Of a stretch of 64,000 bases of DNA, positions 1 through 64,000 are shown piece after piece. The position numbers and the translations under genes were made by a program. Positions within the stretch are counted from its first letter, which is position 1; every line of letters begins with the position of its first letter. The DNA comes from Humulus lupulus (taxonomy: Eukaryota; Streptophyta; Magnoliopsida; Rosales; Cannabaceae). The stretch covers positions 106,345,143-106,409,142 of the forward strand of contig NC_084799.1 of assembly GCF_963169125.1 (NCBI RefSeq), given 5' to 3'. A model generated the notes under the pieces. The model worked only from the letters and a program-made list of their open reading frames with translations. It had not been told where the DNA came from and did not search any database.

Positions 1-824
1 CTAAATGGGTTGAAGCTATTGCATGCCACACTAATGACCACAAAGTTGTGCTTCGATTTTTGAAAGAAAATATATTTTCCCGTTTTGGTTCACCACATGC
101 TATCATTAGTGATAATGATACACACTTTTGTAATAAGCCATTTGAACATTTGATGAAACAATATGGCATTACACATAAAGTCTCAACACCATTTCACCCA
201 CAAACTAATGGTCAAGTTAAGATGTCTAATAGGGAAGTTGAGCACATTTTAGAAAAAACTGTGAATCCAACTAGGAAAGATTGGTCCTTAAGACTCACTG
301 ATGCATTATGGGCGTATCGTACCGCATACAAAATGCCCATTGGCATGTCACCCTACAGACTTGTGTAAGGGAAGGCGTGCCACTTACCTGTTGAGTTAGA
401 ACATAGAGCCTTTTGGGCAATTAAGAAGTTAAACTTTTCTTTAGACAAGGCAGGTGAGAAAAGAAAACTTCAATTGAATGAGCTAGACGAAATCATGAAT
501 GATGCATATGACTATTCAAAAAAATATAAGGAATGAATGAAATTTTACCATGATAAAAATATTTTGAGAAAAGATTTTTCTCCAGGTCAGAAAGTCCTTT
601 TATACAACTCTCGTTTGCATTTATTCCTGGGAAAATTACGCTCTAGGTGGTCCAGTCCCTATATTGTTTGAGTCGGTTTTCCACATGGGGCTATCGAAAT
701 TGAAAATCCTAACAATGGTAATATTTTAAAAGTTAATGGACAAAAATTAAAACCATTTTTAGAATTAAAAACCAATGAAGTGGATGAGATCCTCCTTGAG
801 GATCCTGTTTATCATGCTCTTTGA
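1..824 (+). pseudogene. Integrase catalytic/C-terminal remnant, Athila-type Gypsy element
   Basis: The frame beginning at base 3 reads the second half of an integrase core. It includes the SDNDTHF motif (second catalytic Asp) and the HPQTNGQ segment near the catalytic Glu position, though the usual Glu after GQ is not seen. The GKACHLPVELEHRA block and the later [11 protein letters not shown] block are typical of Athila/Tat integrase tails. Integrase would insert the cDNA copy in the nucleus. The frame is broken by three in-frame stops, at 366-368 (where the family has a Tyr in a YGKACH motif), near 535 and near 670, and ends at 822-824. The N-terminal zinc-binding part lies outside the window. 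It is dead by sequence. Confidence 0.88.
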
Positions 825-1528
825 TTCCTATTTGATCTTAATAACTTGTGTTTTATTTGTTTTGTTTGTTTTATGTGTGATTTAATTTTTGTTTGTTGTA
901 TCTTTTACTCTCTTGGCGATGCACCATATCGAGCTACGACTATTCTAAATTCTAGCCTCTTTTACTTTTCACATTTTAATTGTGTTTTAACACATTGAGG
1001 ACAATGTTTAAATTAAGTTGGAGGTATCGAGTTTATATGGTTATTATCATTAGGAGAGTATGTTTTATTGTGTTTTGTGTGGTTTGTTTGAAAGTTAAAA
1101 AAAAATCATTTTCATAAAAAGTAAAAAAAAATGGTGATATTTTTTATTTTCAATGATAAAAATCTTGATTGAATTTGAATTGAATTCTCTTAAGAATATG
1201 AATAATTTTTAAGATTTGTCTTTAATTATTGGGTCAATTTTGCTTATAACAAAAATTACATTTTTCATAATAAGAACATTTTTTTCCTATAAGTTTAAGT
1301 AAAAAATAATTTTAATGAAAACCTCCTTTTTTTTTTAAAAAAAAAAATAAGTGAAATTGACAATTTAATTAATTACATAAGCTTAACTTTTATTCATAAT
1401 AATTTTTTTTAGAATTATTTTCATTGCGCAATTTTTGAGAAAATCCTTTTTATATCACCAATAAAAAAAATTGTGTGTTTCAAATTTTGTTTTGCTTGAG
1501 GACTAGCAAAACTTTAAGTTTGGGGGTG
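825..1528 (+). other. Athila 3' noncoding region ending in polypurine tract
   Basis: AT-rich noncoding spacer between the integrase stop and the 3' LTR, with several A and T runs. Its last 13 bases (1516-1528, AAGTTTGGGGGTG) form a purine-rich tract that abuts the LTR. This is the expected primer for plus-strand DNA synthesis. No other gene is visible in it. Confidence 0.75.
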
Positions 1529-3418
1529 TGATAACTCTACAAAATAGAGTTATTTTACCATATTTTATAAGCTAATTGTTGCTTAGTTCTTGAGTTTTTA
1601 ATTGATTTATTAAGTTTTTAAGTAATTTTGAATTTATTAGTCTTATCATGATTTTATAGATTTTTGTGTGTTTTTATAGATATTTTATTATAATATATTG
1701 TAGTTTAAATTATTTGTAATTAATATAGTTTAGTTAGAAGTAAAAAAAAGTGCAGTTTCATTGATCTTTTATGATAAATTAAATTAAGTCTTAATTAAGT
1801 ATTTTCAAATATTTAATATGATTTATTTATAATTGAAAATATTTGATTGTGATTTAATTTAATTTTATGTTGTAGGAATTATGTTGTATCTTTTTTGTGT
1901 TTGAAAAATAAAGAGAAAGAAAGGAAAATGACATTTTTTAAGAGGAAATAACAAAAACAACATTTGGCACAAGGCCCATGCTCCAACTCACCCAGCTAGC
2001 CCCCTTGGGCCGCACCAGCCCAGGCCCGTCAACCTTCAGTCTCTGCCTCCATCTGTTGCAGCTCTCCTGCCAGACCACGGGCCCACCTCCTGAAGCCCCT
2101 TGGCCCAGCTGCCTCCTGAAGCTACCATGCCCCAGCCGTACACCAGGCCTCCTTGTGCTAGCACCTAGCCAAGCTCAAGCACCCTTCGGCCCAGCAAGAC
2201 CCAACCGAGCTCAATAGCCTCCCAGCCGCCTGAATTACCTGGCCCAGTCACCAACACCCTTTTCTTGAGCCCACAATGTACCCTTGTCCCCTTTGCCCAA
2301 AAATGCCAACTTTTTATCCAATTTTTCCACATATTTCACCACAAAAATCATCATTACATCCTATAATTTACCCCTATATGCCATATTTACTTTATTTAAT
2401 TAATCTAATCAATTTAATTAATTTAGGTTGATTATTTCAATACTCTCATTTTGGCTATAAATATGCAATTTCAAGACCGTTTTAAGTGCTTAATTTTTGG
2501 GTTACCATATTCTTTTCTACAATTTTCTCTCTACCATTCTCTCTTCCATTTTGGGGGGTTTTCAAGAGCATTTTCAAGTATGTATTTTGTTTATTTTGTA
2601 ATTTCAGCTCTAGTTATATGCTTCTAATCTTTTTCATAAGATTATTAAGATCATGATGAAGCAACTTGTAACTAGATAATATTTATGTTGTATGTTGATT
2701 TCCCTTGTAATGCAACAAAGTTGATGGATTTTTCTTCTTCATATATGTCTTTCATCTTTAATATCTCATATTTTGGATTGTTAGATAATATTGCACTTTG
2801 ATCTTCATTTTGCAAAACATAATATTCTTTGTGTAAGATGTGTCATTAAATTGTACACATCCAATGCTTAGAACAAAAATACTATGTTTTGCCTTATAAA
2901 TAATGTTATTTGATTTTTTGTTGTTTCATTAGGTTGATTCACATTAAATACTTTGAAATTATACTTTTTGAAAAGTGAAGAAAAATCCTCTCTTTTTAGA
3001 AGTAATTTGTGCTTAAAATTATAAATCTATTTGGGAAATGATAGTTTGAAATATTTTAACTATCACTAAAACTTGGGATTCAATATACTAATAAGTATTA
3101 TTAAACTTACATTTTGGGATTCGAGTATCTTAGTAATCTTTCCTTTCAACACTTATTGTCAAAATCATTACTGGTTTATTTTTATTCTCTTAAATAGCTT
3201 TATTTTAAATCTTTTATTTTATGTTCATGATATTAAATCTCATCAATCTTTGAAGCTAGGTTAGAATTTATTAATTTTGGTTTGAAATACTTTTCTTTTT
3301 TATTTTAGACAACTCCTTTGGGTTCGATCTCGTGCTTACACGAATACTATATTTTCATATACGATTCGTGCGCTTGCGAGTTATAAATTTTTAAAACATA
3401 CCCGTTTTGGGTCCATCA
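1529..3418 (+). mobile_element. Athila 3' LTR (about 1.89 kb)
   Basis: Begins TGATAACTCT directly after the polypurine tract and ends GTCCATCA. The length suits Athila LTRs. The body is AT-rich, but 1970-2260 is an abrupt GC-rich, proline-codon-like island. Its 79-residue ORF has no recognisable domain and I do not treat it as a gene. The 5' LTR lies outside the window, so LTR identity and target duplication cannot be checked. The right boundary is inferred from the TG...CA rule and the change of sequence character. Confidence 0.75.
2456..2463 (+). promoter_or_regulatory. Candidate LTR TATA box
   Basis: TATAAATA lies in the middle of the LTR, at the usual distance upstream of a transcribed R region. 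It fits the element's RNA polymerase II promoter. The assignment rests on motif and position only. Confidence 0.45.
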
Positions 3419-3898
3419 GGAATTCTATGGACAGGTTTGGGTAACCGCATGAGTCAATCATACATTTACATAATGTCTACATTTAATACAAATAATTACC
3501 ATTTATATTGGGATATGATTTGATAACAAGATAATAGATTCATGTTATCTCGGATAATAAATACGACAGCCTGGTCATAAATAAATGTATAAAGGGGATC
3601 CTGAGTCTCTGGGGATCACTGAGTATGCAATATACTAGAATTACCACGAGTTGGATATCTCCTCCAAGCTCGTACTTCGACAACTATTTAATATTCCAAG
3701 CTCGCGCTTCACAGCCATCGTATCCTTAGTTCAGGATAAACTCAGGACGCCTAACACCATGTATGACCACTATGAATCTCGAGTTGCTCACATGGATAAT
3801 AAGCAAATATTATTCCCCTTGGTTATTTCTCCGTGTATTTATCTGCCAGTTGTACTCGAGCTGAGTGAATGAACTCATGCTAAAATTAGGGTACAACA
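3419..3898 (-). mobile_element. Degenerate Tat LTR remnant, minus orientation
   Basis: The right edge reads GGGTACAACA followed by TTTGCCCCCAAG. This is the same arrangement as the 3' LTR/polypurine junction of the complete Tat element at 19495, so this is the 3' LTR of a minus-strand Tat relative. The left part abuts the Athila LTR and is probably truncated. A chance 73-residue ORF at 3651-3872 has no domain. Confidence 0.55.
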
Positions 3899-3910
3899 TT
3901 TGCCCCCAAG
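3899..3910 (-). other. Tat polypurine tract
   Basis: TTTGCCCCCAAG on the + strand, i.e. CTTGGGGGCAAA on the minus strand, sits directly against the LTR end. It matches the tract at 19496-19507, apart from one G fewer in the G run. Confidence 0.6.
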
Positions 3911-4164
3911 GTCCTGCTCGTGTATGATGTCGTCACTTTCTGACCTACACATTAGGGGCTTTTAGACTTCTGTTACATAAAACCACGCCTGCCCACTACT
4001 CGAGTACTGGACACGTGATCTATTGCGATTGGCGTCTGTTCGAGTTTCGAGTACTGCAATAATTGTCTTGTCAACTTTTTGCCGCCATTTGGTCTATTTA
4101 ACCTTGGCCCTTGGATTTTGAACTAACCCAATTGGATGGCCCAGATTAATTTCCATGATTTACG

Positions 4165-4172
4165 TATAAATA
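4165..4172 (+). promoter_or_regulatory. Candidate TATA box for the antisense ORF
   Basis: TATAAATA on the + strand, about 750 bases upstream of the antisense ORF start at 4916 and outside the LTR. The spacer 3911-4915 holds no other gene. A possible 5' UTR intron acceptor (TTTGTCATCAG) ends just before the start codon. An own promoter for this ORF is an inference. Confidence 0.35.
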
Positions 4173-4915
4173 GGATGGCCAAATTTCAAACCTCACCAAC
4201 TTTGCATGTAAAAATTTCCCTTTTCTGAACTTCCAAGCTCCCCAAAACTGTTCATCATGCCCATACATTCAGAAGCTTTCTAAGAGCTTCCAATTGCTGA
4301 GTCTACTCCCTCTAATCAACGAACGTATTTCCATGTACGTATCTCTTCCCTTGGTTTGAAAAGTTTTCCTCTTTTTCTTTTCAATGGAGTTTCTATTCTT
4401 AAATATCTTCATCCACAACACACATTGTAGTTACTATTAGGCTATTTATAAATGTTCATAGGGAATAGGTTTCGATTTAGGTTCAATGGGTGAGTCCAAA
4501 TATGTTTTAGAAATAAGACCTGTAAAACTGGGGAAATTTCTAGGTAAATCTTGGTAACCCTAATGGTGAATTGATTTAAAGAATACCCATTCGGGGTAAA
4601 GAAATTGAAGGATCTTCAGGTTTAAAACCAAATAGCTTAGGGGTTACGTTTTCTTGGGTGATTTTTCACTAAACCGCTTCTCAATGAAAATAGGGGTCTA
4701 GCATTTCTGATGCATAGATCCCTACATATCAAGGGACTGTTGGGAAATCGAGGCGCATAGCTTAGAATATCGTGTGGCATCACGCGATGGGGCTAAGGAT
4801 AACTTTAGCTCGTTTAACCAAAATAAACCTGTTTTGTCCTCCGTACTCTCGCATCATAGTTATAGATCATCTTAGGTCACCTACTAACTAGGATGCTTTG
4901 TCATCAGGCGATTTG

Positions 4916-5907
4916 ATGGCTCCTCCGAAGAAGAACGCTCCAAAAAAAAATGCCTCGAGCTAATCCTCTCAACACAAGAACAAGGGGAAGCAGGTCACCT
5001 CCGATTCTCCCATCCCACACTTTGGTCCGGGAGTGGAGAAGGAGCTCGTTATCGACCCCAATGCTTATTTTGAGGCTGAGCGTATAGTCTCAAAAATCAC
5101 GACTCAAGGGAAGGTCAACAAAATCCTGTTGAGTCACAACATAGAAATAGGATCCGACATTCTTCTCGCCTGACCTGCGTTTGGGGGAGAACAGAGCTGT
5201 GTCCCCTTCTAGGATGATTACGCGGCCTGAGGCAATGAGCATATGAAGGCCGACGCCTTCCTTCCTTTGGACTAGTACTTCGCAAACTTCTTGAACTGCA
5301 TGAAAATCGCTCCATTCCAGCTCCCCACAAACTCCTATAGGCTTATGGCGGGGCTGAAGTATCTGTTCGTGAAACACAAGTGGGAGGTCCCCACCCCAAC
5401 AGATATATTATACTTCTTCTGCCTTAAGGCTAGCCCTGATAAGAGAGGGTGAGGTGACGGATTTTCTTACCTCACACGGTTTCCCAACTCCGCCCCCGTC
5501 ATTGAGCTTCCTAGTCATCCAAACGACTATAAAGATCTATTCTTTATGTCGAATGGCTTCAAGAACTGCGAACACTGGTACTTTCACCGTCCTTATAAGT
5601 CTTCCATCCAGCTCGTGAATTTTTGTTCCTTTAAAATATTTCTTTTTTTGTACATGTCTTAATTGAATTTGTTTCTTGTGCAACCATATTTGCAAGGACG
5701 AAAAAGTCTGTGACCCTCGAGGGTCAGTATGAGAAGCTATCCAGACTTCCCCCAAGTGAAAATGACTATCACCAGGTCATGAATGGCGTCACGATGTTGG
5801 CCTATAAGTTGGTTGGCGAGGGTCAAACACTAACCTTGAGGACCCGGGATCCTCTTTCGATGATCCCCGAGCTCCCTTCCTCTCAAGAGGCCTTTGAAAA
5901 GGATTAG
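4916..5907 (+). pseudogene. Antisense ORF of a Tat element (putative gypsy-type transposon domain), decayed
   Basis: ATG at 4916 opens a Lys-rich N-terminus. A segment follows with MKIAPFQLPTNSYRLMAGL, which resembles the VAPFQITPNGYRMLVAL stretch of the intact relative at 20.9 kb. That matches the plant 'putative gypsy type transposon' domain family. Stops interrupt the frame near 4960, 5172, 5210, 5224 and 5268. An intron-like gap (about 5625-5697, ending TTGCAAG) precedes a second exon, 5698-5907, that ends in a stop at 5905-5907. It lies on the strand opposite to its host retroelement. The function of this ORF class is unknown. Confidence 0.6.
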
Positions 5908-6038
5908 AGAACCAAGGAGTACAATAGGAGTGCTAGAAAGAATCACTCAAAGATTGATCTTGTTTCACAAAGATATAGTTCACCTTCAAATAAATAGGCA
6001 AATTATGATGAGAGCCACAGAACAATATGTCCTACTAA

Positions 6039-6317
6039 TTAGGCTTTTTTAAAGATTATCCTATTATAGTTTCAACATTAGAAGAATTATGGGAGATTAT
6101 AGATGATGAAGATGATTTACCGGTAGTCATGAGATATTATTTCCTTATACTAAGGTTCACCTCTAAGTTTGAATTTCAATTCACTGACGAACAAAAGCAT
6201 AATATCTTAACGAAAATTCCCCGAGGTAGTTTCGAGGCTCATAGTAATGATGATTATGAAGAAATGGATGATGATATGTTAGATGAAGGGTCAGATGTAG
6301 AGGATCCTGATTTTTAG
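6039..6317 (+). CDS. Unassigned acidic-tailed ORF
   Basis: Open from 6039; the first ATG is at 6129 (62 residues). The C-terminus is very acidic (DDYEEMDDDMLDEGSDVED). An AATAAA-like signal (ATGAATAAAGTT, about 6415) lies roughly 100 bases after the stop, as in a transcript end. An upstream piece in another frame (5930-6050) may belong to the same broken protein. I do not recognise the family. It could be the tail of a captured gene, a retroelement ORF or an integrated pararetroviral remnant. The rest of 5908-6480 is AT-rich, without other signals. Confidence 0.3.
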   Translation, partial: LGFFKDYPIIVSTLEELWEIIDDEDDLPVVMRYYFLILRFTSKFEFQFTDEQKHNILTKIPRGSFEAHSNDDYEEMDDDMLDEGSDVEDPDF

Positions 6318-6902
6318 ATTTACCCTAGTTATTTTTAGTTTAGTTTATTCATTTCTTTAGTTATTTATTTATTTTTTTGAATTTATGATTGTAATTAGTG
6401 AAAATCTTTTTCCAAATGAATAAAGTTGTTATTTTTGAATGACACGTATGAGTTTGATTTTTCTACAATCATAATAATTTTGGAATAAATAAATAATGAC
6501 TGAGTTCGGTGAGGGTGGATACAAATCAATGGACCGGGTTCTGTATTGAGAGTTTAGGGGGCCATAGTAGTGGGAACGATTTTATTGATCCCAGCCCTCC
6601 CTCAATATGGTTAACTTTGGAACAACGATAAGTTTCGAGCCTGAGAATTAAGTCATATAGGATGGTTAGAAACAGACTTAGAAAATAATAAAGATGTCTT
6701 ATTTTTATAAGTATAGAAACACACCCTAATTTATAAAGATGACTTACATAATTTTTTTTCATAGAAATCATAACTGATAGGTCTGAGTTATGTTTGCTTA
6801 GACTAAGTTTTGCCTTAGAGCCTATTAGTGTAAGTTCTAACATGTTTTTCTCGGCTGTTAGAACTTTCCCGAAGATGTCGCTACAAAGGTCTGCATGCAC
6901 GA

Positions 6903-8058
6903 ATGCCAATGCCTCCCGCGCCGCCAATGAGACTAATGAAGCCCCTCTATTCTGAGGAAGGGGAACGCATGCTACCAATGTTGCTGCCATTAGAAATACA
7001 CGGCCACCAGTTGACAACACCACTGAGATTATTTGGCTACGTCAACAAGGTGAAGAACTGCTGCAGAAACAACGACAACAGACTCAAGTGTAGCCTCAGA
7101 CTCAGCCCCAGCCTCAACCGCAACCTCAGCCAGCGGCTCAAGCACCCCAGCAAGTAGGTCCATATGGAGGATGGTCGATGCCGAACTATGCACCTTATCC
7201 AACTCAGTACATAGAGCCAATCTACGAGCATTTCCATAAGCAACATGCTCAAAACTTTGAAGGGACAACCGACCCCTTCGAGGCGGAAGAATGGCTCAAG
7301 AATGTAGAGCCGATCCTAGCACACATGAACCTCAGCAACGCAGATCGTATATCCTGTGTTTCGTCTCTTCTGAAAAAGGATGCTAGAATCTGGTGGGATT
7401 TACTATAGCAAACTCATGATGTCACCACCATGACTTGGACTAGATTTGTGGAGTTATTTCACAAAAAGTATTACAACTCAGCTGCCATCGCTATGAGGGT
7501 AGAAGAGTTTGCCAGTCTGAAGCAGGGAAATCTGACAGTAGTCGAGTATGCTCGACAATTCGATCGACTAGCCAAGTTCGCACCAGAGTTGGTCCCAACC
7601 GATTTCTTGAGGGTTACCAAGTTCACCAGGGGACTCAGACCCAAGATTGAGCTGAGAGTCAAGCTTGGAAATCCTAGAACCACTTCTTACGCCAATGCTC
7701 TAGAAATAGCTATAGAGGTGGAAAGGCTCCAAGCAAATGTTAGTAAAGAGGAGGCCAGCGAGTCTGAACCCAAGCAGTAGAATCAGACTTAGAATGGCTG
7801 AAACCACAACAACAACCACCAGCACAACAATAATGGCCAGAAAAGGAAGCATCCTAAAAGTAAGCAGGCCGACAATGACAAAAGAGCACGGACAAATAAT
7901 AGGCCAGGTTATGTAGAATACCCGCAGTGCTCCACGTGCCAGAAAAGACATCCTAGGGAGTGTCGTGCAAACACCAAAGGTTTTAGAACTGTGGCTAGGA
8001 AGGTCATCACAAAAAGGAGTGTACGCAGCTCAAACAAGAAGAAAAGAGGGACAACAAG
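6903..8058 (+). pseudogene. Tekay gag
   Basis: Gag forms the virus-like particle that packages element RNA. A Gln-rich N-terminus is followed from 7178 by the retrotransposon gag core (FEGTTDPFEAEEWL, then WTRFVELFHKKYY). A stop splits the core at 7406-7408. The second part, 7430-7780, ends with stops at 7778-7780 and just after. Where related elements have a CCHC zinc knuckle, 7920-8010 reads CSTCQKRHPRECR followed by a scrambled second knuckle. The C-terminal region is shifted out of frame. It is not translatable as one protein. Confidence 0.8.
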
Positions 8059-8331
8059 ATGGTTCCAGCCAAAGTCTTTGTCTTGACCCAGGGAGAAGCC
8101 GAAGCTAGTAACAAAGTGTTCACAGGTAGGATTCTTGTCCTCGATAGTATATGTTCAGTATTGTTTGATTCGGGAGCAACACACCCGTATATCTCGTTAG
8201 GAATGATAGAAAAATTAAACAAACCTTGTGAAAGATTTAGAACTAGGTTTGTGACAGAATTGCCTTCGGGCGAAGTAGTTCAATCCTCACGAATAGTACG
8301 AGGAGTACCGATCAAAAAATCGAGGGCATAG
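8059..8331 (+). pseudogene. Tekay aspartic protease
   Basis: Contains LFDSGATHPYIS, the DSGA active-site loop of retropepsin-like proteases, which cleave the Gag-Pol polyprotein. The frame is lost in a run of six A residues near 8310. The coding information then continues one frame over ([13 protein letters not shown]) into RT, so the original polyprotein was continuous. The stop at 8329-8331 lies past the shift. Confidence 0.8.
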
Positions 8332-8337
8332 AACTAG

Positions 8338-10053
8338 AAGGAGAACTGATAGAGCTAGAAATCAAAGACTTCGACGTAATACTGGGCATGGATTGGCTAG
8401 CAAGGCATGGCGCAACCATCGACTGTAGACATAAGCAAGTGACATTCAAAACTCCTGACGGTCAGATACTATGTTTTATGGGAAAGGTTTTAGGACTACA
8501 GATACCACTTATCTCATCACTCAAAGCTCAGAGGATGATAGAGAAAGGATGTCACACATTCTTAGCAAGCATCATGAATGTGGCACAAGAAACACCACTA
8601 AAGGTTGGAGACATCCGCGTTATAAAGAAATTTCCAGAGATATTTCTTGATGACTTAGCAGGGTTATCGCCTACTTGGGAAGTTGACTTCACAATCGAAT
8701 TAGTACCAGGAAACAAGCCTATCTCCAAGGCACCATACCAGATGGCACCTACTGAACTCAAGGAGTTGAAAATGCAGTTGCAAGAACTCTTAGACTTGGG
8801 CTTCATCAGACCAAGCCATTCACCATGGGGAGCACCAGTTCTATTTGTGAAGAAGAAGGATGGAAGCATGAGAATGTGTATAGATTACCGCGAGCTGAAC
8901 AAGGTGACAATTAAGAATAAGTACCCGCTACCCCGGATCGACAACTTATTTGATCAACTCCGAGGAGCGACCATGTTTTCTATGATTGATCTACGGTTAG
9001 GTTATCACCAGCTCAAGGTGCGAGAAAATGATATACCAAAGACACCTTTTAGAACTCGATATGGACATTACGAGTTTCTAGTTATGTCTTTTGGTCTTAC
9101 CAACACTCCAGCCGCATTTATGGATTTAATGAATCGGGTCTTCAAGGACTACTTGGAAAAATTCGTCATAGTATTCATTGACGATATTTTGGTGTACTCA
9201 AAGGATGAAGTCAAGCACGATGAACATTTAAGATTGATTATGCTACGATTGAAGGAGCATCAACTTTATGCGAAGTTCAAGAAGTGCAAATTTTGGCTAT
9301 CGCAATTAGGGTTCCTCGGCCATATAGTATCCAAGGACGCAGTTGTTGTAAACCCAGCTAAGGTAGAGGCTGTGAAAGGATTGGCCAACACCTAAGAATG
9401 CGTCAAAAGTTAGAAGTTTTCTTGGGCTTGCAGGCTATTATTGGAGATTTGTAGAAGGCTTTTCTAAGACAGCCGCTCTACTTACTAACCTGACCCGGAA
9501 AAAACAAAAGTTCAACTGGACAAATAGATGTCAAGAGAGCTTCCAGTTGCTCAAGGATAAGTTATGCTCAGCACCAATACTTTGTGTACTGACACCCAAC
9601 AACAAGTTTGTAGTATACTGTGATGCATCGAAGCAAGGTTTGGGTTGTGTGCTGATGCAGAATGATAAAGTGATAGCCTATGCCTCAAGGCAGCTGAAGG
9701 AATACGAGCAACTCTATCCAACACACGATATGGAGTTGGCAGCAGTGGTCTTCACATTGAAAATATGGTGCCACTATCTTTATGGAGAACGGTGTGAGAT
9801 ATATACGGACCACAAGAGCTTAAAATATTTCTTCACACAGAAAGAGCTTAACATGAGGCAGCGCAGGTGGTTAGAATTAGTAAAATATTATGACTGCAAA
9901 ATCCTATACCACCCAGGGAAAGCAAACGTATTTGCAGATGCGCTAATCTGGAAGAGTTACAGAAATCTAGTAGCATTATTTGGAATAAAAAAGCAGCTAC
10001 AACAAGAGCTGATGAATGTCCGGAGTAGAACTAGTCATTGGTCAACTGGCTAA
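8338..10053 (+). pseudogene. Tekay reverse transcriptase and RNase H
   Basis: 8388-9395 encodes the RT, with fingers ([16 protein letters not shown]), palm ([15 protein letters not shown]) and the catalytic [10 protein letters not shown]; the Ty3-type FIDD box is intact. An extra G near 9380 shifts the frame. RT connection and RNase H continue from about 9400 through 9547-10053, with [23 protein letters not shown] and [13 protein letters not shown] copies the RNA and RNase H removes it. The family has the catalytic Asp-Glu-Asp residues seen here, although the shift prevents one product. Past 9960 the reading frame decays again. Confidence 0.87.
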
Positions 10054-11480
10054 CTTGTCCATCCAATCAAGTCTATTAGAAGATATATGGATCGGGCAAG
10101 GGCATGATGACATTTTGTATCGCATATGGCTGCATTCAATGAAGGCAAGACTACAGATTTCTCTATATCAGGACAGGGGTTCTTGAGATATAAAGGACGG
10201 TTGTGTGTGCCGAATGACCGTGGAATTAAGATGAAGATGTTAGAAGAGGCACACACTACTCCATCCTCAGTTCACCTGGGGTCGACCAAGATGACTCACG
10301 ACCTTAAGGCACTATACTGGTGACCAAGAATGAAGAAAGACGTAGCAGAGTATGTGCCCAAATGCCTTATATGCCATCAAGTAAAAGTAGAACATCAGCT
10401 ACCCACAGGCTTATTGCAACCACTTAGTATTCTTGAATGGAAGTGGGAAGATATAGCCATGGACTTCGTAACAGGATTACCACGAACAAATAAGTAGCAC
10501 GACTCGGCTTGGGTTGTGGTAGATAGACTCACTAAGTCAGCTCACTTCCTACCTTTCAAGACTACGTACACTGCTGACCAGTACGCAGGCATTTATGTTC
10601 GAGAAATAGTACGACTGCATGGAATCCCTAAGACCATAGTATCAGATAGAGGATCAGTGTTTACATCGAGATTTTGGGGAAGCATGCAACAAGTCATGGG
10701 TACCAATTTAAGTCTTAGTACCGCATTTCATCCTCAGACTGACGGTCAATCCGAGCGTACCATACAGATTTTAGAAGATATGTTGGGCGCTTGTGTACTG
10801 GACTTCGGAGGATCGTGGAGTGAGTACTTGCCACTTATAGAGTTTTCCTACAATAATAGCTACCAGGCAACAATCGGTATGGTACCCTATGAGTTACTTT
10901 ATGGAAGGAAGTGTCGATCGTCGTTACATTGGGACGAGGTAGAAGAAAGAAAACTTCTTGGACCCAAAGCTGTTAGAGAGGCTCAGGATGCAGTGGTGCT
11001 GATTAGAAAGCGTATGTTCACTGCTCAGAGTCGACAAAAAAGTTATGCGAATGTCAAGTTGGAGATCAAGTCTTCTTGAAGATATCTCCTATGAATGGAG
11101 TGAAGCGGTTTGGGAAGAAAGGAAAACTTAGTCCCCAGTTTATAGGTACTTTTGAGATATTGGATAAGGTGGGAACAATTGCATATAGATTAGCCCTACC
11201 GCCAGCTCTAGCAGATAGTCACAATGTGTTTCACATCTCGATGTTGTGTAGATATGTGTCAGACCTATCTCACGTCCTCAAGTACGATACGATAGCACTC
11301 CAGAAAGACTTGAGTTACGTGGAATGACCGGTTAGCATCCTAGAGAAGAGGATGAAGGAATTATGATCTAAGATTATTCCAATGGTCAAGGTCCTATGGA
11401 ATAATAGTTCAAAATGGGAGGCAACATGGGAGTTGGAGGAAGACATCCTAGCATGGTATCTGAAATTGTTTGGTAAGTAA
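10054..11480 (+). pseudogene. Tekay integrase with chromodomain-like C-terminus
   Basis: The zinc-binding part (EEAHTTPSSVHLGSTKM, then CLICHQVK) carries a stop at 10321-10323 between its His and Cys pairs. The core from 10500 has VVVDRLTKSAHF (the family's first Asp lies just before), IVSDRGSVFTS and HPQTDGQSERT. A second stop lies at 10495-10497. Near 11050 the frame shifts into 11076-11327 (the GKLSPQFIGTFEIL module, then HNVFHISML). A decayed chromodomain-like segment (SSKWEATWELEED) ends at 11478-11480. Chromodomains steer insertion toward heterochromatin in this lineage. Confidence 0.83.
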
Positions 11481-11546
11481 ATTTCGGGAACGGAATTCTT
11501 TTAAGTAGGGGAGAATTGTAGCGTCTCAAAAAATTTCTTAGCTAGA

Positions 11547-11585
<39 letters not shown>
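11547..11585 (+). repeat. (TAG)13 microsatellite
   Basis: Thirteen uninterrupted TAG units near the start of the Tekay LTR. Length polymorphism between individuals is likely. Confidence 0.95.
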
Positions 11586-11970
11586 CTTGTAGTATTTTAG
11601 TTTTCGTGGATATTGGTTCAAGCCGGGATTTATTTGGAAACTCAAAGAAATAGTTATGGATTTTATAAGTTTAACCTATAGTTTAGAAATATTAATTATA
11701 ACATAAGGTTTGATTAATATAGCTGGTCCTAGAAATATTATTTACTATAAACTAAGGTTTAGATATAATTATTAAGAGCATGACACTTGTCACATGCTTG
11801 TTCATTTAAGGATTTAAGGATTTTAGATGAATTAATTAATAATGGATGAATCTAGAAGCTCTAGAACTTTCCAGCAGCTGTTAGGATCACATTTTTATTT
11901 AGTCAAAGTTGTTTAACATACTTTAAATATGCTGAAAATGTGCAAAAATATGTTTAAAATATCAGCGTAT

Positions 11971-12102
11971 GCCGATATATCTCAGCTATAGGGGCCGATA
12001 TGTCACCTATGGAAAACACGTCGTCTTCGTATGAACGAAACCACGGAAGCTCGGGACATAGGTAGGGGCGATATATCGCCTAGGGTAGGCGATATATCGG
12101 CT
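11971..12102. repeat. Cluster of GATATATC palindromic motifs in the Tekay LTR
   Basis: Four related copies occur within 130 bases: GCCGATATATC (11971), GGCCGATATGTCACCTAT (11993), the perfect palindrome GGCGATATATCGCC (12067-12080) and GGCGATATATCGGC (from 12088). They lie upstream of the TATA box, so a regulatory role is conceivable. The same motif recurs at 40410-40491. Confidence 0.7.
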
Positions 12103-12272
12103 CTTGGAGCTATTTTTTGAAACTTTGTGGATTTAAATTAGAAACAGCCCTCAACCACTTGGACTTGCTCTTGAACGTTTTTGACCGAGTTCTAGGCATC
12201 TGTTGAAATAAAAATTCAAATTTATTAAATTTATATTCATATTAAAAGGGGTTAGTTTCACTCCTTGAACTC

Positions 12273-12280
12273 TATAAATA
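12273..12280 (+). promoter_or_regulatory. Tekay LTR TATA box
   Basis: TATAAATA in the second half of the U3-like part of the LTR. It fits the element promoter by position. Confidence 0.5.
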
Positions 12281-13523
12281 GGACCTAGTACTCAACCATT
12301 TCATTCATCATTCAAGCATTCTTCAAAGGCTCTAAGCTGCTACGTTTATTCTAGAGAGAAAACACTAGGGTTTGGTATTTAAAAGCTTTCCAATCTAAGC
12401 TTTATAAACACTTGGGAAGTAAGATAGAGTGACATTTCGGTATTGAGGTGTACATCGAAGTTATAGTCCATTCAAGGTATTCTTATCCTCTGGTTTAAAC
12501 CATCATAGTTCCTTTATTTTCTTTCATTTTCTTTCAGATCCTAACTTAATTTTACGACTTCTTGGTTAGGTGTTTAAATTTCTTGAAACTTAAGGTTTCC
12601 GGTAACTTTCTATCTTGATGGTTTAGATCTCATTTTTCTTCTCCATTTCTTTAGAACTCATTATTCTTACTGTTGGTTTTAGGAGTTTTCCAATCTCGTT
12701 CTTGTCTCCATTATCCCAATTTTTGGTAAGGAAAATAGGTTAGATTATATGTGTTATGATATGTTTATATGCTATGATATGTTATGTGCTATGTATATAT
12801 ATGTATGAATATTTTTTTAGTCGCTTGGGGCTTATAGTTGCTTAGATAGCAAACCCCAAGATTTTTATCATTATCATGGTTTAGAGTTATGATTTACCCT
12901 ACCTCGATTAGTAGACTGAGGACCTAGATGGGTAATCATATACTACTTTGTGATCTAACCTACCTCGATTAGTAGACTGAGGACCTAGATGGTTTTATCA
13001 CATGCCACGGTAATGAGTTAATGACCATTAATATTGTAGTCCTATATGATATACATTTTTACGTCATATGTTTATAGTATATGTTTTATGGTATAGTCTT
13101 ATGATTTATGATATATGTTTTTAGTAGATTTTCCTTGCTGGGCATTAGGCTCATTCCTTTTATTTTAGATGGTGCAGGAAAATAAAATAGGAAGGCAAGA
13201 TGGATTCATGGCAGCTTGGCATGTGTATTGGAGATGGATTGATTGAATGGACTGCTGGAGGATCGATGATGAAGTTGATTCAAGTTTTTTAATTTATGAT
13301 TTTATGTATTTCCGCACTTAGTATTTAAACAATTAATTAAAGTTTATGTTTTTATGTTTTATGTATTAAACAATGGGATCCCGTACCATATTTTGTATTC
13401 CGTACTGTATTTTGGATTTTTAATAAAGTTCTATTATTTTAAGCATATATGTATTCTAGAATAGTAGCTATGTCTTAGTAGTTTTTAATGGCCAGAGGTC
13501 TTAGAAATAGTTGGGTCATTACA

Positions 13524-14105
13524 GGGAACCAACATGGATTCCATTATTGTAATTCCTATTCCCATCCATTCATGATATTAAATGTCCAAAACAATATTCA
13601 TTAGCCTCATTATGCTAAGAAATCTTAACGAGTGAATCAGAAGATCCAATGAACAGAAACAAGAGTTCATGAATACTTAGGATTTGGATTGATCTAGTAA
13701 GAATCAAATATTTATGTCAAATGAAAAGTTTATACAGATAATGAATTCTTATCAAACTTGTCATATATAATCTCTATTATATACAACACATTTACTAAGA
13801 TGTCTATCCAAGTCAGTAATCTGAATCTAGCTCACTTGCATCCCGTAAGCTTAGTAAACCGCACTATTAACCATTCATTAAAGATTTCATACTTTAATAT
13901 GCTACTGACTATTTTATTCATTATATATGATCTAAATTCTCTCATACTAATATAGATCATACTATCATGAATGAATAAGGAATTTTCTTGATATTATCAT
14001 ATAATTAATTCAAAGAATAATTATTAAATTCAAATAAATAAAATTGTTCTTTTATTTAATTTCAATAAAATGTCTTTACATACTTTTAGGGCATTAATCC
14101 TAAAA
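13524..14105 (-). mobile_element. Copia 3' LTR, start part only
   Basis: On the minus strand it begins TTTTTAGGATTAATGCCC; other copies begin TGTTAGGATTAATGCCC, so the terminal TG is mutated. About 580 of roughly 2030 bases are present. It aligns by eye with 33690-34279, 38353 onward and 47908 onward. The cut edge abuts the Tekay LTR at 13523. The small ORF at 13758-13955 lies within the LTR repeat and is not a gene. Confidence 0.8.
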
Positions 14106-14120
14106 ATTTCCCACTTGCCC
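14106..14120 (-). other. Copia polypurine tract
   Basis: GGGCAAGTGGGAAAT on the minus strand, between the RNase H stop and the 3' LTR. It is the expected plus-strand primer site. Confidence 0.65.
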
Positions 14121-14630
14121 TCAAAGCAAGTGATGCAACTCTCTTAATCCCATGTTGCATACGTGACCCATGAACGAATTTGCAGGAAGTGTCTTGGTAA
14201 ACAGGTCAGCCATGTTCTGTTCTGATGCTATCTTCATAACAGTCACATCACCATGGTGTACAATCTCTCTAAACAGATGGTATTTCCTTTCTATATGCTT
14301 TCCTCTATTGTGGCCTCTTGGTTCCTTGGAGATAGCTACTACTCCACTATTGTCATAGTTTAGAATTAGTGGCTTATCCATATCTGGAACTATTTCTAGA
14401 TCAGTGTAGAACTTTCTCAACCAAACCGCCTCTTTAGCTGCTTCACAAGCCACTACGTATTCGGCTTCCATGGTTGAATCTGCTATGCTAGATTGTTTAA
14501 TGCTCTTCCAGACCACAATTCCTCCACGAAGAGTGAACATTGACCCAAACATCGACTTACGACTGTCTTTGTCTGATTGGAAATTAGAATCAATGTATCC
14601 AGTAGGGTTCAACTCACCCCTGATGTACAA
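14121..14630 (-). pseudogene. Copia RNase H
   Basis: Carries the Copia RNase H motifs GYIDSNFQSDKDSRKS (catalytic Asp region), STMEAEYVVACEAAKEAVWL (catalytic Glu) and NYDNSGVVAISK (third Asp), and ends with the conserved tail DLFTKTLPANSF. Its stop lies directly at the polypurine tract, the normal end of a Copia polyprotein. This last segment of about 169 residues is intact, but it is separated from RT by a short out-of-frame gap (14631-14695). Confidence 0.88.
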
Positions 14631-14695
14631 GCATATAATCTCTCATTCTCCTAAGATACTTGAGAATGTGCTTTACTGCAATCCAGTGTTCCAAA

Positions 14696-15784
14696 CTAAG
14701 ATTTTGATTGATAACGACTCACAATCCCTACTACATAGCATATGTCGGGTCTTGTACACAACATGGCATACATTAGACTCCCAACTGCTGAAGCATAGGG
14801 ATACTTTCTCATATCCTCTTCCTCCCGAGGTGTCTTAGGACATTGTTCCTTGGAGAGAGTAACTCCATGTCTGGACGGTAACTGACCTTTCTTGGAATTC
14901 TCCAAAGAGAATATTTCAAGCACCTTATCGATATAATTATCCTGAGAAAGTGCCAAGAGCTTGTTCTTCCTATCCCTTAGGATATGGATTCCCGGAACAT
15001 AGCTTGCCTCACCCAAATATTTCATTTGGAACTTTTCAGCTAACCATTTCTTCATGTTTGACAATGTCTGTACATTGTTGTTAATGAGCAGAATGTCATC
15101 CATGTAAAGAACTAGGAAAACTACTACGTTTCCTTTGATGTATTTGTACGCACATGCTTCGTTAACATTCTGTTCGAAGCCATATGTTTTAATTATTTTA
15201 TCAATGGTGATATTCCAAGATCTAGATGCATGTTTTAATCCATAAATGGATTTCAGCAACTTACACACCTTTTGATCTTCTCCATTCTTGATGAACCCTT
15301 CTAGTTGTACCATATAGATACTTTCATCAAGATAGCCATTTAGAAAGGTTGTCTTGACATCCACTTGCCATATCTCATAGTCATAGGTGGTAGCTATGGA
15401 TAAGAGGAAGCGAATGGATTTAAGCATGGCCACGGGAGAAAATGTTTATTCATAATCAACACCTTCTCTCTGAGTGTAGCCTTTGGCTACTAGCCTTGAT
15501 TTTGAAGTCTCCACTTTCCCATCTACACCTCTTTTCTTCTTGTATACCCATTTTCATCCAATGGGCCTGACATCTTCATGTGGATCTACAAGTTCCCAGA
15601 CAGAATTGGAATACATAGATTCCATTTCTTGGTTCATGGCTTCTTGCCATTTCTCCTTTTTAGAATCATCCATTGCCTCTTTGAAGGTTAATGGATCATC
15701 CTTGTCTATATCAGAAACAAGGACATGTGCCTCATGTTTGTAGTGAATAGGTTGTCTCGCAATCCTCCCACTACAATGTTGCAC
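14696..15784 (-). pseudogene. Copia reverse transcriptase
   Basis: Two pieces. 15554-15784 holds the N-terminal fingers (KEKWQEAMNQEMESM, then SVWELVDPHEDVRPIG). 14696-15433 holds the palm and thumb: VDVKTTFLNGYLDE, the GLKHASRSW block, and the catalytic box LYMDDILL (YVDD in many relatives, Met here). It ends in the conserved VGSLMYAMLCTRPDICY block. A frame break and a stop (about 15440-15553) separate the pieces. Confidence 0.88.
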
Positions 15785-15820
15785 TAGGGTTTCCTTTTTA
15801 GGAATAGTAGTTTCCTCGAT

Positions 15821-16914
15821 TTATTGCTTATCATGTAATGATGAAGATGATGGTGATGGAATCTTATCAGCTTTGAGTTCCTCCAATACTACCTTGCTCC
15901 AAGGTTTATAGTTATACATATAGTCATGTTCAAGGAAGGTTGCATTTGTTGAAACAAATACCTTTTGGTCTTTGGAACTATAGAAGTAACTTCCTCTTGC
16001 TTCTAGAGTGTAGCCCACAAAAATGCACACTTCAAACCTTGAATCAAGTTTTCTTGATTTAGGTCTAAGAACATGAGTAAGACAGCCCCAAATGCAAAAA
16101 TGGTGCAAACTAGGTTTGTTTCCATTCCATAGTTCCAGTGGCATTTTGCTTATGGTCTTAGATGAGACTACATTCAAAATGTAAGTCACCGTTTGAAGTG
16201 CATATTCCCAGAATGAGAGAGGAAGTGAAGAGTAGCTTAACATAGACTTGACCATGTCTAACAAAGTCTTGTTTCTTCTTTGAGAAAGACCATTTTGTCA
16301 TGGTGTTCCTAGTGCTGTGAGTTGGGATAGAATGCCATGTTCCAGCAAGAAATCTTTGAAATCTAAATCCAAATATTCTCCACCTTGATCGGATCGAAGT
16401 GTCTTAAGAGTCTTACCTAGTTTCTTCTTAGCCTCAGCTTTGAATTCTTGAAACTTACCAAAGGTTTCAGATTTCCTAAGCATTAAGTATGTATAACCAT
16501 ATCTTGAGTAACTGTCAATAAAAGTGACGAAGTACTCATACCCACATCTTGCTTGTACATTGATTGGACCACAGACATCGCTGTGTACAAGTTCCAAAGG
16601 TTCTTTAGCTCTATTTCCTTCCGCTAAGAAAGGACCTTTTTTCATTTTGCCTTCTAGACAAGATTCACAAACGAAAGAGTTCCAACTCATAGTTCTCTCA
16701 AAGGTCCATCTTTTGTTAACCGGTTTATCTTGTTTAGACCTATATGACCAAGTCTAAGATGCCAAAGATATGTGTCATCCTCATTGGAAACTTTTTGTCT
16801 TTTGTTTCCTTGCGGTTTTGCTACTTTAAATAATTCTATGTTATTAAGCGTTCGTTCATTAGGCTTGAGCATATACATTCTGCTTGTTAATGCAACATAG
16901 ATAAAGAAACTCAA
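15821..16914 (-). pseudogene. Copia integrase
   Basis: The zinc-binding part (WHLRLGHIGLNKI, then CESCLEGKM) is split by a stop and frameshift between 16687 and 16690. The core, 16298-16690, has HSDVCGPINV (first Asp) and LRSDQGGEYL (second Asp). Beyond another break at 16265-16297 the C-terminal part continues at 15821-16264 with YSSLPLSFWEYALQT and the Copia-specific WGCLTHV...FVGY module. It inserts cDNA when intact. Confidence 0.87.
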
Positions 16915-16988
16915 TTTCTAGAAAATCCTGGAATAAAATATACATTGTTCAAAATAAGATAATTTTTCCCAAAATGTAAACGGATTGT

Positions 16989-17192
16989 TCATTTTGCTCT
17001 AGCTGAAATGAGCACTCCACTTCCAGCTCGCATGGTCACCTCGCCATCAGCCGACTCCCTTGATGACTCAAGCATCTGCATAGAAGAACAAACATGTTTA
17101 GCGGCTCCTGACTCTAAAACCCAGGATGACATATCGTCTTCCACTACACAAGTTTCAAGTACAATTAAATCATATTTGCCTTTCTTTTTCAT
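16989..17192 (-). pseudogene. Copia protease
   Basis: Contains SSWVLESGAAKHVC, where Copia proteases normally have D-S-G-A. The active-site Asp is replaced by Glu, so this copy would be inactive even if expressed. The frame ends at 16989, and a short broken stretch separates it from integrase. Confidence 0.78.
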
Positions 17193-17222
17193 CTTCGAGA
17201 GATACTTTTTATAGTTTCTCTT

Positions 17223-18046
17223 CTAGAGACCTTCAACTCCACAGTGGAAACATTTTCCTTTTGGTTCTTTCTTCTTGGAGTTATTGTCATTCTTGTTCTC
17301 CTTGGCTTTTGGTGCCTTCTTGCTTTTCTTTGACTTCTTTCCATTTCCTTTATCCATATCATTATTCTTCTTCCTCTTCTTGGATTTATCATCAGAGTTT
17401 GAAGGTTTCTCCTCTACCACATTTGCCTCTGTCTCTTTGGTAATGGATTTGTTAAGAGACTCAAATGTCTGCAGTTCATTCAACGGCTGGGTCATGTTGA
17501 ATTCCAACTTATTCATAATATAGTTGGTGGTGAACGCAGAAAAGGCAGGATTGAGCGATTCAAGTATGATGCTTACTTGTGTTGCTCATCAATGATTGTC
17601 CCATGTATTTATGCTTCATGCATCAAGTCAATCATGCTCAAGACATGTTCATGTACAGAAACACCTTTTTTCATCTTAGTATTCATGTAGGTTCTGGTAG
17701 CCTCATGTCTACTTTGATCAGATTGCTTCCTAAACATGGCCTGCAAAGAATCCATTATATTAAACGCAGTTTCCATGGGTTCATGCTTTGTTCTCAGAAC
17801 ATCATTCATGCTCACAAGCATGTAACACTTTGTCTTGTTGTTGGATTGAATCCAGGCATCATACCTGTCCCAAAAATTCTTCAGGGCAGTGGCAGCGGAC
17901 TCTTCAGGACATTCCTCAATTAGGATAAATTTATGGTTCTCACAGATTAACATAAGATTTAGGTTTGATTTCCATCTTATCAAATTTTCACCATTAAGTT
18001 TTTCAAGTGAAAGTAATGCAGTTATAGGATTGCCACCGTTCGACAT
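17223..18046 (-). pseudogene. Copia gag
   Basis: The N-terminal part, 17609-18046, has the UBN2-type gag core (LNGENLIRWKSNLNLML, later HEHVLSMIDLMHEA). Stops follow, then 17223-17516 gives a Lys-rich linker and the zinc-knuckle start CFHCGVEGL; a stop falls where His would follow. The start ATG at 18044-18046 follows an AT-rich leader. It would form the particle and bind RNA. Confidence 0.82.
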
Positions 18047-18900
18047 TACTTAAAGAAATAAAATGCAATAATATTATTATTTGAAAAAATATCAATTATT
18101 CGGAAAGTAAATATGATGCATGAATTCAACAATTAAAACACATAAATAAACATTTACTATTCCACGATAAAACTACCCAACAAATAAAGTGTCGCCTTAG
18201 GGTCGGTCAAGTTAAATTCATATAGCTTATAAGACAATCTTATCTTTATAATTTAAAACTGAAAATAACTCTTTATTTTATCTTTAAAAAATGAAGTACC
18301 GCTGGTTTGGTCAAGATGCAATTATCCACTGTAAAAACTTTATTGCATCTTTGTAAGTGTAACCCATTATTTCATAATTCATGACTTAACTTAGAGAGTT
18401 CCGCCTTATGGTCGGTCTAGCCTAAAATACATCACTCCTTCCTATCTTCGTAAGAAGCCAACTTTTGTATTAATATGTCTAAAAACCTGCCTTAGGGGGA
18501 CAGAAACAAAGTCGCCTCGAGGCCCTATCATATCTCACAGTTTTCTACTAATAATGGAGACCATAGGTCACATTGAGATGTTCACCTTCTCCCACTTACT
18601 ATTTTATAAATAATTTGTTTTATTAAACTAATCAATTAATTCCAAATTAATTACTAGTTTATTAATAACCTATGAATGTAATTAATTACAAAATACATTT
18701 AATTATTAAAGAGCTTGTTTCTACAATGAATGTAATCTAGATAATTACTCATTACATTCATATAACTTTACTAAAACACTTTTTAAATAAAGTTGGTTAT
18801 CTTAAAGGCCTATAAAACTATTGCATTTATTATGGTGTGAGTTACCAAGTTTTAACTAATTTAATACTTAATAGTTTACATGCAATTGATTTCTCAAAAA
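18047..18900 (-). other. Copia leader, part next to gag
   Basis: AT-rich noncoding sequence upstream of gag. It contains three or four copies of a CGCCTTAGGGTCGGTC-like motif at about 18192, 18400 and 18488, which look like degenerate internal repeats. No gene was seen. It continues on the other side of the Tat insertion at 30565. Confidence 0.6.
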
Positions 18901-18905
18901 CAATT
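18901..18905. repeat. Target site duplication CAATT (left)
   Basis: CAATT directly left of the Tat element is matched by CAATT at 30560-30564 directly right of it. This 5-base duplication fixes both element ends. Confidence 0.93.
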
Positions 18906-19495
18906 TGTTGACCCAAGATTTGGCCAACTGACACGGAGTCAAAATATGCTTGATATGAATGAAAGAGATGAGAAGAACGTAATGACAAAAGTAAATAAGA
19001 CACAATATTTTATAGTGGTTCGACCCCAGGATCTGGTAATGACCTACGTCCACTTAGAATGATATTGATATAAAAACCAGAAGAGTGATCAAAGAACTAG
19101 GGTTCAATGAGTTTCACCACTTTCTCAAGAACAATACGGTATTCTTAGGATAATCACTATAATCTCTCACGTATCAAAAGCCAAAACTCCCCTCCCTTGA
19201 GCTATCTCTTGCTATTTATAGGCTCAAGGGGGATTACAAAAGATTGTTACAGATATTCTTTCCTGAATAATCGGATACTCAGGAGATTGTGTGAGATAAA
19301 TTCGGGATTCATAAAGATCTTCCCATAAATGTCGCCTTGTACACGGAACTATCGACCAGACTAGTCGCGGGTAAGACAGGCTTACACTGCTTCTAATGTG
19401 TCCTCTGATCGATACTCTAGCAGAACGTTTCCAGGTGTCAGCCACGTGTCCAGGGATTACTTGCCACGTCACCAATGCTAATTTTATGGATAACA
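18906..19495 (-). mobile_element. Tat 3' LTR (590 bp)
   Basis: TGTTGACCC...GGATAACA on the + strand. The TATA box lies at 19213-19220 (minus strand) inside a 9-base inverted repeat (19194-19202 and 19222-19230). A CACGTG G-box at 19443-19448 is absent from the other LTR. Confidence 0.95.
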
Positions 19496-19507
19496 TTTGC
19501 CCCCCAA
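19496..19507 (-). other. Tat polypurine tract
   Basis: TTGGGGGGCAAA on the minus strand, directly against the 3' LTR. Confidence 0.85.
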
Positions 19508-19728
19508 GTTTATTTATCACGAGCAGTAAATAAACTTTTGGACGAACGACTCTTCGGTAACCCCACTTGACGTGTCAGAATCCTTCGTGTGTTCTTGAAA
19601 AAAGCAACCTACCTCTATTTAATCACGTCCTTTCGGTTCCCCAGAAAAGATTTCGACGGCCATCCTGCTTCCCCATACTTTGAAAAAGAGAAACTAATGA
19701 TTATACTTTTTACTATGAGAAACAAACT

Positions 19729-19735
19729 TATATAA
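19729..19735 (+). promoter_or_regulatory. Candidate TATA box of the antisense ORF
   Basis: TATATAA on the + strand, about 600 bases upstream of the antisense ORF. The intervening leader has a good donor (GGTAAGTTTT at about 19908) and an acceptor (GTATGCAG ending at 20333), suggesting a 5' UTR intron. The rest of 19508-20328 has no gene on either strand that I can support. Confidence 0.35.
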
Positions 19736-20328
19736 GACCTTCGAAGCCTTTATTTTCTTTTTACGCACCCCATCGTTTCCACAAGAAAACCTAAAATCCA
19801 GATCCCTTAACGTTCTTGAAGACCGTTCCGTCTGCACTTTCAGGACCCCGTCCGAGAGCTCCTTGATCTCCGAAGATTTTTCTTCCATCTCCACGATCAC
19901 TTTTCTTGGTAAGTTTTCGAGTTCCCACGCTTCTAATTTTTTGTGATGCATGCTTCTGACTACGTACTGTTTGAGTTTATCTGCTTCTGGTTCGAGACGC
20001 TTGTAGACAGAATATTTTTTAGGGGAAATAGGGTTACGAGTTAGTTTAAAATCCGGGATCATGCTTTTTAGGACGTAAAATTGAAGTAAAAAGTCGATCT
20101 TTAGGCTAGTTGAAAAATAAATTTTTCCTGCCCTAAGGGGAGTTGAAAAAGCTTTTTCAGAAAAACTTTTTACTTTCACCCTTTGATCCGTTTTTCAAAC
20201 TGTTCGTGTAGAAAGATTTAGCTTTTTGTTAGAATGTTGTTGTATAAAAACTTATATTTTATACTCGACTAGCGTTATTCTAAAAAGCTTTTTAAAAGTT
20301 TTCTATCCTCACCTCCCCATTCTTCTGT

Positions 20329-22986
20329 ATGCAGACTTTAATGCCAGATTTGTGGGGAGGTGAAAGGCCTATTAACGACGACCTTCTCGCCCAACTGCTC
20401 GAGGGAGAAGATCAACCAGCTGACCGTGTCCACGAGATCCCTTTTTCGCGATCCTCTTCCAGACCCCATCCTTCTCCTTCAATGGCCCGTTCCAAATCTT
20501 CAGGCAAGAAAAGACCCGAGTCTGAAAACAGCCCAAATTCTCCTGCCCGGCCTGATTCGCAGGCAAGGGCTCCCTCGACCAGTGGTCGAGAAAATCTTGT
20601 TCCTGACCCTAATATCCAAATTAGGGCCAGCCCTCGCCATCAGAACTTGCCTGATGTTGAGTGGTATACTTCCCCAGCCAGTTCAGTAACTCTTCAAATG
20701 ATTGCTAACTGCTTCAGGAGATTCCCCCTCACAGGGGTTTCCATTATACAACCTGCCGCAGACCAGAGGGCTAACCTCCCCGGAGGTGTCAACAGCGCCT
20801 GGTCTCGGTATCATATTGAGGCGGGAGCTTATCTCCCCCTTCATCCCTTTTTTGTGGGGGTGGCCAATTATTTTGGTGTCGCCCCCTTCCAAATAACTCC
20901 AAACGGATATAGAATGCTGGTCGCACTCTATATCCTGTATAAACTTAAGAAATGGCCAGAACCTTCACCCCACGAGGTCAACTATCTCTTTGACCTCAAG
21001 TCCAACCCGCAACAACACGGAACGAGTTTCTTCCTTTTTTGTCACCAGGAAACCAATCGAACATTCCTGAGTGACACAACGCATATCTTGAATGTGGGGC
21101 AGTATAATAAGGAGTACTTCCTTACCCCAGACATATCCAGCAACAACCTGGCCTTCGCACGAGGAGGTAAGCACCGTTTCTGACTGGTCGATACTTTTAC
21201 TCAAGGTGTCTCCTTTCATTTTTCTCAAATTGTAATCTTCTTTTCAAGCCCTTGGTTACGTCCGACCCCAACACCAGCCATGGTGTTGAGGTCTAATACT
21301 CTGGCCAGGATTTCTGACGCAGCAAAAAGCGTCAAGATCCTGGTGACTGAGGAAAACTTGACGCGGTCTGGCCTCCTGGTTCCTCGCCATGAAACTAGAG
21401 GGTTCGTGGTGGACGAAGCCACTGCCGAGGGGGTTCCCGAGCAGCAACCTCCCGTGTCTCCTCGGAGGAGGAGGCCAATGGGGATTACTATTAGGGAGCC
21501 CACGGGCAATCCTTCCGCAGAAAGACCTTCTGCTCCCCAAGGCAAGGGGAAACAAAAGGCCAAAGAGCCAGCTGTGGACTTGGGAGAGTCCTCTGATGAT
21601 AATGGTAACACTATTTTACTTTTAAATGGTTTGCCAATTCCCTGTCATTTGTTCGACGGGGAAGGAAATTTTACGTATACTCCAAAATTAGGGCCAGACT
21701 TCTTCATGCCAGATAATGAGTATATGACTAATAGAGTCAATAGTGTAGCGACCAGTAGTTGTAGCTTGGGTATTCACTTTGCTGCCTTTCTTATGTTGCA
21801 TATAATGTATTTCCATCTGCCTCTCATTCTTATCAGTTTTCTGTGTTTACTTGCATGCAGATATGGCCACTCCCAATATCTTTGACATGTACCAGGCCGA
21901 GGAGGAAGAGGAGGTTCCCCAACTCCAGCGGAGATCCAAGAGGAGAACTGGCGAATCCAGCCGAGGCCCTCCAGCCAAGAAGGGTCGAACAGAAGACCTT
22001 CCCAAGGATGCACCAACTGGGCAAACTCCTGGGCCAACGGGGAAAACTCATCCACCAGCTCCTATTGAGAAGCAGACTCATCCTGCCCCACCAAATCCTC
22101 CGACTGCGCCCGCCAGAGAGGAAATTATTCGTGATGAAGCTCTCGGGACCAAACTCATGATCCGTACCCTTCGATCAGCCAGGGATCGTCTTGACCGCAT
22201 TGGCAAAGGTGACCGTGTCAGAGATGCAATGGTCGAGGCTGAAAACATGGGGGCCGACCAGGTTCTGAACAGGGCCCTGAATGAAATCTCTAGTGTGAGT
22301 ACTTCTTCACTTTTTTAAGCCTTAGTCTTTTATTCTTCACGGTAGGCTCTAACTCTTTCCTTTGTTCACAGGCCTTGCTATCTGCTATCACTGCTCGTAC
22401 CTGTATCCAGGCTTCCATCGAGCAGGCCAAGGAAAAGGCCACTGAGAGGCATCAAGTGAAGGCAGCTGAGGAGCTTTCGGCTGCAGAGGCTAGGCACGCC
22501 AAGGAGTTGGAGGCAATGGCTTGAGAAAGGGATGCTGCGGTGACCAAATTGTCAGAGGCTGAAGCTGCAAAAGATGCCGCAGTAAAGTTGAGGCAGCAGT
22601 ATCGAGATTCCAACCAAACCCATCTTCGCGAGATCAAGCATCTGGGAGAGACACTCAAGTCCAAGGACAAGGCTATTGTCACTCTTAAAGGCAAGGTGAA
22701 GCAGCTGGAGTTTGACAACTCCAAATATCTTGAAAAGTACAAGAGGACGACGCTCCGATGTTTCTACAACTTCTGGAAACATAATCAGGGTGCCGACTTT
22801 AGCTATCTTTCAGAGGAAGTCAGGGCTGCTGAGTTGGCTCGCTGCACCGCCCAACTGGTCGAGGAGGAGGCAAGATTGAGGATCCCTGCCTCTCTAAGCA
22901 TCGTTGGTGTGGAAGAAGAAGAAGTTGTCGAGGACGTGACCAACCAAGATGCTGCCCAGGACCCTCCGGCCCCAAATGCCTCTTAA
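20329..22986 (+). CDS. Tat antisense ORF, putatively spliced in four exons
   Basis: Exon 1 (ATG 20329, or 20341 if a leader intron is removed) runs to about 21166 and carries the plant 'putative gypsy type transposon' domain (PF04195-like; HIEAGAYLPLHPFFVGVANY, then PHEVNYLFDLKSNP). It ends at GGAG/GTAAGC. The intron's acceptor is TTTTCAAG near 21246. Exon 2 (about 21247-21760) needs one missing base near 21265 to join. An intron ending GCATGCAG at 21860 leads to exon 3 (21861-22295), then donor GTGAGT and an acceptor at 22371. Exon 4 (22372-22986) is a Glu/Lys/Ala-rich coiled coil (RDAAVTKLSEAEAAKDAA). A CGA-to-TGA stop lies at 22522-22524. The function of the class is unknown; a nuclear or regulatory role for the element is speculation. 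Confidence 0.65.
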
Positions 22987-23691
22987 ACTTTCTCATTTAT
23001 TTTTTCTTTCTTTTTGGCTATACGACCCACGGGTCGTGATGTAAAGACAATAATTTCTTTTTAAACTTTGCTGCATGGGCAGTAAACCCTTTTTTCTTTT
23101 ATTCGAACAGTTACATCCAAGTAGCGATGCTTGCGGTGTAAAAGCTTAAATCTTGATGCTATAATATCTTTATTTATTATAACATTTGTCCGTATGACCG
23201 AACTTAGCATAGTACTTTGGTATGATTTAACAAAACATAAATTTTGAAAAATATTCTAAGTACTGTAGCATGCTTTCACTCATTTTGTTCATGTGTTTAC
23301 ATACCTTTGAGAGTATGCTTCGCTATCGATGTGCCTTATATGCCCCCCAAGTGATCAAGGAGCTTTAGGTCCTTGGTCACTTGCCCTGACCATGGCCTGT
23401 TCGAACATTCTTGTTCGTGCGGAAAAATGATACTTGTAATACAGCAAAACAACACACGTAATGAACAAATACTTGTAAATGTAAATTCACAAGGGTTGGC
23501 AAGAATGACTGGCTACGCACAGTCCCTTATAATCTCGTATTAAAAATGGACTAAACATGTCTTTACGAGTGATTCTATAATAGAGCCTTGCATATACGAG
23601 CAGTTAGCCATACAATGTGGCTAACCCTCTTTGCAAAACTTGTAAAAATTAAAAAAAAATTAATACAAGCCAGTCCTTTAAAAAGGGTTGT
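22987..23691. other. Spacer between converging antisense ORF and pol, with hairpin and second purine tract
   Basis: AT-rich noncoding. A near-perfect 14-base inverted repeat lies at 23348-23361 and 23370-23383 (one G-T mismatch). Next to it the minus strand reads TTGGGGGGCATATAAGG (about 23335-23350), a second polypurine-like tract 3.8 kb away from the one used at the 3' LTR. The same pair of signals occurs at 47850-47907 in another Tat copy. Confidence 0.6.
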
Positions 23692-24852
23692 TTACTGATA
23701 ATACTTGCGCATGTGTTCTCCATTCCAATAGCGGGGAACGAGATCTCCATTTAAGCATGCAAGTTTGTATGTGCCTGGATGAAGGACTTCTTCAATTTGG
23801 TAAGGTCCTTCCCAATTGGGTTTGAGCACTCCAGCAGTAGGGTCGCGGGTATTTAAGAAAACTCGTCGCAACACCAAGTCACCGACGTTGAATTTTCTTT
23901 CTTTAACTTTGGAGTTAAAGTACCGGGCGAATTTTTGCTGGTATGCAGCAACTCGGAGTTGAGATTTCTCTTGTATCTCATCGATTAAGTCTAGGGACTC
24001 CATCATTAGCTGGCTGTTCTGATCTTGGTCGTAAGTCAAACGCCGATGTGAGGGGGGATCTAACTCAACAGGCAACATGGCCTCATACCCATAGGCTAGG
24101 GAAAATGGAGTATGTCCTGTTGCTGTTCGGTGAGACGTTCTATACGACCACAAGACTTCAGGCAACTGCTCTGGCCACGCTCCTTTAGCTTCTTCAAGTC
24201 TTTTCTTCAGGGTGTCTTTAAGAGTCTTGTTTACGGCTTCGACCTGCCCGTTTGCTTTGGGGTGTGCAACTGAAGAAAAGCTTTTAATAACTCCATGCCT
24301 CTCGTAGAAATCGGTGAATAAGTCGCTGTCAAATTGGGTCCCGTTGTCTGAAACTATCTTCCTGGGCAAACCATATCTGCATACAATGTTCTTGATGACG
24401 AAGTCAAGAAATTTCTTGGTCGTGATGGTTGCGAGTGGTTCAGCTTCGGCCCATTTGGTGAAGTAATCAACTGCCACAACTGCGTACTTTACTCCGCCTT
24501 TCCCTGTGGGCAAGGATCCAATCAAATCTATCCCCCATACTGCGAAAGGCCACGGGCTCTGCATCTGCTTCAGTTCGTTTGGAGCTGCCCATGGAATCTT
24601 GGAGAACCTTTGACATTTATCACACCTTTGTACATACTCCATCGAATCCTCGTTCATCGTTGGCCAGAAGTAGCCTTGCCTTAGAATCTTTTTTGCCAAA
24701 CTCTGCCCCCCAGCGTGATCCCCGTAGAAGCCTTCATGCACCTCCTTCATGAGTCCCTTAGCCTTTTCTGGTGTAACGCACCTGAGTAGTGGCATCGAGA
24801 ATCCTCTTCGGTACATAACACCATCGACCAGTATGTACCTAGCAGCTCGTCT
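23692..24852 (-). CDS. Tat integrase
   Basis: About 374 residues from the first Met at 24816; upstream in-frame residues reach 24841. Zinc-binding HEGFYGDHAGG...CDKCQRF is present. The core has GIDLIGSLPTG (first Asp), KIVSDNGTQFDS (second Asp) and HPKANGQVEAVNKT (catalytic Glu). The C-terminus has the NFNVGDLVLRRV-like module, here KFNVGDLVLRRV, and ends NGEHMRKYYQ. All catalytic residues are visible and the frame is intact, so this domain looks functional. A TAA at 24853-24855 separates it from RNase H, where relatives read through as one polyprotein. Confidence 0.92.
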   Translation of the reverse strand, partial: RRAARYILVDGVMYRRGFSMPLLRCVTPEKAKGLMKEVHEGFYGDHAGGQSLAKKILRQGYFWPTMNEDSMEYVQRCDKCQRFSKIPWAAPNELKQMQSPWPFAVWGIDLIGSLPTGKGGVKYAVVAVDYFTKWAEAEPLATITTKKFLDFVIKNIVCRYGLPRKIVSDNGTQFDSDLFTDFYERHGVIKSFSSVAHPKANGQVEAVNKTLKDTLKKRLEEAKGAWPEQLPEVLWSYRTSHRTATGHTPFSLAYGYEAMLPVELDPPSHRRLTYDQDQNSQLMMESLDLIDEIQEKSQLRVAAYQQKFARYFNSKVKERKFNVGDLVLRRVFLNTRDPTAGVLKPNWEGPYQIEEVLHPGTYKLACLNGDLVPRYWNGEHMRKYYQ

Positions 24853-26998
24853 TTACAGAGTTCTGGCTTTGTTCCTATCTGTTGGGAGCGTACCATTTGT
24901 CAGGTACTCCAAGTAAGGCGCCATCCATGTATCCCCCATTCGAATCTCCATACTGGACTCAGTTGCTTGTATGCTCGGCTTACTCAATCTTTCAACTGGC
25001 ACAATGTTCAAAGTGTCAGCATCCTTTGCGCTCGCGAGTTTGGCTAAGGCATCCGCGTTTGAATTCTGATCTCGCTGGATCTGCTGGAGGGTGTACTTCG
25101 TGAACTGGGCTAGCAGGTCCTTTGTTTTATTTAAGTAGGCTACCATTTTCAAACCTCGCGCTTGATATTCTAATAGGACCTGATTCACCACCAACTGTGA
25201 ATCACTGTAGATATCAAGCGTCTTTATGCTCATATCCTTTGCCATTCTCAATCCAGAGAGGAGTGCTTCATATTCTGCTTCATTGTTTGATGCAGTGAAG
25301 TCGAACCTGATGGCGCAATGAAATCGATGCCCTTCCGACATTATCAATATCACTCCCGCTCCAGCGTGGGATTCGTTGGATGAACCATCCGTGAATAGCT
25401 TCCACGAAGGAGTTTTGTCTTGAGGCTCGGGCGCTTCAGGCTGTTCGCACTGCTCGCTGTCTGGGAGTTCGGTGAACTCTGCAATAAGATCGGCTAAGAC
25501 TTGTCCTTTTACTGCTGCTCGCGGTGAATAGGTTATGTCGAACTGTCCTAACTCGACTGCCCATTTTAACAATCGCCCAGCCGCCTCGGGTTTTTGGAGG
25601 AATTGCCGAAGGGGCTGATCAGTTAGAACTGTGATAGGATGGGCTTGGAAGTAGGGGCGCAACTCTTTAGAGGCAAGGATCAAGCAATATGCTAACCTCT
25701 CGATTGGCGGATATCTCAATTCTGCCCCGATCAGTCTCTTGCTGACATAGTAGACTGCTTTTTGTGCACCTTCTTCTTCTCGCACTAGCACCGCGCTGGC
25801 AGCAACTTCAGTAATCGCCAGATAAATAAACAAATTTTCTCCTTCGATCGGCTTTGATAAGATGGGAGGCTGTGCCATATGAGCTTTCAGCGCCTGGAAT
25901 GCTTGCTCGCAGTGTTCTGTCCACTCAAACTTTTTATTCCCCCTAAGTAGATTGAAGAATGGGACGCACTTGTCTGTTGATTTTGAAATGAATCTACTTA
26001 GGGCTGCGATTCTTCTGGTTAAACTTTGTACATCTTTGATCCTTTCTGGCGACTTCATGTTGATCAGGGCCTTTATCTTGTCGGGGTTGGCCTCGATTCC
26101 TCTTGAATTTACGATAAACCCCAAAAAATTCCCTGATCCGACTCCAAAGGAACACTTGAGGGGATTTAATTTCATTTGGTACTTGTTTAACACATTAAAG
26201 CACTCTTGTAAATCCCTCACATGCCCTTCTGCTTTCTTAGATTTTACCAGCATGTCATCCACATATACCTCCATGTTTACACCGATTTTCTCCTTGAACA
26301 TGTGGTTGACTAGCCGTTGGTAAGTCGCACCTGCGTTTTTCAGCCCGAAGGGCATTACTCTATAGCAATACAAGCCCGTATCAGTCCGAAAGCTGGTGTG
26401 ATCCTCATCAAGGGGATGCATGCTAATCTGGTTACAGCCCGAATATGCATCCATGAATGTAAGGATCTCGTGCTCTGCAGTAGCATCGACCAGCTGGTCG
26501 ATCCTTGGGAGTGGGAAGCAGTCTTTTGGGCAAGCTTTATTGAGGTCTGTAAAATCCACACAGGTCCACCACTTGCTGTTAGGCTTGGGGACCAACACCG
26601 GATTGGAGACCCACGACGGATAAAAAGCCACCCTTATGAATCCATTCTCCTTTAGCCTTTCGACTTCTTCTTTTAAGGCTCGTGATCTATCTTTATCGAG
26701 CAGCCTTCTTTTTTGTTGCACGGGTGGAAAGGTCTTGTCTATATTCAAGACATGGCTGATTACTGTAGGATCTATCCCAACCATGTCTTTATGCGACCAG
26801 GCGAAAACTTTCTGGTTCTCTCGCAAGAATTCCACCAGTGCGTGCATTGTGGTAGGCTCTAAGTTTTTCCCGACCTTTATGACTTTGGTTGGGTCTTCTT
26901 TGTCGAGTTGGACCTCCTCCAGGTCCTCGACGGGTCCAACATTTTCTTCAAAATCCCCAAAGCGAGGATCCAAATCTCCATCCTCACTTTGGGCAACA
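24853..26998 (-). CDS. Tat reverse transcriptase, RNase H and archaeal-like RNase H
   Basis: A single open frame of about 706 residues. RT: FIRVAFYPSWVSNPVLV, PLPRIDQLVDA, FMDAYSGCNQI (palm Asp) and the catalytic EVYVDDMLVKS. The first RNase H follows after PILSKPIEGENLFIYL; the first Asp position reads LAIT here, which is unusual and suggests a weakened Ty3-type RNase H. Then a second RNase H: LFTDGSSNESHAGAG (Asp), ASNNEAEYEALLSGL (Glu), DIYSDSQLVVNQV (Asp) and NSNADALAKLAS (Asp), all present. The dual RNase H marks the Tat lineage. It copies element RNA into DNA in the cytoplasmic particle. Confidence 0.93.
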
Positions 26999-27000
26999 CC

Positions 27001-27732
27001 CTATTTGGTGACTTCATCACCTGATTGGGCTTGCGTGTCAACTGCCATCTGCAATCTATCTGGGGCAGTGCTCCTCGGCGTTCCGCTTTTCGCCTTTGTG
27101 ATCGAGGCGTTGTAGCACTCCCTGGCTTCTCTTTGGTTTCCCAAAACGCGTCCTACCCCCGCGTCTGTTGGGAACTTCATGGGTAGGTGCCACATAGAGA
27201 TGACGACCCGTAGATCAACCAGTATGGGCCTTCCAATAACGGCGTTGTACATCGAAGGACAATCGACCACTACAATATTGGCGAGTAATGTCCTTGTTGC
27301 AAGCGCTGTACCTGTCGTTACTGGGAGTTTGATCATTCCGGCTGGGGCGAGTCCTTCTCCAGAGAAGTCGTATATCGTTTGATTGCAGGGCTCCAAGTCT
27401 TTTACGGACAATTTCATGCGTTCCAGTGTTGACTTATACAGGATGTTCACTGAATTTCCTGTATCGACCAGTACTCTCTTCACCATCATATTGGCCATCT
27501 GGATATCCACGACCAGTGGATCGGAATGTGGGAACCGGACGTGTTGAGCATCGCCATCAGAGAAGGTTATCCCACCTTCCTCTGACCGAGCCTTTTTCGA
27601 TGCACGGTCCTCCACAATCATCATCTCGATGTCCTGGTCGTGGCGCAGAGTCCGAGCATATCGTTCTCTGGCCTTTCCGCTATTTCCCGCAAGGTGCGGG
27701 CCTCCACAGATGGTTAAGAGTGTTCCAGCCAC
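27001..27732 (-). CDS. Tat aspartic protease
   Basis: About 243 residues, with KRVLVDTGNSVNILYKSTL (D-T-G active site) and AVIGRPILVDL (the flap-to-C-terminal motif). It processes Gag-Pol. It is separated from gag by a TAG at 27742-27744 (CAG in the sister copy) and from RT by a TAG at 27001-27003 that is also present in the sister copy at 56999-57001. Confidence 0.88.
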   Translation of the reverse strand: MAGTLLTICGGPHLAGNSGKARERYARTLRHDQDIEMMIVEDRASKKARSEEGGITFSDGDAQHVRFPHSDPLVVDIQMANMMVKRVLVDTGNSVNILYKSTLERMKLSVKDLEPCNQTIYDFSGEGLAPAGMIKLPVTTGTALATRTLLANIVVVDCPSMYNAVIGRPILVDLRVVISMWHLPMKFPTDAGVGRVLGNQREARECYNASITKAKSGTPRSTAPDRLQMAVDTQAQSGDEVTK

Positions 27733-27741
27733 GGGGGTAGG

Positions 27742-29940
27742 CTATAATGGTGGCGAGCGTTGGCGTGTGGACGCTTGCTCGTTGCCACCTGGAGCTTCTC
27801 GTTGGGAATTTCCCGAGGCCCGTACGTATCTTCTCAAGTGTCCTTGTCTAATAAGGAACTCGATTTCGTCTTTTAACTGGTTGCATTCATTAGTGTCATG
27901 TCCGTAGTCGTTATGGTAACGACAGAACTTGGTAGTGTCTCTTTTCGAAATGTCCTTCCGAATGAGTCCAGGTTTCTTGTAAGGCACACTGGAGCTTCTG
28001 GCCTGGTAAACCTCTCCCCGAGACTCAACGAGGGTAGTGTAGTTAGTGAACCGAGGTTCATAACGATTACCCTTTGCTCATTTTTTGTCGGAGGTGGAAG
28101 GCTCGTTATACGGCCGTTTTCCACCATTCTTGCCATTACCGTTGCCATTCCCGTTGCCTTTGCCGTTGCCATTAAGTTTGGAACCATTGGCGGCTTTGGC
28201 GGGTTCGACAGCCTTCTTTCCCTTGCTCGAGGGTTTTCCATCATCAGCAATGGCTTCTTCGAGTTTGATGTAGCAGTCAGCTCGGTCTAAGAATTCTTGT
28301 GTGGTTCTTACTCCTTCTTTTTGGAGACTTTTCCAGAGGGGAGAGCAACGTTTAACCCCTGCGGTAATGGCCATCATCTTGCCTTCGTCTCCTACTATTT
28401 TGGCTCCAGCCGCCGCTCGCATAAAGCGCTGGACATAATCCTTCACTGACTCCCCGTCCTGCTGGCGAATTTTGACTAGGTGGTTTGCTTCGGTTGGGTG
28501 CACACGACCAGCGTAGAATTGTCCGTAGAACTCCCGTACGAACATTTCCCAAGAAACAATGCTCGCGGGAGGGAACTTGAAGAACCACTCCTGCGCAGCT
28601 TCAGAAAGTGTTGCAGGGAAGATCCTGCACCGAGCGTTTTCGGACACTTTCTGGATGTCCATTTGAATTTCAAACTTATTGACATGCGAGACTGGGTCTC
28701 CATACCTGTCAAAGTTTGGAAGCGTAGGCATCTTGAATTTGTTGGGGGTTTCGACGTTAGCTATCCTTTGAACGAAAGGAGTGCCTTTCCTCCTATCGTG
28801 GTCGATGTAAGAAGTCCGTCCTCCGACCAGCTGCTGCACCGCCTGGTTGAGGGCGTTTATCTGGGCCTGCACTGCGGTAGGAATCGCGGCGGCCTCTGTT
28901 GCCGGGGGGATGTTCTTGCCGTGCCTCTCGCGGCGATCATTGAGTACATCTCTCAAGTCCTCTTCTCTTCTCTGCTGCTCGCTACCCCCGAGCCGGTCGA
29001 AGACATTATTTTGTCTGGGCTGCTCCCCAGCATCCTGTCTATTTGGTTGGTCATCTTGAGGTACATGGCTCCTGCCTTTACCTCTTTCTCCATTCTTCCC
29101 ACCGGCATTTCCTTTACCTGAGTCAGCCTCATTGTATCCGTGGCCATCTCTGAACCTCGACTGGCTATGGTGAGATCGACTGTTCCCTCGATGTCCGTTC
29201 CTGGCTGAACCATCCCGAGCGTTAGAGGGTGGCCTGCGCTGGTCGTGGTGTCCCCATGCATCATCGTGTCGTGGGGGGCCCCGGACCGCAGAGCCTAACT
29301 CTGAGTCTCTCCTGTTGCCAGGAGGGTACTAACCTCTGTTCGGTGGGTTCGGCCCATCATCCCTACGGCGCCTAGGGCTGCGAGGCTGATGCTCGGCCCT
29401 ATTCTACCTCTGTTGCGGGGGATTACCCCGAGCAGCTTGGGATGGTGGGTGTGCCTCAGGATCCAGTGGGACATCGTCATGGGGCATCTGAGGCTGCTCG
29501 GGCCTTTGCGGACTCGAAGGCTGGATTGGTGGGCTTGGATTTGGACCCCTCTGGGGTGGTCCATTCACCGGTTGGTCGGGCTGCGAGGCAGGTGCAGTCT
29601 GATTTCTGGCCAATAGCAAGGCTGCCTCAAGGGCTGCCATGGCTTCGTTCTGGCGGGGGTCCACCTCCGCCTGTCTTTCACTCAATTCCGCGCGCTACCG
29701 ATCAATCTCCTGCTACTACCGTGCCATAACTTCAGCGGCAGTCTCCTGATTGGCCCTCAGACTAGCCAGCTCTTCCTGCAACGCGCCCAGAGTACTCTTC
29801 AACGTTGCATCATCCATTTCCTCCTCCTCAAAATCCAGTTGTGGCTCATCCTCTGCCATGCTTGTAGGAGGAGGAGGAGGTGGCGGGTTCGACGGTGCAG
29901 CGGCGGCTGCTTGCCCAGTTTTCTTTCCAGCTTTCGCCAT
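27742..29940 (-). pseudogene. Tat gag
   Basis: Starts MAKAGKKTGQ at 29938-29940. It has an acidic and Pro-rich N-terminus, then Arg/Asn-rich low-complexity sequence. The gag core lies at 28100-28900 (KFKMPTLPNFDRYGDPVSHV, then FPATLSEAAQEWFFKF). It ends with a variant zinc knuckle, CRYHNDYGHDTNEC (C-x2-H-x4-H-x4-C), near 27900. In-frame TAGs lie at 29716-29718, 29713-29715, 29695-29697, 29404-29406, 29329-29331 and 27742-27744. Most correspond to CAG in the + strand sister at 54-56 kb. The core itself (28078-28956) is uninterrupted. Confidence 0.88.
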
Positions 29941-29967
29941 TAGTTATCTCAACAACGATAAATCAAG

Positions 29968-29985
29968 CTCTCAATGAAAGCACCA
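29968..29985 (-). other. Tat primer binding site
   Basis: The minus strand reads TGGTGCTTTCATTGAGAG three bases inside the 5' LTR. The leading TGG pairs with a tRNA CCA end; I could not assign the tRNA. The same site lies at 54027-54044 in the sister element. Confidence 0.65.
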
Positions 29986-29988
29986 GAA

Positions 29989-30559
29989 TGTTGACCCAAG
30001 ATTTGGCCAACTGACACGGAGTCAAAATATGCTTGATATGAATGAAAGAGATGAGAAGAACGTAATGACAAAAGTAAATAAGACACAATATTTTATAGTG
30101 GTTCGGCCCCAGGATCTGGTAATGACCTACGTCCACTTAGAATGATATTGATATAAAAACCAGAAGAGTGATCAAAGAACTAGGGTTCAATGAGTTTCAC
30201 CACTTTCTCAAGAACAATACGGTATTCTTAGGATAATCACTATAATCTCTCACATATCAAAAGCCAAAAGTCCCCTCCCTTGAGCTATCTCTTGCTATTT
30301 ATAGGCTCAAGGGGGATTACAAAAGATTGTTACAGATATTCTTTCCTGAATAATCGGATACTCAGGAGATTGTGTGAGATAAATTCGGGATTCATAAAGA
30401 TCTTCCCATAAATGTCGCCTTGTACACGGAACTATCGACCAGACTAGTCGCGGGTAAGACAGGCTTACACTGCTTCTAATGTTTCCTCTGGTCGATACTC
30501 TAGCAGAACGTTTCCAGGGATTACTTGCCACGTCACCAATGCTAATTTTATGGATAACA
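29989..30559 (-). mobile_element. Tat 5' LTR (571 bp)
   Basis: Matches 18906-19495 except for five substitutions and a 19-base deletion between two CCAGG repeats. TATA box on the minus strand at 30296-30303 inside the inverted repeat 30277-30285/30305-30313. The element's own transcript starts here. Confidence 0.95.
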
Positions 30560-30564
30560 CAATT
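30560..30564. repeat. Target site duplication CAATT (right)
   Basis: Partner of 18901-18905. Confidence 0.93.
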
Positions 30565-31103
30565 CACATAAATAATTAGGACAATCCAAAATAATTATGT
30601 TTCTAATAGATGCGTGATTAATGAAAACTGTGTGGGATTTCATGAATGGCATGTAATTGACTAATGCATGATTATGTTATCAATCAAACATTAATTAATA
30701 TTTATTTAAATAAATAAACAATAAATGATGAAGCGAGTACTATTGGGTATTTCTAAATTTACAACCCTTGAAAAAAATAGAAATAAAATTTCAAAATAGC
30801 CTTTAACTTGTTTTCAAGACTCCAATAATGATTCACCTCTCTTTAGTTTATCTTGCAAATCTTGAAGAATTTAGTTATGCCCAACCAATTAATTAGAAAC
30901 TAACCTTCTAAATAATTCATTTAATTAAAACTATCTTTTAATTAAATAACAATTTTTTCATCTTTTTAATTTAGTTGAATTTAAATAATTAAAAAATCAA
31001 ATTCAAATAATTATTTAATCTTAAGATAAAATCTTAACCAACTAAAAGATATTTTATTTTTCTAACAAAAATAAAATAAGATAATTAATCTTTTAAATTC
31101 AAA

Positions 31104-31560
31104 CAATTTAAAAAATTAATAAAATAAAAGATTAATAGCACAAAAATAGGATCTAGCTTTGGGCACCAAGATTGGTTCCCTAGACCACTATGAGCAACGA
31201 CATCATGGAGCCCCAAGGGCTCGAGTTGGTGGCTATCGCAGGCAGTGAGCATGACACCTTGGGTGCGCACAGGCTGTAGTGGCGCACGCAGTAGGGGCAG
31301 GGGCGCGGGCACACAGGCACAGGTGCACGGGTGCGCAGGCGTAGGGGCGCGGGTACACATGCCCACTAGTGCGAGGTCACAGGCGCACGAGCATGGGCTC
31401 GCAGGCGTGCATGCAGTGCGCAGGGAGCCGCGACTCGGGCTGGTGCGTGCAACTAGGGCTCGACCATAGGCTTGGGTCCATCTTTCTTCTTTGAGTACAA
31501 ATTTTTAAAATACATATTTCAAAAATAAAATTTCATAAAAATCCTATGCCCTTTTATGGC
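31104..31560 (+). repeat. Direct duplication copy 1 (GC-rich core)
   Basis: 457 bases, repeated at 31618-32066 with an offset of 514. The core (about 31255-31430) is strikingly GC-rich, built of imperfect GCGCAGG/GGGGCGCGGG units, in an otherwise AT-rich leader. Flanks of both copies start CAATTTAAAAAATTAA and end CCCTTTTATGGC. Confidence 0.9.
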
Positions 31561-31617
31561 ATAGAATTAAATAAAATATTAAATTCAAAGATTTGTGCCC
31601 TAGACCACTATGAGCAA

Positions 31618-32066
31618 CAATTTAAAAAATTAATTAAATAAAAGATTAATTGCACAAAAATAGGATCTAGCTTTGGGCACCAAGATTGGTGCCCTAGACC
31701 ACTATGAGCAACGACATCATGGAGCCCCAAGTGCTCGAGTTGGTGGCTATCGCAGGCAGTGAGCATGGCACCTTGGGTGCGCACAGGTTGTAGTGGCGCA
31801 CGCAGTAGGCGCAGGGGCGCGGGCACGCAGGCACAGGTGCGCAGGCGCAGGGGCGCGGGTACACATGCCCACTAGTGCGAGGTCACAGGCGCACGAGCAT
31901 GGGCTCGCAGGCGTGCATGCAGTGCGCAGGGAGCCGCGACTCGGGCTGGTGCATGCAACTAGGGCTCGACCATAGGCTTGGGTCCATCTTTCTTCTTTGA
32001 GTACAGATTTTTAAAATACATATTTCAAAAATAAAATTTCATAAAAATCCTATGCCCTTTTATGGC
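31618..32066 (+). repeat. Direct duplication copy 2 (GC-rich core)
   Basis: 449 bases, nearly identical to copy 1, with small indels in the GC-rich core. The spacer 31561-31617 contains a third, short piece of the unit (GTGCCCTAGACCACTATGAG). Confidence 0.9.
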
Positions 32067-32251
32067 TTACACAAGATCTAAAAGTTCAAATTCCTAACCC
32101 AAAAGCACCATATAATTAATTATCCATCATTCAACCATGCATTCAAAAAACATATCCATCCATTCAATATACATATCAACATAAATATAAAATATACAAG
32201 AAACTCACACAACATTTAATATGTATATATGTAGACTGCTTTGGTACAAAT

Positions 32252-34279
32252 TATTGGTATTAAAAGAGCAAATCAAATATACGCTGCGGGGAATGGGCCC
32301 TTTTGAATGGATATTAATATCAGCCAAGATCACACACACACACACACATATATATATATTAAATCGCATATAATTAGATTAGAGATTACCTCTCATAGCC
32401 TATAAAGTGTCCTTAAGTCTTTTTGTATAAAATCAACGATCTTCCTATCCAAGTTCTGAAAGTTCACACCTTGATCTTCCAGACCAATCCTCAAACACAC
32501 AAGGACATGTATGGTCACGTAGGATTCATAAGGTTGATTTATGACTCTCTAGATGTACTTCAACACATGAGATCTAGAGATGTTTGATAGAGAGAAGAGG
32601 AATTGAATAATTTTCAAGTTTAGGAAAAATATCGCTTTTGTCTCAGAGAGAGAGTCTAACAGTCTATGAAAACAATAATCTTGAAAAGTATCGATTCTTT
32701 TCACATTTATAAAGATAATCAACTATTTTAATTAATCTTTATTTTATTAAAGTAAAACTGATTAGTTGCAACCTTATTTAATTATTTAATTTAAATCATA
32801 TTTAAAAAACAATAATTAAATAAAACAAATTATTTGAAATTCAAAATTTAAATCTCAAGGATAGAAAATCTATGTGTGTGTCGACCACACTATTAGGGTT
32901 ACCCCTAATTTTCTCATTTGTTTATTTAATTAATATTGAAGACAATATATTTATCCCAAAATAAATATCAGTTAATTCAAAATTAATTTTATCTTAAAAT
33001 ATCAGTTTTAAATAAATAAATAAATATCTTATTCTAAATAAGATAATTATTAATATCTCTTTATACATTAATCCAAACAAGATTAATATTTATTTTAACC
33101 TACAATTTTTCAAAATAAAAATTATATAGTTAAATAATTAATTAATTCATAATTAATCAATTGCCTATAATTATCACATAATTATTTCCTTGCCCTGGAA
33201 AATTAATTCATTTGCAATGATTCATTCTCTCTACAAATCGTTCTTTTGACATCCATATCCTTGACAGTGTAGGACAGAGGTGATCTAGGGACCATGGACC
33301 TATCATACGAAGCTCCAATAAACAAGATTATTGGAAGATTATTAATCAAACTCTTTAATTCAATAATCTTATTTATTAATTCCATAATTACTCAACTATA
33401 AATATGAAATTGCACTCTAAGTAATTATAGAATTTTATTTACAGAGTTTTCTCTTGTAGTCCATTAATATAATCAATAAATGTAGTTATGTCCTCCATTT
33501 ATTGCTTCATTAATTAGAGCTGGTCAAGATTACTGTTTTATCCTTATAATTACATTTTGATCCTTAAGTACCATTAATTCACTAATGAATAATTAATCTA
33601 TAATCAAATTATAGACTTGAGCTCAATAACTATTCAGTTCCAGAATTAACCCTTAAGGGAATCAATATTCGATCCGTTAGGAAAGTATAGATTAAATTAT
33701 TGTAATTCATGTTCCCAGCCATTCATGATATTGAATCTCCAAAACAAAAGTCATTAGCCTCATTATACTAAGAAACCTTAATGAGTGAATCAAAAGATCC
33801 AATAAACTCAAACATGAGTTCATGAATAATCAGGATTTAGACTAATCAACAAATGATCATCTATTATGATAAGAATCAAATCTTTATGTCAAACGGGAAG
33901 TTTATAAAGATAATTAATTCTTATCAGTCCTGTCATATATAATATCTATTATATGTAACACATTTACTAAGATCTCTATCCACATCAGTAATCTGAATCT
34001 AGATCACTTGCATCGCATATGCTTAGTAAATCACACTAGTAACCATTCATTAAAGACTCCATACTTTAATATGTTACTACTTATTTTATTTATTATATAT
34101 GATCTTAATTCTCTCATACTAATACAAGATCATATTCTCATGAATGAATAAGGAATTTTCCTAATATTATCATATAATTAATTCAAACAATAATTATACT
34201 ATTAAAATATAATAAAAATGTTATTTTGTATAATTTTAATAAAATGTCATTACATGTTTTTAGGGCATTAATCCTAACA
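32252..34279 (-). mobile_element. Copia 5' LTR (about 2.03 kb)
   Basis: On the minus strand it starts TGTTAGGATTAATGCCC and ends TTTTAATACCAATA (ACCAACA in other copies). It contains a CA/TA dinucleotide run at 32331-32359. The same family occurs at 13524-14105, 35181-35439, 38353-40382 and 47908-48901. Confidence 0.85.
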
Positions 34280-35180
34280 CCTTTTGCAGGCTTCCCCAAA
34301 ACTTGGAAGTAAAGATGGGATCCCGATCTGATGCTATGGATTTTGGAACCCCATGGAGACGTACAATCTCCCTCACATATAGCTCCATGTACTAATCCAC
34401 AGTGAAATTCGTCCTCACTGATAAAAAGTGAACCAACTTGGTATAGTGATCCACGATCACCCATACCTAGTCGTGCTTACCCACCGTCTTAGGCAATCCA
34501 CCTACAAAGTCCATGGTGATGTCCTCCCACTCTCACTCAGGGATACCCAACGACTATAGTAACCATGTTGGCCTCTGGTGTGTTCAGCTTTCACTTGCTG
34601 ACAAGTTAGGCACTTATCCACGTATTCCACAATATCTTTCTTCATCCCCAGCCACCAATACAAAGATTTCAAATCCTGATACATCTTTGCGGTGCCTGGA
34701 TGTAATGAATACGGAGTGGTATGACATTCATCAAGAATCTCCCATCTAATAGCAGTATCCAATAGAACACAAATTCGATCCTTGTATCTTAACATACCTA
34801 TCTCCAAAGCGGTAATGTCCTTAGATCATTTATCCTTTCCAAGAGTGTAGACTATAAGGTAATGTTGGCAAACTAGCCCACCAAAAATTATGTCCCCGCT
34901 TTGCTCATATCCTCTCACAATTCTCTAGATTATGCTTTAAGCTATACAACTGTCCTGGGCCTCTTCGACTTAGCGCATTTGCTATCGCGGTGGCTTTCCA
35001 TAGATGATAAAGAATCTCATAATCATAATCCTTCACCAGCTCTAACCAACGTCTCTGTCGCATGTTCAGATACTTCTGTTTGAAAAAGTACTTCAAACTT
35101 TTATGATCAGTGTAGATCTCATACTTCTTCCCATACAGATAGTGTCGCCACACCTTCAGTGTAAACACCAAGGATGCCAC
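34280..35180 (-). pseudogene. Gypsy RNase H and integrase fragment, minus strand
   Basis: The minus strand gives the RNase H end ([20 protein letters not shown], 34905-35180) and then the integrase zinc finger (DECHTTPYSLHPGTAKM, CLTCQQVKAEH, 34502-34807). The integrase core follows with a SDRD motif and ends at FWGSLQK at 34280, where the Copia LTR begins. The coding sense continues at 35440 on the opposite strand. It is similar to, but distinct from, the Tekay pol at 9.5-11 kb. Confidence 0.82.
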
Positions 35181-35439
35181 ACACGTCCTTGTGTCTTTGA
35201 GGATTTCTCTGGAAGATGAAGGTGTGAGGTTTCAGAACTTGGATAGAAAGATTGTTGATTTTATACAAAAAAATTCAAGGACACTTGATAGGATACGAGA
35301 GGTAATCTCTAATCTGATTTTATGTGATTTAATATATATGTGTGTGTGTGTGTGTGTGTGATCTTGGCTGCTATTAATAACTATTCAAAAGGGTCCATTC
35401 CCCGCTGCGTATCTTTGATTTGCTCTTTTAATACCAACA
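35181..35439 (+). mobile_element. Copia LTR tail in + orientation
   Basis: Matches the last 256 bases of the Copia LTR (reverse complement of 32252-32507), including the TG/TA run (35331-35361) and the end TTTTAATACCAACA. Orientation is opposite to the neighbouring Copia element. It is interpreted as the detached end of that element's 3' LTR. Confidence 0.8.
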
Positions 35440-35672
35440 AAAGGCTATGGGTACTCAGTTGAAGTTTAGCACAGCTTATCATCCTCGGACAAATGGACAA
35501 TCTAAGAGGATGATTCAGATACTAGAGGACATGCTTCGGGCATGTGTATTAGATTTTGAGGGGTCCTAGAGTAAGTATCTCCCATTGATTGAGTTTTCGT
35601 ACAACAATAGGTATCATTCAACAATTGGAGTGGCTCCATATGAGATGTTGTATGGTAAGAAGTGTTACCAAT
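35440..35672 (+). pseudogene. Gypsy integrase fragment, + strand
   Basis: Starts AAAGGCTATGGG and encodes [29 protein letters not shown] and [13 protein letters not shown]. One stop (TAG, near 35568) lies in the core. It is the direct continuation of the integrase cut at 34280. It ends at a LINE junction. Confidence 0.8.
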
Positions 35673-36590
35673 GTGTTACCAATTCGTGCTAAGCTATCCA
35701 CTTTCTTAAATGTGGATAGTGATCAATGCCTGTTTTGTGGCAACCGTCCAGAATTTGTTGATCATGTTTTTCTATTTTGTGATTTGGCTAGAAGTTTTTG
35801 GCTTACTTTTCTTTGGATGAATGTCCTACCCCAAATAAATAATGGTTGTCTTTCATCTAGGCCAGCAAAGGTAGAGGATTAGAAATGCATGAGTCCCTGC
35901 TATATGCCTTGGTAGTTATGGATATTATATCGAGATTGCGAAGTGACTTAGCCCATAGTAAGTCTCAATCAGAGAGAGCTAGGTGTATAAGAGATATTAA
36001 TATCAAATTTGGAGAATTCAAATGTGTTATGCTGGAATCTAGTGATACTCTGAGTAAATTAATAGTAGAGTCTTGGGTCCCTCCTCTTCAAGGCTGGGTG
36101 AAGGTAAATTTTGACATTGCCTACAATCAAGATATGTTCATACTTGAAGTTCTGGCAAGAGAACCTAGAGGTCAAGTTTTGTGGGCTAAAACTGAGCTAT
36201 CCTTTCAAGTTTTCACCTTTGGCAGAATAAGCTATAGCTAGGATATTGGCTCTCTTAACAACAGTGGAGAAGCAGTGCCCTTATGTCTACATAAAAGGAA
36301 AATCCTTAACAATGATAGAAGTTTTCAAAGGTGAATCGATGTTGTGGAAAATCACACTTGTTGTAGAAGATGTCTCCATTTTGGATAACAAGTGCTCGAT
36401 TTTTATTTTTCTTTTGTGTCGAGAAACTATAATTTTGTTGCACATAATTTACTTAAATGGGCATTTCCTACCTATAGATCGAGGGATATTGATGTTAATG
36501 CTATCCCTGCTAATGTGATTTGTAATGACAAGAAATTGTTTTATTAAGTAATAAATTCATGTTTCTATATATATATATATATAAATGTCT
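35673..36590 (+). pseudogene. 5'-truncated LINE with zinc-binding and RNase H domains
   Basis: The start encodes the reverse transcriptase zinc-binding domain of plant L1-type LINEs (LPIRAKL, then CLFCGNRPEFVDHVFLFC). An RNase H segment follows (PPLQGWVKVNFDIAYN, 35885-36241) and its end (NYNFVAHNLLKWAF, about 36430). Stops and a frameshift interrupt it. The terminus is an AT repeat (about 36564-36582) rather than a clear poly(A). At the left junction an 11-base unit GTGTTACCAAT is tandemly doubled (35662-35683). Confidence 0.75.
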
Positions 36591-38352
36591 AGTTCTTGGC
36601 ATTAAAATGAATTATTTCCTCTAATGAAATAAATCATCTATTAATGATGCTAAAGTTACAAATCCTAATGTTACACAAGAATAAAAAAGATTTATAACAA
36701 TAATTAAGTTTTTGTAACTGTATATTGAAATAAGTAAGGAAATTAAGAATGAATGCTAATAAACAACAACCATAATTGGAAAGAATTAAAGTAAATGAAG
36801 AAATTATTCCTCACCTAAGATATATATATGTATTTATATATAATATATACACACACATAAACTTACAATTAGGATTAACTAAACTAAAGAAGATAAAAGC
36901 TCACAATTAACAATAATTAGTTACGCATATAACAATATAAAACGACTAATGTTGGGTCCTAAAAAACATAAACACACAAACCAACTCAACTTGAAAGGTA
37001 AATTTTTACCTACCTTAACCTTCAAAAGATTAAGCTATATAACCTCTTAATTCATCGGTGATGAATCTTGAAAATCAATCGCAATTAATATAAACTATAC
37101 ATAGAGCAATACAAAACCACTTTGAGTTAGGTCCCAAAACAGATTAAAACAACCAACTCACATTGAAAAGTCAAAAAGCTAAAAAGAAAATGAAGGGTCA
37201 CATAAATTATACAAACATGAGAACTAGTTCAAAGGAAAAAATTGTGATTAAAACTAAAACTTCAGATACTTGATACTATTGAGATTAATTAAATATAATA
37301 GTTAAGTAGTCTTACACAAGGTGGTGTAAAACACTTAACAAATTCACTTAAGTTGAAGTGAAACTATGAGTTTTTGCTGTGGGCATCTATAATTGACTTT
37401 TTCAGGTCTAAAGTGATACAATAAGGCATCCAACCATCCCCTAAAAGTTAGAAATCATTTGGAGTTGTGTTAAGGGTGTTTTTGGACACCTTAGGCAGTG
37501 GCGCTTAGATTATGGCTTTGTAACACAAATGTATATTGCAATTTATGAGTTAATCATAATATATCTATAGACACAATGGAATATAAAAACACAAGTAAGA
37601 GTAAGTGGAAGAAATGACTTTCATGATAAAAACCCTAGTCACATGAAATCATAAAAGTTATGATTTTATGTGAGAAACAATGGAGATGGCAAGAAGGCTT
37701 GACACAATTAGAATTGTTATCCAAAAATCTCTACTCTTGGCCTCCCATAAGAGATTGATTGAAGCTACTACTATAATGGAATTTGATTGGGATTAACAAG
37801 CCTTGGTCTTCAAACAAGTCAAGCTTTTTAGATGAAGATCTTTGAGAAAACTAGTAATCTTTATGAGTTAGAAAGAGAGAAGGTTTTAGAGAGAGAGTGG
37901 AGAGTGATCAATTCACTAAAACCTCATCTGAACCCCTTAATAGTGTAGGAACTTTCATTAATGTTAACAAATGAGATTAGAGCATTTTGAAATAAGATTT
38001 GGAGCCAAAACACGTAATTGTACGGATCTGTAGAGACATCCACATGATGCATCGCCTGTCATAATTTTTTGTAAGGCATGCAATGCATCCCCTCTCAACA
38101 GGCAACACAATGCAAGTGCCTCTGACTTGTCACCCCGTACATCACCCTAAAACATCTACAAATACATTCAAAAATTTTGGGTGCTCTTATATACTCAAAA
38201 GAAACACTTTGGACCCAAAAAGATAACTTTTAAATTCCTACAACAAAAGTCAACCCACTCATGTTGACTTTTGTGAAAATGTAATGGTTTTTGCAGCTCT
38301 TTGTGCATGACCAATTTTCACTATGTATTTAACTAATCCTAACAAGTGGTAT
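36591..38352. other. AT-rich repeats, no gene recognised
   Basis: No supported coding region. It includes one copy (37117-37270) of a roughly 150-base dispersed repeat. CT/GA-rich stretches around 37830-37900 resemble a decayed LTR leader in minus orientation, similar in style to 40600-40900. I cannot name the element. Confidence 0.4.
37117..37270 (+). repeat. Dispersed direct repeat copy A
   Basis: About 150 bases from CCACTTTGAGTTAGGTCCC to AAAACTTCAGATACT; also at 41126-41274 and, partly, 41471-41580. Identity is clear but imperfect by eye. Copies A and B bracket the solo LTR region, suggesting a duplicated host sequence. Confidence 0.7.
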
Positions 38353-40382
38353 TGTTATGGTTGGTGCCCTCTATACATGTGTAAATATTTTTATTGAATT
38401 AAATAAAAGTAAAATTTTATTATATTTGATTGTCGTAATTATTGTTTGAATAATTTAGACATAAATATAAAAAAAAAACTCATATTCATTCATGAAAATA
38501 TTATCTTGTATGTATACGAGAGAATTAAGATCATATATAATTAATAAAATAGTCATCAACATATTAAAGTATGGAATCTTTAATTAATGGTTGCTAGTAC
38601 AGTTTACTAAGAATATAGATGGATGCAAGTATTCTAGATTCAGATTACTGATTTTGATAGACATCTTAGTAAAGGTACTTTATATAATTAAGATTGTATA
38701 TGACAGGAATGATGTGAATCAATTTCTTTATATAAACTTACTATTTGTCATAAAGATTTCATTCATATCTAAAATGATGATCATTCGTAGATCAGTCTAA
38801 ATCATGAGTAGTCATGAACTCCTTTTCATGTCCATTGGGTCCTTTGATTCATTCGTTAAGGTCTCTTAATATAATGAGACTAGCGATTTTTGTTTTGGAG
38901 ATTTGATAACTTGAATGGCTGGGAACATAATTTTACAATAATGGAATCTAAGCTTTCCTAGCTGATGGAATATTTGTTTTCTTAAGGGCTAATTATGGAA
39001 CTTAATAGTTATTGAGCCCAAATCTATATTATGATTATAGATTGATTATTCACTAGTAAATTAATAGTACTTAAGGAACAAGAGGTAATTAGAATACTAA
39101 AACGGTAAACTTTGACCAGCCTTAATTGACGAACCAATAATTGGAGGACATAACTACATGTATTGATTATATCAATGGACTATAAGAAATAACTCTATAA
39201 ATATAGTTTTATAATTACTAAGAGTACAATTTCATATTTATAGTGGAGTAATAATGGAATTAATAAATAAGATTATTTAATTAAAGAGTTTAATTAATAG
39301 TTTGGTTTATTGAAGCTTAGTATTATAGGTACATGGTCCCCGAGTCGCCTTTGTACTACATTGTAAAGGGTAGATGTGTCATAGGCAAAATTAATGGAGA
39401 AAATGACTAAATTGCAAATGAATTAATTTTCCAAGGCTAGGTGATAATTATGAGTTAATAATGTGTACTTAATTAATTATTTGACTAATTAATTTTTATT
39501 TTAAAAAAATTATATTAGTTGCAATTAATATTAATTATATTTGGATTAATATTAAGAGAGAGTTTAATATTATCTTAGTATAAGATAATTATTCAAATAT
39601 GATAATCTAAGATAAGGTTAATTATGAATTAATTGATATTTATTTTGAAATAATATTTATATTATTTTAAGTGAATAAATATATTGTCTTATTTTAATTG
39701 AATAAACAAATGATAAAATTGGGGAGCACCATAAAGTGCTACACATCAGTCACTATGCTTGCACAGTGAGTGGCATCCCACATGCTAGTTACCATGTGCA
39801 TGAGATTTGAATTTGAATTGTTTAAATTTAATCTATTAAAATATGGTTATTTTTTTATTGATTAATTATTTAATTTTTTTGTTTTAATTTGATTATATAC
39901 TAATTAAATAAAATATCCTAACTAATCAGATTTTGAATGAGAGATATAAATAGTTTATTATCTCTAGGTTTAAAAAAAAACAAGTATCTTTTAATTAAGA
40001 AATTTCTAAGCCTGAAATTTGTGAAAAAAACTCTCTAAGCTTTCTCTCTTCTCTAAAATCTCTAGATCTCATGTGTTCGAAAATTCTAGAGAGATAAATC
40101 AAACATTTATGCATCACACGTGCCCACACACGTCATTGTGTGTTTGAGGATTGACTTGGAAGACTACAGTGTGAATCTAAATCAGTTCGTGATATGTGGA
40201 TTGGATGATTGTTTGAATATACGAAAATATATCGAGGATTCTTGATAGACACCAACAAGTATTTTTCTATCTTTTATTTGCATTGATTTAATGTAGAGAT
40301 ATATGTGTTGATCCTGACTCGATATTATTATTTTAAAACACCCCACCTCATTCCATTGTAATTTGTTATTTTAATACCAACA
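38353..40382 (+). mobile_element. Copia solo LTR (about 2.03 kb)
   Basis: Starts TGTTATGGTTGGTGCCC and ends TTTTAATACCAACA. It is the same family as 32252-34279 by colinear similarity. Flanking 5-mers GGTAT (38348-38352) and TGTAT (40383-40387) match at four of five positions, as expected for an aged target duplication. No internal region is attached, so it is a solo LTR left by LTR-LTR recombination. The small ORF at 38591-38800 is LTR sequence. Confidence 0.75.
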
Positions 40383-41125
40383 TGTATGAAAACATCTCCC
40401 AACCTATATGGCGATATGCCACCTATAGTCGTTAAACTGTGAATGGCTACAACAAGTGATATGTCACCTGCTAGGTGGTGATGTGTCGCCTGGCACTGAG
40501 AAATTAATGTGTGTTTTGGCTCCAAAAATGTGTATGTAAATGGTGTTATCCCATTAGTTAGTCCTAACAATGGTGCCTACATTATAAAAGTGGTCCTTTA
40601 GAGTTGTGAAGTATTGATCACACTTTTGAAATATCTCTCTAACCCCTTCCCCTTCTCTCTAGCTCTCTAAGAACACTCATTTTCTCCAAGAAACTCACCA
40701 AGAATTGTTTGATTTGTGTGAGTTTCAAAGGTTTGTTTAATCCCACTTCTCATTCCATCTTGGTAAAACTTTAAGCAACTTTTGGAAGGCTTCACATAGA
40801 GATTTTGGACAGCGATACTCCTCGTGTATAAGTCTTTTGATGTCTCCACAAGTTTGAAGACTCAATTGTTCAAAGAAAGGTTGCATCTCTCTAAAACCCT
40901 AACTTTTCGAGATAGACTATTTTGATTTCTTTTTTGAGTTTCCCATTATATTTTGTGATTTTACCTTCGATAATTCTATTATATTTTATGTGAGGATTCC
41001 ATTCATCTAGGAGGTGTAATTTTACTCTCTATTTTACATCATTTTCTAGATTTTGCATTAATATTTGATTTATAGTGTGTAAGTCATAAATTTCCAACAG
41101 ATAATATATTAATAATTAATCCACA

Positions 41126-41274
41126 CCACTCAAGTTAGGTCACAAAATAGATAAAAACAACCAACTCATATTGAATGGTCAAAAAGCTAAAAAAATAATA
41201 TGAAGAGTTAAAACAAATATACAAAAAAGAGAACTAGTTAAAAGGCAAAGATTAAAACTAAAACTTCAGATACT
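41126..41274 (+). repeat. Dispersed direct repeat copy B
   Basis: Second copy of the repeat at 37117-37270, beginning CCACTCAAGTTAGGTCAC. Confidence 0.7.
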
Positions 41275-41470
41275 GACATTGTATTAAAGATGAATCTTTA
41301 GTCTATCATTTCAATTTAAATAAATACAAAAATGATTTACTCCATAGACAGTAAAGACAATAAACTAGAGTAACATAATTCAAGCTAACGACATTACTTA
41401 TATTGTATATTACATCTCAAAGTTTTCACCTACCAATATATCTTGACATTGTATTAAGGATTAATCCAAA

Positions 41471-41580
41471 CCACTCAAGTTAGGTCCCAAAATAGATTTA
41501 AACAACCAACTCATATTGAAAGGTCAAAAGGCTAATAAAAATGAAGGGTCAAATAAAATATACAAAAATGAGAATTAGTT
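41471..41580 (+). repeat. Dispersed direct repeat copy C (partial)
   Basis: Third copy, beginning CCACTCAAGTTAGGTCCC; it is cut at 41580 by the Tat LTR, which therefore inserted into it. Confidence 0.65.
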
Positions 41581-44378
41581 TGTTTAACCCAAATTTGGAC
41601 ATGATGGCGTGGCATTTGAAGATGACATGTGGCATTACACCGCATTAAATTCAGAAAGTTGATCGAAAGGAGTAGCTGCTTGAGAGGACTTCATCAGAAT
41701 ATAGAAGCTTATTCAGCAAAGTTCAAGTAACATGATCGATAATGGAGCAGGCTAGTATCATTCCATGAAGCTGCTTGGAGTACAAGACCTGCTTGATGAC
41801 CAGGATACTTTTACCCAAAGATTTGGATTACACGAGATACCAATGAATATCCCAAGATATTTATGTAACTGATATTTAAATTGTATTATTCTCATGTTAT
41901 TTGAATTTTTCACTGAATGTACTATGTTAGGAACAGTTCCTAGCACGCAGCGGTAATGGTAGTACTGTATACAACAAAAGAATTTCATATAAACAATTTT
42001 ATATGAGGATCCTTTAATATGCAATATGTTAATCAATATAATATGTATATGTAAAAATAATACGAAATGATTTATCTCTTGTAGACTATCAAGAATTCTT
42101 GAATCTTTTAGTATATATTTCGATCTTCCTATCCTCGCTAGAGTACTCACACCTAGATCTTCCAAGACGTTCTCTACACCTCAAGATGTAAGTGGGCACA
42201 TAGAGAACAATAATCAATATTTGTGAATCAAAAATATTCTCAACACATGAGACTCTTGATTATAGGCTTAGAGAGAAAGGTTTTTCTTTTTGTGTGAAAA
42301 AAAGATGATCAGTTTTTCTTCTCTGTAAAAGTTCTCCTCCTATTTTCTATCATATAGACATTATTATCATAATAATAATAATAAAAAAAATTGATCATCT
42401 TTAATAATAATAATAAAATAAATGATTAAAGACAAAGTGTTACATTCCCTTTTAAAACTCTTTTCAAAATGTTTAATTAATTAATTAAATTAAATAAAAA
42501 ATCAATAACTGATCACTATCAGTAGTGACACACATAGGGCAATATAAGAAGCCTATGCATGTAGCACTTCCATGAAAAATTGGATTTGATTTTTCATGCA
42601 TTTTTATTTTAATTAATTAATAATTAGAAATTCAAATAAGGTATCATCTTTTTAAAGAAAAGATAACAATTTAAATTTCAAAATTCAAAATTTGAATTTC
42701 CATTATCATCTTATTTATTAATTAAATAAATATAATATTCAAAACCAATTTTAACTATCCATATTTATCCGTTCACACTTAAATAAAATAATTGATTAAA
42801 ATCAATTTCTTTTATTTCTACACAATTTTGAAAATTGCATTAATGCAATAATAAATTGTGTAACCTCAATTATCACATAATTGTATATTTATCCCAAAGA
42901 ATAAATATTCTCTCAAATAGCTCATTCACAGTTTGATCCTTGTATCAACTCTTACCTTGAATAGTGTTGATAGAGCTGCCCCGGAGACCTATGGATCAAT
43001 AATTTCAAGCTCCAATAAATAAAAAATTATTAACCAAAACTCTGTGATTTAATAATCATATTTATTAATCTCATGATTACTCCACTATAAATATGAGAGT
43101 GCACTCTTGAGAATTAAAGACATATATTTACTAATTAATTTATTGTAACCATAAAGTGTCCATTGACATAATCATTACATACAAATTAATCATCTATTGA
43201 TGATTTATAATTAAGTGGGAATAAAATTATTGTTTTACCCTTTTAATTATATCTTGATTCCTAGTGTACCATTGACTTTACTAGCAAAGGTTAATTCATA
43301 ATTTGATCATGAATTTGACGTCAATAACATTTTCAGTTCCAAAAGCCAACTCAATAGGGAACCATCATTCAATCTATAAGAAGGTATAGATTCCATATCT
43401 GTTAAGCTATGTCCTCATCCATATACATCATTGAGTCCCCAAAATAATTGTTCTTAGCCTGATCGTTCTGACAAACCATAACGCAAGAATCAAATGATCA
43501 AATGACATATATAGGAGTTCATAGTAACTTCAAGATTAAGATCAGTTTGTATATGATCATCAGTTGATGTGTTTAGTAATACTACGAAATGGTATTCAAA
43601 TAAGTATTATTAAATCACATCTGGTCCAGTTCTACATACTCTCACTATGCAAAGTACCTCCACTAAAGTGTCTTACTACACTAGTAACCCGGATCTAGGT
43701 CACATGTATTCATAATACTAGTGGACTGTACTAGCGGTAATTAATCTAAAGATTTCATAACTTTATTTTACAGCGAACTATTTAAGTTCATTTTCTCATT
43801 CTCGATCCTCTCATACCAATATGAGATTGAGGCCACATAGATGAACTTGGGAATTTTTTGATATTTACTTAATATTATTAACAATAAAATAGTACATAAG
43901 CTACATATATACAATAATTCAATTCATTCATTAATTTCATTAAAACCATTGTTAACTACAGTTGCTTTAAGGGCACAATTCCCAACATACCAATCCTACG
44001 CTACACGTGTAGGGCCTAGATTAATTTGCAAGGGTCCATAGCCCAATAAGAGACTCTATAAATAGAGGTCTCTCTCTGTCATAATCTCTAAGTGAAAATT
44101 ACAGGATAAAAGGATAGAGATTTATTTTATACGCACTTTGCATACAAAACCCTTCGAATTGTATTCTTTTCTCAACTTAAGAAACTCAGTTGAACCTTAT
44201 TTCTTCTTGATCTTGAGCCTGAGACTTCATTGATAAATACAAGTGCAAGTGAACATAGGTTATTACAAACACTTGGGGTCGAACCACTATAAAATTCTTT
44301 GTGTCATTTACTTGATTTCAATTCGTTTAATTCTTATTCTGTTGTATAAATTGATTCAATCCAAAATATTGGTAAACA
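41581..44378 (+). mobile_element. Tat 5' LTR, split by a Copia solo LTR
   Basis: Begins TGTTTAACCCAAATTTGG and ends GGTAAACA. A TATA box at 44057-44064 lies inside the inverted repeat AGAGAC/GTCTCT (44049-44054, 44068-44073). A degenerate primer site follows (TTTTAATGCTTTCAGTGAGAG, about 44379). Without the 2063-base insertion and its duplication the LTR would be about 730 bases. It belongs to the + strand gag-only element that follows. Confidence 0.75.
41925..43987 (-). mobile_element. Copia solo LTR of a second family (about 2.06 kb)
   Basis: On the minus strand it starts TGTTGGGAATTGTGCCC and ends GGAACTGTTCCTAACA. It is flanked by TACTA (41920-41924) and TACCA (43988-43992), a target duplication with one change. 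It is nested in the Tat LTR, and no internal Copia sequence is present. The chance ORF at 41758-42165 crosses its border and is not a gene. Confidence 0.8.
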
Positions 44379-44440
44379 TTTTAATGCTTTCAGTGAGAGC
44401 TGAAATCCAAGATCCTATTTAACTAGATCCATCTAAAGCA

Positions 44441-46896
44441 ATGGCTATCAATACTAGAATCCAGACTCAAGAAGCACAAGGGGGAACCTTAACACTGCCC
44501 ATCCTAATCACCCCTCGAGCAGTCAGATCCCTCCTTTGCGCCCCACTCATCAAACTCCTCCTCCTAGAAACCTGCCTCCACCAGCCACATTTAAGCATGA
44601 TGAGCCCCATGTGGACTTAGGAGAAGATCTGCACCCTGACCTTGAACAACTGAAAAGGGTCGTGGGAAAAATGCAGGAAAATTTGTTGCCATGCATGAGA
44701 GTCAAGAAGCATCTCAAGAGGCTATATCAGAAGCCCTGAATAAAAGAAGACAAGATTTTCAAGCCTGGTTAGAACAAAGGCAACGAGCCCTTAAAGCTCG
44801 CCAAGAAGAAGCCGGCCACCATAATTCTGAGGCGACAAGGCTATTACAGGTTGTTTTGTCACAAAACGAAGTAGCAAGGCCTCGACCAGTGAACCCTCAA
44901 CCTGAGAACGATGGTCATGCACAACCTGATGCTCCTTGACCAGCTGAACGAGTAATAGAACCAGTCCAACCAGCTCGATCTCATGATCAAGTGGTCCCTC
45001 CTGGACTTGCTAGGAGTCATCACTCCCAAAGGGGAGCTCAGCCAAGAATGCAGTGACTGGTCCACCAAGATGAACAGGTGTTGCTCAAATTAAAACAAGG
45101 TTGTGCCAGACAAGTGTCTGGAGTTGGAAGGCTTGCTAATGAGCACTCAAGGCGAGCTGCCTCGAGAGGAGGGCAGCCCCCAGATCCTGAAGCTGGTCCT
45201 TAATTCTAACAACTAACAAATGAGAGACCCACTAGACAAAACTGAGGTCAGCCACCTCACTGTGCTGGACATAATTTTGGTCATCATCATAGAAGAAGCA
45301 GAAGGAAAAATGACCAAGAGGCCAGCAGTAGTTATCAAACAACTTATAGAGATGGTTATGATGATGATGAAAGGGAAAAGGTACTACCAACCCCGTGACC
45401 ATCAACGGTGTAATGACCATTGACATGATGAAAATCCAAGAGGAAAATTTGTTCCGCCAAGGCCACCTGGGCCTCAAGAAATCCCACCTAGGGAAAATGT
45501 GTAGCCTAAAGGACCATTTGTCCCACCAAGGCAGCAAGGGCCAGTGAACTGTCCCACAAGACCACCTCCTTGTCCTCCTCGAGCAGATAGTCAAAATGTT
45601 GGGGGCAACCAAGAGGGCAAAGTGTCTTTAATAGGCTGGGAAATAGAGAGCTTGGCCTCCGCGATGTCCTCGATCAGCTTAGGAAAGGCAACTCGTCCAA
45701 TGTTGCTAGACTGTTGCATTGGTAATCCTCCATGCACCACAAGCAGGGGCTGCTGCAATCCTTATTACAACACCAGCTATTGTGCCACTAATTTCTCCTA
45801 CAATCCAGGAGCAATTGGAAGCTCTTACCCAAATGGTACGAGAGCTAAAAGCCTCAAAGCTCACTGACATCGACCTAGAAAGAAAGAAAGGGTCTTCTTT
45901 CTCTGAACGGATCAATGATCTAATAGTACCTCCCAAGTTCAAGATGCCAACTTGGAAGATGTATACTGGAAGGGAAGATCCCATCTCACATGTTAACAAT
46001 TTTGAGATACAAACGGACCTCCAAAGGGTTAGAGACGACATCCGTTGTTGGATCTTTCCAGCTACTCTAGCAAATTCTACTCAACAATGGTTCTTCAAAC
46101 TAGAGCTAGGAACCATTACATCCTAGGATACATTTGTGAGGCTCTTTTACTCACAATTCTTTGCTGCTTGTATCCCACCTGTTGAACTCAATGACCTTGT
46201 CGACATTAAGCAAGGGCCAAAAGAGCCTCTGAAGGACTATGTGCAAAGGTTCATGCAAGAGGCTGCCCAATCGAAGATAGTCAGCAATGATGGAAAGTTG
46301 ATGGCCATCATGGCTAGAATCCAAGTAAAGGGTCCTCTATGGACTGACCTAAGGAGAAAAATCATCTACTCAATGAGGGAGTTCTTAGATCGAGCAGAGG
46401 AGTTTATTAAACTAGAGGAAGTCATTAGAAGAGCAGATCAAGCCAATCAGGCAGGTACTAGTATTGTTGCTCCATCCAAGAATAATGGAGCTCCAAACCA
46501 GAACCAAAACTAGACAACCAATGGTAATGGTAATGGAAATAAAAATAACCAAGGAGGTGTAAAACGAAACAACAACTTGAACTATGGCAATAACAAGGAC
46601 AACAAAAGGGCCATAACAAACGATAAACCACGAGATTATATTCCTCGTTTTACCACTTACTCTACACTCTTGGGGTCACAAGCAGAAGTCAAGCTACATA
46701 AGTTGAGGTACCTTATAGGAAGCCCAATCATATCAAGAAGGATAAAAGCAAGAGAGACACTAGCAAGTTATGTTGCTTCCATAAAAATTATGGACATGAC
46801 ACTAATAAATGTAACCAACTTAAAAACAAAATTGAATTTTTCATCCGCCAAAGTCAACAGGCCATGAGAAGATACGTTCAACTACCTGCCAAATAG
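44441..46896 (+). pseudogene. Tat gag (pol-less element)
   Basis: ATG at 44441 (MAINTRIQTQ), frame changes near 44535 and 44690, then an Arg/Gln-rich segment. The gag core lies at 45719-46513 (PPKFKMPTWKMYTGREDPIS; FPATLANSTQQWFFKL; KDYVQRFMQEAAQSK; REFLDRAEEFIKLEE), with a TAG at 46124-46126. A variant zinc-knuckle region (HKNYGHDTNKCNQL, about 46780-46830) follows, and the frame ends at 46894-46896. Core motifs match the gags at 28 and 55 kb but are clearly diverged. No protease, RT or integrase follows. Confidence 0.82.
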
Positions 46897-47008
46897 AATC
46901 CAGCTGCTGCAGGAACTCCTGATGCACCAGCCTAATCAAAGTTGATCAGATATACATAAACAACTCAAGTGCTGAATTGCACCAATTATTATTAGTTAAT
47001 GCAAGGCT

Positions 47009-47700
47009 GGTCGTAAGGCACGATTTGCCCATTTTTCTATGATTAGCCATTTTTATTGTATTTTTAGGTCATAAGGCATGTTTTTGCCCATTTTGTAAAC
47101 GACCAGTAATTTATCAATTTCATGAATATTTTGGTTACTAGGCATGTTCTGCCCATTGAATAACCACTAGTCATTTTTATTTCATTAAAAGTATTGGTCG
47201 TAAAACACATTTTTTGCTTATCTTCACGCGACCAACCATTTTTCTCTTGTCTTTGTTTATTGATTGTAAGGCACAATTTTCCCACTTTCAAACAATCAAT
47301 TACTTTTTCTATGATCTAAACTTTGTAAAGTTGGTTTCAGGCACGACTTGCCCATTAATATCAACCAATGTTTTATTTTTATTTTATAAGACTAATATTA
47401 CTAATCGTAAGACACGTTTTGCCTACTTGGTAAATAATTCTTTATCTGTATTGCTTTTATTTTGAGTTTTCTGGTCGTAAGGCATGATTTTGCCCACATC
47501 AAAACGATGAGATATTAATCATAGTTACTAAACTAGTTGAAAGACACGATTTTCCATTTTATATCGAACAGTTATTGCTATGATTGTTAACTGATCAAAA
47601 AGCACGATTTTCCCATTTTAAAATGATCAGTTATTTATATGACCAAAACAAATTTTTGGTTGCTCATACAGACACGATTTTGTCCAAAATCATTACGAGT
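47009..47700 (+). repeat. Degenerate tandem array, 11 units of about 65 bases
   Basis: Each unit carries a core like GGTCGTAAGGCACGATTTTG followed by CCCATTTT. Cores start near 47009, 47067, 47133, 47196, 47262, 47333, 47403, 47473, 47537, 47593 and 47658, with spacing 56-71. Units often end with an inverted GACCA near the next core. It sits in the 3' noncoding part of the Tat element, a place where related plant elements are known to generate satellite-like repeats. Confidence 0.85.
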
Positions 47701-47849
47701 TATCTATAAGGGACTGTGCTAGTACATTCAATTTGCCAACTATTGTGTTTATCATAAGTATTGTTTAACATGTATGGTTCCACTGTCTTTGTATATTTTC
47801 TATGTGATATGTTTTGAACAACTAGGCTAAGTTCAAACAAACATTGGTT

Positions 47850-47907
47850 ATTTGGCAAGTGACCAAGGACTTACCTCCTCGATCACATGGGGGGCACATA
47901 GGGTATA
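47850..47907 (+). other. Tat subterminal inverted repeat and purine tract
   Basis: CAAGTGACCAAGGACTTACC followed by TCGATCAC and ATGGGGGGCACATAGGG. It corresponds to the hairpin and second purine tract at 23335-23383 of the complete element. No Tat LTR follows; a Copia LTR begins at 47908. Confidence 0.6.
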
Positions 47908-48901
47908 TGTTAGGATTAATGCCCTAAAAGCATGTAAAGATATTTTATTAATTTAAATAAAAGTACAATTTTATTATATTTGAATGTTATAATTAATTTT
48001 TGAATTAATTATATAATAATATCAAGAAAATTCATTATTCATTCATGAGAATATGATCTTTTATTAGTACGAGAGAATTAAGATAATATATAATGAATAA
48101 AATAGTCAGTAACATATTAAAGTAAGGAATCTTTAATGAATTGTTACTAGTCCAGTTTATTAAGCATATGGGATGCAAGTAATCTAGATTCGGATTACTG
48201 ATGTGGATAGACATCTTAGTAAAGGTGTTGTATATAATAGACATTATATATGAACGGACCGATGAGAATTAATTATCTTTATAAATTTATCATTTGACAT
48301 AAAGATTTAATTCTTATCATAATAGATGATCATTTGTAGATCAGTTTGAATCCTGAGTATTCATGAACTCTTGTTTATGTTTATTGGATTTTTTTATTCC
48401 CTTGTTAAAGTTTCTTAGTATAATGAGGCTAGTGACTTTTTTTTGGAGATTCAATATCATGAATGGTTGGTAACATGATTTACAATAATGGAATCTATAT
48501 TTTCCTAACAGATCAAATATTGGTTCCCTTAAGGGTTAATTCTTGAACTTAATAGTTATTGAGCTCAAATCTATAATATAATTATAGACTAATTATTCGC
48601 TAGCAAATTAATGGTACTTAAAGATCAAGAGGTAATTAGAAGGGTAAAACGGTATTCTTAACCAGCTCTAATTAATGAACAAAAAAATGGAGGATAAAAC
48701 TACATTTATTGATTATATAAATGGACTGCAAGATAAAACTCTATAAATATAATTCTATAAATACTTAGAGTGCAATTCCATATTTATAGTGGAGTAATCA
48801 TGGAATTAATAAGTAGGATTATTGGATTAAAGAGTTTAACTAATATTCTGGTTTATTGGAGCTTCGTATTATAGGTTCATGGTCCCCAAACCACCTCTGT
48901 A
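47908..48901 (+). mobile_element. Copia LTR fragment (first 990 bases)
   Basis: Starts TGTTAGGATTAATGCCC and is colinear with the solo LTR at 38353, ending where that LTR reads CCTTTGTACTAC. It is cut at 48901/48902 by Athila sequence. The ORF at 48035-48244 is LTR sequence. Confidence 0.8.
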
Positions 48902-49611
48902 CGGTCCGAACGTCCCCCTTTTGTCCCAGATTTCCATATCGAACTCTTGTAGCAACAAAACCCATCGAATCAAACGTGGCTTAGCATCTTTCTTGGTCAT
49001 AAGATATTTTATTACAGATTGGTCCGTATATGCTATGACCATATTGCCAATTACGTAAGGTCAGAATTTATCAAAGGCAAATACTATGGCTAGTAACTCT
49101 TTCTCCATGGTGGCATAATTAAGTTGAGCATCATTAAGAGTTCTACTAGCATAGTAAATAGTCCTAAATACCTTATCTACACACTATCCCAACACCGCTC
49201 CCACTGCATAGTCACTTGCATTACTCATAAGCTCAAACGGTTTATCCCAATTTGGTGACACAACAATAGGAGCAAAACCAATTTCTCCTTCAGCGTGTTA
49301 GATGCCTTTAAACATTCAACATCACAGTCAAACACCACATCATTCATAAGTAGAGTGGATAAGGGCTTCAAAATAGTCAAAAATTCCTTGATAAGCCTCC
49401 TATAAAATCCAACGTTGCCCAAGAAACTACGAACCCCCTTAACAGACACTGGTGGAGGTAAGTTTTCTATTGTAGATATCTTAGCCCTGTCTACCTCAAT
49501 ACCATGGCATGAAATCTTGTGGCACAAGACTATTCCTTCCGTCACCATAAAGTGACATTTCTCCCAATTTAATACTAAGTTTGACTCTTCATATCTTTTC
49601 AAAACCATCTC
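48902..49611 (-). pseudogene. Athila RT end and RNase H
   Basis: 49225-49608 encodes the RT thumb (NLVLNWEKCHFMVTEGIV, GVRSFLGNVGFYRRLI). From about 49200 down to 48902, broken frames read an RNase H ([42 protein letters not shown]). Its catalytic Glu region is present but the frame has stops. It is cut at 48902, so integrase is missing. Confidence 0.8.
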
Positions 49612-51300
49612 CTAATTAGCCAAACATCCATCAAAAGAGGCACCAAAGATGGAAAAGTCATCCATGAAGATTTCTATACCTTTTTCCACTATGTCTAAGA
49701 AGATAGACATCATACATCTTTGAAACGTTGTTGGAGCGTTACACAACCCAAACATCGTTCTTCTAAATGCAAATGTTCCATAGGGGAACGTGAAGGTGGT
49801 CTTTTCTTGGTCCTCCGGTGCAATGGGAATTTGATGGTACCCCGAATACCCATCCAAGAAACAATAATAAGGATGGCCTACCAATCTGTCCAATATCTGA
49901 TCTACAAAAGGCAAGGGGAAATGGTCCTTCCTGGTTGCCTTATTCAGTTTACAATAGTCAATACAAATTCTCCACCCTGTTACCGTACAAGTTGGAATCA
50001 GTTCATTATTATCGTTCTTAACCACCATCATGCAACCTTTCTTCGGGACTACCTGAATAAGACTAACCCATGCACTGTCAAATATTGGGTAAATCACCCT
50101 TGCATCCAACCATTTAAGGATTTCCTTCCTTACCACCTCTTTCATTGAAGGATTAAGCCTCCTCTGAGAATTGATACTAGGCTTACTATCCTCCTCTATT
50201 AATATACGATGCATCACTGTTGAAGGACTGATACCCTTAATATCTGCCAAAGTCCACCCAATTGCTAGTTTATGAGCCCTCAACACCCTAAGTAGCTTCT
50301 CTTCTTCCATAGTAGACAATGAAGCAGAAATAATAACCAGTGGTGTATTATTCTCACCTAAATATGCATATTGAAGGTGACCAGGCAATGTCTTTAACTT
50401 AAGGACTGGTGGTTTCTCAATAGAAGGGAGCGGTCTCTCAAGCACTTGCCCTAATTCCACATATTTCTTTTTATAAACTTGCCCCGCTGAGTTCAACCAC
50501 TTAACATATTCGATGGTTGTAGTACCATCACACTCCTCTTGACTTGCAACCAAACTCAACTCAAGTGGGTCCTCAATAGACTTTACCCCTTCACCTTGTT
50601 CCTCCAATACACTGACATTGAAATAAATACTAGCTGAAGGGTATTTCAAGGCTTTAAAGACATTTAAAACTACCTCATCGCCTTGTACTCTGAACCTTAA
50701 CTCACCCTGCTGGACATCAATTAACGCCTGCCCCGTGGCTAAAAATGGTCTTCCCAATATAATAGGCACGTTCTCATCTTCCTCCATATCTAATACAATA
50801 AAATCTGATGGGAAAATTAACTTATCTACCTTTACTAGGACATCCTCTAGAATCCCACGAGGATGCTTAATAGACATGTCTGTTAACTGCAGTGTCACTG
50901 TAGTGGGGTGCGCTTCTCCTAACCCCAATCTCCAATAAACTGACAATGGCATTAAATTAATACTGGCACCCAAATCACAAAGAGCTCGCTCACACTGAAA
51001 ATTTTCTATGGTGCACGGGAAAGTAAAACTGTCTGGATCCCTTAAATTATGAGGGAGCTTCCTCTGTAAGATGGCGCTGCACTCCTCTGTCAAAGCCACT
51101 ATCTCAAAATCCTCCATTCGCCTTTTCTTGGATAATATATCCTTCATAAACTTCACATAACTGGACATTTGCTCCAAACCCTCAGTGAATGGTATGTTGA
51201 TGTGAAGTTTCTTAAACACCTCAAGAAACTTGGTGAATTGCTTATCGAGATTCACTTTCCTAAACCTATGAGGATACGGTAATTTAGGAGTAGGTTCCAC
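49612..51300 (-). pseudogene. Athila protease and reverse transcriptase
   Basis: An open frame of 562 residues. The protease part has ALCDLGASINLMPLSVY (the D-L-G-A variant typical of Athila) and NVPIILGRPFLATG. RT has QVVPKKGCMMVV, WRICIDYCKLNKATRKDHF, CFLDGYSGYHQIPIAPED and the catalytic EIFMDDFSIFG. The frame stops at 49612-49614, just after the catalytic core, and resumes at 49608. It is surprisingly long and intact for an element that lacks its 3' half. Confidence 0.88.
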
Positions 51301-51867
51301 AATCTCAACTTTTGGATTACCCTTTTTCTGAAGATCATCAGTGGCCCTCTTCTTCTCTCTGGTGTAGCTACCCTTTTATCTTGACTCTTCACCTCTTCCT
51401 CTGGAACTTAAACTAAAGGCCCTTTATAACTAGTCCCACTCCTTAAAGTGACCGCTTGACACTGCTCTTTGGGGTTCACTTCTGTGGAACTAGGAAAATT
51501 CCCTTGTGGTCGACTAGATGTAGTTTAGCCAACTGACCCATTTGTGCCTCCAAATTCCTGATTGAAGACCTTGTCTCTGTCATGAATTGATTTAATTGGT
51601 CAGGTTGAGCTGTTGGTGGGTTCATTGGAGGATTTGGTGGTGGATGAGATTGGTGTGGGTTTTGATCATAATAAGGCCTAGGGTGTAGTCCATAGGTTGG
51701 TTGGTGAGGTGGGTGTTGAGGTGGATATTGTGGCTGCAGTCCTTGGTTATTTTTCCAAGACAAGTTGGGATGATTCTTCCATGCAGGAGTATATGTATTT
51801 GAGTAAGGGTTGTGGGAAGGTCTTGGGAAGTTGCCAATAGCATGTGCCTATTCCAAAGGCAAACTGA
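51301..51867 (-). pseudogene. Athila gag C-terminal linker
   Basis: Low-complexity Pro/His/Gln-rich coding (51476-51763, QGLQPQYPPQHPPHQ) with a coiled segment (QFMTETRSSIRNLEAQMGQL) that precedes protease in Athila elements. Frame breaks lie on both sides. Confidence 0.65.
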
Positions 51868-52783
51868 TCACTCTGTTGAGCAACTAGCATTGCTCGAGCA
51901 TTGCTCATAAGAATGCGGACCCCCACAAATCTCACAACTCATTACATTCTGTACTTGAATTGCTTTGGTGGCGAGGCTATTCTGTTGCAATTGCTTGGTT
52001 AGAGATGCCACTTGAGCGGTCAATAAAGCAATAGGATCGACCTCTAAGACTTCTGCCACCTTCTTAGTCTCACACTTAGTTGGCCAATTGTAGTTGTTCA
52101 TGGCCATCTCTTCCAGTAATTCATAAGCTTCATTAGCACTTTTTCTCATAAATGCTCCTCCCGATGCTGCATCAATAATATTTCCCCCCAAACCATTATA
52201 AAATGTGTGCACCAACAGCCACTTCTCTATTCCATGATGTGGGCACTTCCTTTGCAACTCTTTAAAATGTTCCCACGCATCATATAAGGACTCCCCATCC
52301 AGTTGATGGCAGTTATTAATTTCTCCTCTATATCGGGCTAACTTAGTAGGGGAAAATATTTCCCAAGAAATTTCTGAGCCAAATCTTCCCAAGTGGCTAT
52401 AGAGTTGGCTTGTAATGAATTCAACCAACTTTGGCTTGTAATGAATTCAACAAACTCTTAGCTCTGTCTCTTAATGAAAATCGGAATATTCTTAATCTGA
52501 CAACATCGTTCATTTTGAATGTTTGACACAACTCTAAAGTGTTGGTGATGTGGAGATTTGGATCCTCATTTGGTAATCCCCCAAATTGTACAAAATTCTG
52601 CACCATTTGAATAATCGAGGGTTTTATCTCAAAATTATTCGCCTAAACATTAGGAGGACGAATACATGAATGTATCCCCGTAACAGTAGGGAGTACATAA
52701 TTTCTCAATGGCGGATCAGCCTCAGGTGCTGCATTACCCATATATGCATTATTGTTGACAACATTATTCTCATTCTTAACCAT
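51868..52783 (-). pseudogene. Athila gag
   Basis: Start MVKNENNVVN at 52781-52783; a stop near 52642 follows PPNV. The second piece (52421-52606) has [20 protein letters not shown]. The third (51868-52428) has GESLYDAWEHFKELQRKCPH, HTFYNGLGGNIIDAASGGAF, ANEAYELLEEMAMNNY and the knuckle CEICGGPHSYEQC. A short duplicated stretch, TTGGCTTGTAATGAATTCAA, lies at 52405 and 52431 and causes the frame change between pieces two and three. Confidence 0.85.
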
Positions 52784-52953
52784 TCTCTCTAACCTCTTCT
52801 ATTTTCTATTCCTTGTACAAGTCTTCTCAATCTCAAGATCAACAGGCACTAGTGACACCAATCCTTGATGTCTCATACACAAATTAACCCTGAAATCATG
52901 AGGCAAGCAAGGAAATATAATAACTAAAATGTCAAAGAGAAACCAAATTAGAA

Positions 52954-52970
52954 CCCTGGCAATGATGCCA
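52954..52970 (-). other. Athila primer binding site, decayed
   Basis: The minus strand reads TGGCATCATTGCCAGGG, a C-to-T/G-to-A decayed form of the TGGCGCCGTTGCCGGGG (tRNA-Asp) site usual in Athila elements. Confidence 0.7.
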
Positions 52971-52976
52971 AAAACA

Positions 52977-53416
52977 TGATCGGTAAAATAACACACGCAA
53001 GTATATGTGGTAGTGACAAGTAATAGTTTTCTGTAGGAACGAGATCGTCCCACAATGACTTCTATTCAAGTACCAATATTTTACTCTTGATTTCTATTTG
53101 ACTATTGAAATTTAGATTAATTAATAAACTAGTTATAAAAACTAAAGTAAACAAAACAATAATAATGAGTAATTCAAGAATAAAGACCTAGGGTATTAAT
53201 TTCATCCACTATTTCACTTGTCAATTTAACTATTTCAGCATAATTCAATCTTCCAATTCTATCTTAATAGTGGGTTATCAAAGACAATCTTAATTCTTTA
53301 TCAAGATAAAAAGACATCAACCTATATGCAAATCTTTTACATATCTGTGACAGATTTTAACACATAGCAGGCATTAAACATCATAACCCTAAAAACTACA
53401 CAAATCATGTAGATAC
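52977..53416 (-). mobile_element. Athila 5' LTR end, truncated by a Tat element
   Basis: Follows the primer site, with GATCA as its minus-strand end. It is AT-rich. Only about 440 bases remain before the Tat LTR begins at 53417, so the Tat insertion interrupted it. Confidence 0.65.
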
Positions 53417-54023
53417 TGTTATCCAAAAAACAAACACGGATGACGTGGCAGGTGATTTCTGAACACGTGGCTGACACTTGGCAGAGTTCTTTTAGAGTAT
53501 CGACCAGTAAGATATTCTAAGCATAACGATTGAGTTTATCTTACGACCAGCCTGGTCGTACACTCCGCATATTTCAAAATAATTCTGTAAAGATCATAGT
53601 CAATCCCAAGATTGTCTCCAATAATTCCTGATTATCTGATTAATTAGGAGAGAATATCTGTAACAAATTAATGTAATCCTCCTTGAACCTATAAATAGTG
53701 AAAGATAGTTCAAGGAGGGGACTTTTTGGCTTTTTGATTACTTGAGAGTATTAATTTGCGAGAGAATTAGAGCTAAGGGATTGCGATATATTGTTTGTTT
53801 TTGAAAGGTCTATGAAACTCATAGAACCCTTGTTCTTTGATCACCCCTTCGAGATCTAATATCAATAATAGCTCAAGTGGACGTAGGTTATTACCAGTTT
53901 CTGGGGCCGAACCACTATAAATTCTTGTGTGCTTTATTTTTTTTGTCATTATATTCATTCCAACATATCTGTCCACATCAAGCATTTTGACTCCGTGTCA
54001 ATTGACCAAAATCTGGGTCAACA
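53417..54023 (+). mobile_element. Tat 5' LTR (607 bp)
   Basis: TGTTATCCAAAA...GGGTCAACA. It has TATA 53691-53698 inside a perfect 11-base inverted repeat (53679-53689 CCTCCTTGAAC, 53709-53719 GTTCAAGGAGG), and near its start ACGTGGC and CACGTGGC motifs. The left flanking 5-mer is GATAC. Confidence 0.9.
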
Positions 54024-54026
54024 TTC

Positions 54027-54044
54027 TGGTGCTTTCATTGAGAG
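54027..54044 (+). other. Tat primer binding site
   Basis: TGGTGCTTTCATTGAGAG, identical to the site at 29968-29985. Confidence 0.65.
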
Positions 54045-54070
54045 CTTGATACGAAATCGTTGATATAGTA

Positions 54071-56262
54071 ATGGTGAAAACAACAAGGAAGACTAGACAG
54101 GCGGCTAGCGCGGCACCATCTCAACCGCCTCCTCCTCCTCCCAATGTAGCTGAAAATGAGCCACATTCAGAATTTGATGAGGAAGAATTCGATTCTGAGA
54201 CACTGAGGAATACCCTGGGGGTATTGCAGGATGAACTGGCAAATCTGAGGGCCAGCCAGGAAAGTACTGCTGAGATTATGACATGGCAGCAACAAGAAAT
54301 TGAGCGACAGGGCCAGGAGTTGAGTGAAAGACAGGCGGAGACGGACCGTCGTCAAAGGGAGGTCATGGTAGCCCTTGAAGCAGCCCTGCAATTGACTAGG
54401 AATCAGGCTGCACCTGCCTCACAGCCTGATCAGCCTTCAAATGGGCCACCCTAGAGGGGTCCCAATCCTAGCCCGCTGATCCAGCCCTCGAGCCCCCAGA
54501 GGCCCGAGCAACTGCCAATGCCTCAGGAGGATGTCCCACCAAGGGATCCTGAAGTGCAGCCTCCATCCCAGGCTGGTCGCGGCAATCCCCCGCAACCAAG
54601 GTAGAATAGGGACGGGCAGCAGCCCCGTAGTCCAAGACCCCATAGGGGCGAAGAGCCGAACCCACCGAGCAGAGGGCAGCGTCCTTCTGGTAACAGAAGG
54701 AACTCAGAGATAAACTCTGCGGTCCAAGGCCCCCCACGGCATGACAATGCACGGGGACCTGCGAACCAATGCAGGCCACCCTCTAACGCTCGGGAAGTTC
54801 CAGCCCAAGGAGGCAACTGAGGGGACAGTCGATCCCACCATAGCCAGTCAAGGTTTAGAGATGGCCATGGTTATAATGAGGCTGACTCAGGCAGAGGAAA
54901 TGTCGGTTGGAGAAATGGAGAGAGAGGTGGGGGCAGAAGCCCACCACCTAGGGATGACCAACCTGAAAGACGTGACGCTGGGGGGCAGCCCAGGCAAAAT
55001 AACGTCTTTAACCGTCTCGAAGCTAGCGAGCAACGGCGAAGAGACGAAGATTTAAGAGATGTACTCAACGATCGCAGAGAACGGCACGATGAGTACATTC
55101 CCCCAACAGTAGAGGCTCCAGCGATTCCTGGCGCCGTGCAAGCCCAAATAGACACCCTCAACCTGGCAATGCAACAGCTGGTCGGGGGAAGAATGTCTCA
55201 CATCGATCACGATAGGAGAAAGAGCACTCCTTTCGTTCAGAGAATAGCTATGGCAGAGACTCGTAGTAAGTTTAAGATGCCCACGCTTCTGAATTTTGAC
55301 GGGTATGGTGACCCAGTATCTCATGTAAACAAGTTTGAGATACAGATGGACATCCAGAAAGTGTCCAAAGACGCTCGGTGCAAGATCTTTCCTGCAACAC
55401 TTTCTGATGCCGCACAAGAATGGTATTTTAAGTTCCCCCTCGCGAGTATCGTCTCTTGGGAAATGTTCGTAAAATAATTTTACGAAAAATTCTATGTGGG
55501 TCGTGTGCACCCAACTGAGGCAAATCAGCTGGTCGAAATACGCCAGCAAGAAGGAGAGCCACTGAAGGACTATGTCCAGCATTTTATGTGAGCAGCTGCT
55601 GGAGCAAAAAATGTGGGAGACGAAGGCAAGATGATGGCGATAACTGCAGGGGTTAAGCATCGTACACCTCTTTGGAACAGCCTCAGAAAGCATGGGGTTA
55701 GGACTACCCAGGAATTTTTGGATAGAGCTGATCGATACATCAAGCTCGAGGATGCCATCGCCAGTGAAGGAAAACCCCTAGGCAAGGATAAGGGGACTGT
55801 CGAGCCCGCCAAAGCTGCCAATGGGTCAAAACCCAACGACAAAGGCAACGGGAGCGGCAATGGCAATGGCAAGAATGGGGGGAAACGGCCGCATAATGAG
55901 CCTTCCACCTCTGACAATAAACGAGCCAAGGGCAATCATTATGAACCGCGGTTCACTAACTACACTGCCCTTATTGAGTCTTGGGGAGAGGTGTATCAGG
56001 CCACGAGTTCTAGTGTGCCTTATAAAAAATCTGCTCCCATTCGAAAAGATATTTCGAAGAGAGACACTACTAAGTTCTGTCGTTATCATAACGACTACGG
56101 ACATGATACAAATGAATGCAACCAGCTAAAAGATGAAATCGAGTTCCTTATTAGACAAGGACACTTAAGAAGATATGTACGGGCCTCGGGAAATTCCCAA
56201 TGAGAGGCTCCAGGTGGGAACGAGCATGCGCCCGCACGCCAACGCTCGCCACCTTTGCAGCC
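54071..56262 (+). pseudogene. Tat gag
   Basis: Start MVKTTRKTRQ at 54071. An acidic/coiled N-terminus (LQDELANLRASQES) and a Pro/Arg-rich middle are followed by the core 55136-55477 (KFKMPTLLNFDGYGDPVSHV) and 55613-56203 (GVRTTQEFLDRADRYIKLED, then the CRYHNDYGHDTNEC knuckle). Stops lie at 54452-54454 (CAG in the sister), 54602-54604 (shared with the sister), 55475-55477, near 55589 (CGA in the sister) and near 56201 (CGA in the sister). Confidence 0.88.
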
Positions 56263-57001
56263 TCACCCCGTAGCTGGCACTTTACTCACCATTTTTGGAG
56301 GCCCGCACCTCGTGCGAAGCAGTGGAAATACGAGGGAACGATATGCTAAGACCCTACGTCACGACCAGGACATCGAGATGATGACTGTGGAGGATAGGGC
56401 ATCAAAGAAGGCACGATCAGAGGATGGTGAAATAACCTTCTCTGATAGCGACGCCCAGCATGTCCGGTTCCCACATTCCGATCTGCTGGTCGTGGACGTC
56501 CAAATCGCCAACATGATGGTGAAGAGAGTACTAGTTGATACAGGAAGTTTAGTAAACATCCTATACAAATCTTCGTTGGAACACATGAAGTTGTTTGTCA
56601 AGTACTTGGAGCCCTAAAACCAAACAATTTACGGCTTCTCCGGTGAGGGACTCACCCTGGCAGGGTCAATCAGGCTTCCAGTGATAGCAGGTACAGTACC
56701 TGCTACTAGGACATTACTCGCTACTTTCATAGTAGTCGATTGTCCTTCGGCGTACAATGCTATCATTGGAAGGCCCATACTGGTTGATCTTTGGGCCGTC
56801 ACCTCAGTATGGCACTTGGCCATGAAATTCCCGACAGACGCAGGGGTAGGACGCGTGTTGGGTAATCAGAGAGAAGCAAGGGAGTGATACAACGCCTCAG
56901 TCACAAAGGCGAAGAAGGGAACGTCGAAGAGCACTCCCCCAAATAGGTTACAGATGGTTATTGATACACAAGCCCAATCCGGTGATGAAGTCACCAAATA
57001 G
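56255..57001 (+). pseudogene. Tat aspartic protease
   Basis: KRVLVDTGSLVNILYKSSL carries the D-T-G active site, and AIIGRPILVDLWAV follows. Stops lie at about 56615 and 56886, and TAG at 56999-57001. It is otherwise colinear with 27001-27732. Confidence 0.85.
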
Positions 57002-57605
57002 GGTGTTGCCCAAAGTGAGGATAGGGATTTAGATCCTCGCTTTGGGGATTTTGAGGAAGATGTTGGACCTGTCGAGGACCTGGAAGAGGTCCAACTTCAC
57101 GAAAAATACCCGACCAGAGTTATAAAGGTCGAGAAGAATTTAGAAGCAACAACGAAGCATGCACTGGTTGAATTTTTGCAGAAGAACCAGGAAGTTTTTG
57201 CTTGGTCACACAAAGACATGGCTGGGATAGATCATGCAGTTATCAGCCATGTCCTGAACATTGACAAGAGTTTTCCACCCATGCAACAGAAAAGAAGGAT
57301 GCTCGATAAGGATAGATCGAAAGCCTTAAAGGAGGAAGTCGAAAGACTGAAGGAGAATGGGTTCATCAGGGTGGCGTTTTATCCATCGTGGGTCTCTAAT
57401 CCAGTACTGGTTCCCAAGCCTAATGGCAAATGGCGAACCTATGTGGATTTCATAGACCTCAATAAAGCCCGCCCCAAGGATTGCTTCCCACTCCCAAGGA
57501 TCGACCAGCTGGTCGATGCAACTGCAGGACATGAGATCCTCTCCTTAAGGGATGCATACTCTGGATACAATCAGATCAGTATGCATCCCCCTGACGAGGA
57601 TCACA
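57002..57605 (+). pseudogene. Tat reverse transcriptase, N-terminal part
   Basis: In frame from GVAQSEDRDLDP through EVERLKENGFIRVAFYPSWV, DCFPLPRIDQLVDA and RDAYSGYNQISMHPPDED to the break at 57605. The palm motif reads LRDAYSG where the sister has FMDAYSG. The catalytic YVDD box would lie beyond the CACTA insertion. Confidence 0.9.
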
Positions 57606-57760
57606 CACTACACCAAATAACCCTTTCCACAACATTTAAGTATAACTCTTTTAAAAAAGTGTTATCCTAAACCCATAAAATTTGGCAGTACATAAAAAAA
57701 ATGGCGCACAAATAATTGGCGGCAAATGAAATAATTGTGCCAAATATTGTATTATTTCAC
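57606..57760 (+). repeat. CACTA terminal and subterminal repeat region
   Basis: CACTACACCAAATAACCC is followed by the palindrome ATAACTCTTTT/AAAAGTGTTAT (about 57642-57665) and repeated TTGGCGGCAAAT/TTGTGCCAAAT motifs. In this superfamily transposase binds such subterminal repeats. The inverted partner TGGTGTAGTG was not found in the window. Confidence 0.75.
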
Positions 57761-58042
57761 TTGCTATTATCATTTTCTAAATGTACATATCTCATTCTCT
57801 CTCTTGACTCTCTGTCTCCCTCACATCTATCTAAACCTAGCAGAAATCTCCCTACCCAAATCCCAAATTTTCTCGAACCTCCGAGACCTCTCTAAAAAAA
57901 TTTCCAAACTTTTCTAGAGGAAATTCTCCAAATTTCCCATAAATTTCCCCACAGCCTCAAACTCTCAGCTCTCCCTACCTCTCACCGAAATCCCAAAATT
58001 CTAGTCCTCCGTCGTTCGAATCCTTCCAGTGATGAATTCCCG

Positions 58043-58448
58043 ATGAATAAGACTGCCCTCACTGGTAGTTCTACTAGTCGTGTGGTGGTTGGCTGCCACG
58101 GGATCCGAATCAGACCTTGGCCGCATCCGAATCCAACTGAGGTCATGAAGGCGCACCAGATTATTGACACGGTTCAGAGGGAGCAGAGGCGTCAATTTGG
58201 AGTCAAGAACCCTAGAACCGTCATTGTGGTGACTCCCTTCACATGACCGGTCTGATGCACTCGCTGATGCTGGTGCCATACGAAGTCGTCTGGATCGTGC
58301 TGGAGGCTGGTGGAGCTAGCAATGAGACCGATTCGATCCTCGCCAAGTAGGGACTCCGGACCATTCACGTTGGATTTGAGCAGGGGATGCCAAATTCTTG
58401 GGAGGGTCGTCATCGATTGGAGGCTCAGATGAGTCTTCGTGCATTGAG
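58043..58448 (+). pseudogene. IRX14-like: IRX14-like GT43 xylosyltransferase, exon 1 fragment
   Basis: The source gene family builds the xylan backbone in the Golgi. 58043-58236 encodes SRVVVGCHGIRIRPWPHPNP and QREQRRQFGVKNPRTVIVVT; after a deletion, GLMHSLMLVPYEVVWIVLEA and MPNSWEGRHRLEAQMSLRAL run to 58448, in front of a clean donor GTGAGT. About nine family residues (a TYVRTFQ-type stretch) are missing at 58238, which shifts the frame. A TAG at about 58347 stands where a Ser codon is expected. The N-terminal membrane anchor is absent. A CT-rich stretch at 57780-58030 looks like the source gene's 5' UTR. It cannot encode an enzyme. Confidence 0.87.
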
Positions 58449-60890
58449 GTGAGTTCATGGTACTTTTGCTCAGCTCAGTTGTTGATTTTAGCGTTTATGT
58501 TAGTTTTGTTTCCAAAATTGAGCTACATTTATGATACTTGATCTTGATATATAAATAAATTAGCAAGGTGATTCTATACTCTCTGTTCTCTATTCGCACC
58601 TTTCTTTCCTCACTTATTTTGTTCTTACTTTGATACAAGTTTAGGTTCATATTTTAAATTATTTGAATATGGCAGTTTTAATTAATAATAGTCCTTTAGA
58701 TTTGGGCTGTGTTCATTTTTGTGTTTGTGTGAGTTTTTGGATTTTTCATTAACTTTACTGTATAATTATTTATTTTACAACAATTTTATAGTCTAATTAT
58801 TGATTATGAGCTCCCTTTTTGTTGTTTGGTTTGTTAGTACTGATACTTTACAAGGATGATTGACCTAGTTGCTGATTATTGTCCATGATTCATTCTATAA
58901 TTAAGACAGAAAGTATGCTTTTTAGTTTGGAAAATTACAAGAGGCATGGGGTCTGTGGTGTACAAGCTTGCTGCTACAAATTTTTCAACTTTATTCTTTT
59001 TTATTTGATCAAACTGATGTGCTTGTTTGTTTATGTCTCAAACAGAAGTGGCAGCATATAGAATGGTCAATATTGAAGTGAGCTATCCCATTTGATGTTT
59101 TCAGGTACCTTATATGATGTAGTAATTAATGTATAAACCTGATTTATGTGTCTCTTATGACAAACTGGTGTTAGCCCCATTGATACATGCCAATCTTGCT
59201 TAAGGTGTTCAAAAGAAATGGATTATGTGTTTTTGTTTTTAATCTTTAGTGCTTTATCAAATGATATACTTCCTTAACGGTAAATTGGCCATAATAATAT
59301 ATCATTACATTTTGAGCACACCATGTCACTATGTTAGGTGCCTTTCGACATATTTTAGGAAATTGCTCAATGTTGGTTCTTTTGGATTTTTGTGATCTAA
59401 ACAATATAGTTGAATCTATTGTCTCAAACATCAATGGTGTACTTTGTTGTTGGCTTTTCAATGTTTAACGTTATATATTGACTTTGATTTGATGAAGTGG
59501 AATGTTGTGTCTGCAAAATGCCTATTCAAGTTTATCTCTTTGAGAGTTTCTTCACTATAGTACTTTATCAAGCTTAATTGTGTTTTTCTTTTTGGTTTTA
59601 TATATTTTGACAGCTTTTTTTTTTTAAGATTTACCTATTTGTAATTGTGATTACTTCATTGAATTTGACTTGATACGACAGTGTTAGTCTTTTATTTATT
59701 GAATCCTTATGAAATTCTTAGACAACTTGAAGGCGAAGGTGCTTGCCTGCTTTGATTTTTGTCACTTCTGTGCTTTGTTTGCTGATTCAAATTTGTAGTG
59801 TTCTAGTTGTTTTTTTATCATTTGTCATTCTACCTGAGAAAATTATGTCATTATCTTTCTAAACTATTTGTTAGTGTCGAAGTTGCTTTGCTTTATCAAA
59901 ATACTGAATGACAGGACCTTTTTAATCATAAGTTTTATTTTCTTTTGGATGGTGATTGATTTGTGAAGAATAAGAAGTCTTTGGTTGTTGATTAGTCAAC
60001 TATTTGAGTTTATAAGATCTTTGGTCTTGGCATAAAATCTTCACCAAGGCTTTATGCCTAGGGAGAAATTACTTAAAGTTTCATAACTGGCCAATAGAAA
60101 TGGAAAAAGGAGAAAAAAGGCATATTATTGTGACTCGTTGGTCCCTAGCAGCAATATTTTGCAGAGAATTGAAATTGATGTTAAAATGTGTTTTAAGACA
60201 TATAGGATGCCCTTTTCTTTTACTTGCCAATATATTGATTTATGTATTATTAACTATGTTTTCTTTAACTAAATGTCTGTATATACTATTAGACGTGACG
60301 ATAATTCTTTAGTTCATTTTGGCCTGCTCTACCCTTTCACCGTGTTTGTCTTAGTCCTTAATGATTTTTAAAAACTTGAATTACAAAGTTTCAATAAAAG
60401 GAGGAAAAAAATAGTCCAGGTCATGTATTACCTTACACTAGTGCCAAACCTATTGAGTTTTGTTGTAGAGGAATACCACCAAACTAATCAAGACATGCTG
60501 TTAATTTCACTAACTTTTATTAAATGCCGATACACGGGTGTTGATATATAGCCAAAAAAATAAAGAAAACTAAAAGAGAAAAAAGGGATGCTGATACTGC
60601 TGAAATGACTTAAAAAGGTCTAATTTCTTTGTTTGCTGATGAGAAGTAATTATTATGTTGTGCCTTGATGAATTTTGCTTATCCTTGCTACGTTGTTAGA
60701 GCTATAATGGTTTAGTTTAACAGGTTAGTCAAGATTTTGGCTACCATATACGCTGATTTATTCCTGCTCATATGTATAAGCTATGCAACTGACACTTGAT
60801 TTTACACATGATGCCACTTGTTTAAAGGCTAATATTCACTATAAGTAATGTTCCGTGTTGATTTTTTATTTTATTTTTTGGGTGGTGCAG
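58449..60890 (+). other. Intron-like T-rich DNA inside the CACTA element
   Basis: T-rich on the + strand, as plant introns are. It starts with the IRX14 donor and ends with the V-ATPase acceptor (GGTGGTGCAG). A possible short exon at 59045-59103 (acceptor CAAACAG, donor GTACCT) contains a stop and matches nothing I know. An ORF at 60100-60312 is hydrophobic and unrecognised. No further gene fragment could be supported. Confidence 0.5.
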
Positions 60891-61038
60891 AGCTAACGCA
60901 CAGCAGCCAAAACTCTTTGTTGGTATGATCTTGATTCTCATCTTTGCTGAAGCTTTGGCTTTGTATGGTCTTATTGTTGGTATCATTCTCTCATCACGAG
61001 CTGGCCAATCAAGAGCAAATTCTTACTGTATGTCCTAA
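60891..61038 (+). pseudogene. VHA-c-like: V-type ATPase proteolipid subunit c, last exon
   Basis: After the acceptor GTGCAG the frame reads [18 protein letters not shown] and [20 protein letters not shown]. This is the fourth membrane helix of the 16-kDa proteolipid, including the Glu in the FAEALALYG motif that carries protons in this family. The normal protein ends SRAE or SRAD; here five extra residues (SYCMS after SRAN) precede TAA at 61036-61038, so a breakpoint or mutation lies at the end. The coding exon is otherwise uninterrupted. The upstream exons are absent. Confidence 0.92.
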
Positions 61039-61869
61039 AACAAGTTCTAGCTAGTGATAAATCATAGTTATGATTAGACTGAGATTGGCTATAGTGCATG
61101 CTTAGATTCAGGACATACCGCATGGAAATTTGGTACCTAATAGACTTTGGAGTCCTATGCCCCAGTTGGTGCTTATATTGGAAATCTAGTACTGGTTGGA
61201 TAAAATGGGATTATTGGCTACACATAGGGTTAGGGACTCAATGGGATGCAACAGACTTATTTATTTCTTTGGTCCTCTTTCTAAAATTGTTTGGTTTTAG
61301 TTGTTTGCAAATAGTTTTATTCTTTATGTTTCATGATTTCTTTTTGTTTCCTTGATTAATTCTATTTGTAGCTGAGTTAAACTACCCCTTTTATACATTC
61401 TTTCAACTTTTTTTTTACCCCTGTTTTACAATTCACACAGTATGATCCTATTTATAGTTTTTGAAACTCTATGTCTACTCTTTCATATAGGGGCACAAGA
61501 TAGAAGTGTGTTGGCTTGGTGTGATTATGTGTAAATTTCCCTGTCAATTTACTTCAGGAACTTTCATAACTTATCTATACATATGCATACACACTTTCAA
61601 AACTTGCAAGCCTACTGGTACACATTATGTATTTTGGCCATCATCTCATATATCTATTGTTTGCAAAATTTCAGGCTAATTGTTTGCAATATTCTTTTGG
61701 GTTTAAAATTCAATGCTCATGCTATATAACGCTCTATTCCAGACTTGAAGACTTACACGATTCTTGTGAATTCTCTCTAGGTATATGTTAGTTTAGCTAG
61801 GTAAATTCAATTATTTTTTGTCTTTGAACTTTTACCTTATTTATAATCATTTGAAGATATTATAAACAG

Positions 61870-61962
61870 CTCAATGTTTTGGAAATCTTCCTGACTGCAT
61901 ACCAGAACCAAATGAGAAGCTTGTGGAATTTGGAATAGGAGGGGGTTGCAATTCTTGTGCTG
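61870..61962 (+). pseudogene. ARMC7-like armadillo protein, single exon
   Basis: Between acceptor TATAAACAG and donor GTATGTTC the exon reads LNVLEIFL, then, after a one-base deletion near 61892, DCIPEPNEKLVEFGIGGG and CNSCA. This matches the first armadillo-repeat region of ARMC7-type proteins (family pattern LDLFLDSL...NE.LVEFAIGGLCNLC). The frameshift kills it. Neighbouring exons are missing. The spacers 61039-61869 and 61963-62795 are T-rich, with no recognised gene. Confidence 0.78.
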
Positions 61963-62795
61963 GTATGTTCAACACTATTAACTGGTGATCTTAACTTGAT
62001 CATATTTATTGCGATGCTTGTTTTCATAAACAGATAGATGTGTTCTATTAATTGATAATTTCTTGCATTAGTATTTTTTAATAAAGCTTATGAATAAAAT
62101 TAAGCTAACACTAAAGTATCATTAAAGCCAAAAAAAAAATTACTCATCACCCTTTATTCATATTAAGTGTCTTTTTTTTTATCATTTTGGATCTTCATAT
62201 ATCTTTTCAGTTATGAAAGTGATAATTAGTTTTATATTTATTTATATGTAATTTTCAAGCTCAATCCATCTTCAAAGTTGAACTATAGAGTTATATAAGT
62301 ATATGTTATATATAGCAAATAGATCACCAAATCATTTTTTGTCAATACATATTTGCATTTGTACTACTGTTATCTTATATCTTGTTTTACCATCATCATA
62401 TTCATGTGGGCTTATTATTAATTTAACATATTAAGATTTTTTTTCTCCATTACTTATTCTATACTTGTAGTTTAAATCTGAACACATTAAAGAAATTATC
62501 ATTTAGCATTTATTTTGTAAAGTGACCTTGCAAGTGCTTCCCATGCTTATGAGTGATATAGCTTTTTTTTTTAAAGTACTGATATAATTTCGTTTAGAGT
62601 AAGACTTATGTTATGATTATGTTCCCTTGTGCTTATTCTTAGTTTTCCACTAGTATGAGACTCTGTTCTTAGTTGGGTTCTTGTGACTCTACATTGTTTT
62701 GTTGGACTTTGGTTCTTCTTTTCCTAGCTAGTTTCATTTAATGTGTTAAGATATTATTGTCTGCCTTAATATGGTTTGGTTTTTATCATGAATAG

Positions 62796-62895
62796 TGATG
62801 GTGCAGCTACATTAGTCCTAGTGAGTCGAGAGAAGGCGCTTCAACTTGGATTGCAAGTAATTGCAAAGATTAAGGACTATGCTGATGCAGCTCAG
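62796..62895 (+). pseudogene. AACT-like: Acetoacetyl-CoA thiolase, single exon
   Basis: Exon between acceptor ATGAATAG and donor GTACTCC. It encodes SDGAATLVLVSREKALQLGL and VIAKIKDYADAAQ, the loop-domain segment SDGAAALVLVSGEKA...GYADAAQ of cytosolic acetoacetyl-CoA thiolase, the first enzyme of the mevalonate pathway. A-to-T and G-to-R changes occur in the SDGAA and VSGEK motifs, but the frame is open. No other thiolase exon is adjacent; 62896-63606 is AT-rich, with no supported gene. Confidence 0.88.
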
Positions 62896-63606
62896 GTACT
62901 CCAATGAATTGGCTTCCTAGTTCTAAGACCTGTAATTGTTTTTGAGCTTATCTTGATTGAATTCTCCTGATCGGCTAGCCAGCTTATAAATAAAGCTAAT
63001 TGGCTAACCCAATTGTACTCATCACTTGGTTCATTTTCAATAATAAAAATCAATTTCTCATTATTCTCTCATTTTTAATATGTGTCTCCAAATAATAATG
63101 GATAGTTAAGGTATATTTATTATATATAACAGTAGTTGTATTTGTTAGTTTTAAGTTGACTAAATTTTATTCTCTGTTAGTTGATTAGTTGTAATTTTCT
63201 TGTTCTTGGCTATTGATATTGTGTGAGTGGTTTTAGCTTAATTTATTTGTATTTTATCTTAAAAACTTTTTCGGTGGTGTTGCTGTGATACAAGTAAACA
63301 CTAGAGACATATTAAAGATGGTTCTCACCAGAGCTTACACACTTGGGTAATGAAAGAAAGTCCCATTTTTTCCTTATGATTATACAATGAAAAAGTTGCC
63401 ACTTGATTTATTATATTACTAATTTGCCATATTTTTTTGGTAAATGTCTAATATTGGAGTTTTCTCTTGGTGTTAGACTTTGCTTAGTCTTGGTAACAAA
63501 ATATTTTAGCACAAGAGCTCACCTTGCTTTAATTTGTCATATATATACCTTGCTTAGTACTTTTTTCTAATACTAAGAGTCTAAGACCTCTACTTTTTGT
63601 CTTCAG

Positions 63607-63656
63607 TACACTCCTGCAATAGATATTTGGAGCATAGGATGTATTTGCTGAAATAC
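63607..63656 (+). pseudogene. MAP kinase exon fragment
   Basis: After the acceptor TCTTCAG the exon reads YTPAIDIWSIGCI, the subdomain IX motif of plant MAP kinases (YTPAIDIWSIGCIFAE). A two-base loss in the FAE codons gives C-stop at about 63649, and the homology ends shortly after AEIL in the shifted frame. About 50 bases remain. The plain phrase YTPAIDIWSIGC is typical of the TDY-type plant MAPKs. Confidence 0.78.
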
Positions 63657-63882
63657 TTCTTAAAATTGTGAAATGTGTGCATTCTTATTTGTTATTTATT
63701 TTTTTATTTTTTTGTTGTACTCACTTGATTTTCAAGTTATTACTTTGCTGTTCTAACTAATCATCAATAGTCCTGTTTATTTTATTGAAACATTTTATTC
63801 TCCTTGTTCAGTTTCCTATTGAATGCTCTTTTACCTTGAGACTAGTATGAATAGAACTACTGAATTTTGTATGTCCAAACAG

Positions 63883-64000
63883 GAGCCAGAGTCCTTGGGA
63901 TGCTTGTTAGAGTTTTCATGGAATGGACAGAAGTCACTGTCATTGAAAGGGGAAACCCATAAATTCCTAGAAGATGGTGATAAAGTTATCATCACTAGTT
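63883..64000 (+). pseudogene. FAH-like: Fumarylacetoacetase exon, running off the window
   Basis: After acceptor GTCCAAACAG the open frame reads EPESLGCLLEFSWNGQKSLS and EDGDKVIITS. This matches the C-terminal part of fumarylacetoacetase (family EPES.G.LLELTWNG.KP), which splits fumarylacetoacetate in tyrosine breakdown. No stop is present before the window ends, and active-site residues lie further upstream in the protein and are not here. The context suggests a captured fragment, but the true end is outside the window. The spacer 63657-63882 is AT-rich without a gene. Confidence 0.85.

Follow-up and report, generated by a model that had tools for sequence, protein, structure and literature searches.

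A CACTA transposon of Humulus lupulus very probably filled with genomic pieces of about nine unrelated host genes in one direction

The right part of a 64,000-nt stretch of Humulus lupulus DNA (the window hereafter) belongs to a non-autonomous CACTA (En/Spm superfamily) transposon. Its interior is very probably made up of genomic pieces that stem from about nine unrelated host genes with a name, and every piece runs from the left end of the element to the right end. The element is a non-autonomous, gene-carrying member of a CACTA family of the Tgm-Express1/Tpn1/Pack-CACTA kind. This kind is already known; what we describe here is a large family, with copies swapping arms and with exon pieces that are one-directional as far as read.

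The termini are inverted and start with CACTA (CACTACACC... on the left and, as reverse complement, CACTACAAG... on the right). The left one had been claimed in a first-pass annotation made from the window only, and extension past the window bore this out. The right end, TTCTTGTAGTG, lies at extended coordinate 69106, ACA stands on either side, and the reverse transcriptase (RT) of a Ty3-type retrotransposon, which the element interrupts, regains its frame (...DEDHT SFRTD...) when the element and one ACA are omitted; 57606 is therefore a true terminus. The left coding part of the retrotransposon was located too. Both the ACA and the remaining RT had been expected to the right and are indeed found there; the inverted terminus TGGTGTAGTG that had also been expected is absent from the 40 kb retrieved. 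With TTCTTGTAGTG as the actual right end, the terminal inverted repeat is perfect over no more than 7 bp. Subterminal repeats are present: units resembling GTGTTATACTAAAGTGTAGTATAACAC recur in the right 400 bp, and a GTGTTAT motif is found near the left end too, with internal matches in both directions. Helitrons have TC...CTRR ends and no target site duplication (TSD), and this assignment was rejected given the CACTA ends and the 3-bp TSD. There is no transposase gene in the element, the longest stop-to-stop frame in its 11.5 kb having 116 codons. Genes for TNP2-type transposases (Transposase_21) are numerous in the genome, with 8,572 candidates at first look; among the 150 candidates scored, none was tied to the family ends. 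Five of the scored places on C1 fall in the range that both end lists cover, and each of them is more than 229 kb away from the nearest listed family end.

Table 1. Features of the window and their continuation in extended coordinates.
Feature	Position	Strand	Remarks
Left LTR of the host Ty3-type retrotransposon	53417..54023	+	Right LTR at extended 75968-76573; LTRs 96.0% identical
Target site duplication ACA, left copy	57603..57605	.	Right copy at extended 69107-69109 (L010:2107-2109)
CACTA element, part in the window	57606..64000	+	Whole element 57606-69106 extended (L009:606-10000 + L010:1-2106), 11,501 bp
Left terminus and subterminal stretch	57606..57670	+	About 75-78% identity over 60-66 bp to relatives with otherwise different left arms
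IRX14-like GT43 piece	58007..58547	+	3' part of exon 1 (end 58448, donor GTGAGT) and start of intron 1
V-ATPase subunit c last exon with stop codon	60891..61038	+	Acceptor retained
Exon, presumably ARMC7-like	61870..61962	+	Acceptor and donor retained; no Pfam match
Acetoacetyl-CoA thiolase exon	62796..62895	+	Acceptor and donor retained
Exon piece, presumably of a MAP kinase (MAPK)	63607..63650	+	Acceptor retained; too short for searches
Fumarylacetoacetase (FAH) block	63860..64000	+	Runs to extended 64045; acceptor and donor retained at the exon (63883-64008)

The six exon pieces that had been read in one orientation are all present, in + orientation, but do not make up the full set, as more pieces lie rightwards. 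The right half of the element holds further exons from SLU7, DnaJ and phosphofructokinase, the last weakly supported (PDB E 1.3 and 1.4, below a designed protein at 0.067), and four exons without a gene name (extended starts 66927, 67071, 67905 and 68309). The V-ATPase c piece has a Pfam match, and the GT43 piece, whose frame is broken by losses and stops, has one under the family cut-off and also aligns to the IRX14 source gene. PDB sequences back both FAH and thiolase, and FAH is also supported by its source gene; later thiolase exons are missing from this copy and found in the C1 copy. In the Pfam search with short exons, 0 of 9 peptides reached a family cut-off. AG is present at five acceptors (V-ATPase c, ARMC7-like, thiolase, MAPK and FAH), the number counted at first, and GT at four donors (GT43, ARMC7-like, thiolase and FAH) instead of three, that of FAH being just beyond the window; the sites were chosen by eye at the exon limits, making AG/GT a letter check and not an independent prediction.

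The family is large. In the 2.48-Gb genome there are 955 exact occurrences of the left-end 21-mer and 1,817 of the right-end 24-mer, with none of either in reversed controls. Among the 44 left ends listed on C1 below 119.9 Mb, 22 have a right end on the same strand no more than 30 kb away; with flipped strands this holds for 1 of 44. The median for the paired left-right ends on C1 is 9,504 bp. A second complete copy (C27:102583843-102593257, 9,415 bp) is without the 3765-6461 stretch. Because its joint has a 6-bp TCTATT overlap and the C28 sequence spans the 6461 point, we consider that 2.7 kb were deleted in C27, and a gain by the window (C9) copy was dropped in favour of this deletion. Between the two copies, raw K2P is 0.050 in the first 404 bp and 0.022-0.025 in the three long blocks that they share. 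Three further complete relatives with matching TSDs, in C4 (8,675 bp), C1 and C28, share parts with the window element while their arms differ, with HMG-CoA reductase (HMGR; C4) and topoisomerase II (C28) in place of IRX14. The TSDs of the five complete elements (window, C27, C4, C1 and C28) are ACA, TGG, GAA, ACT and ACA, and two sampled elements have GTT and GTA; deviating ends among the other four complete relatives are the right one of C27 (CACTGCA) and the left one of C28 (CACGACA). The first-pass annotation had proposed a search for copies with the same fragment set, taking the set and order as not previously known; other copies do exist, and the set and order are partly common to them.

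Across the family copies, left or right arms of graded length are common and their partners are different. The HMGR-side junction is common to six loci, which diverge from the shared part at five separate points, and 17 partial matches reaching the right end of the query have 14 different start points. Microhomology of 2-6 bp is seen where three internal deletions were joined, and extra bases occur at one junction. Abortive gap repair would give similar junctions. In C4, the IRX14 intron persists for about 50 bp after the HMGR side, so the whole left side was swapped after the IRX14/V-ATPase joint had formed. An IRX14 stub in the topoisomerase II arm of C28 was considered and dropped, since only a few bases separate this joint from the IRX14/V-ATPase boundary, so that it cannot be ordered.

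A CACTA transposase would move the element in trans, acting on the ends. New combinations could come about when one element contributes its left part and another its right part, and the two are moved or repaired as one hybrid element, whether or not host DNA between them is included; internal deletion would follow. If transcription runs into the element, its sense exons could be spliced to one another, as in soybean Tgm-Express1. Stepwise capture after excision, through abortive gap repair and template switching and not by fusion of neighbour elements, is an explanation that we take seriously and yet doubt: the junction overlaps of 2-6 bp, one with extra bases, and the internal position of the pieces between retained termini agree with it, whereas copies joining the left arm of one lineage to the right arm of another are directly predicted by hybrid excision, and the IRX14 intron in C4 indicates a left side exchanged once the IRX14/V-ATPase joint existed.

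In the copies read, 14 gene captures were recognised and all have the same direction; tools support 8 of them well (two-sided chance for these 8, 2 x 2^-8 = 0.008). Of the 24 gene matches listed on C1, 15 lie no more than 20 kb from a listed family end that is consistently placed, and all 15 are sense, although the FAH match at 31724130 is doubtful, with a left-type 10-mer between it and the right end. It is unlikely that this uniformity comes from chance or from better recognition of one strand. Exons were identified partly by eye, the elements read throughout are few, several captures sit together in one element, and copies that go back to a single capture are not independent; but frames were listed on both strands for the window element, C4 and C28, and the 10 longest antisense frames of the window element have no Pfam match below E 0.04. 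We tentatively suggest that the family may act as a directional exon shuffler, where capture, or retention after capture, would be biased to the sense direction from the left end (a leader-like region) and arms would be freely exchanged, resulting in combinatorial, spliceable multi-gene exon strings in the genome. A one-direction rule for CACTA captures was not found in the portions of the open-licence PMC literature searched.

The CACTACACCA 10-mer at 57606 is the sole exact copy within the window, but it is little proof alone, since with one mismatch it has 4 matches there against 2.5 expected by chance. Separate insertions or relics of ordinary genes behind such a chance end, which the decay of the gene pieces might also suggest, are nevertheless extremely improbable in view of the exact right end, the ACA duplication, the resumed RT frame and the second copy with its own TSD, the two complete copies ruling them out.

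Source genes of two pieces are elsewhere in the genome. FAH derives from a multi-exon gene in C10 (C10:16743500-16748200), the block being 96.2% identical over 186 bp, including 23 and 37 bp of intron, and IRX14 derives from C1 (C1:309634800-309638600), so at least two unrelated loci, plus others, are combined in one element. The thiolase exon has two multi-exon candidate loci. The SLU7 piece is 80% identical to a C2 paralogue, one of three SLU7 loci, across exon, intron and exon, a value too low for a direct source. As intron sequence is retained in the FAH, IRX14 and SLU7 pieces, genomic DNA was copied, in agreement with the first-pass annotation, which had also anticipated parent loci in the same genome (found for FAH and IRX14, with conserved intron flanks) and had denied that this is a normal locus. 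A real fumarylacetoacetase locus is excluded because the element has a single FAH exon. Insertion of reverse-transcribed (cDNA) copies is hardly conceivable, as we found no support for it, splice acceptors and donors are retained, and the alignment of introns to genes refutes it for FAH, IRX14 and SLU7.

Transposons with gene fragments are a proposed route to new genes, and the collection of pieces has mostly been inferred from few elements. Here the order of events is readable: exact end motifs number 955 (left) and 1,817 (right), the assembly also contains source genes, several mosaics are complete, and one shared junction places an arm swap in sequence. If the one-direction pattern is true genome-wide, transcription-linked capture or selection on splicing would be needed; the hybrid-excision model alone does not predict it.

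Pack-MULEs and maize Helitrons are mobile elements that carry many gene fragments. They belong to other superfamilies, while the present element has CACTA termini and a 3-bp TSD; both are named in PMC1947982 and PMC13317346. The soybean CACTA element Tgm-Express1 (PMC1947982) has 5.7 kb and five unrelated genomic gene fragments, including introns and canonical splice sites; the host transcript contains the five as spliced exons, and this implies a single direction. Our element is likewise packed with unrelated genomic gene fragments, but it has 11.5 kb, nine named genes and more, and a different gene set, and its family has about a thousand or more ends. Tpn1 of Ipomoea nil (PMC5105172) is a non-autonomous CACTA family of 339 elements (mean 7,081 bp) with conserved terminal regions, insides replaced by host genic sequence and 3-bp TSDs. 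These traits are shared here, where ends are more numerous and arm exchange is documented; unlike Tpn1, which has the putative autonomous element TpnA1 (PMC5105172), no such element was found among the 150 candidates scored. In Pack-CACTA or Pack-TYPE elements, which likewise are non-autonomous CACTA elements, the coding DNA comes from several loci, maize Pack-CACTA having the most distinct loci per element; the sections consulted in PMC8903248 describe neither a one-direction rule for captured exons nor graded arms. For Arabidopsis Pack-CACTA, a hybrid-element model was proposed (Catoni 2019, via PMC13317346 and PMC8903248), and, as far as these sources outline it, it fits the arm exchange observed in this family.

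The C9 element, the CACTA transposon whose left end lies at window position 57606, extends to 69106 in window numbering carried rightwards (extended coordinates; L010:2106 in the fetched stretch) of the searched assembly (2.48 Gb, 121 contigs; window G000:C9:106345143-106409142). It is 11,501 bp long, starts CACTACACCAAATAACC, finishes TTTTTTCTTGTAGTG and has a perfect inverted repeat of 7 bp (CACTACA), being bordered on left and right by ACA. The first-pass annotation had thus rightly expected a CACTA right end with ACA on rightward extension, but the terminus it predicted, TGGTGTAGTG, is absent from the 40 kb fetched. The element sits in a Ty3-type retrotransposon whose LTRs share 96.0% identity over 607 bp and whose left piece matches Pfam RVT_1 below the family cut-off (E 1.4e-4). 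The rest of its RT was found to the right, as anticipated: once the element and one ACA are removed, the RT reads as a single open frame (...ISMHPPDEDHT SFRTDTGLNCYKVMPFGLKNAGATYQR...). The C9 element moved as a unit in the past. Other retrotransposon coding pieces (RVT_1, RVT_2, integrase, gag) are located at 8247-9392, 14696-15442, 23692-29325 and 49612-52443.

All six host-gene pieces first named for the window, GT43 (IRX14-like), V-ATPase c, ARMC7-like, acetoacetyl-CoA thiolase, MAP kinase and fumarylacetoacetase (FAH), are present in one orientation, and every gene piece of the element is on the + strand, including those to the right of the window, where four unnamed exons were also found. 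Pfam matches the V-ATPase c piece (E 1.1e-10) and, below the family cut-off, the GT43 piece (E 1.9e-4), while PDB sequences match those of FAH (E 3.3e-9) and thiolase (E 6.6e-6); the two others we take to be ARMC7-like and MAPK. In the SLU7 search against PDB sequences, designed TPR proteins score better, matching the second exon. At the limits of 14 exons, with splice sites picked by eye, the acceptor side is AG in all 13 readable cases and the donor side is GT in 10 of 11 read, the exception being the second SLU7 exon.

Gene pieces right of the window (extended coordinates), complete relatives of the C9 element and two fetched end pairs
Feature	Position	Strand	Length	TSD	Support or remark
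Phosphofructokinase exon	64687-64742	+			PDB sequences, weak, E 1.3
SLU7, two exons	65340-65481, ~65584-65716	+			PDB sequences, E 1.7e-6
DnaJ-B	66625-66763	+			PDB sequences, E 2.9e-7
C27 copy			9,415 bp	TGG	
C4 copy			8,675 bp	GAA	
C1 copy			~20.4 kb	ACT	includes nested different 9.4-kb element
C28 copy			~12.7 kb	ACA	left terminus CACGACACC
L054, paired ends on C1			8,398 bp	GTT	
L055, paired ends on C1			8,109 bp	GTA	

Three of the genes were captured from genomic DNA. The search for parent loci located FAH on C10 and GT43 on C1. From 59 matches of the FAH profile, only C10:16743500-16748200 has exons from profile start to end; the captured block aligns with it over 186 bp (96.2%), with intron included on both sides (23 bp upstream, 37 bp downstream), and five of its 42 encoded residues differ. 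The terminal exon accounts for 24 of the 59 matches, one being the source, therefore 23 other places carry it, the C9 element included. Three middle exons are found at each of C8:110911234-110913327 and C9:110532633-110534741, and C10:4500904-4501278 may be another gene or a pseudogene. The GT43 source is C1:309634800-309638600, and the IRX14 piece corresponds to the end of exon 1 and the first part of intron 1; from 33 profile matches, 20 outside the source hit profile 1-71 or 1-68, 9 of them already known as family members from the DNA search. The captured SLU7 stretch aligns exon, intron, exon with a C2 locus (80%), one of three multi-exon SLU7 loci. For thiolase (95 matches, mostly 3' exons only), the multi-exon candidate sources are C10:14774241-14777235 and C2:108194161-108196624.

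Further copies, whose search had been proposed, are numerous: at least 74 matches for the 6,395-bp query, 63 for the right 2,106 bp and 48 for an inner 2,555-bp stretch (40 scored of 1,304, 2,287 and 402 candidates, respectively). Four complete elements were read besides C9. Deletions occurred at short overlaps: C27 lacks element positions 3765-6461, with a joint across TCTATT; C28 lacks 2546-4295 (overlap ~2 bp); and the later thiolase exons, kept to the stop codon in C1, were lost from C9 at a 2-bp overlap. The C28 joint 7111/7859 has extra bases. The C9 and C27 copies differ by a K2P of 0.022-0.025 across three long blocks and of 0.050 over the initial 404 bp. The element nested in the C1 copy (~4353-13797 of L043/L044, C1:254096500-254116499) starts CACTACTAGAAA, finishes TTGTTGTG and has TTA on both flanks. 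An insert of very high GC content (up to 79% per window; reversed-assembly positions 13109-14533) lies in the otherwise AT-rich right arm of C28.

Copies also exchanged arms. The left arm of C4 is HMG-CoA reductase (HMGR) in three pieces (Pfam E 1.9e-27, 3.9e-36 and 4e-20), and its inner right part, with just weak HEAT/TOG-like Pfam matches, is presumably XMAP215/MOR1-like; the left arm of C28 carries topoisomerase II (TOPRIM_C, E 6.3e-9). In six loci (C4 and five others), element position 889, within the IRX14 intron, is where a common upstream stretch meets the shared part; in C4 this stretch flanks the HMGR piece on its 3' side. Since ~50 bp of this intron remain before the V-ATPase part, the HMGR-side exchange is later than the IRX14/V-ATPase joint. 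The shared part ends at 3498, 2987, 2012, 1955, 1955 and 1553 in the six loci. Besides C9, 4 matches span the entire 2,555-bp query. Another 17 are partial and run to its right end, with 14 distinct starting points; in at least 4 cases the match is the second piece of an internally deleted copy. The same 13 bp of intron are missing from each of the four IRX14-arm copies examined (C9, C27, C1 and L046) at position 889 (window 58494), exactly where the HMGR side is joined in the other lineage (C4:232612920); a single break point may underlie both. A right-arm match to the family's last base (89%; C4 assembly positions 1993-2439, L050) lies ~3.6 kb left of the C4 element in the same orientation, apparently placing two family members close together, as the hybrid model requires.

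Genome-wide, the left 21-mer CACTACACCAAATAMCCMTTT occurs exactly 955 times and the right 24-mer TTAAAARCATTTTTTCTTGTAGTG 1,817 times, both reversed controls giving 0. Within the part of C1 covered by the listings of both motifs (100 places each; below 119.9 Mb), 22 of the 44 left ends can be paired with a right end on the same strand no more than 30 kb away (median length 9,504 bp), compared with 1 of 44 when strands are flipped; half thus have no exact partner in reach. Two pairs were fetched, chosen for short length and not at random. L054 holds, in sense and with an in-frame stop codon, most of what we take to be an LRR receptor kinase gene, 95% identical to C3:5164764-5165918 within a 617-residue open frame; no gene was recognised inside L055. 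A ~1-kb pair of left-type 10-mer and right end lies at C1:31724857-31725876, with an FAH exon match ~0.6 kb to its left.

Read from the left end, 14 of 14 recognised captures are in sense. C9 has nine of them and C4 two (HMGR and MOR1); C28 adds topoisomerase II, L054 the LRR kinase, and L046, a C2 copy whose right end lies outside the fetched DNA, the end of a receptor kinase. Eight have clear tool support (GT43, V-ATPase c, thiolase, FAH, SLU7, DnaJ, HMGR and topoisomerase II). The direction was also checked in 24 listed C1 matches of four gene families (all those for FAH, GT43 and thiolase, plus two kinase rows above 90% identity). A listed family end lies within 20 kb, at a consistent place, for 15, all in sense, these being copies of four captures and not independent; one of them, an FAH match (C1:31724130), is doubtful since it is separated from the right end by a left-type 10-mer. 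The other 9 have no such end, and 5 of them are source or paralogous genes.

The source of transposase for the family was not found among 150 scored of 8,572 first-look Transposase_21 candidates, of which the five places on C1 comparable with both end lists all lie more than 229 kb from a listed family end. Dozens of the 150 have an identical bit score (352.4), and the 851-residue frame is intact in most of these, suggesting recently active CACTA families. That the C9 element belongs to an already known kind of transposon is well supported, and the number of copies, an order of events that can be read off and the single direction of the recognised captures make it more than a lone curiosity. 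A CACTA transposase would mobilise the elements in trans, and neighbouring elements could form hybrids, as described for Arabidopsis Pack-CACTA (review PMC13317346; PMC8903248). The sense exons might be spliced together; in soybean Tgm-Express1, a single transcript likewise contains all five fragments as spliced exons (PMC1947982).
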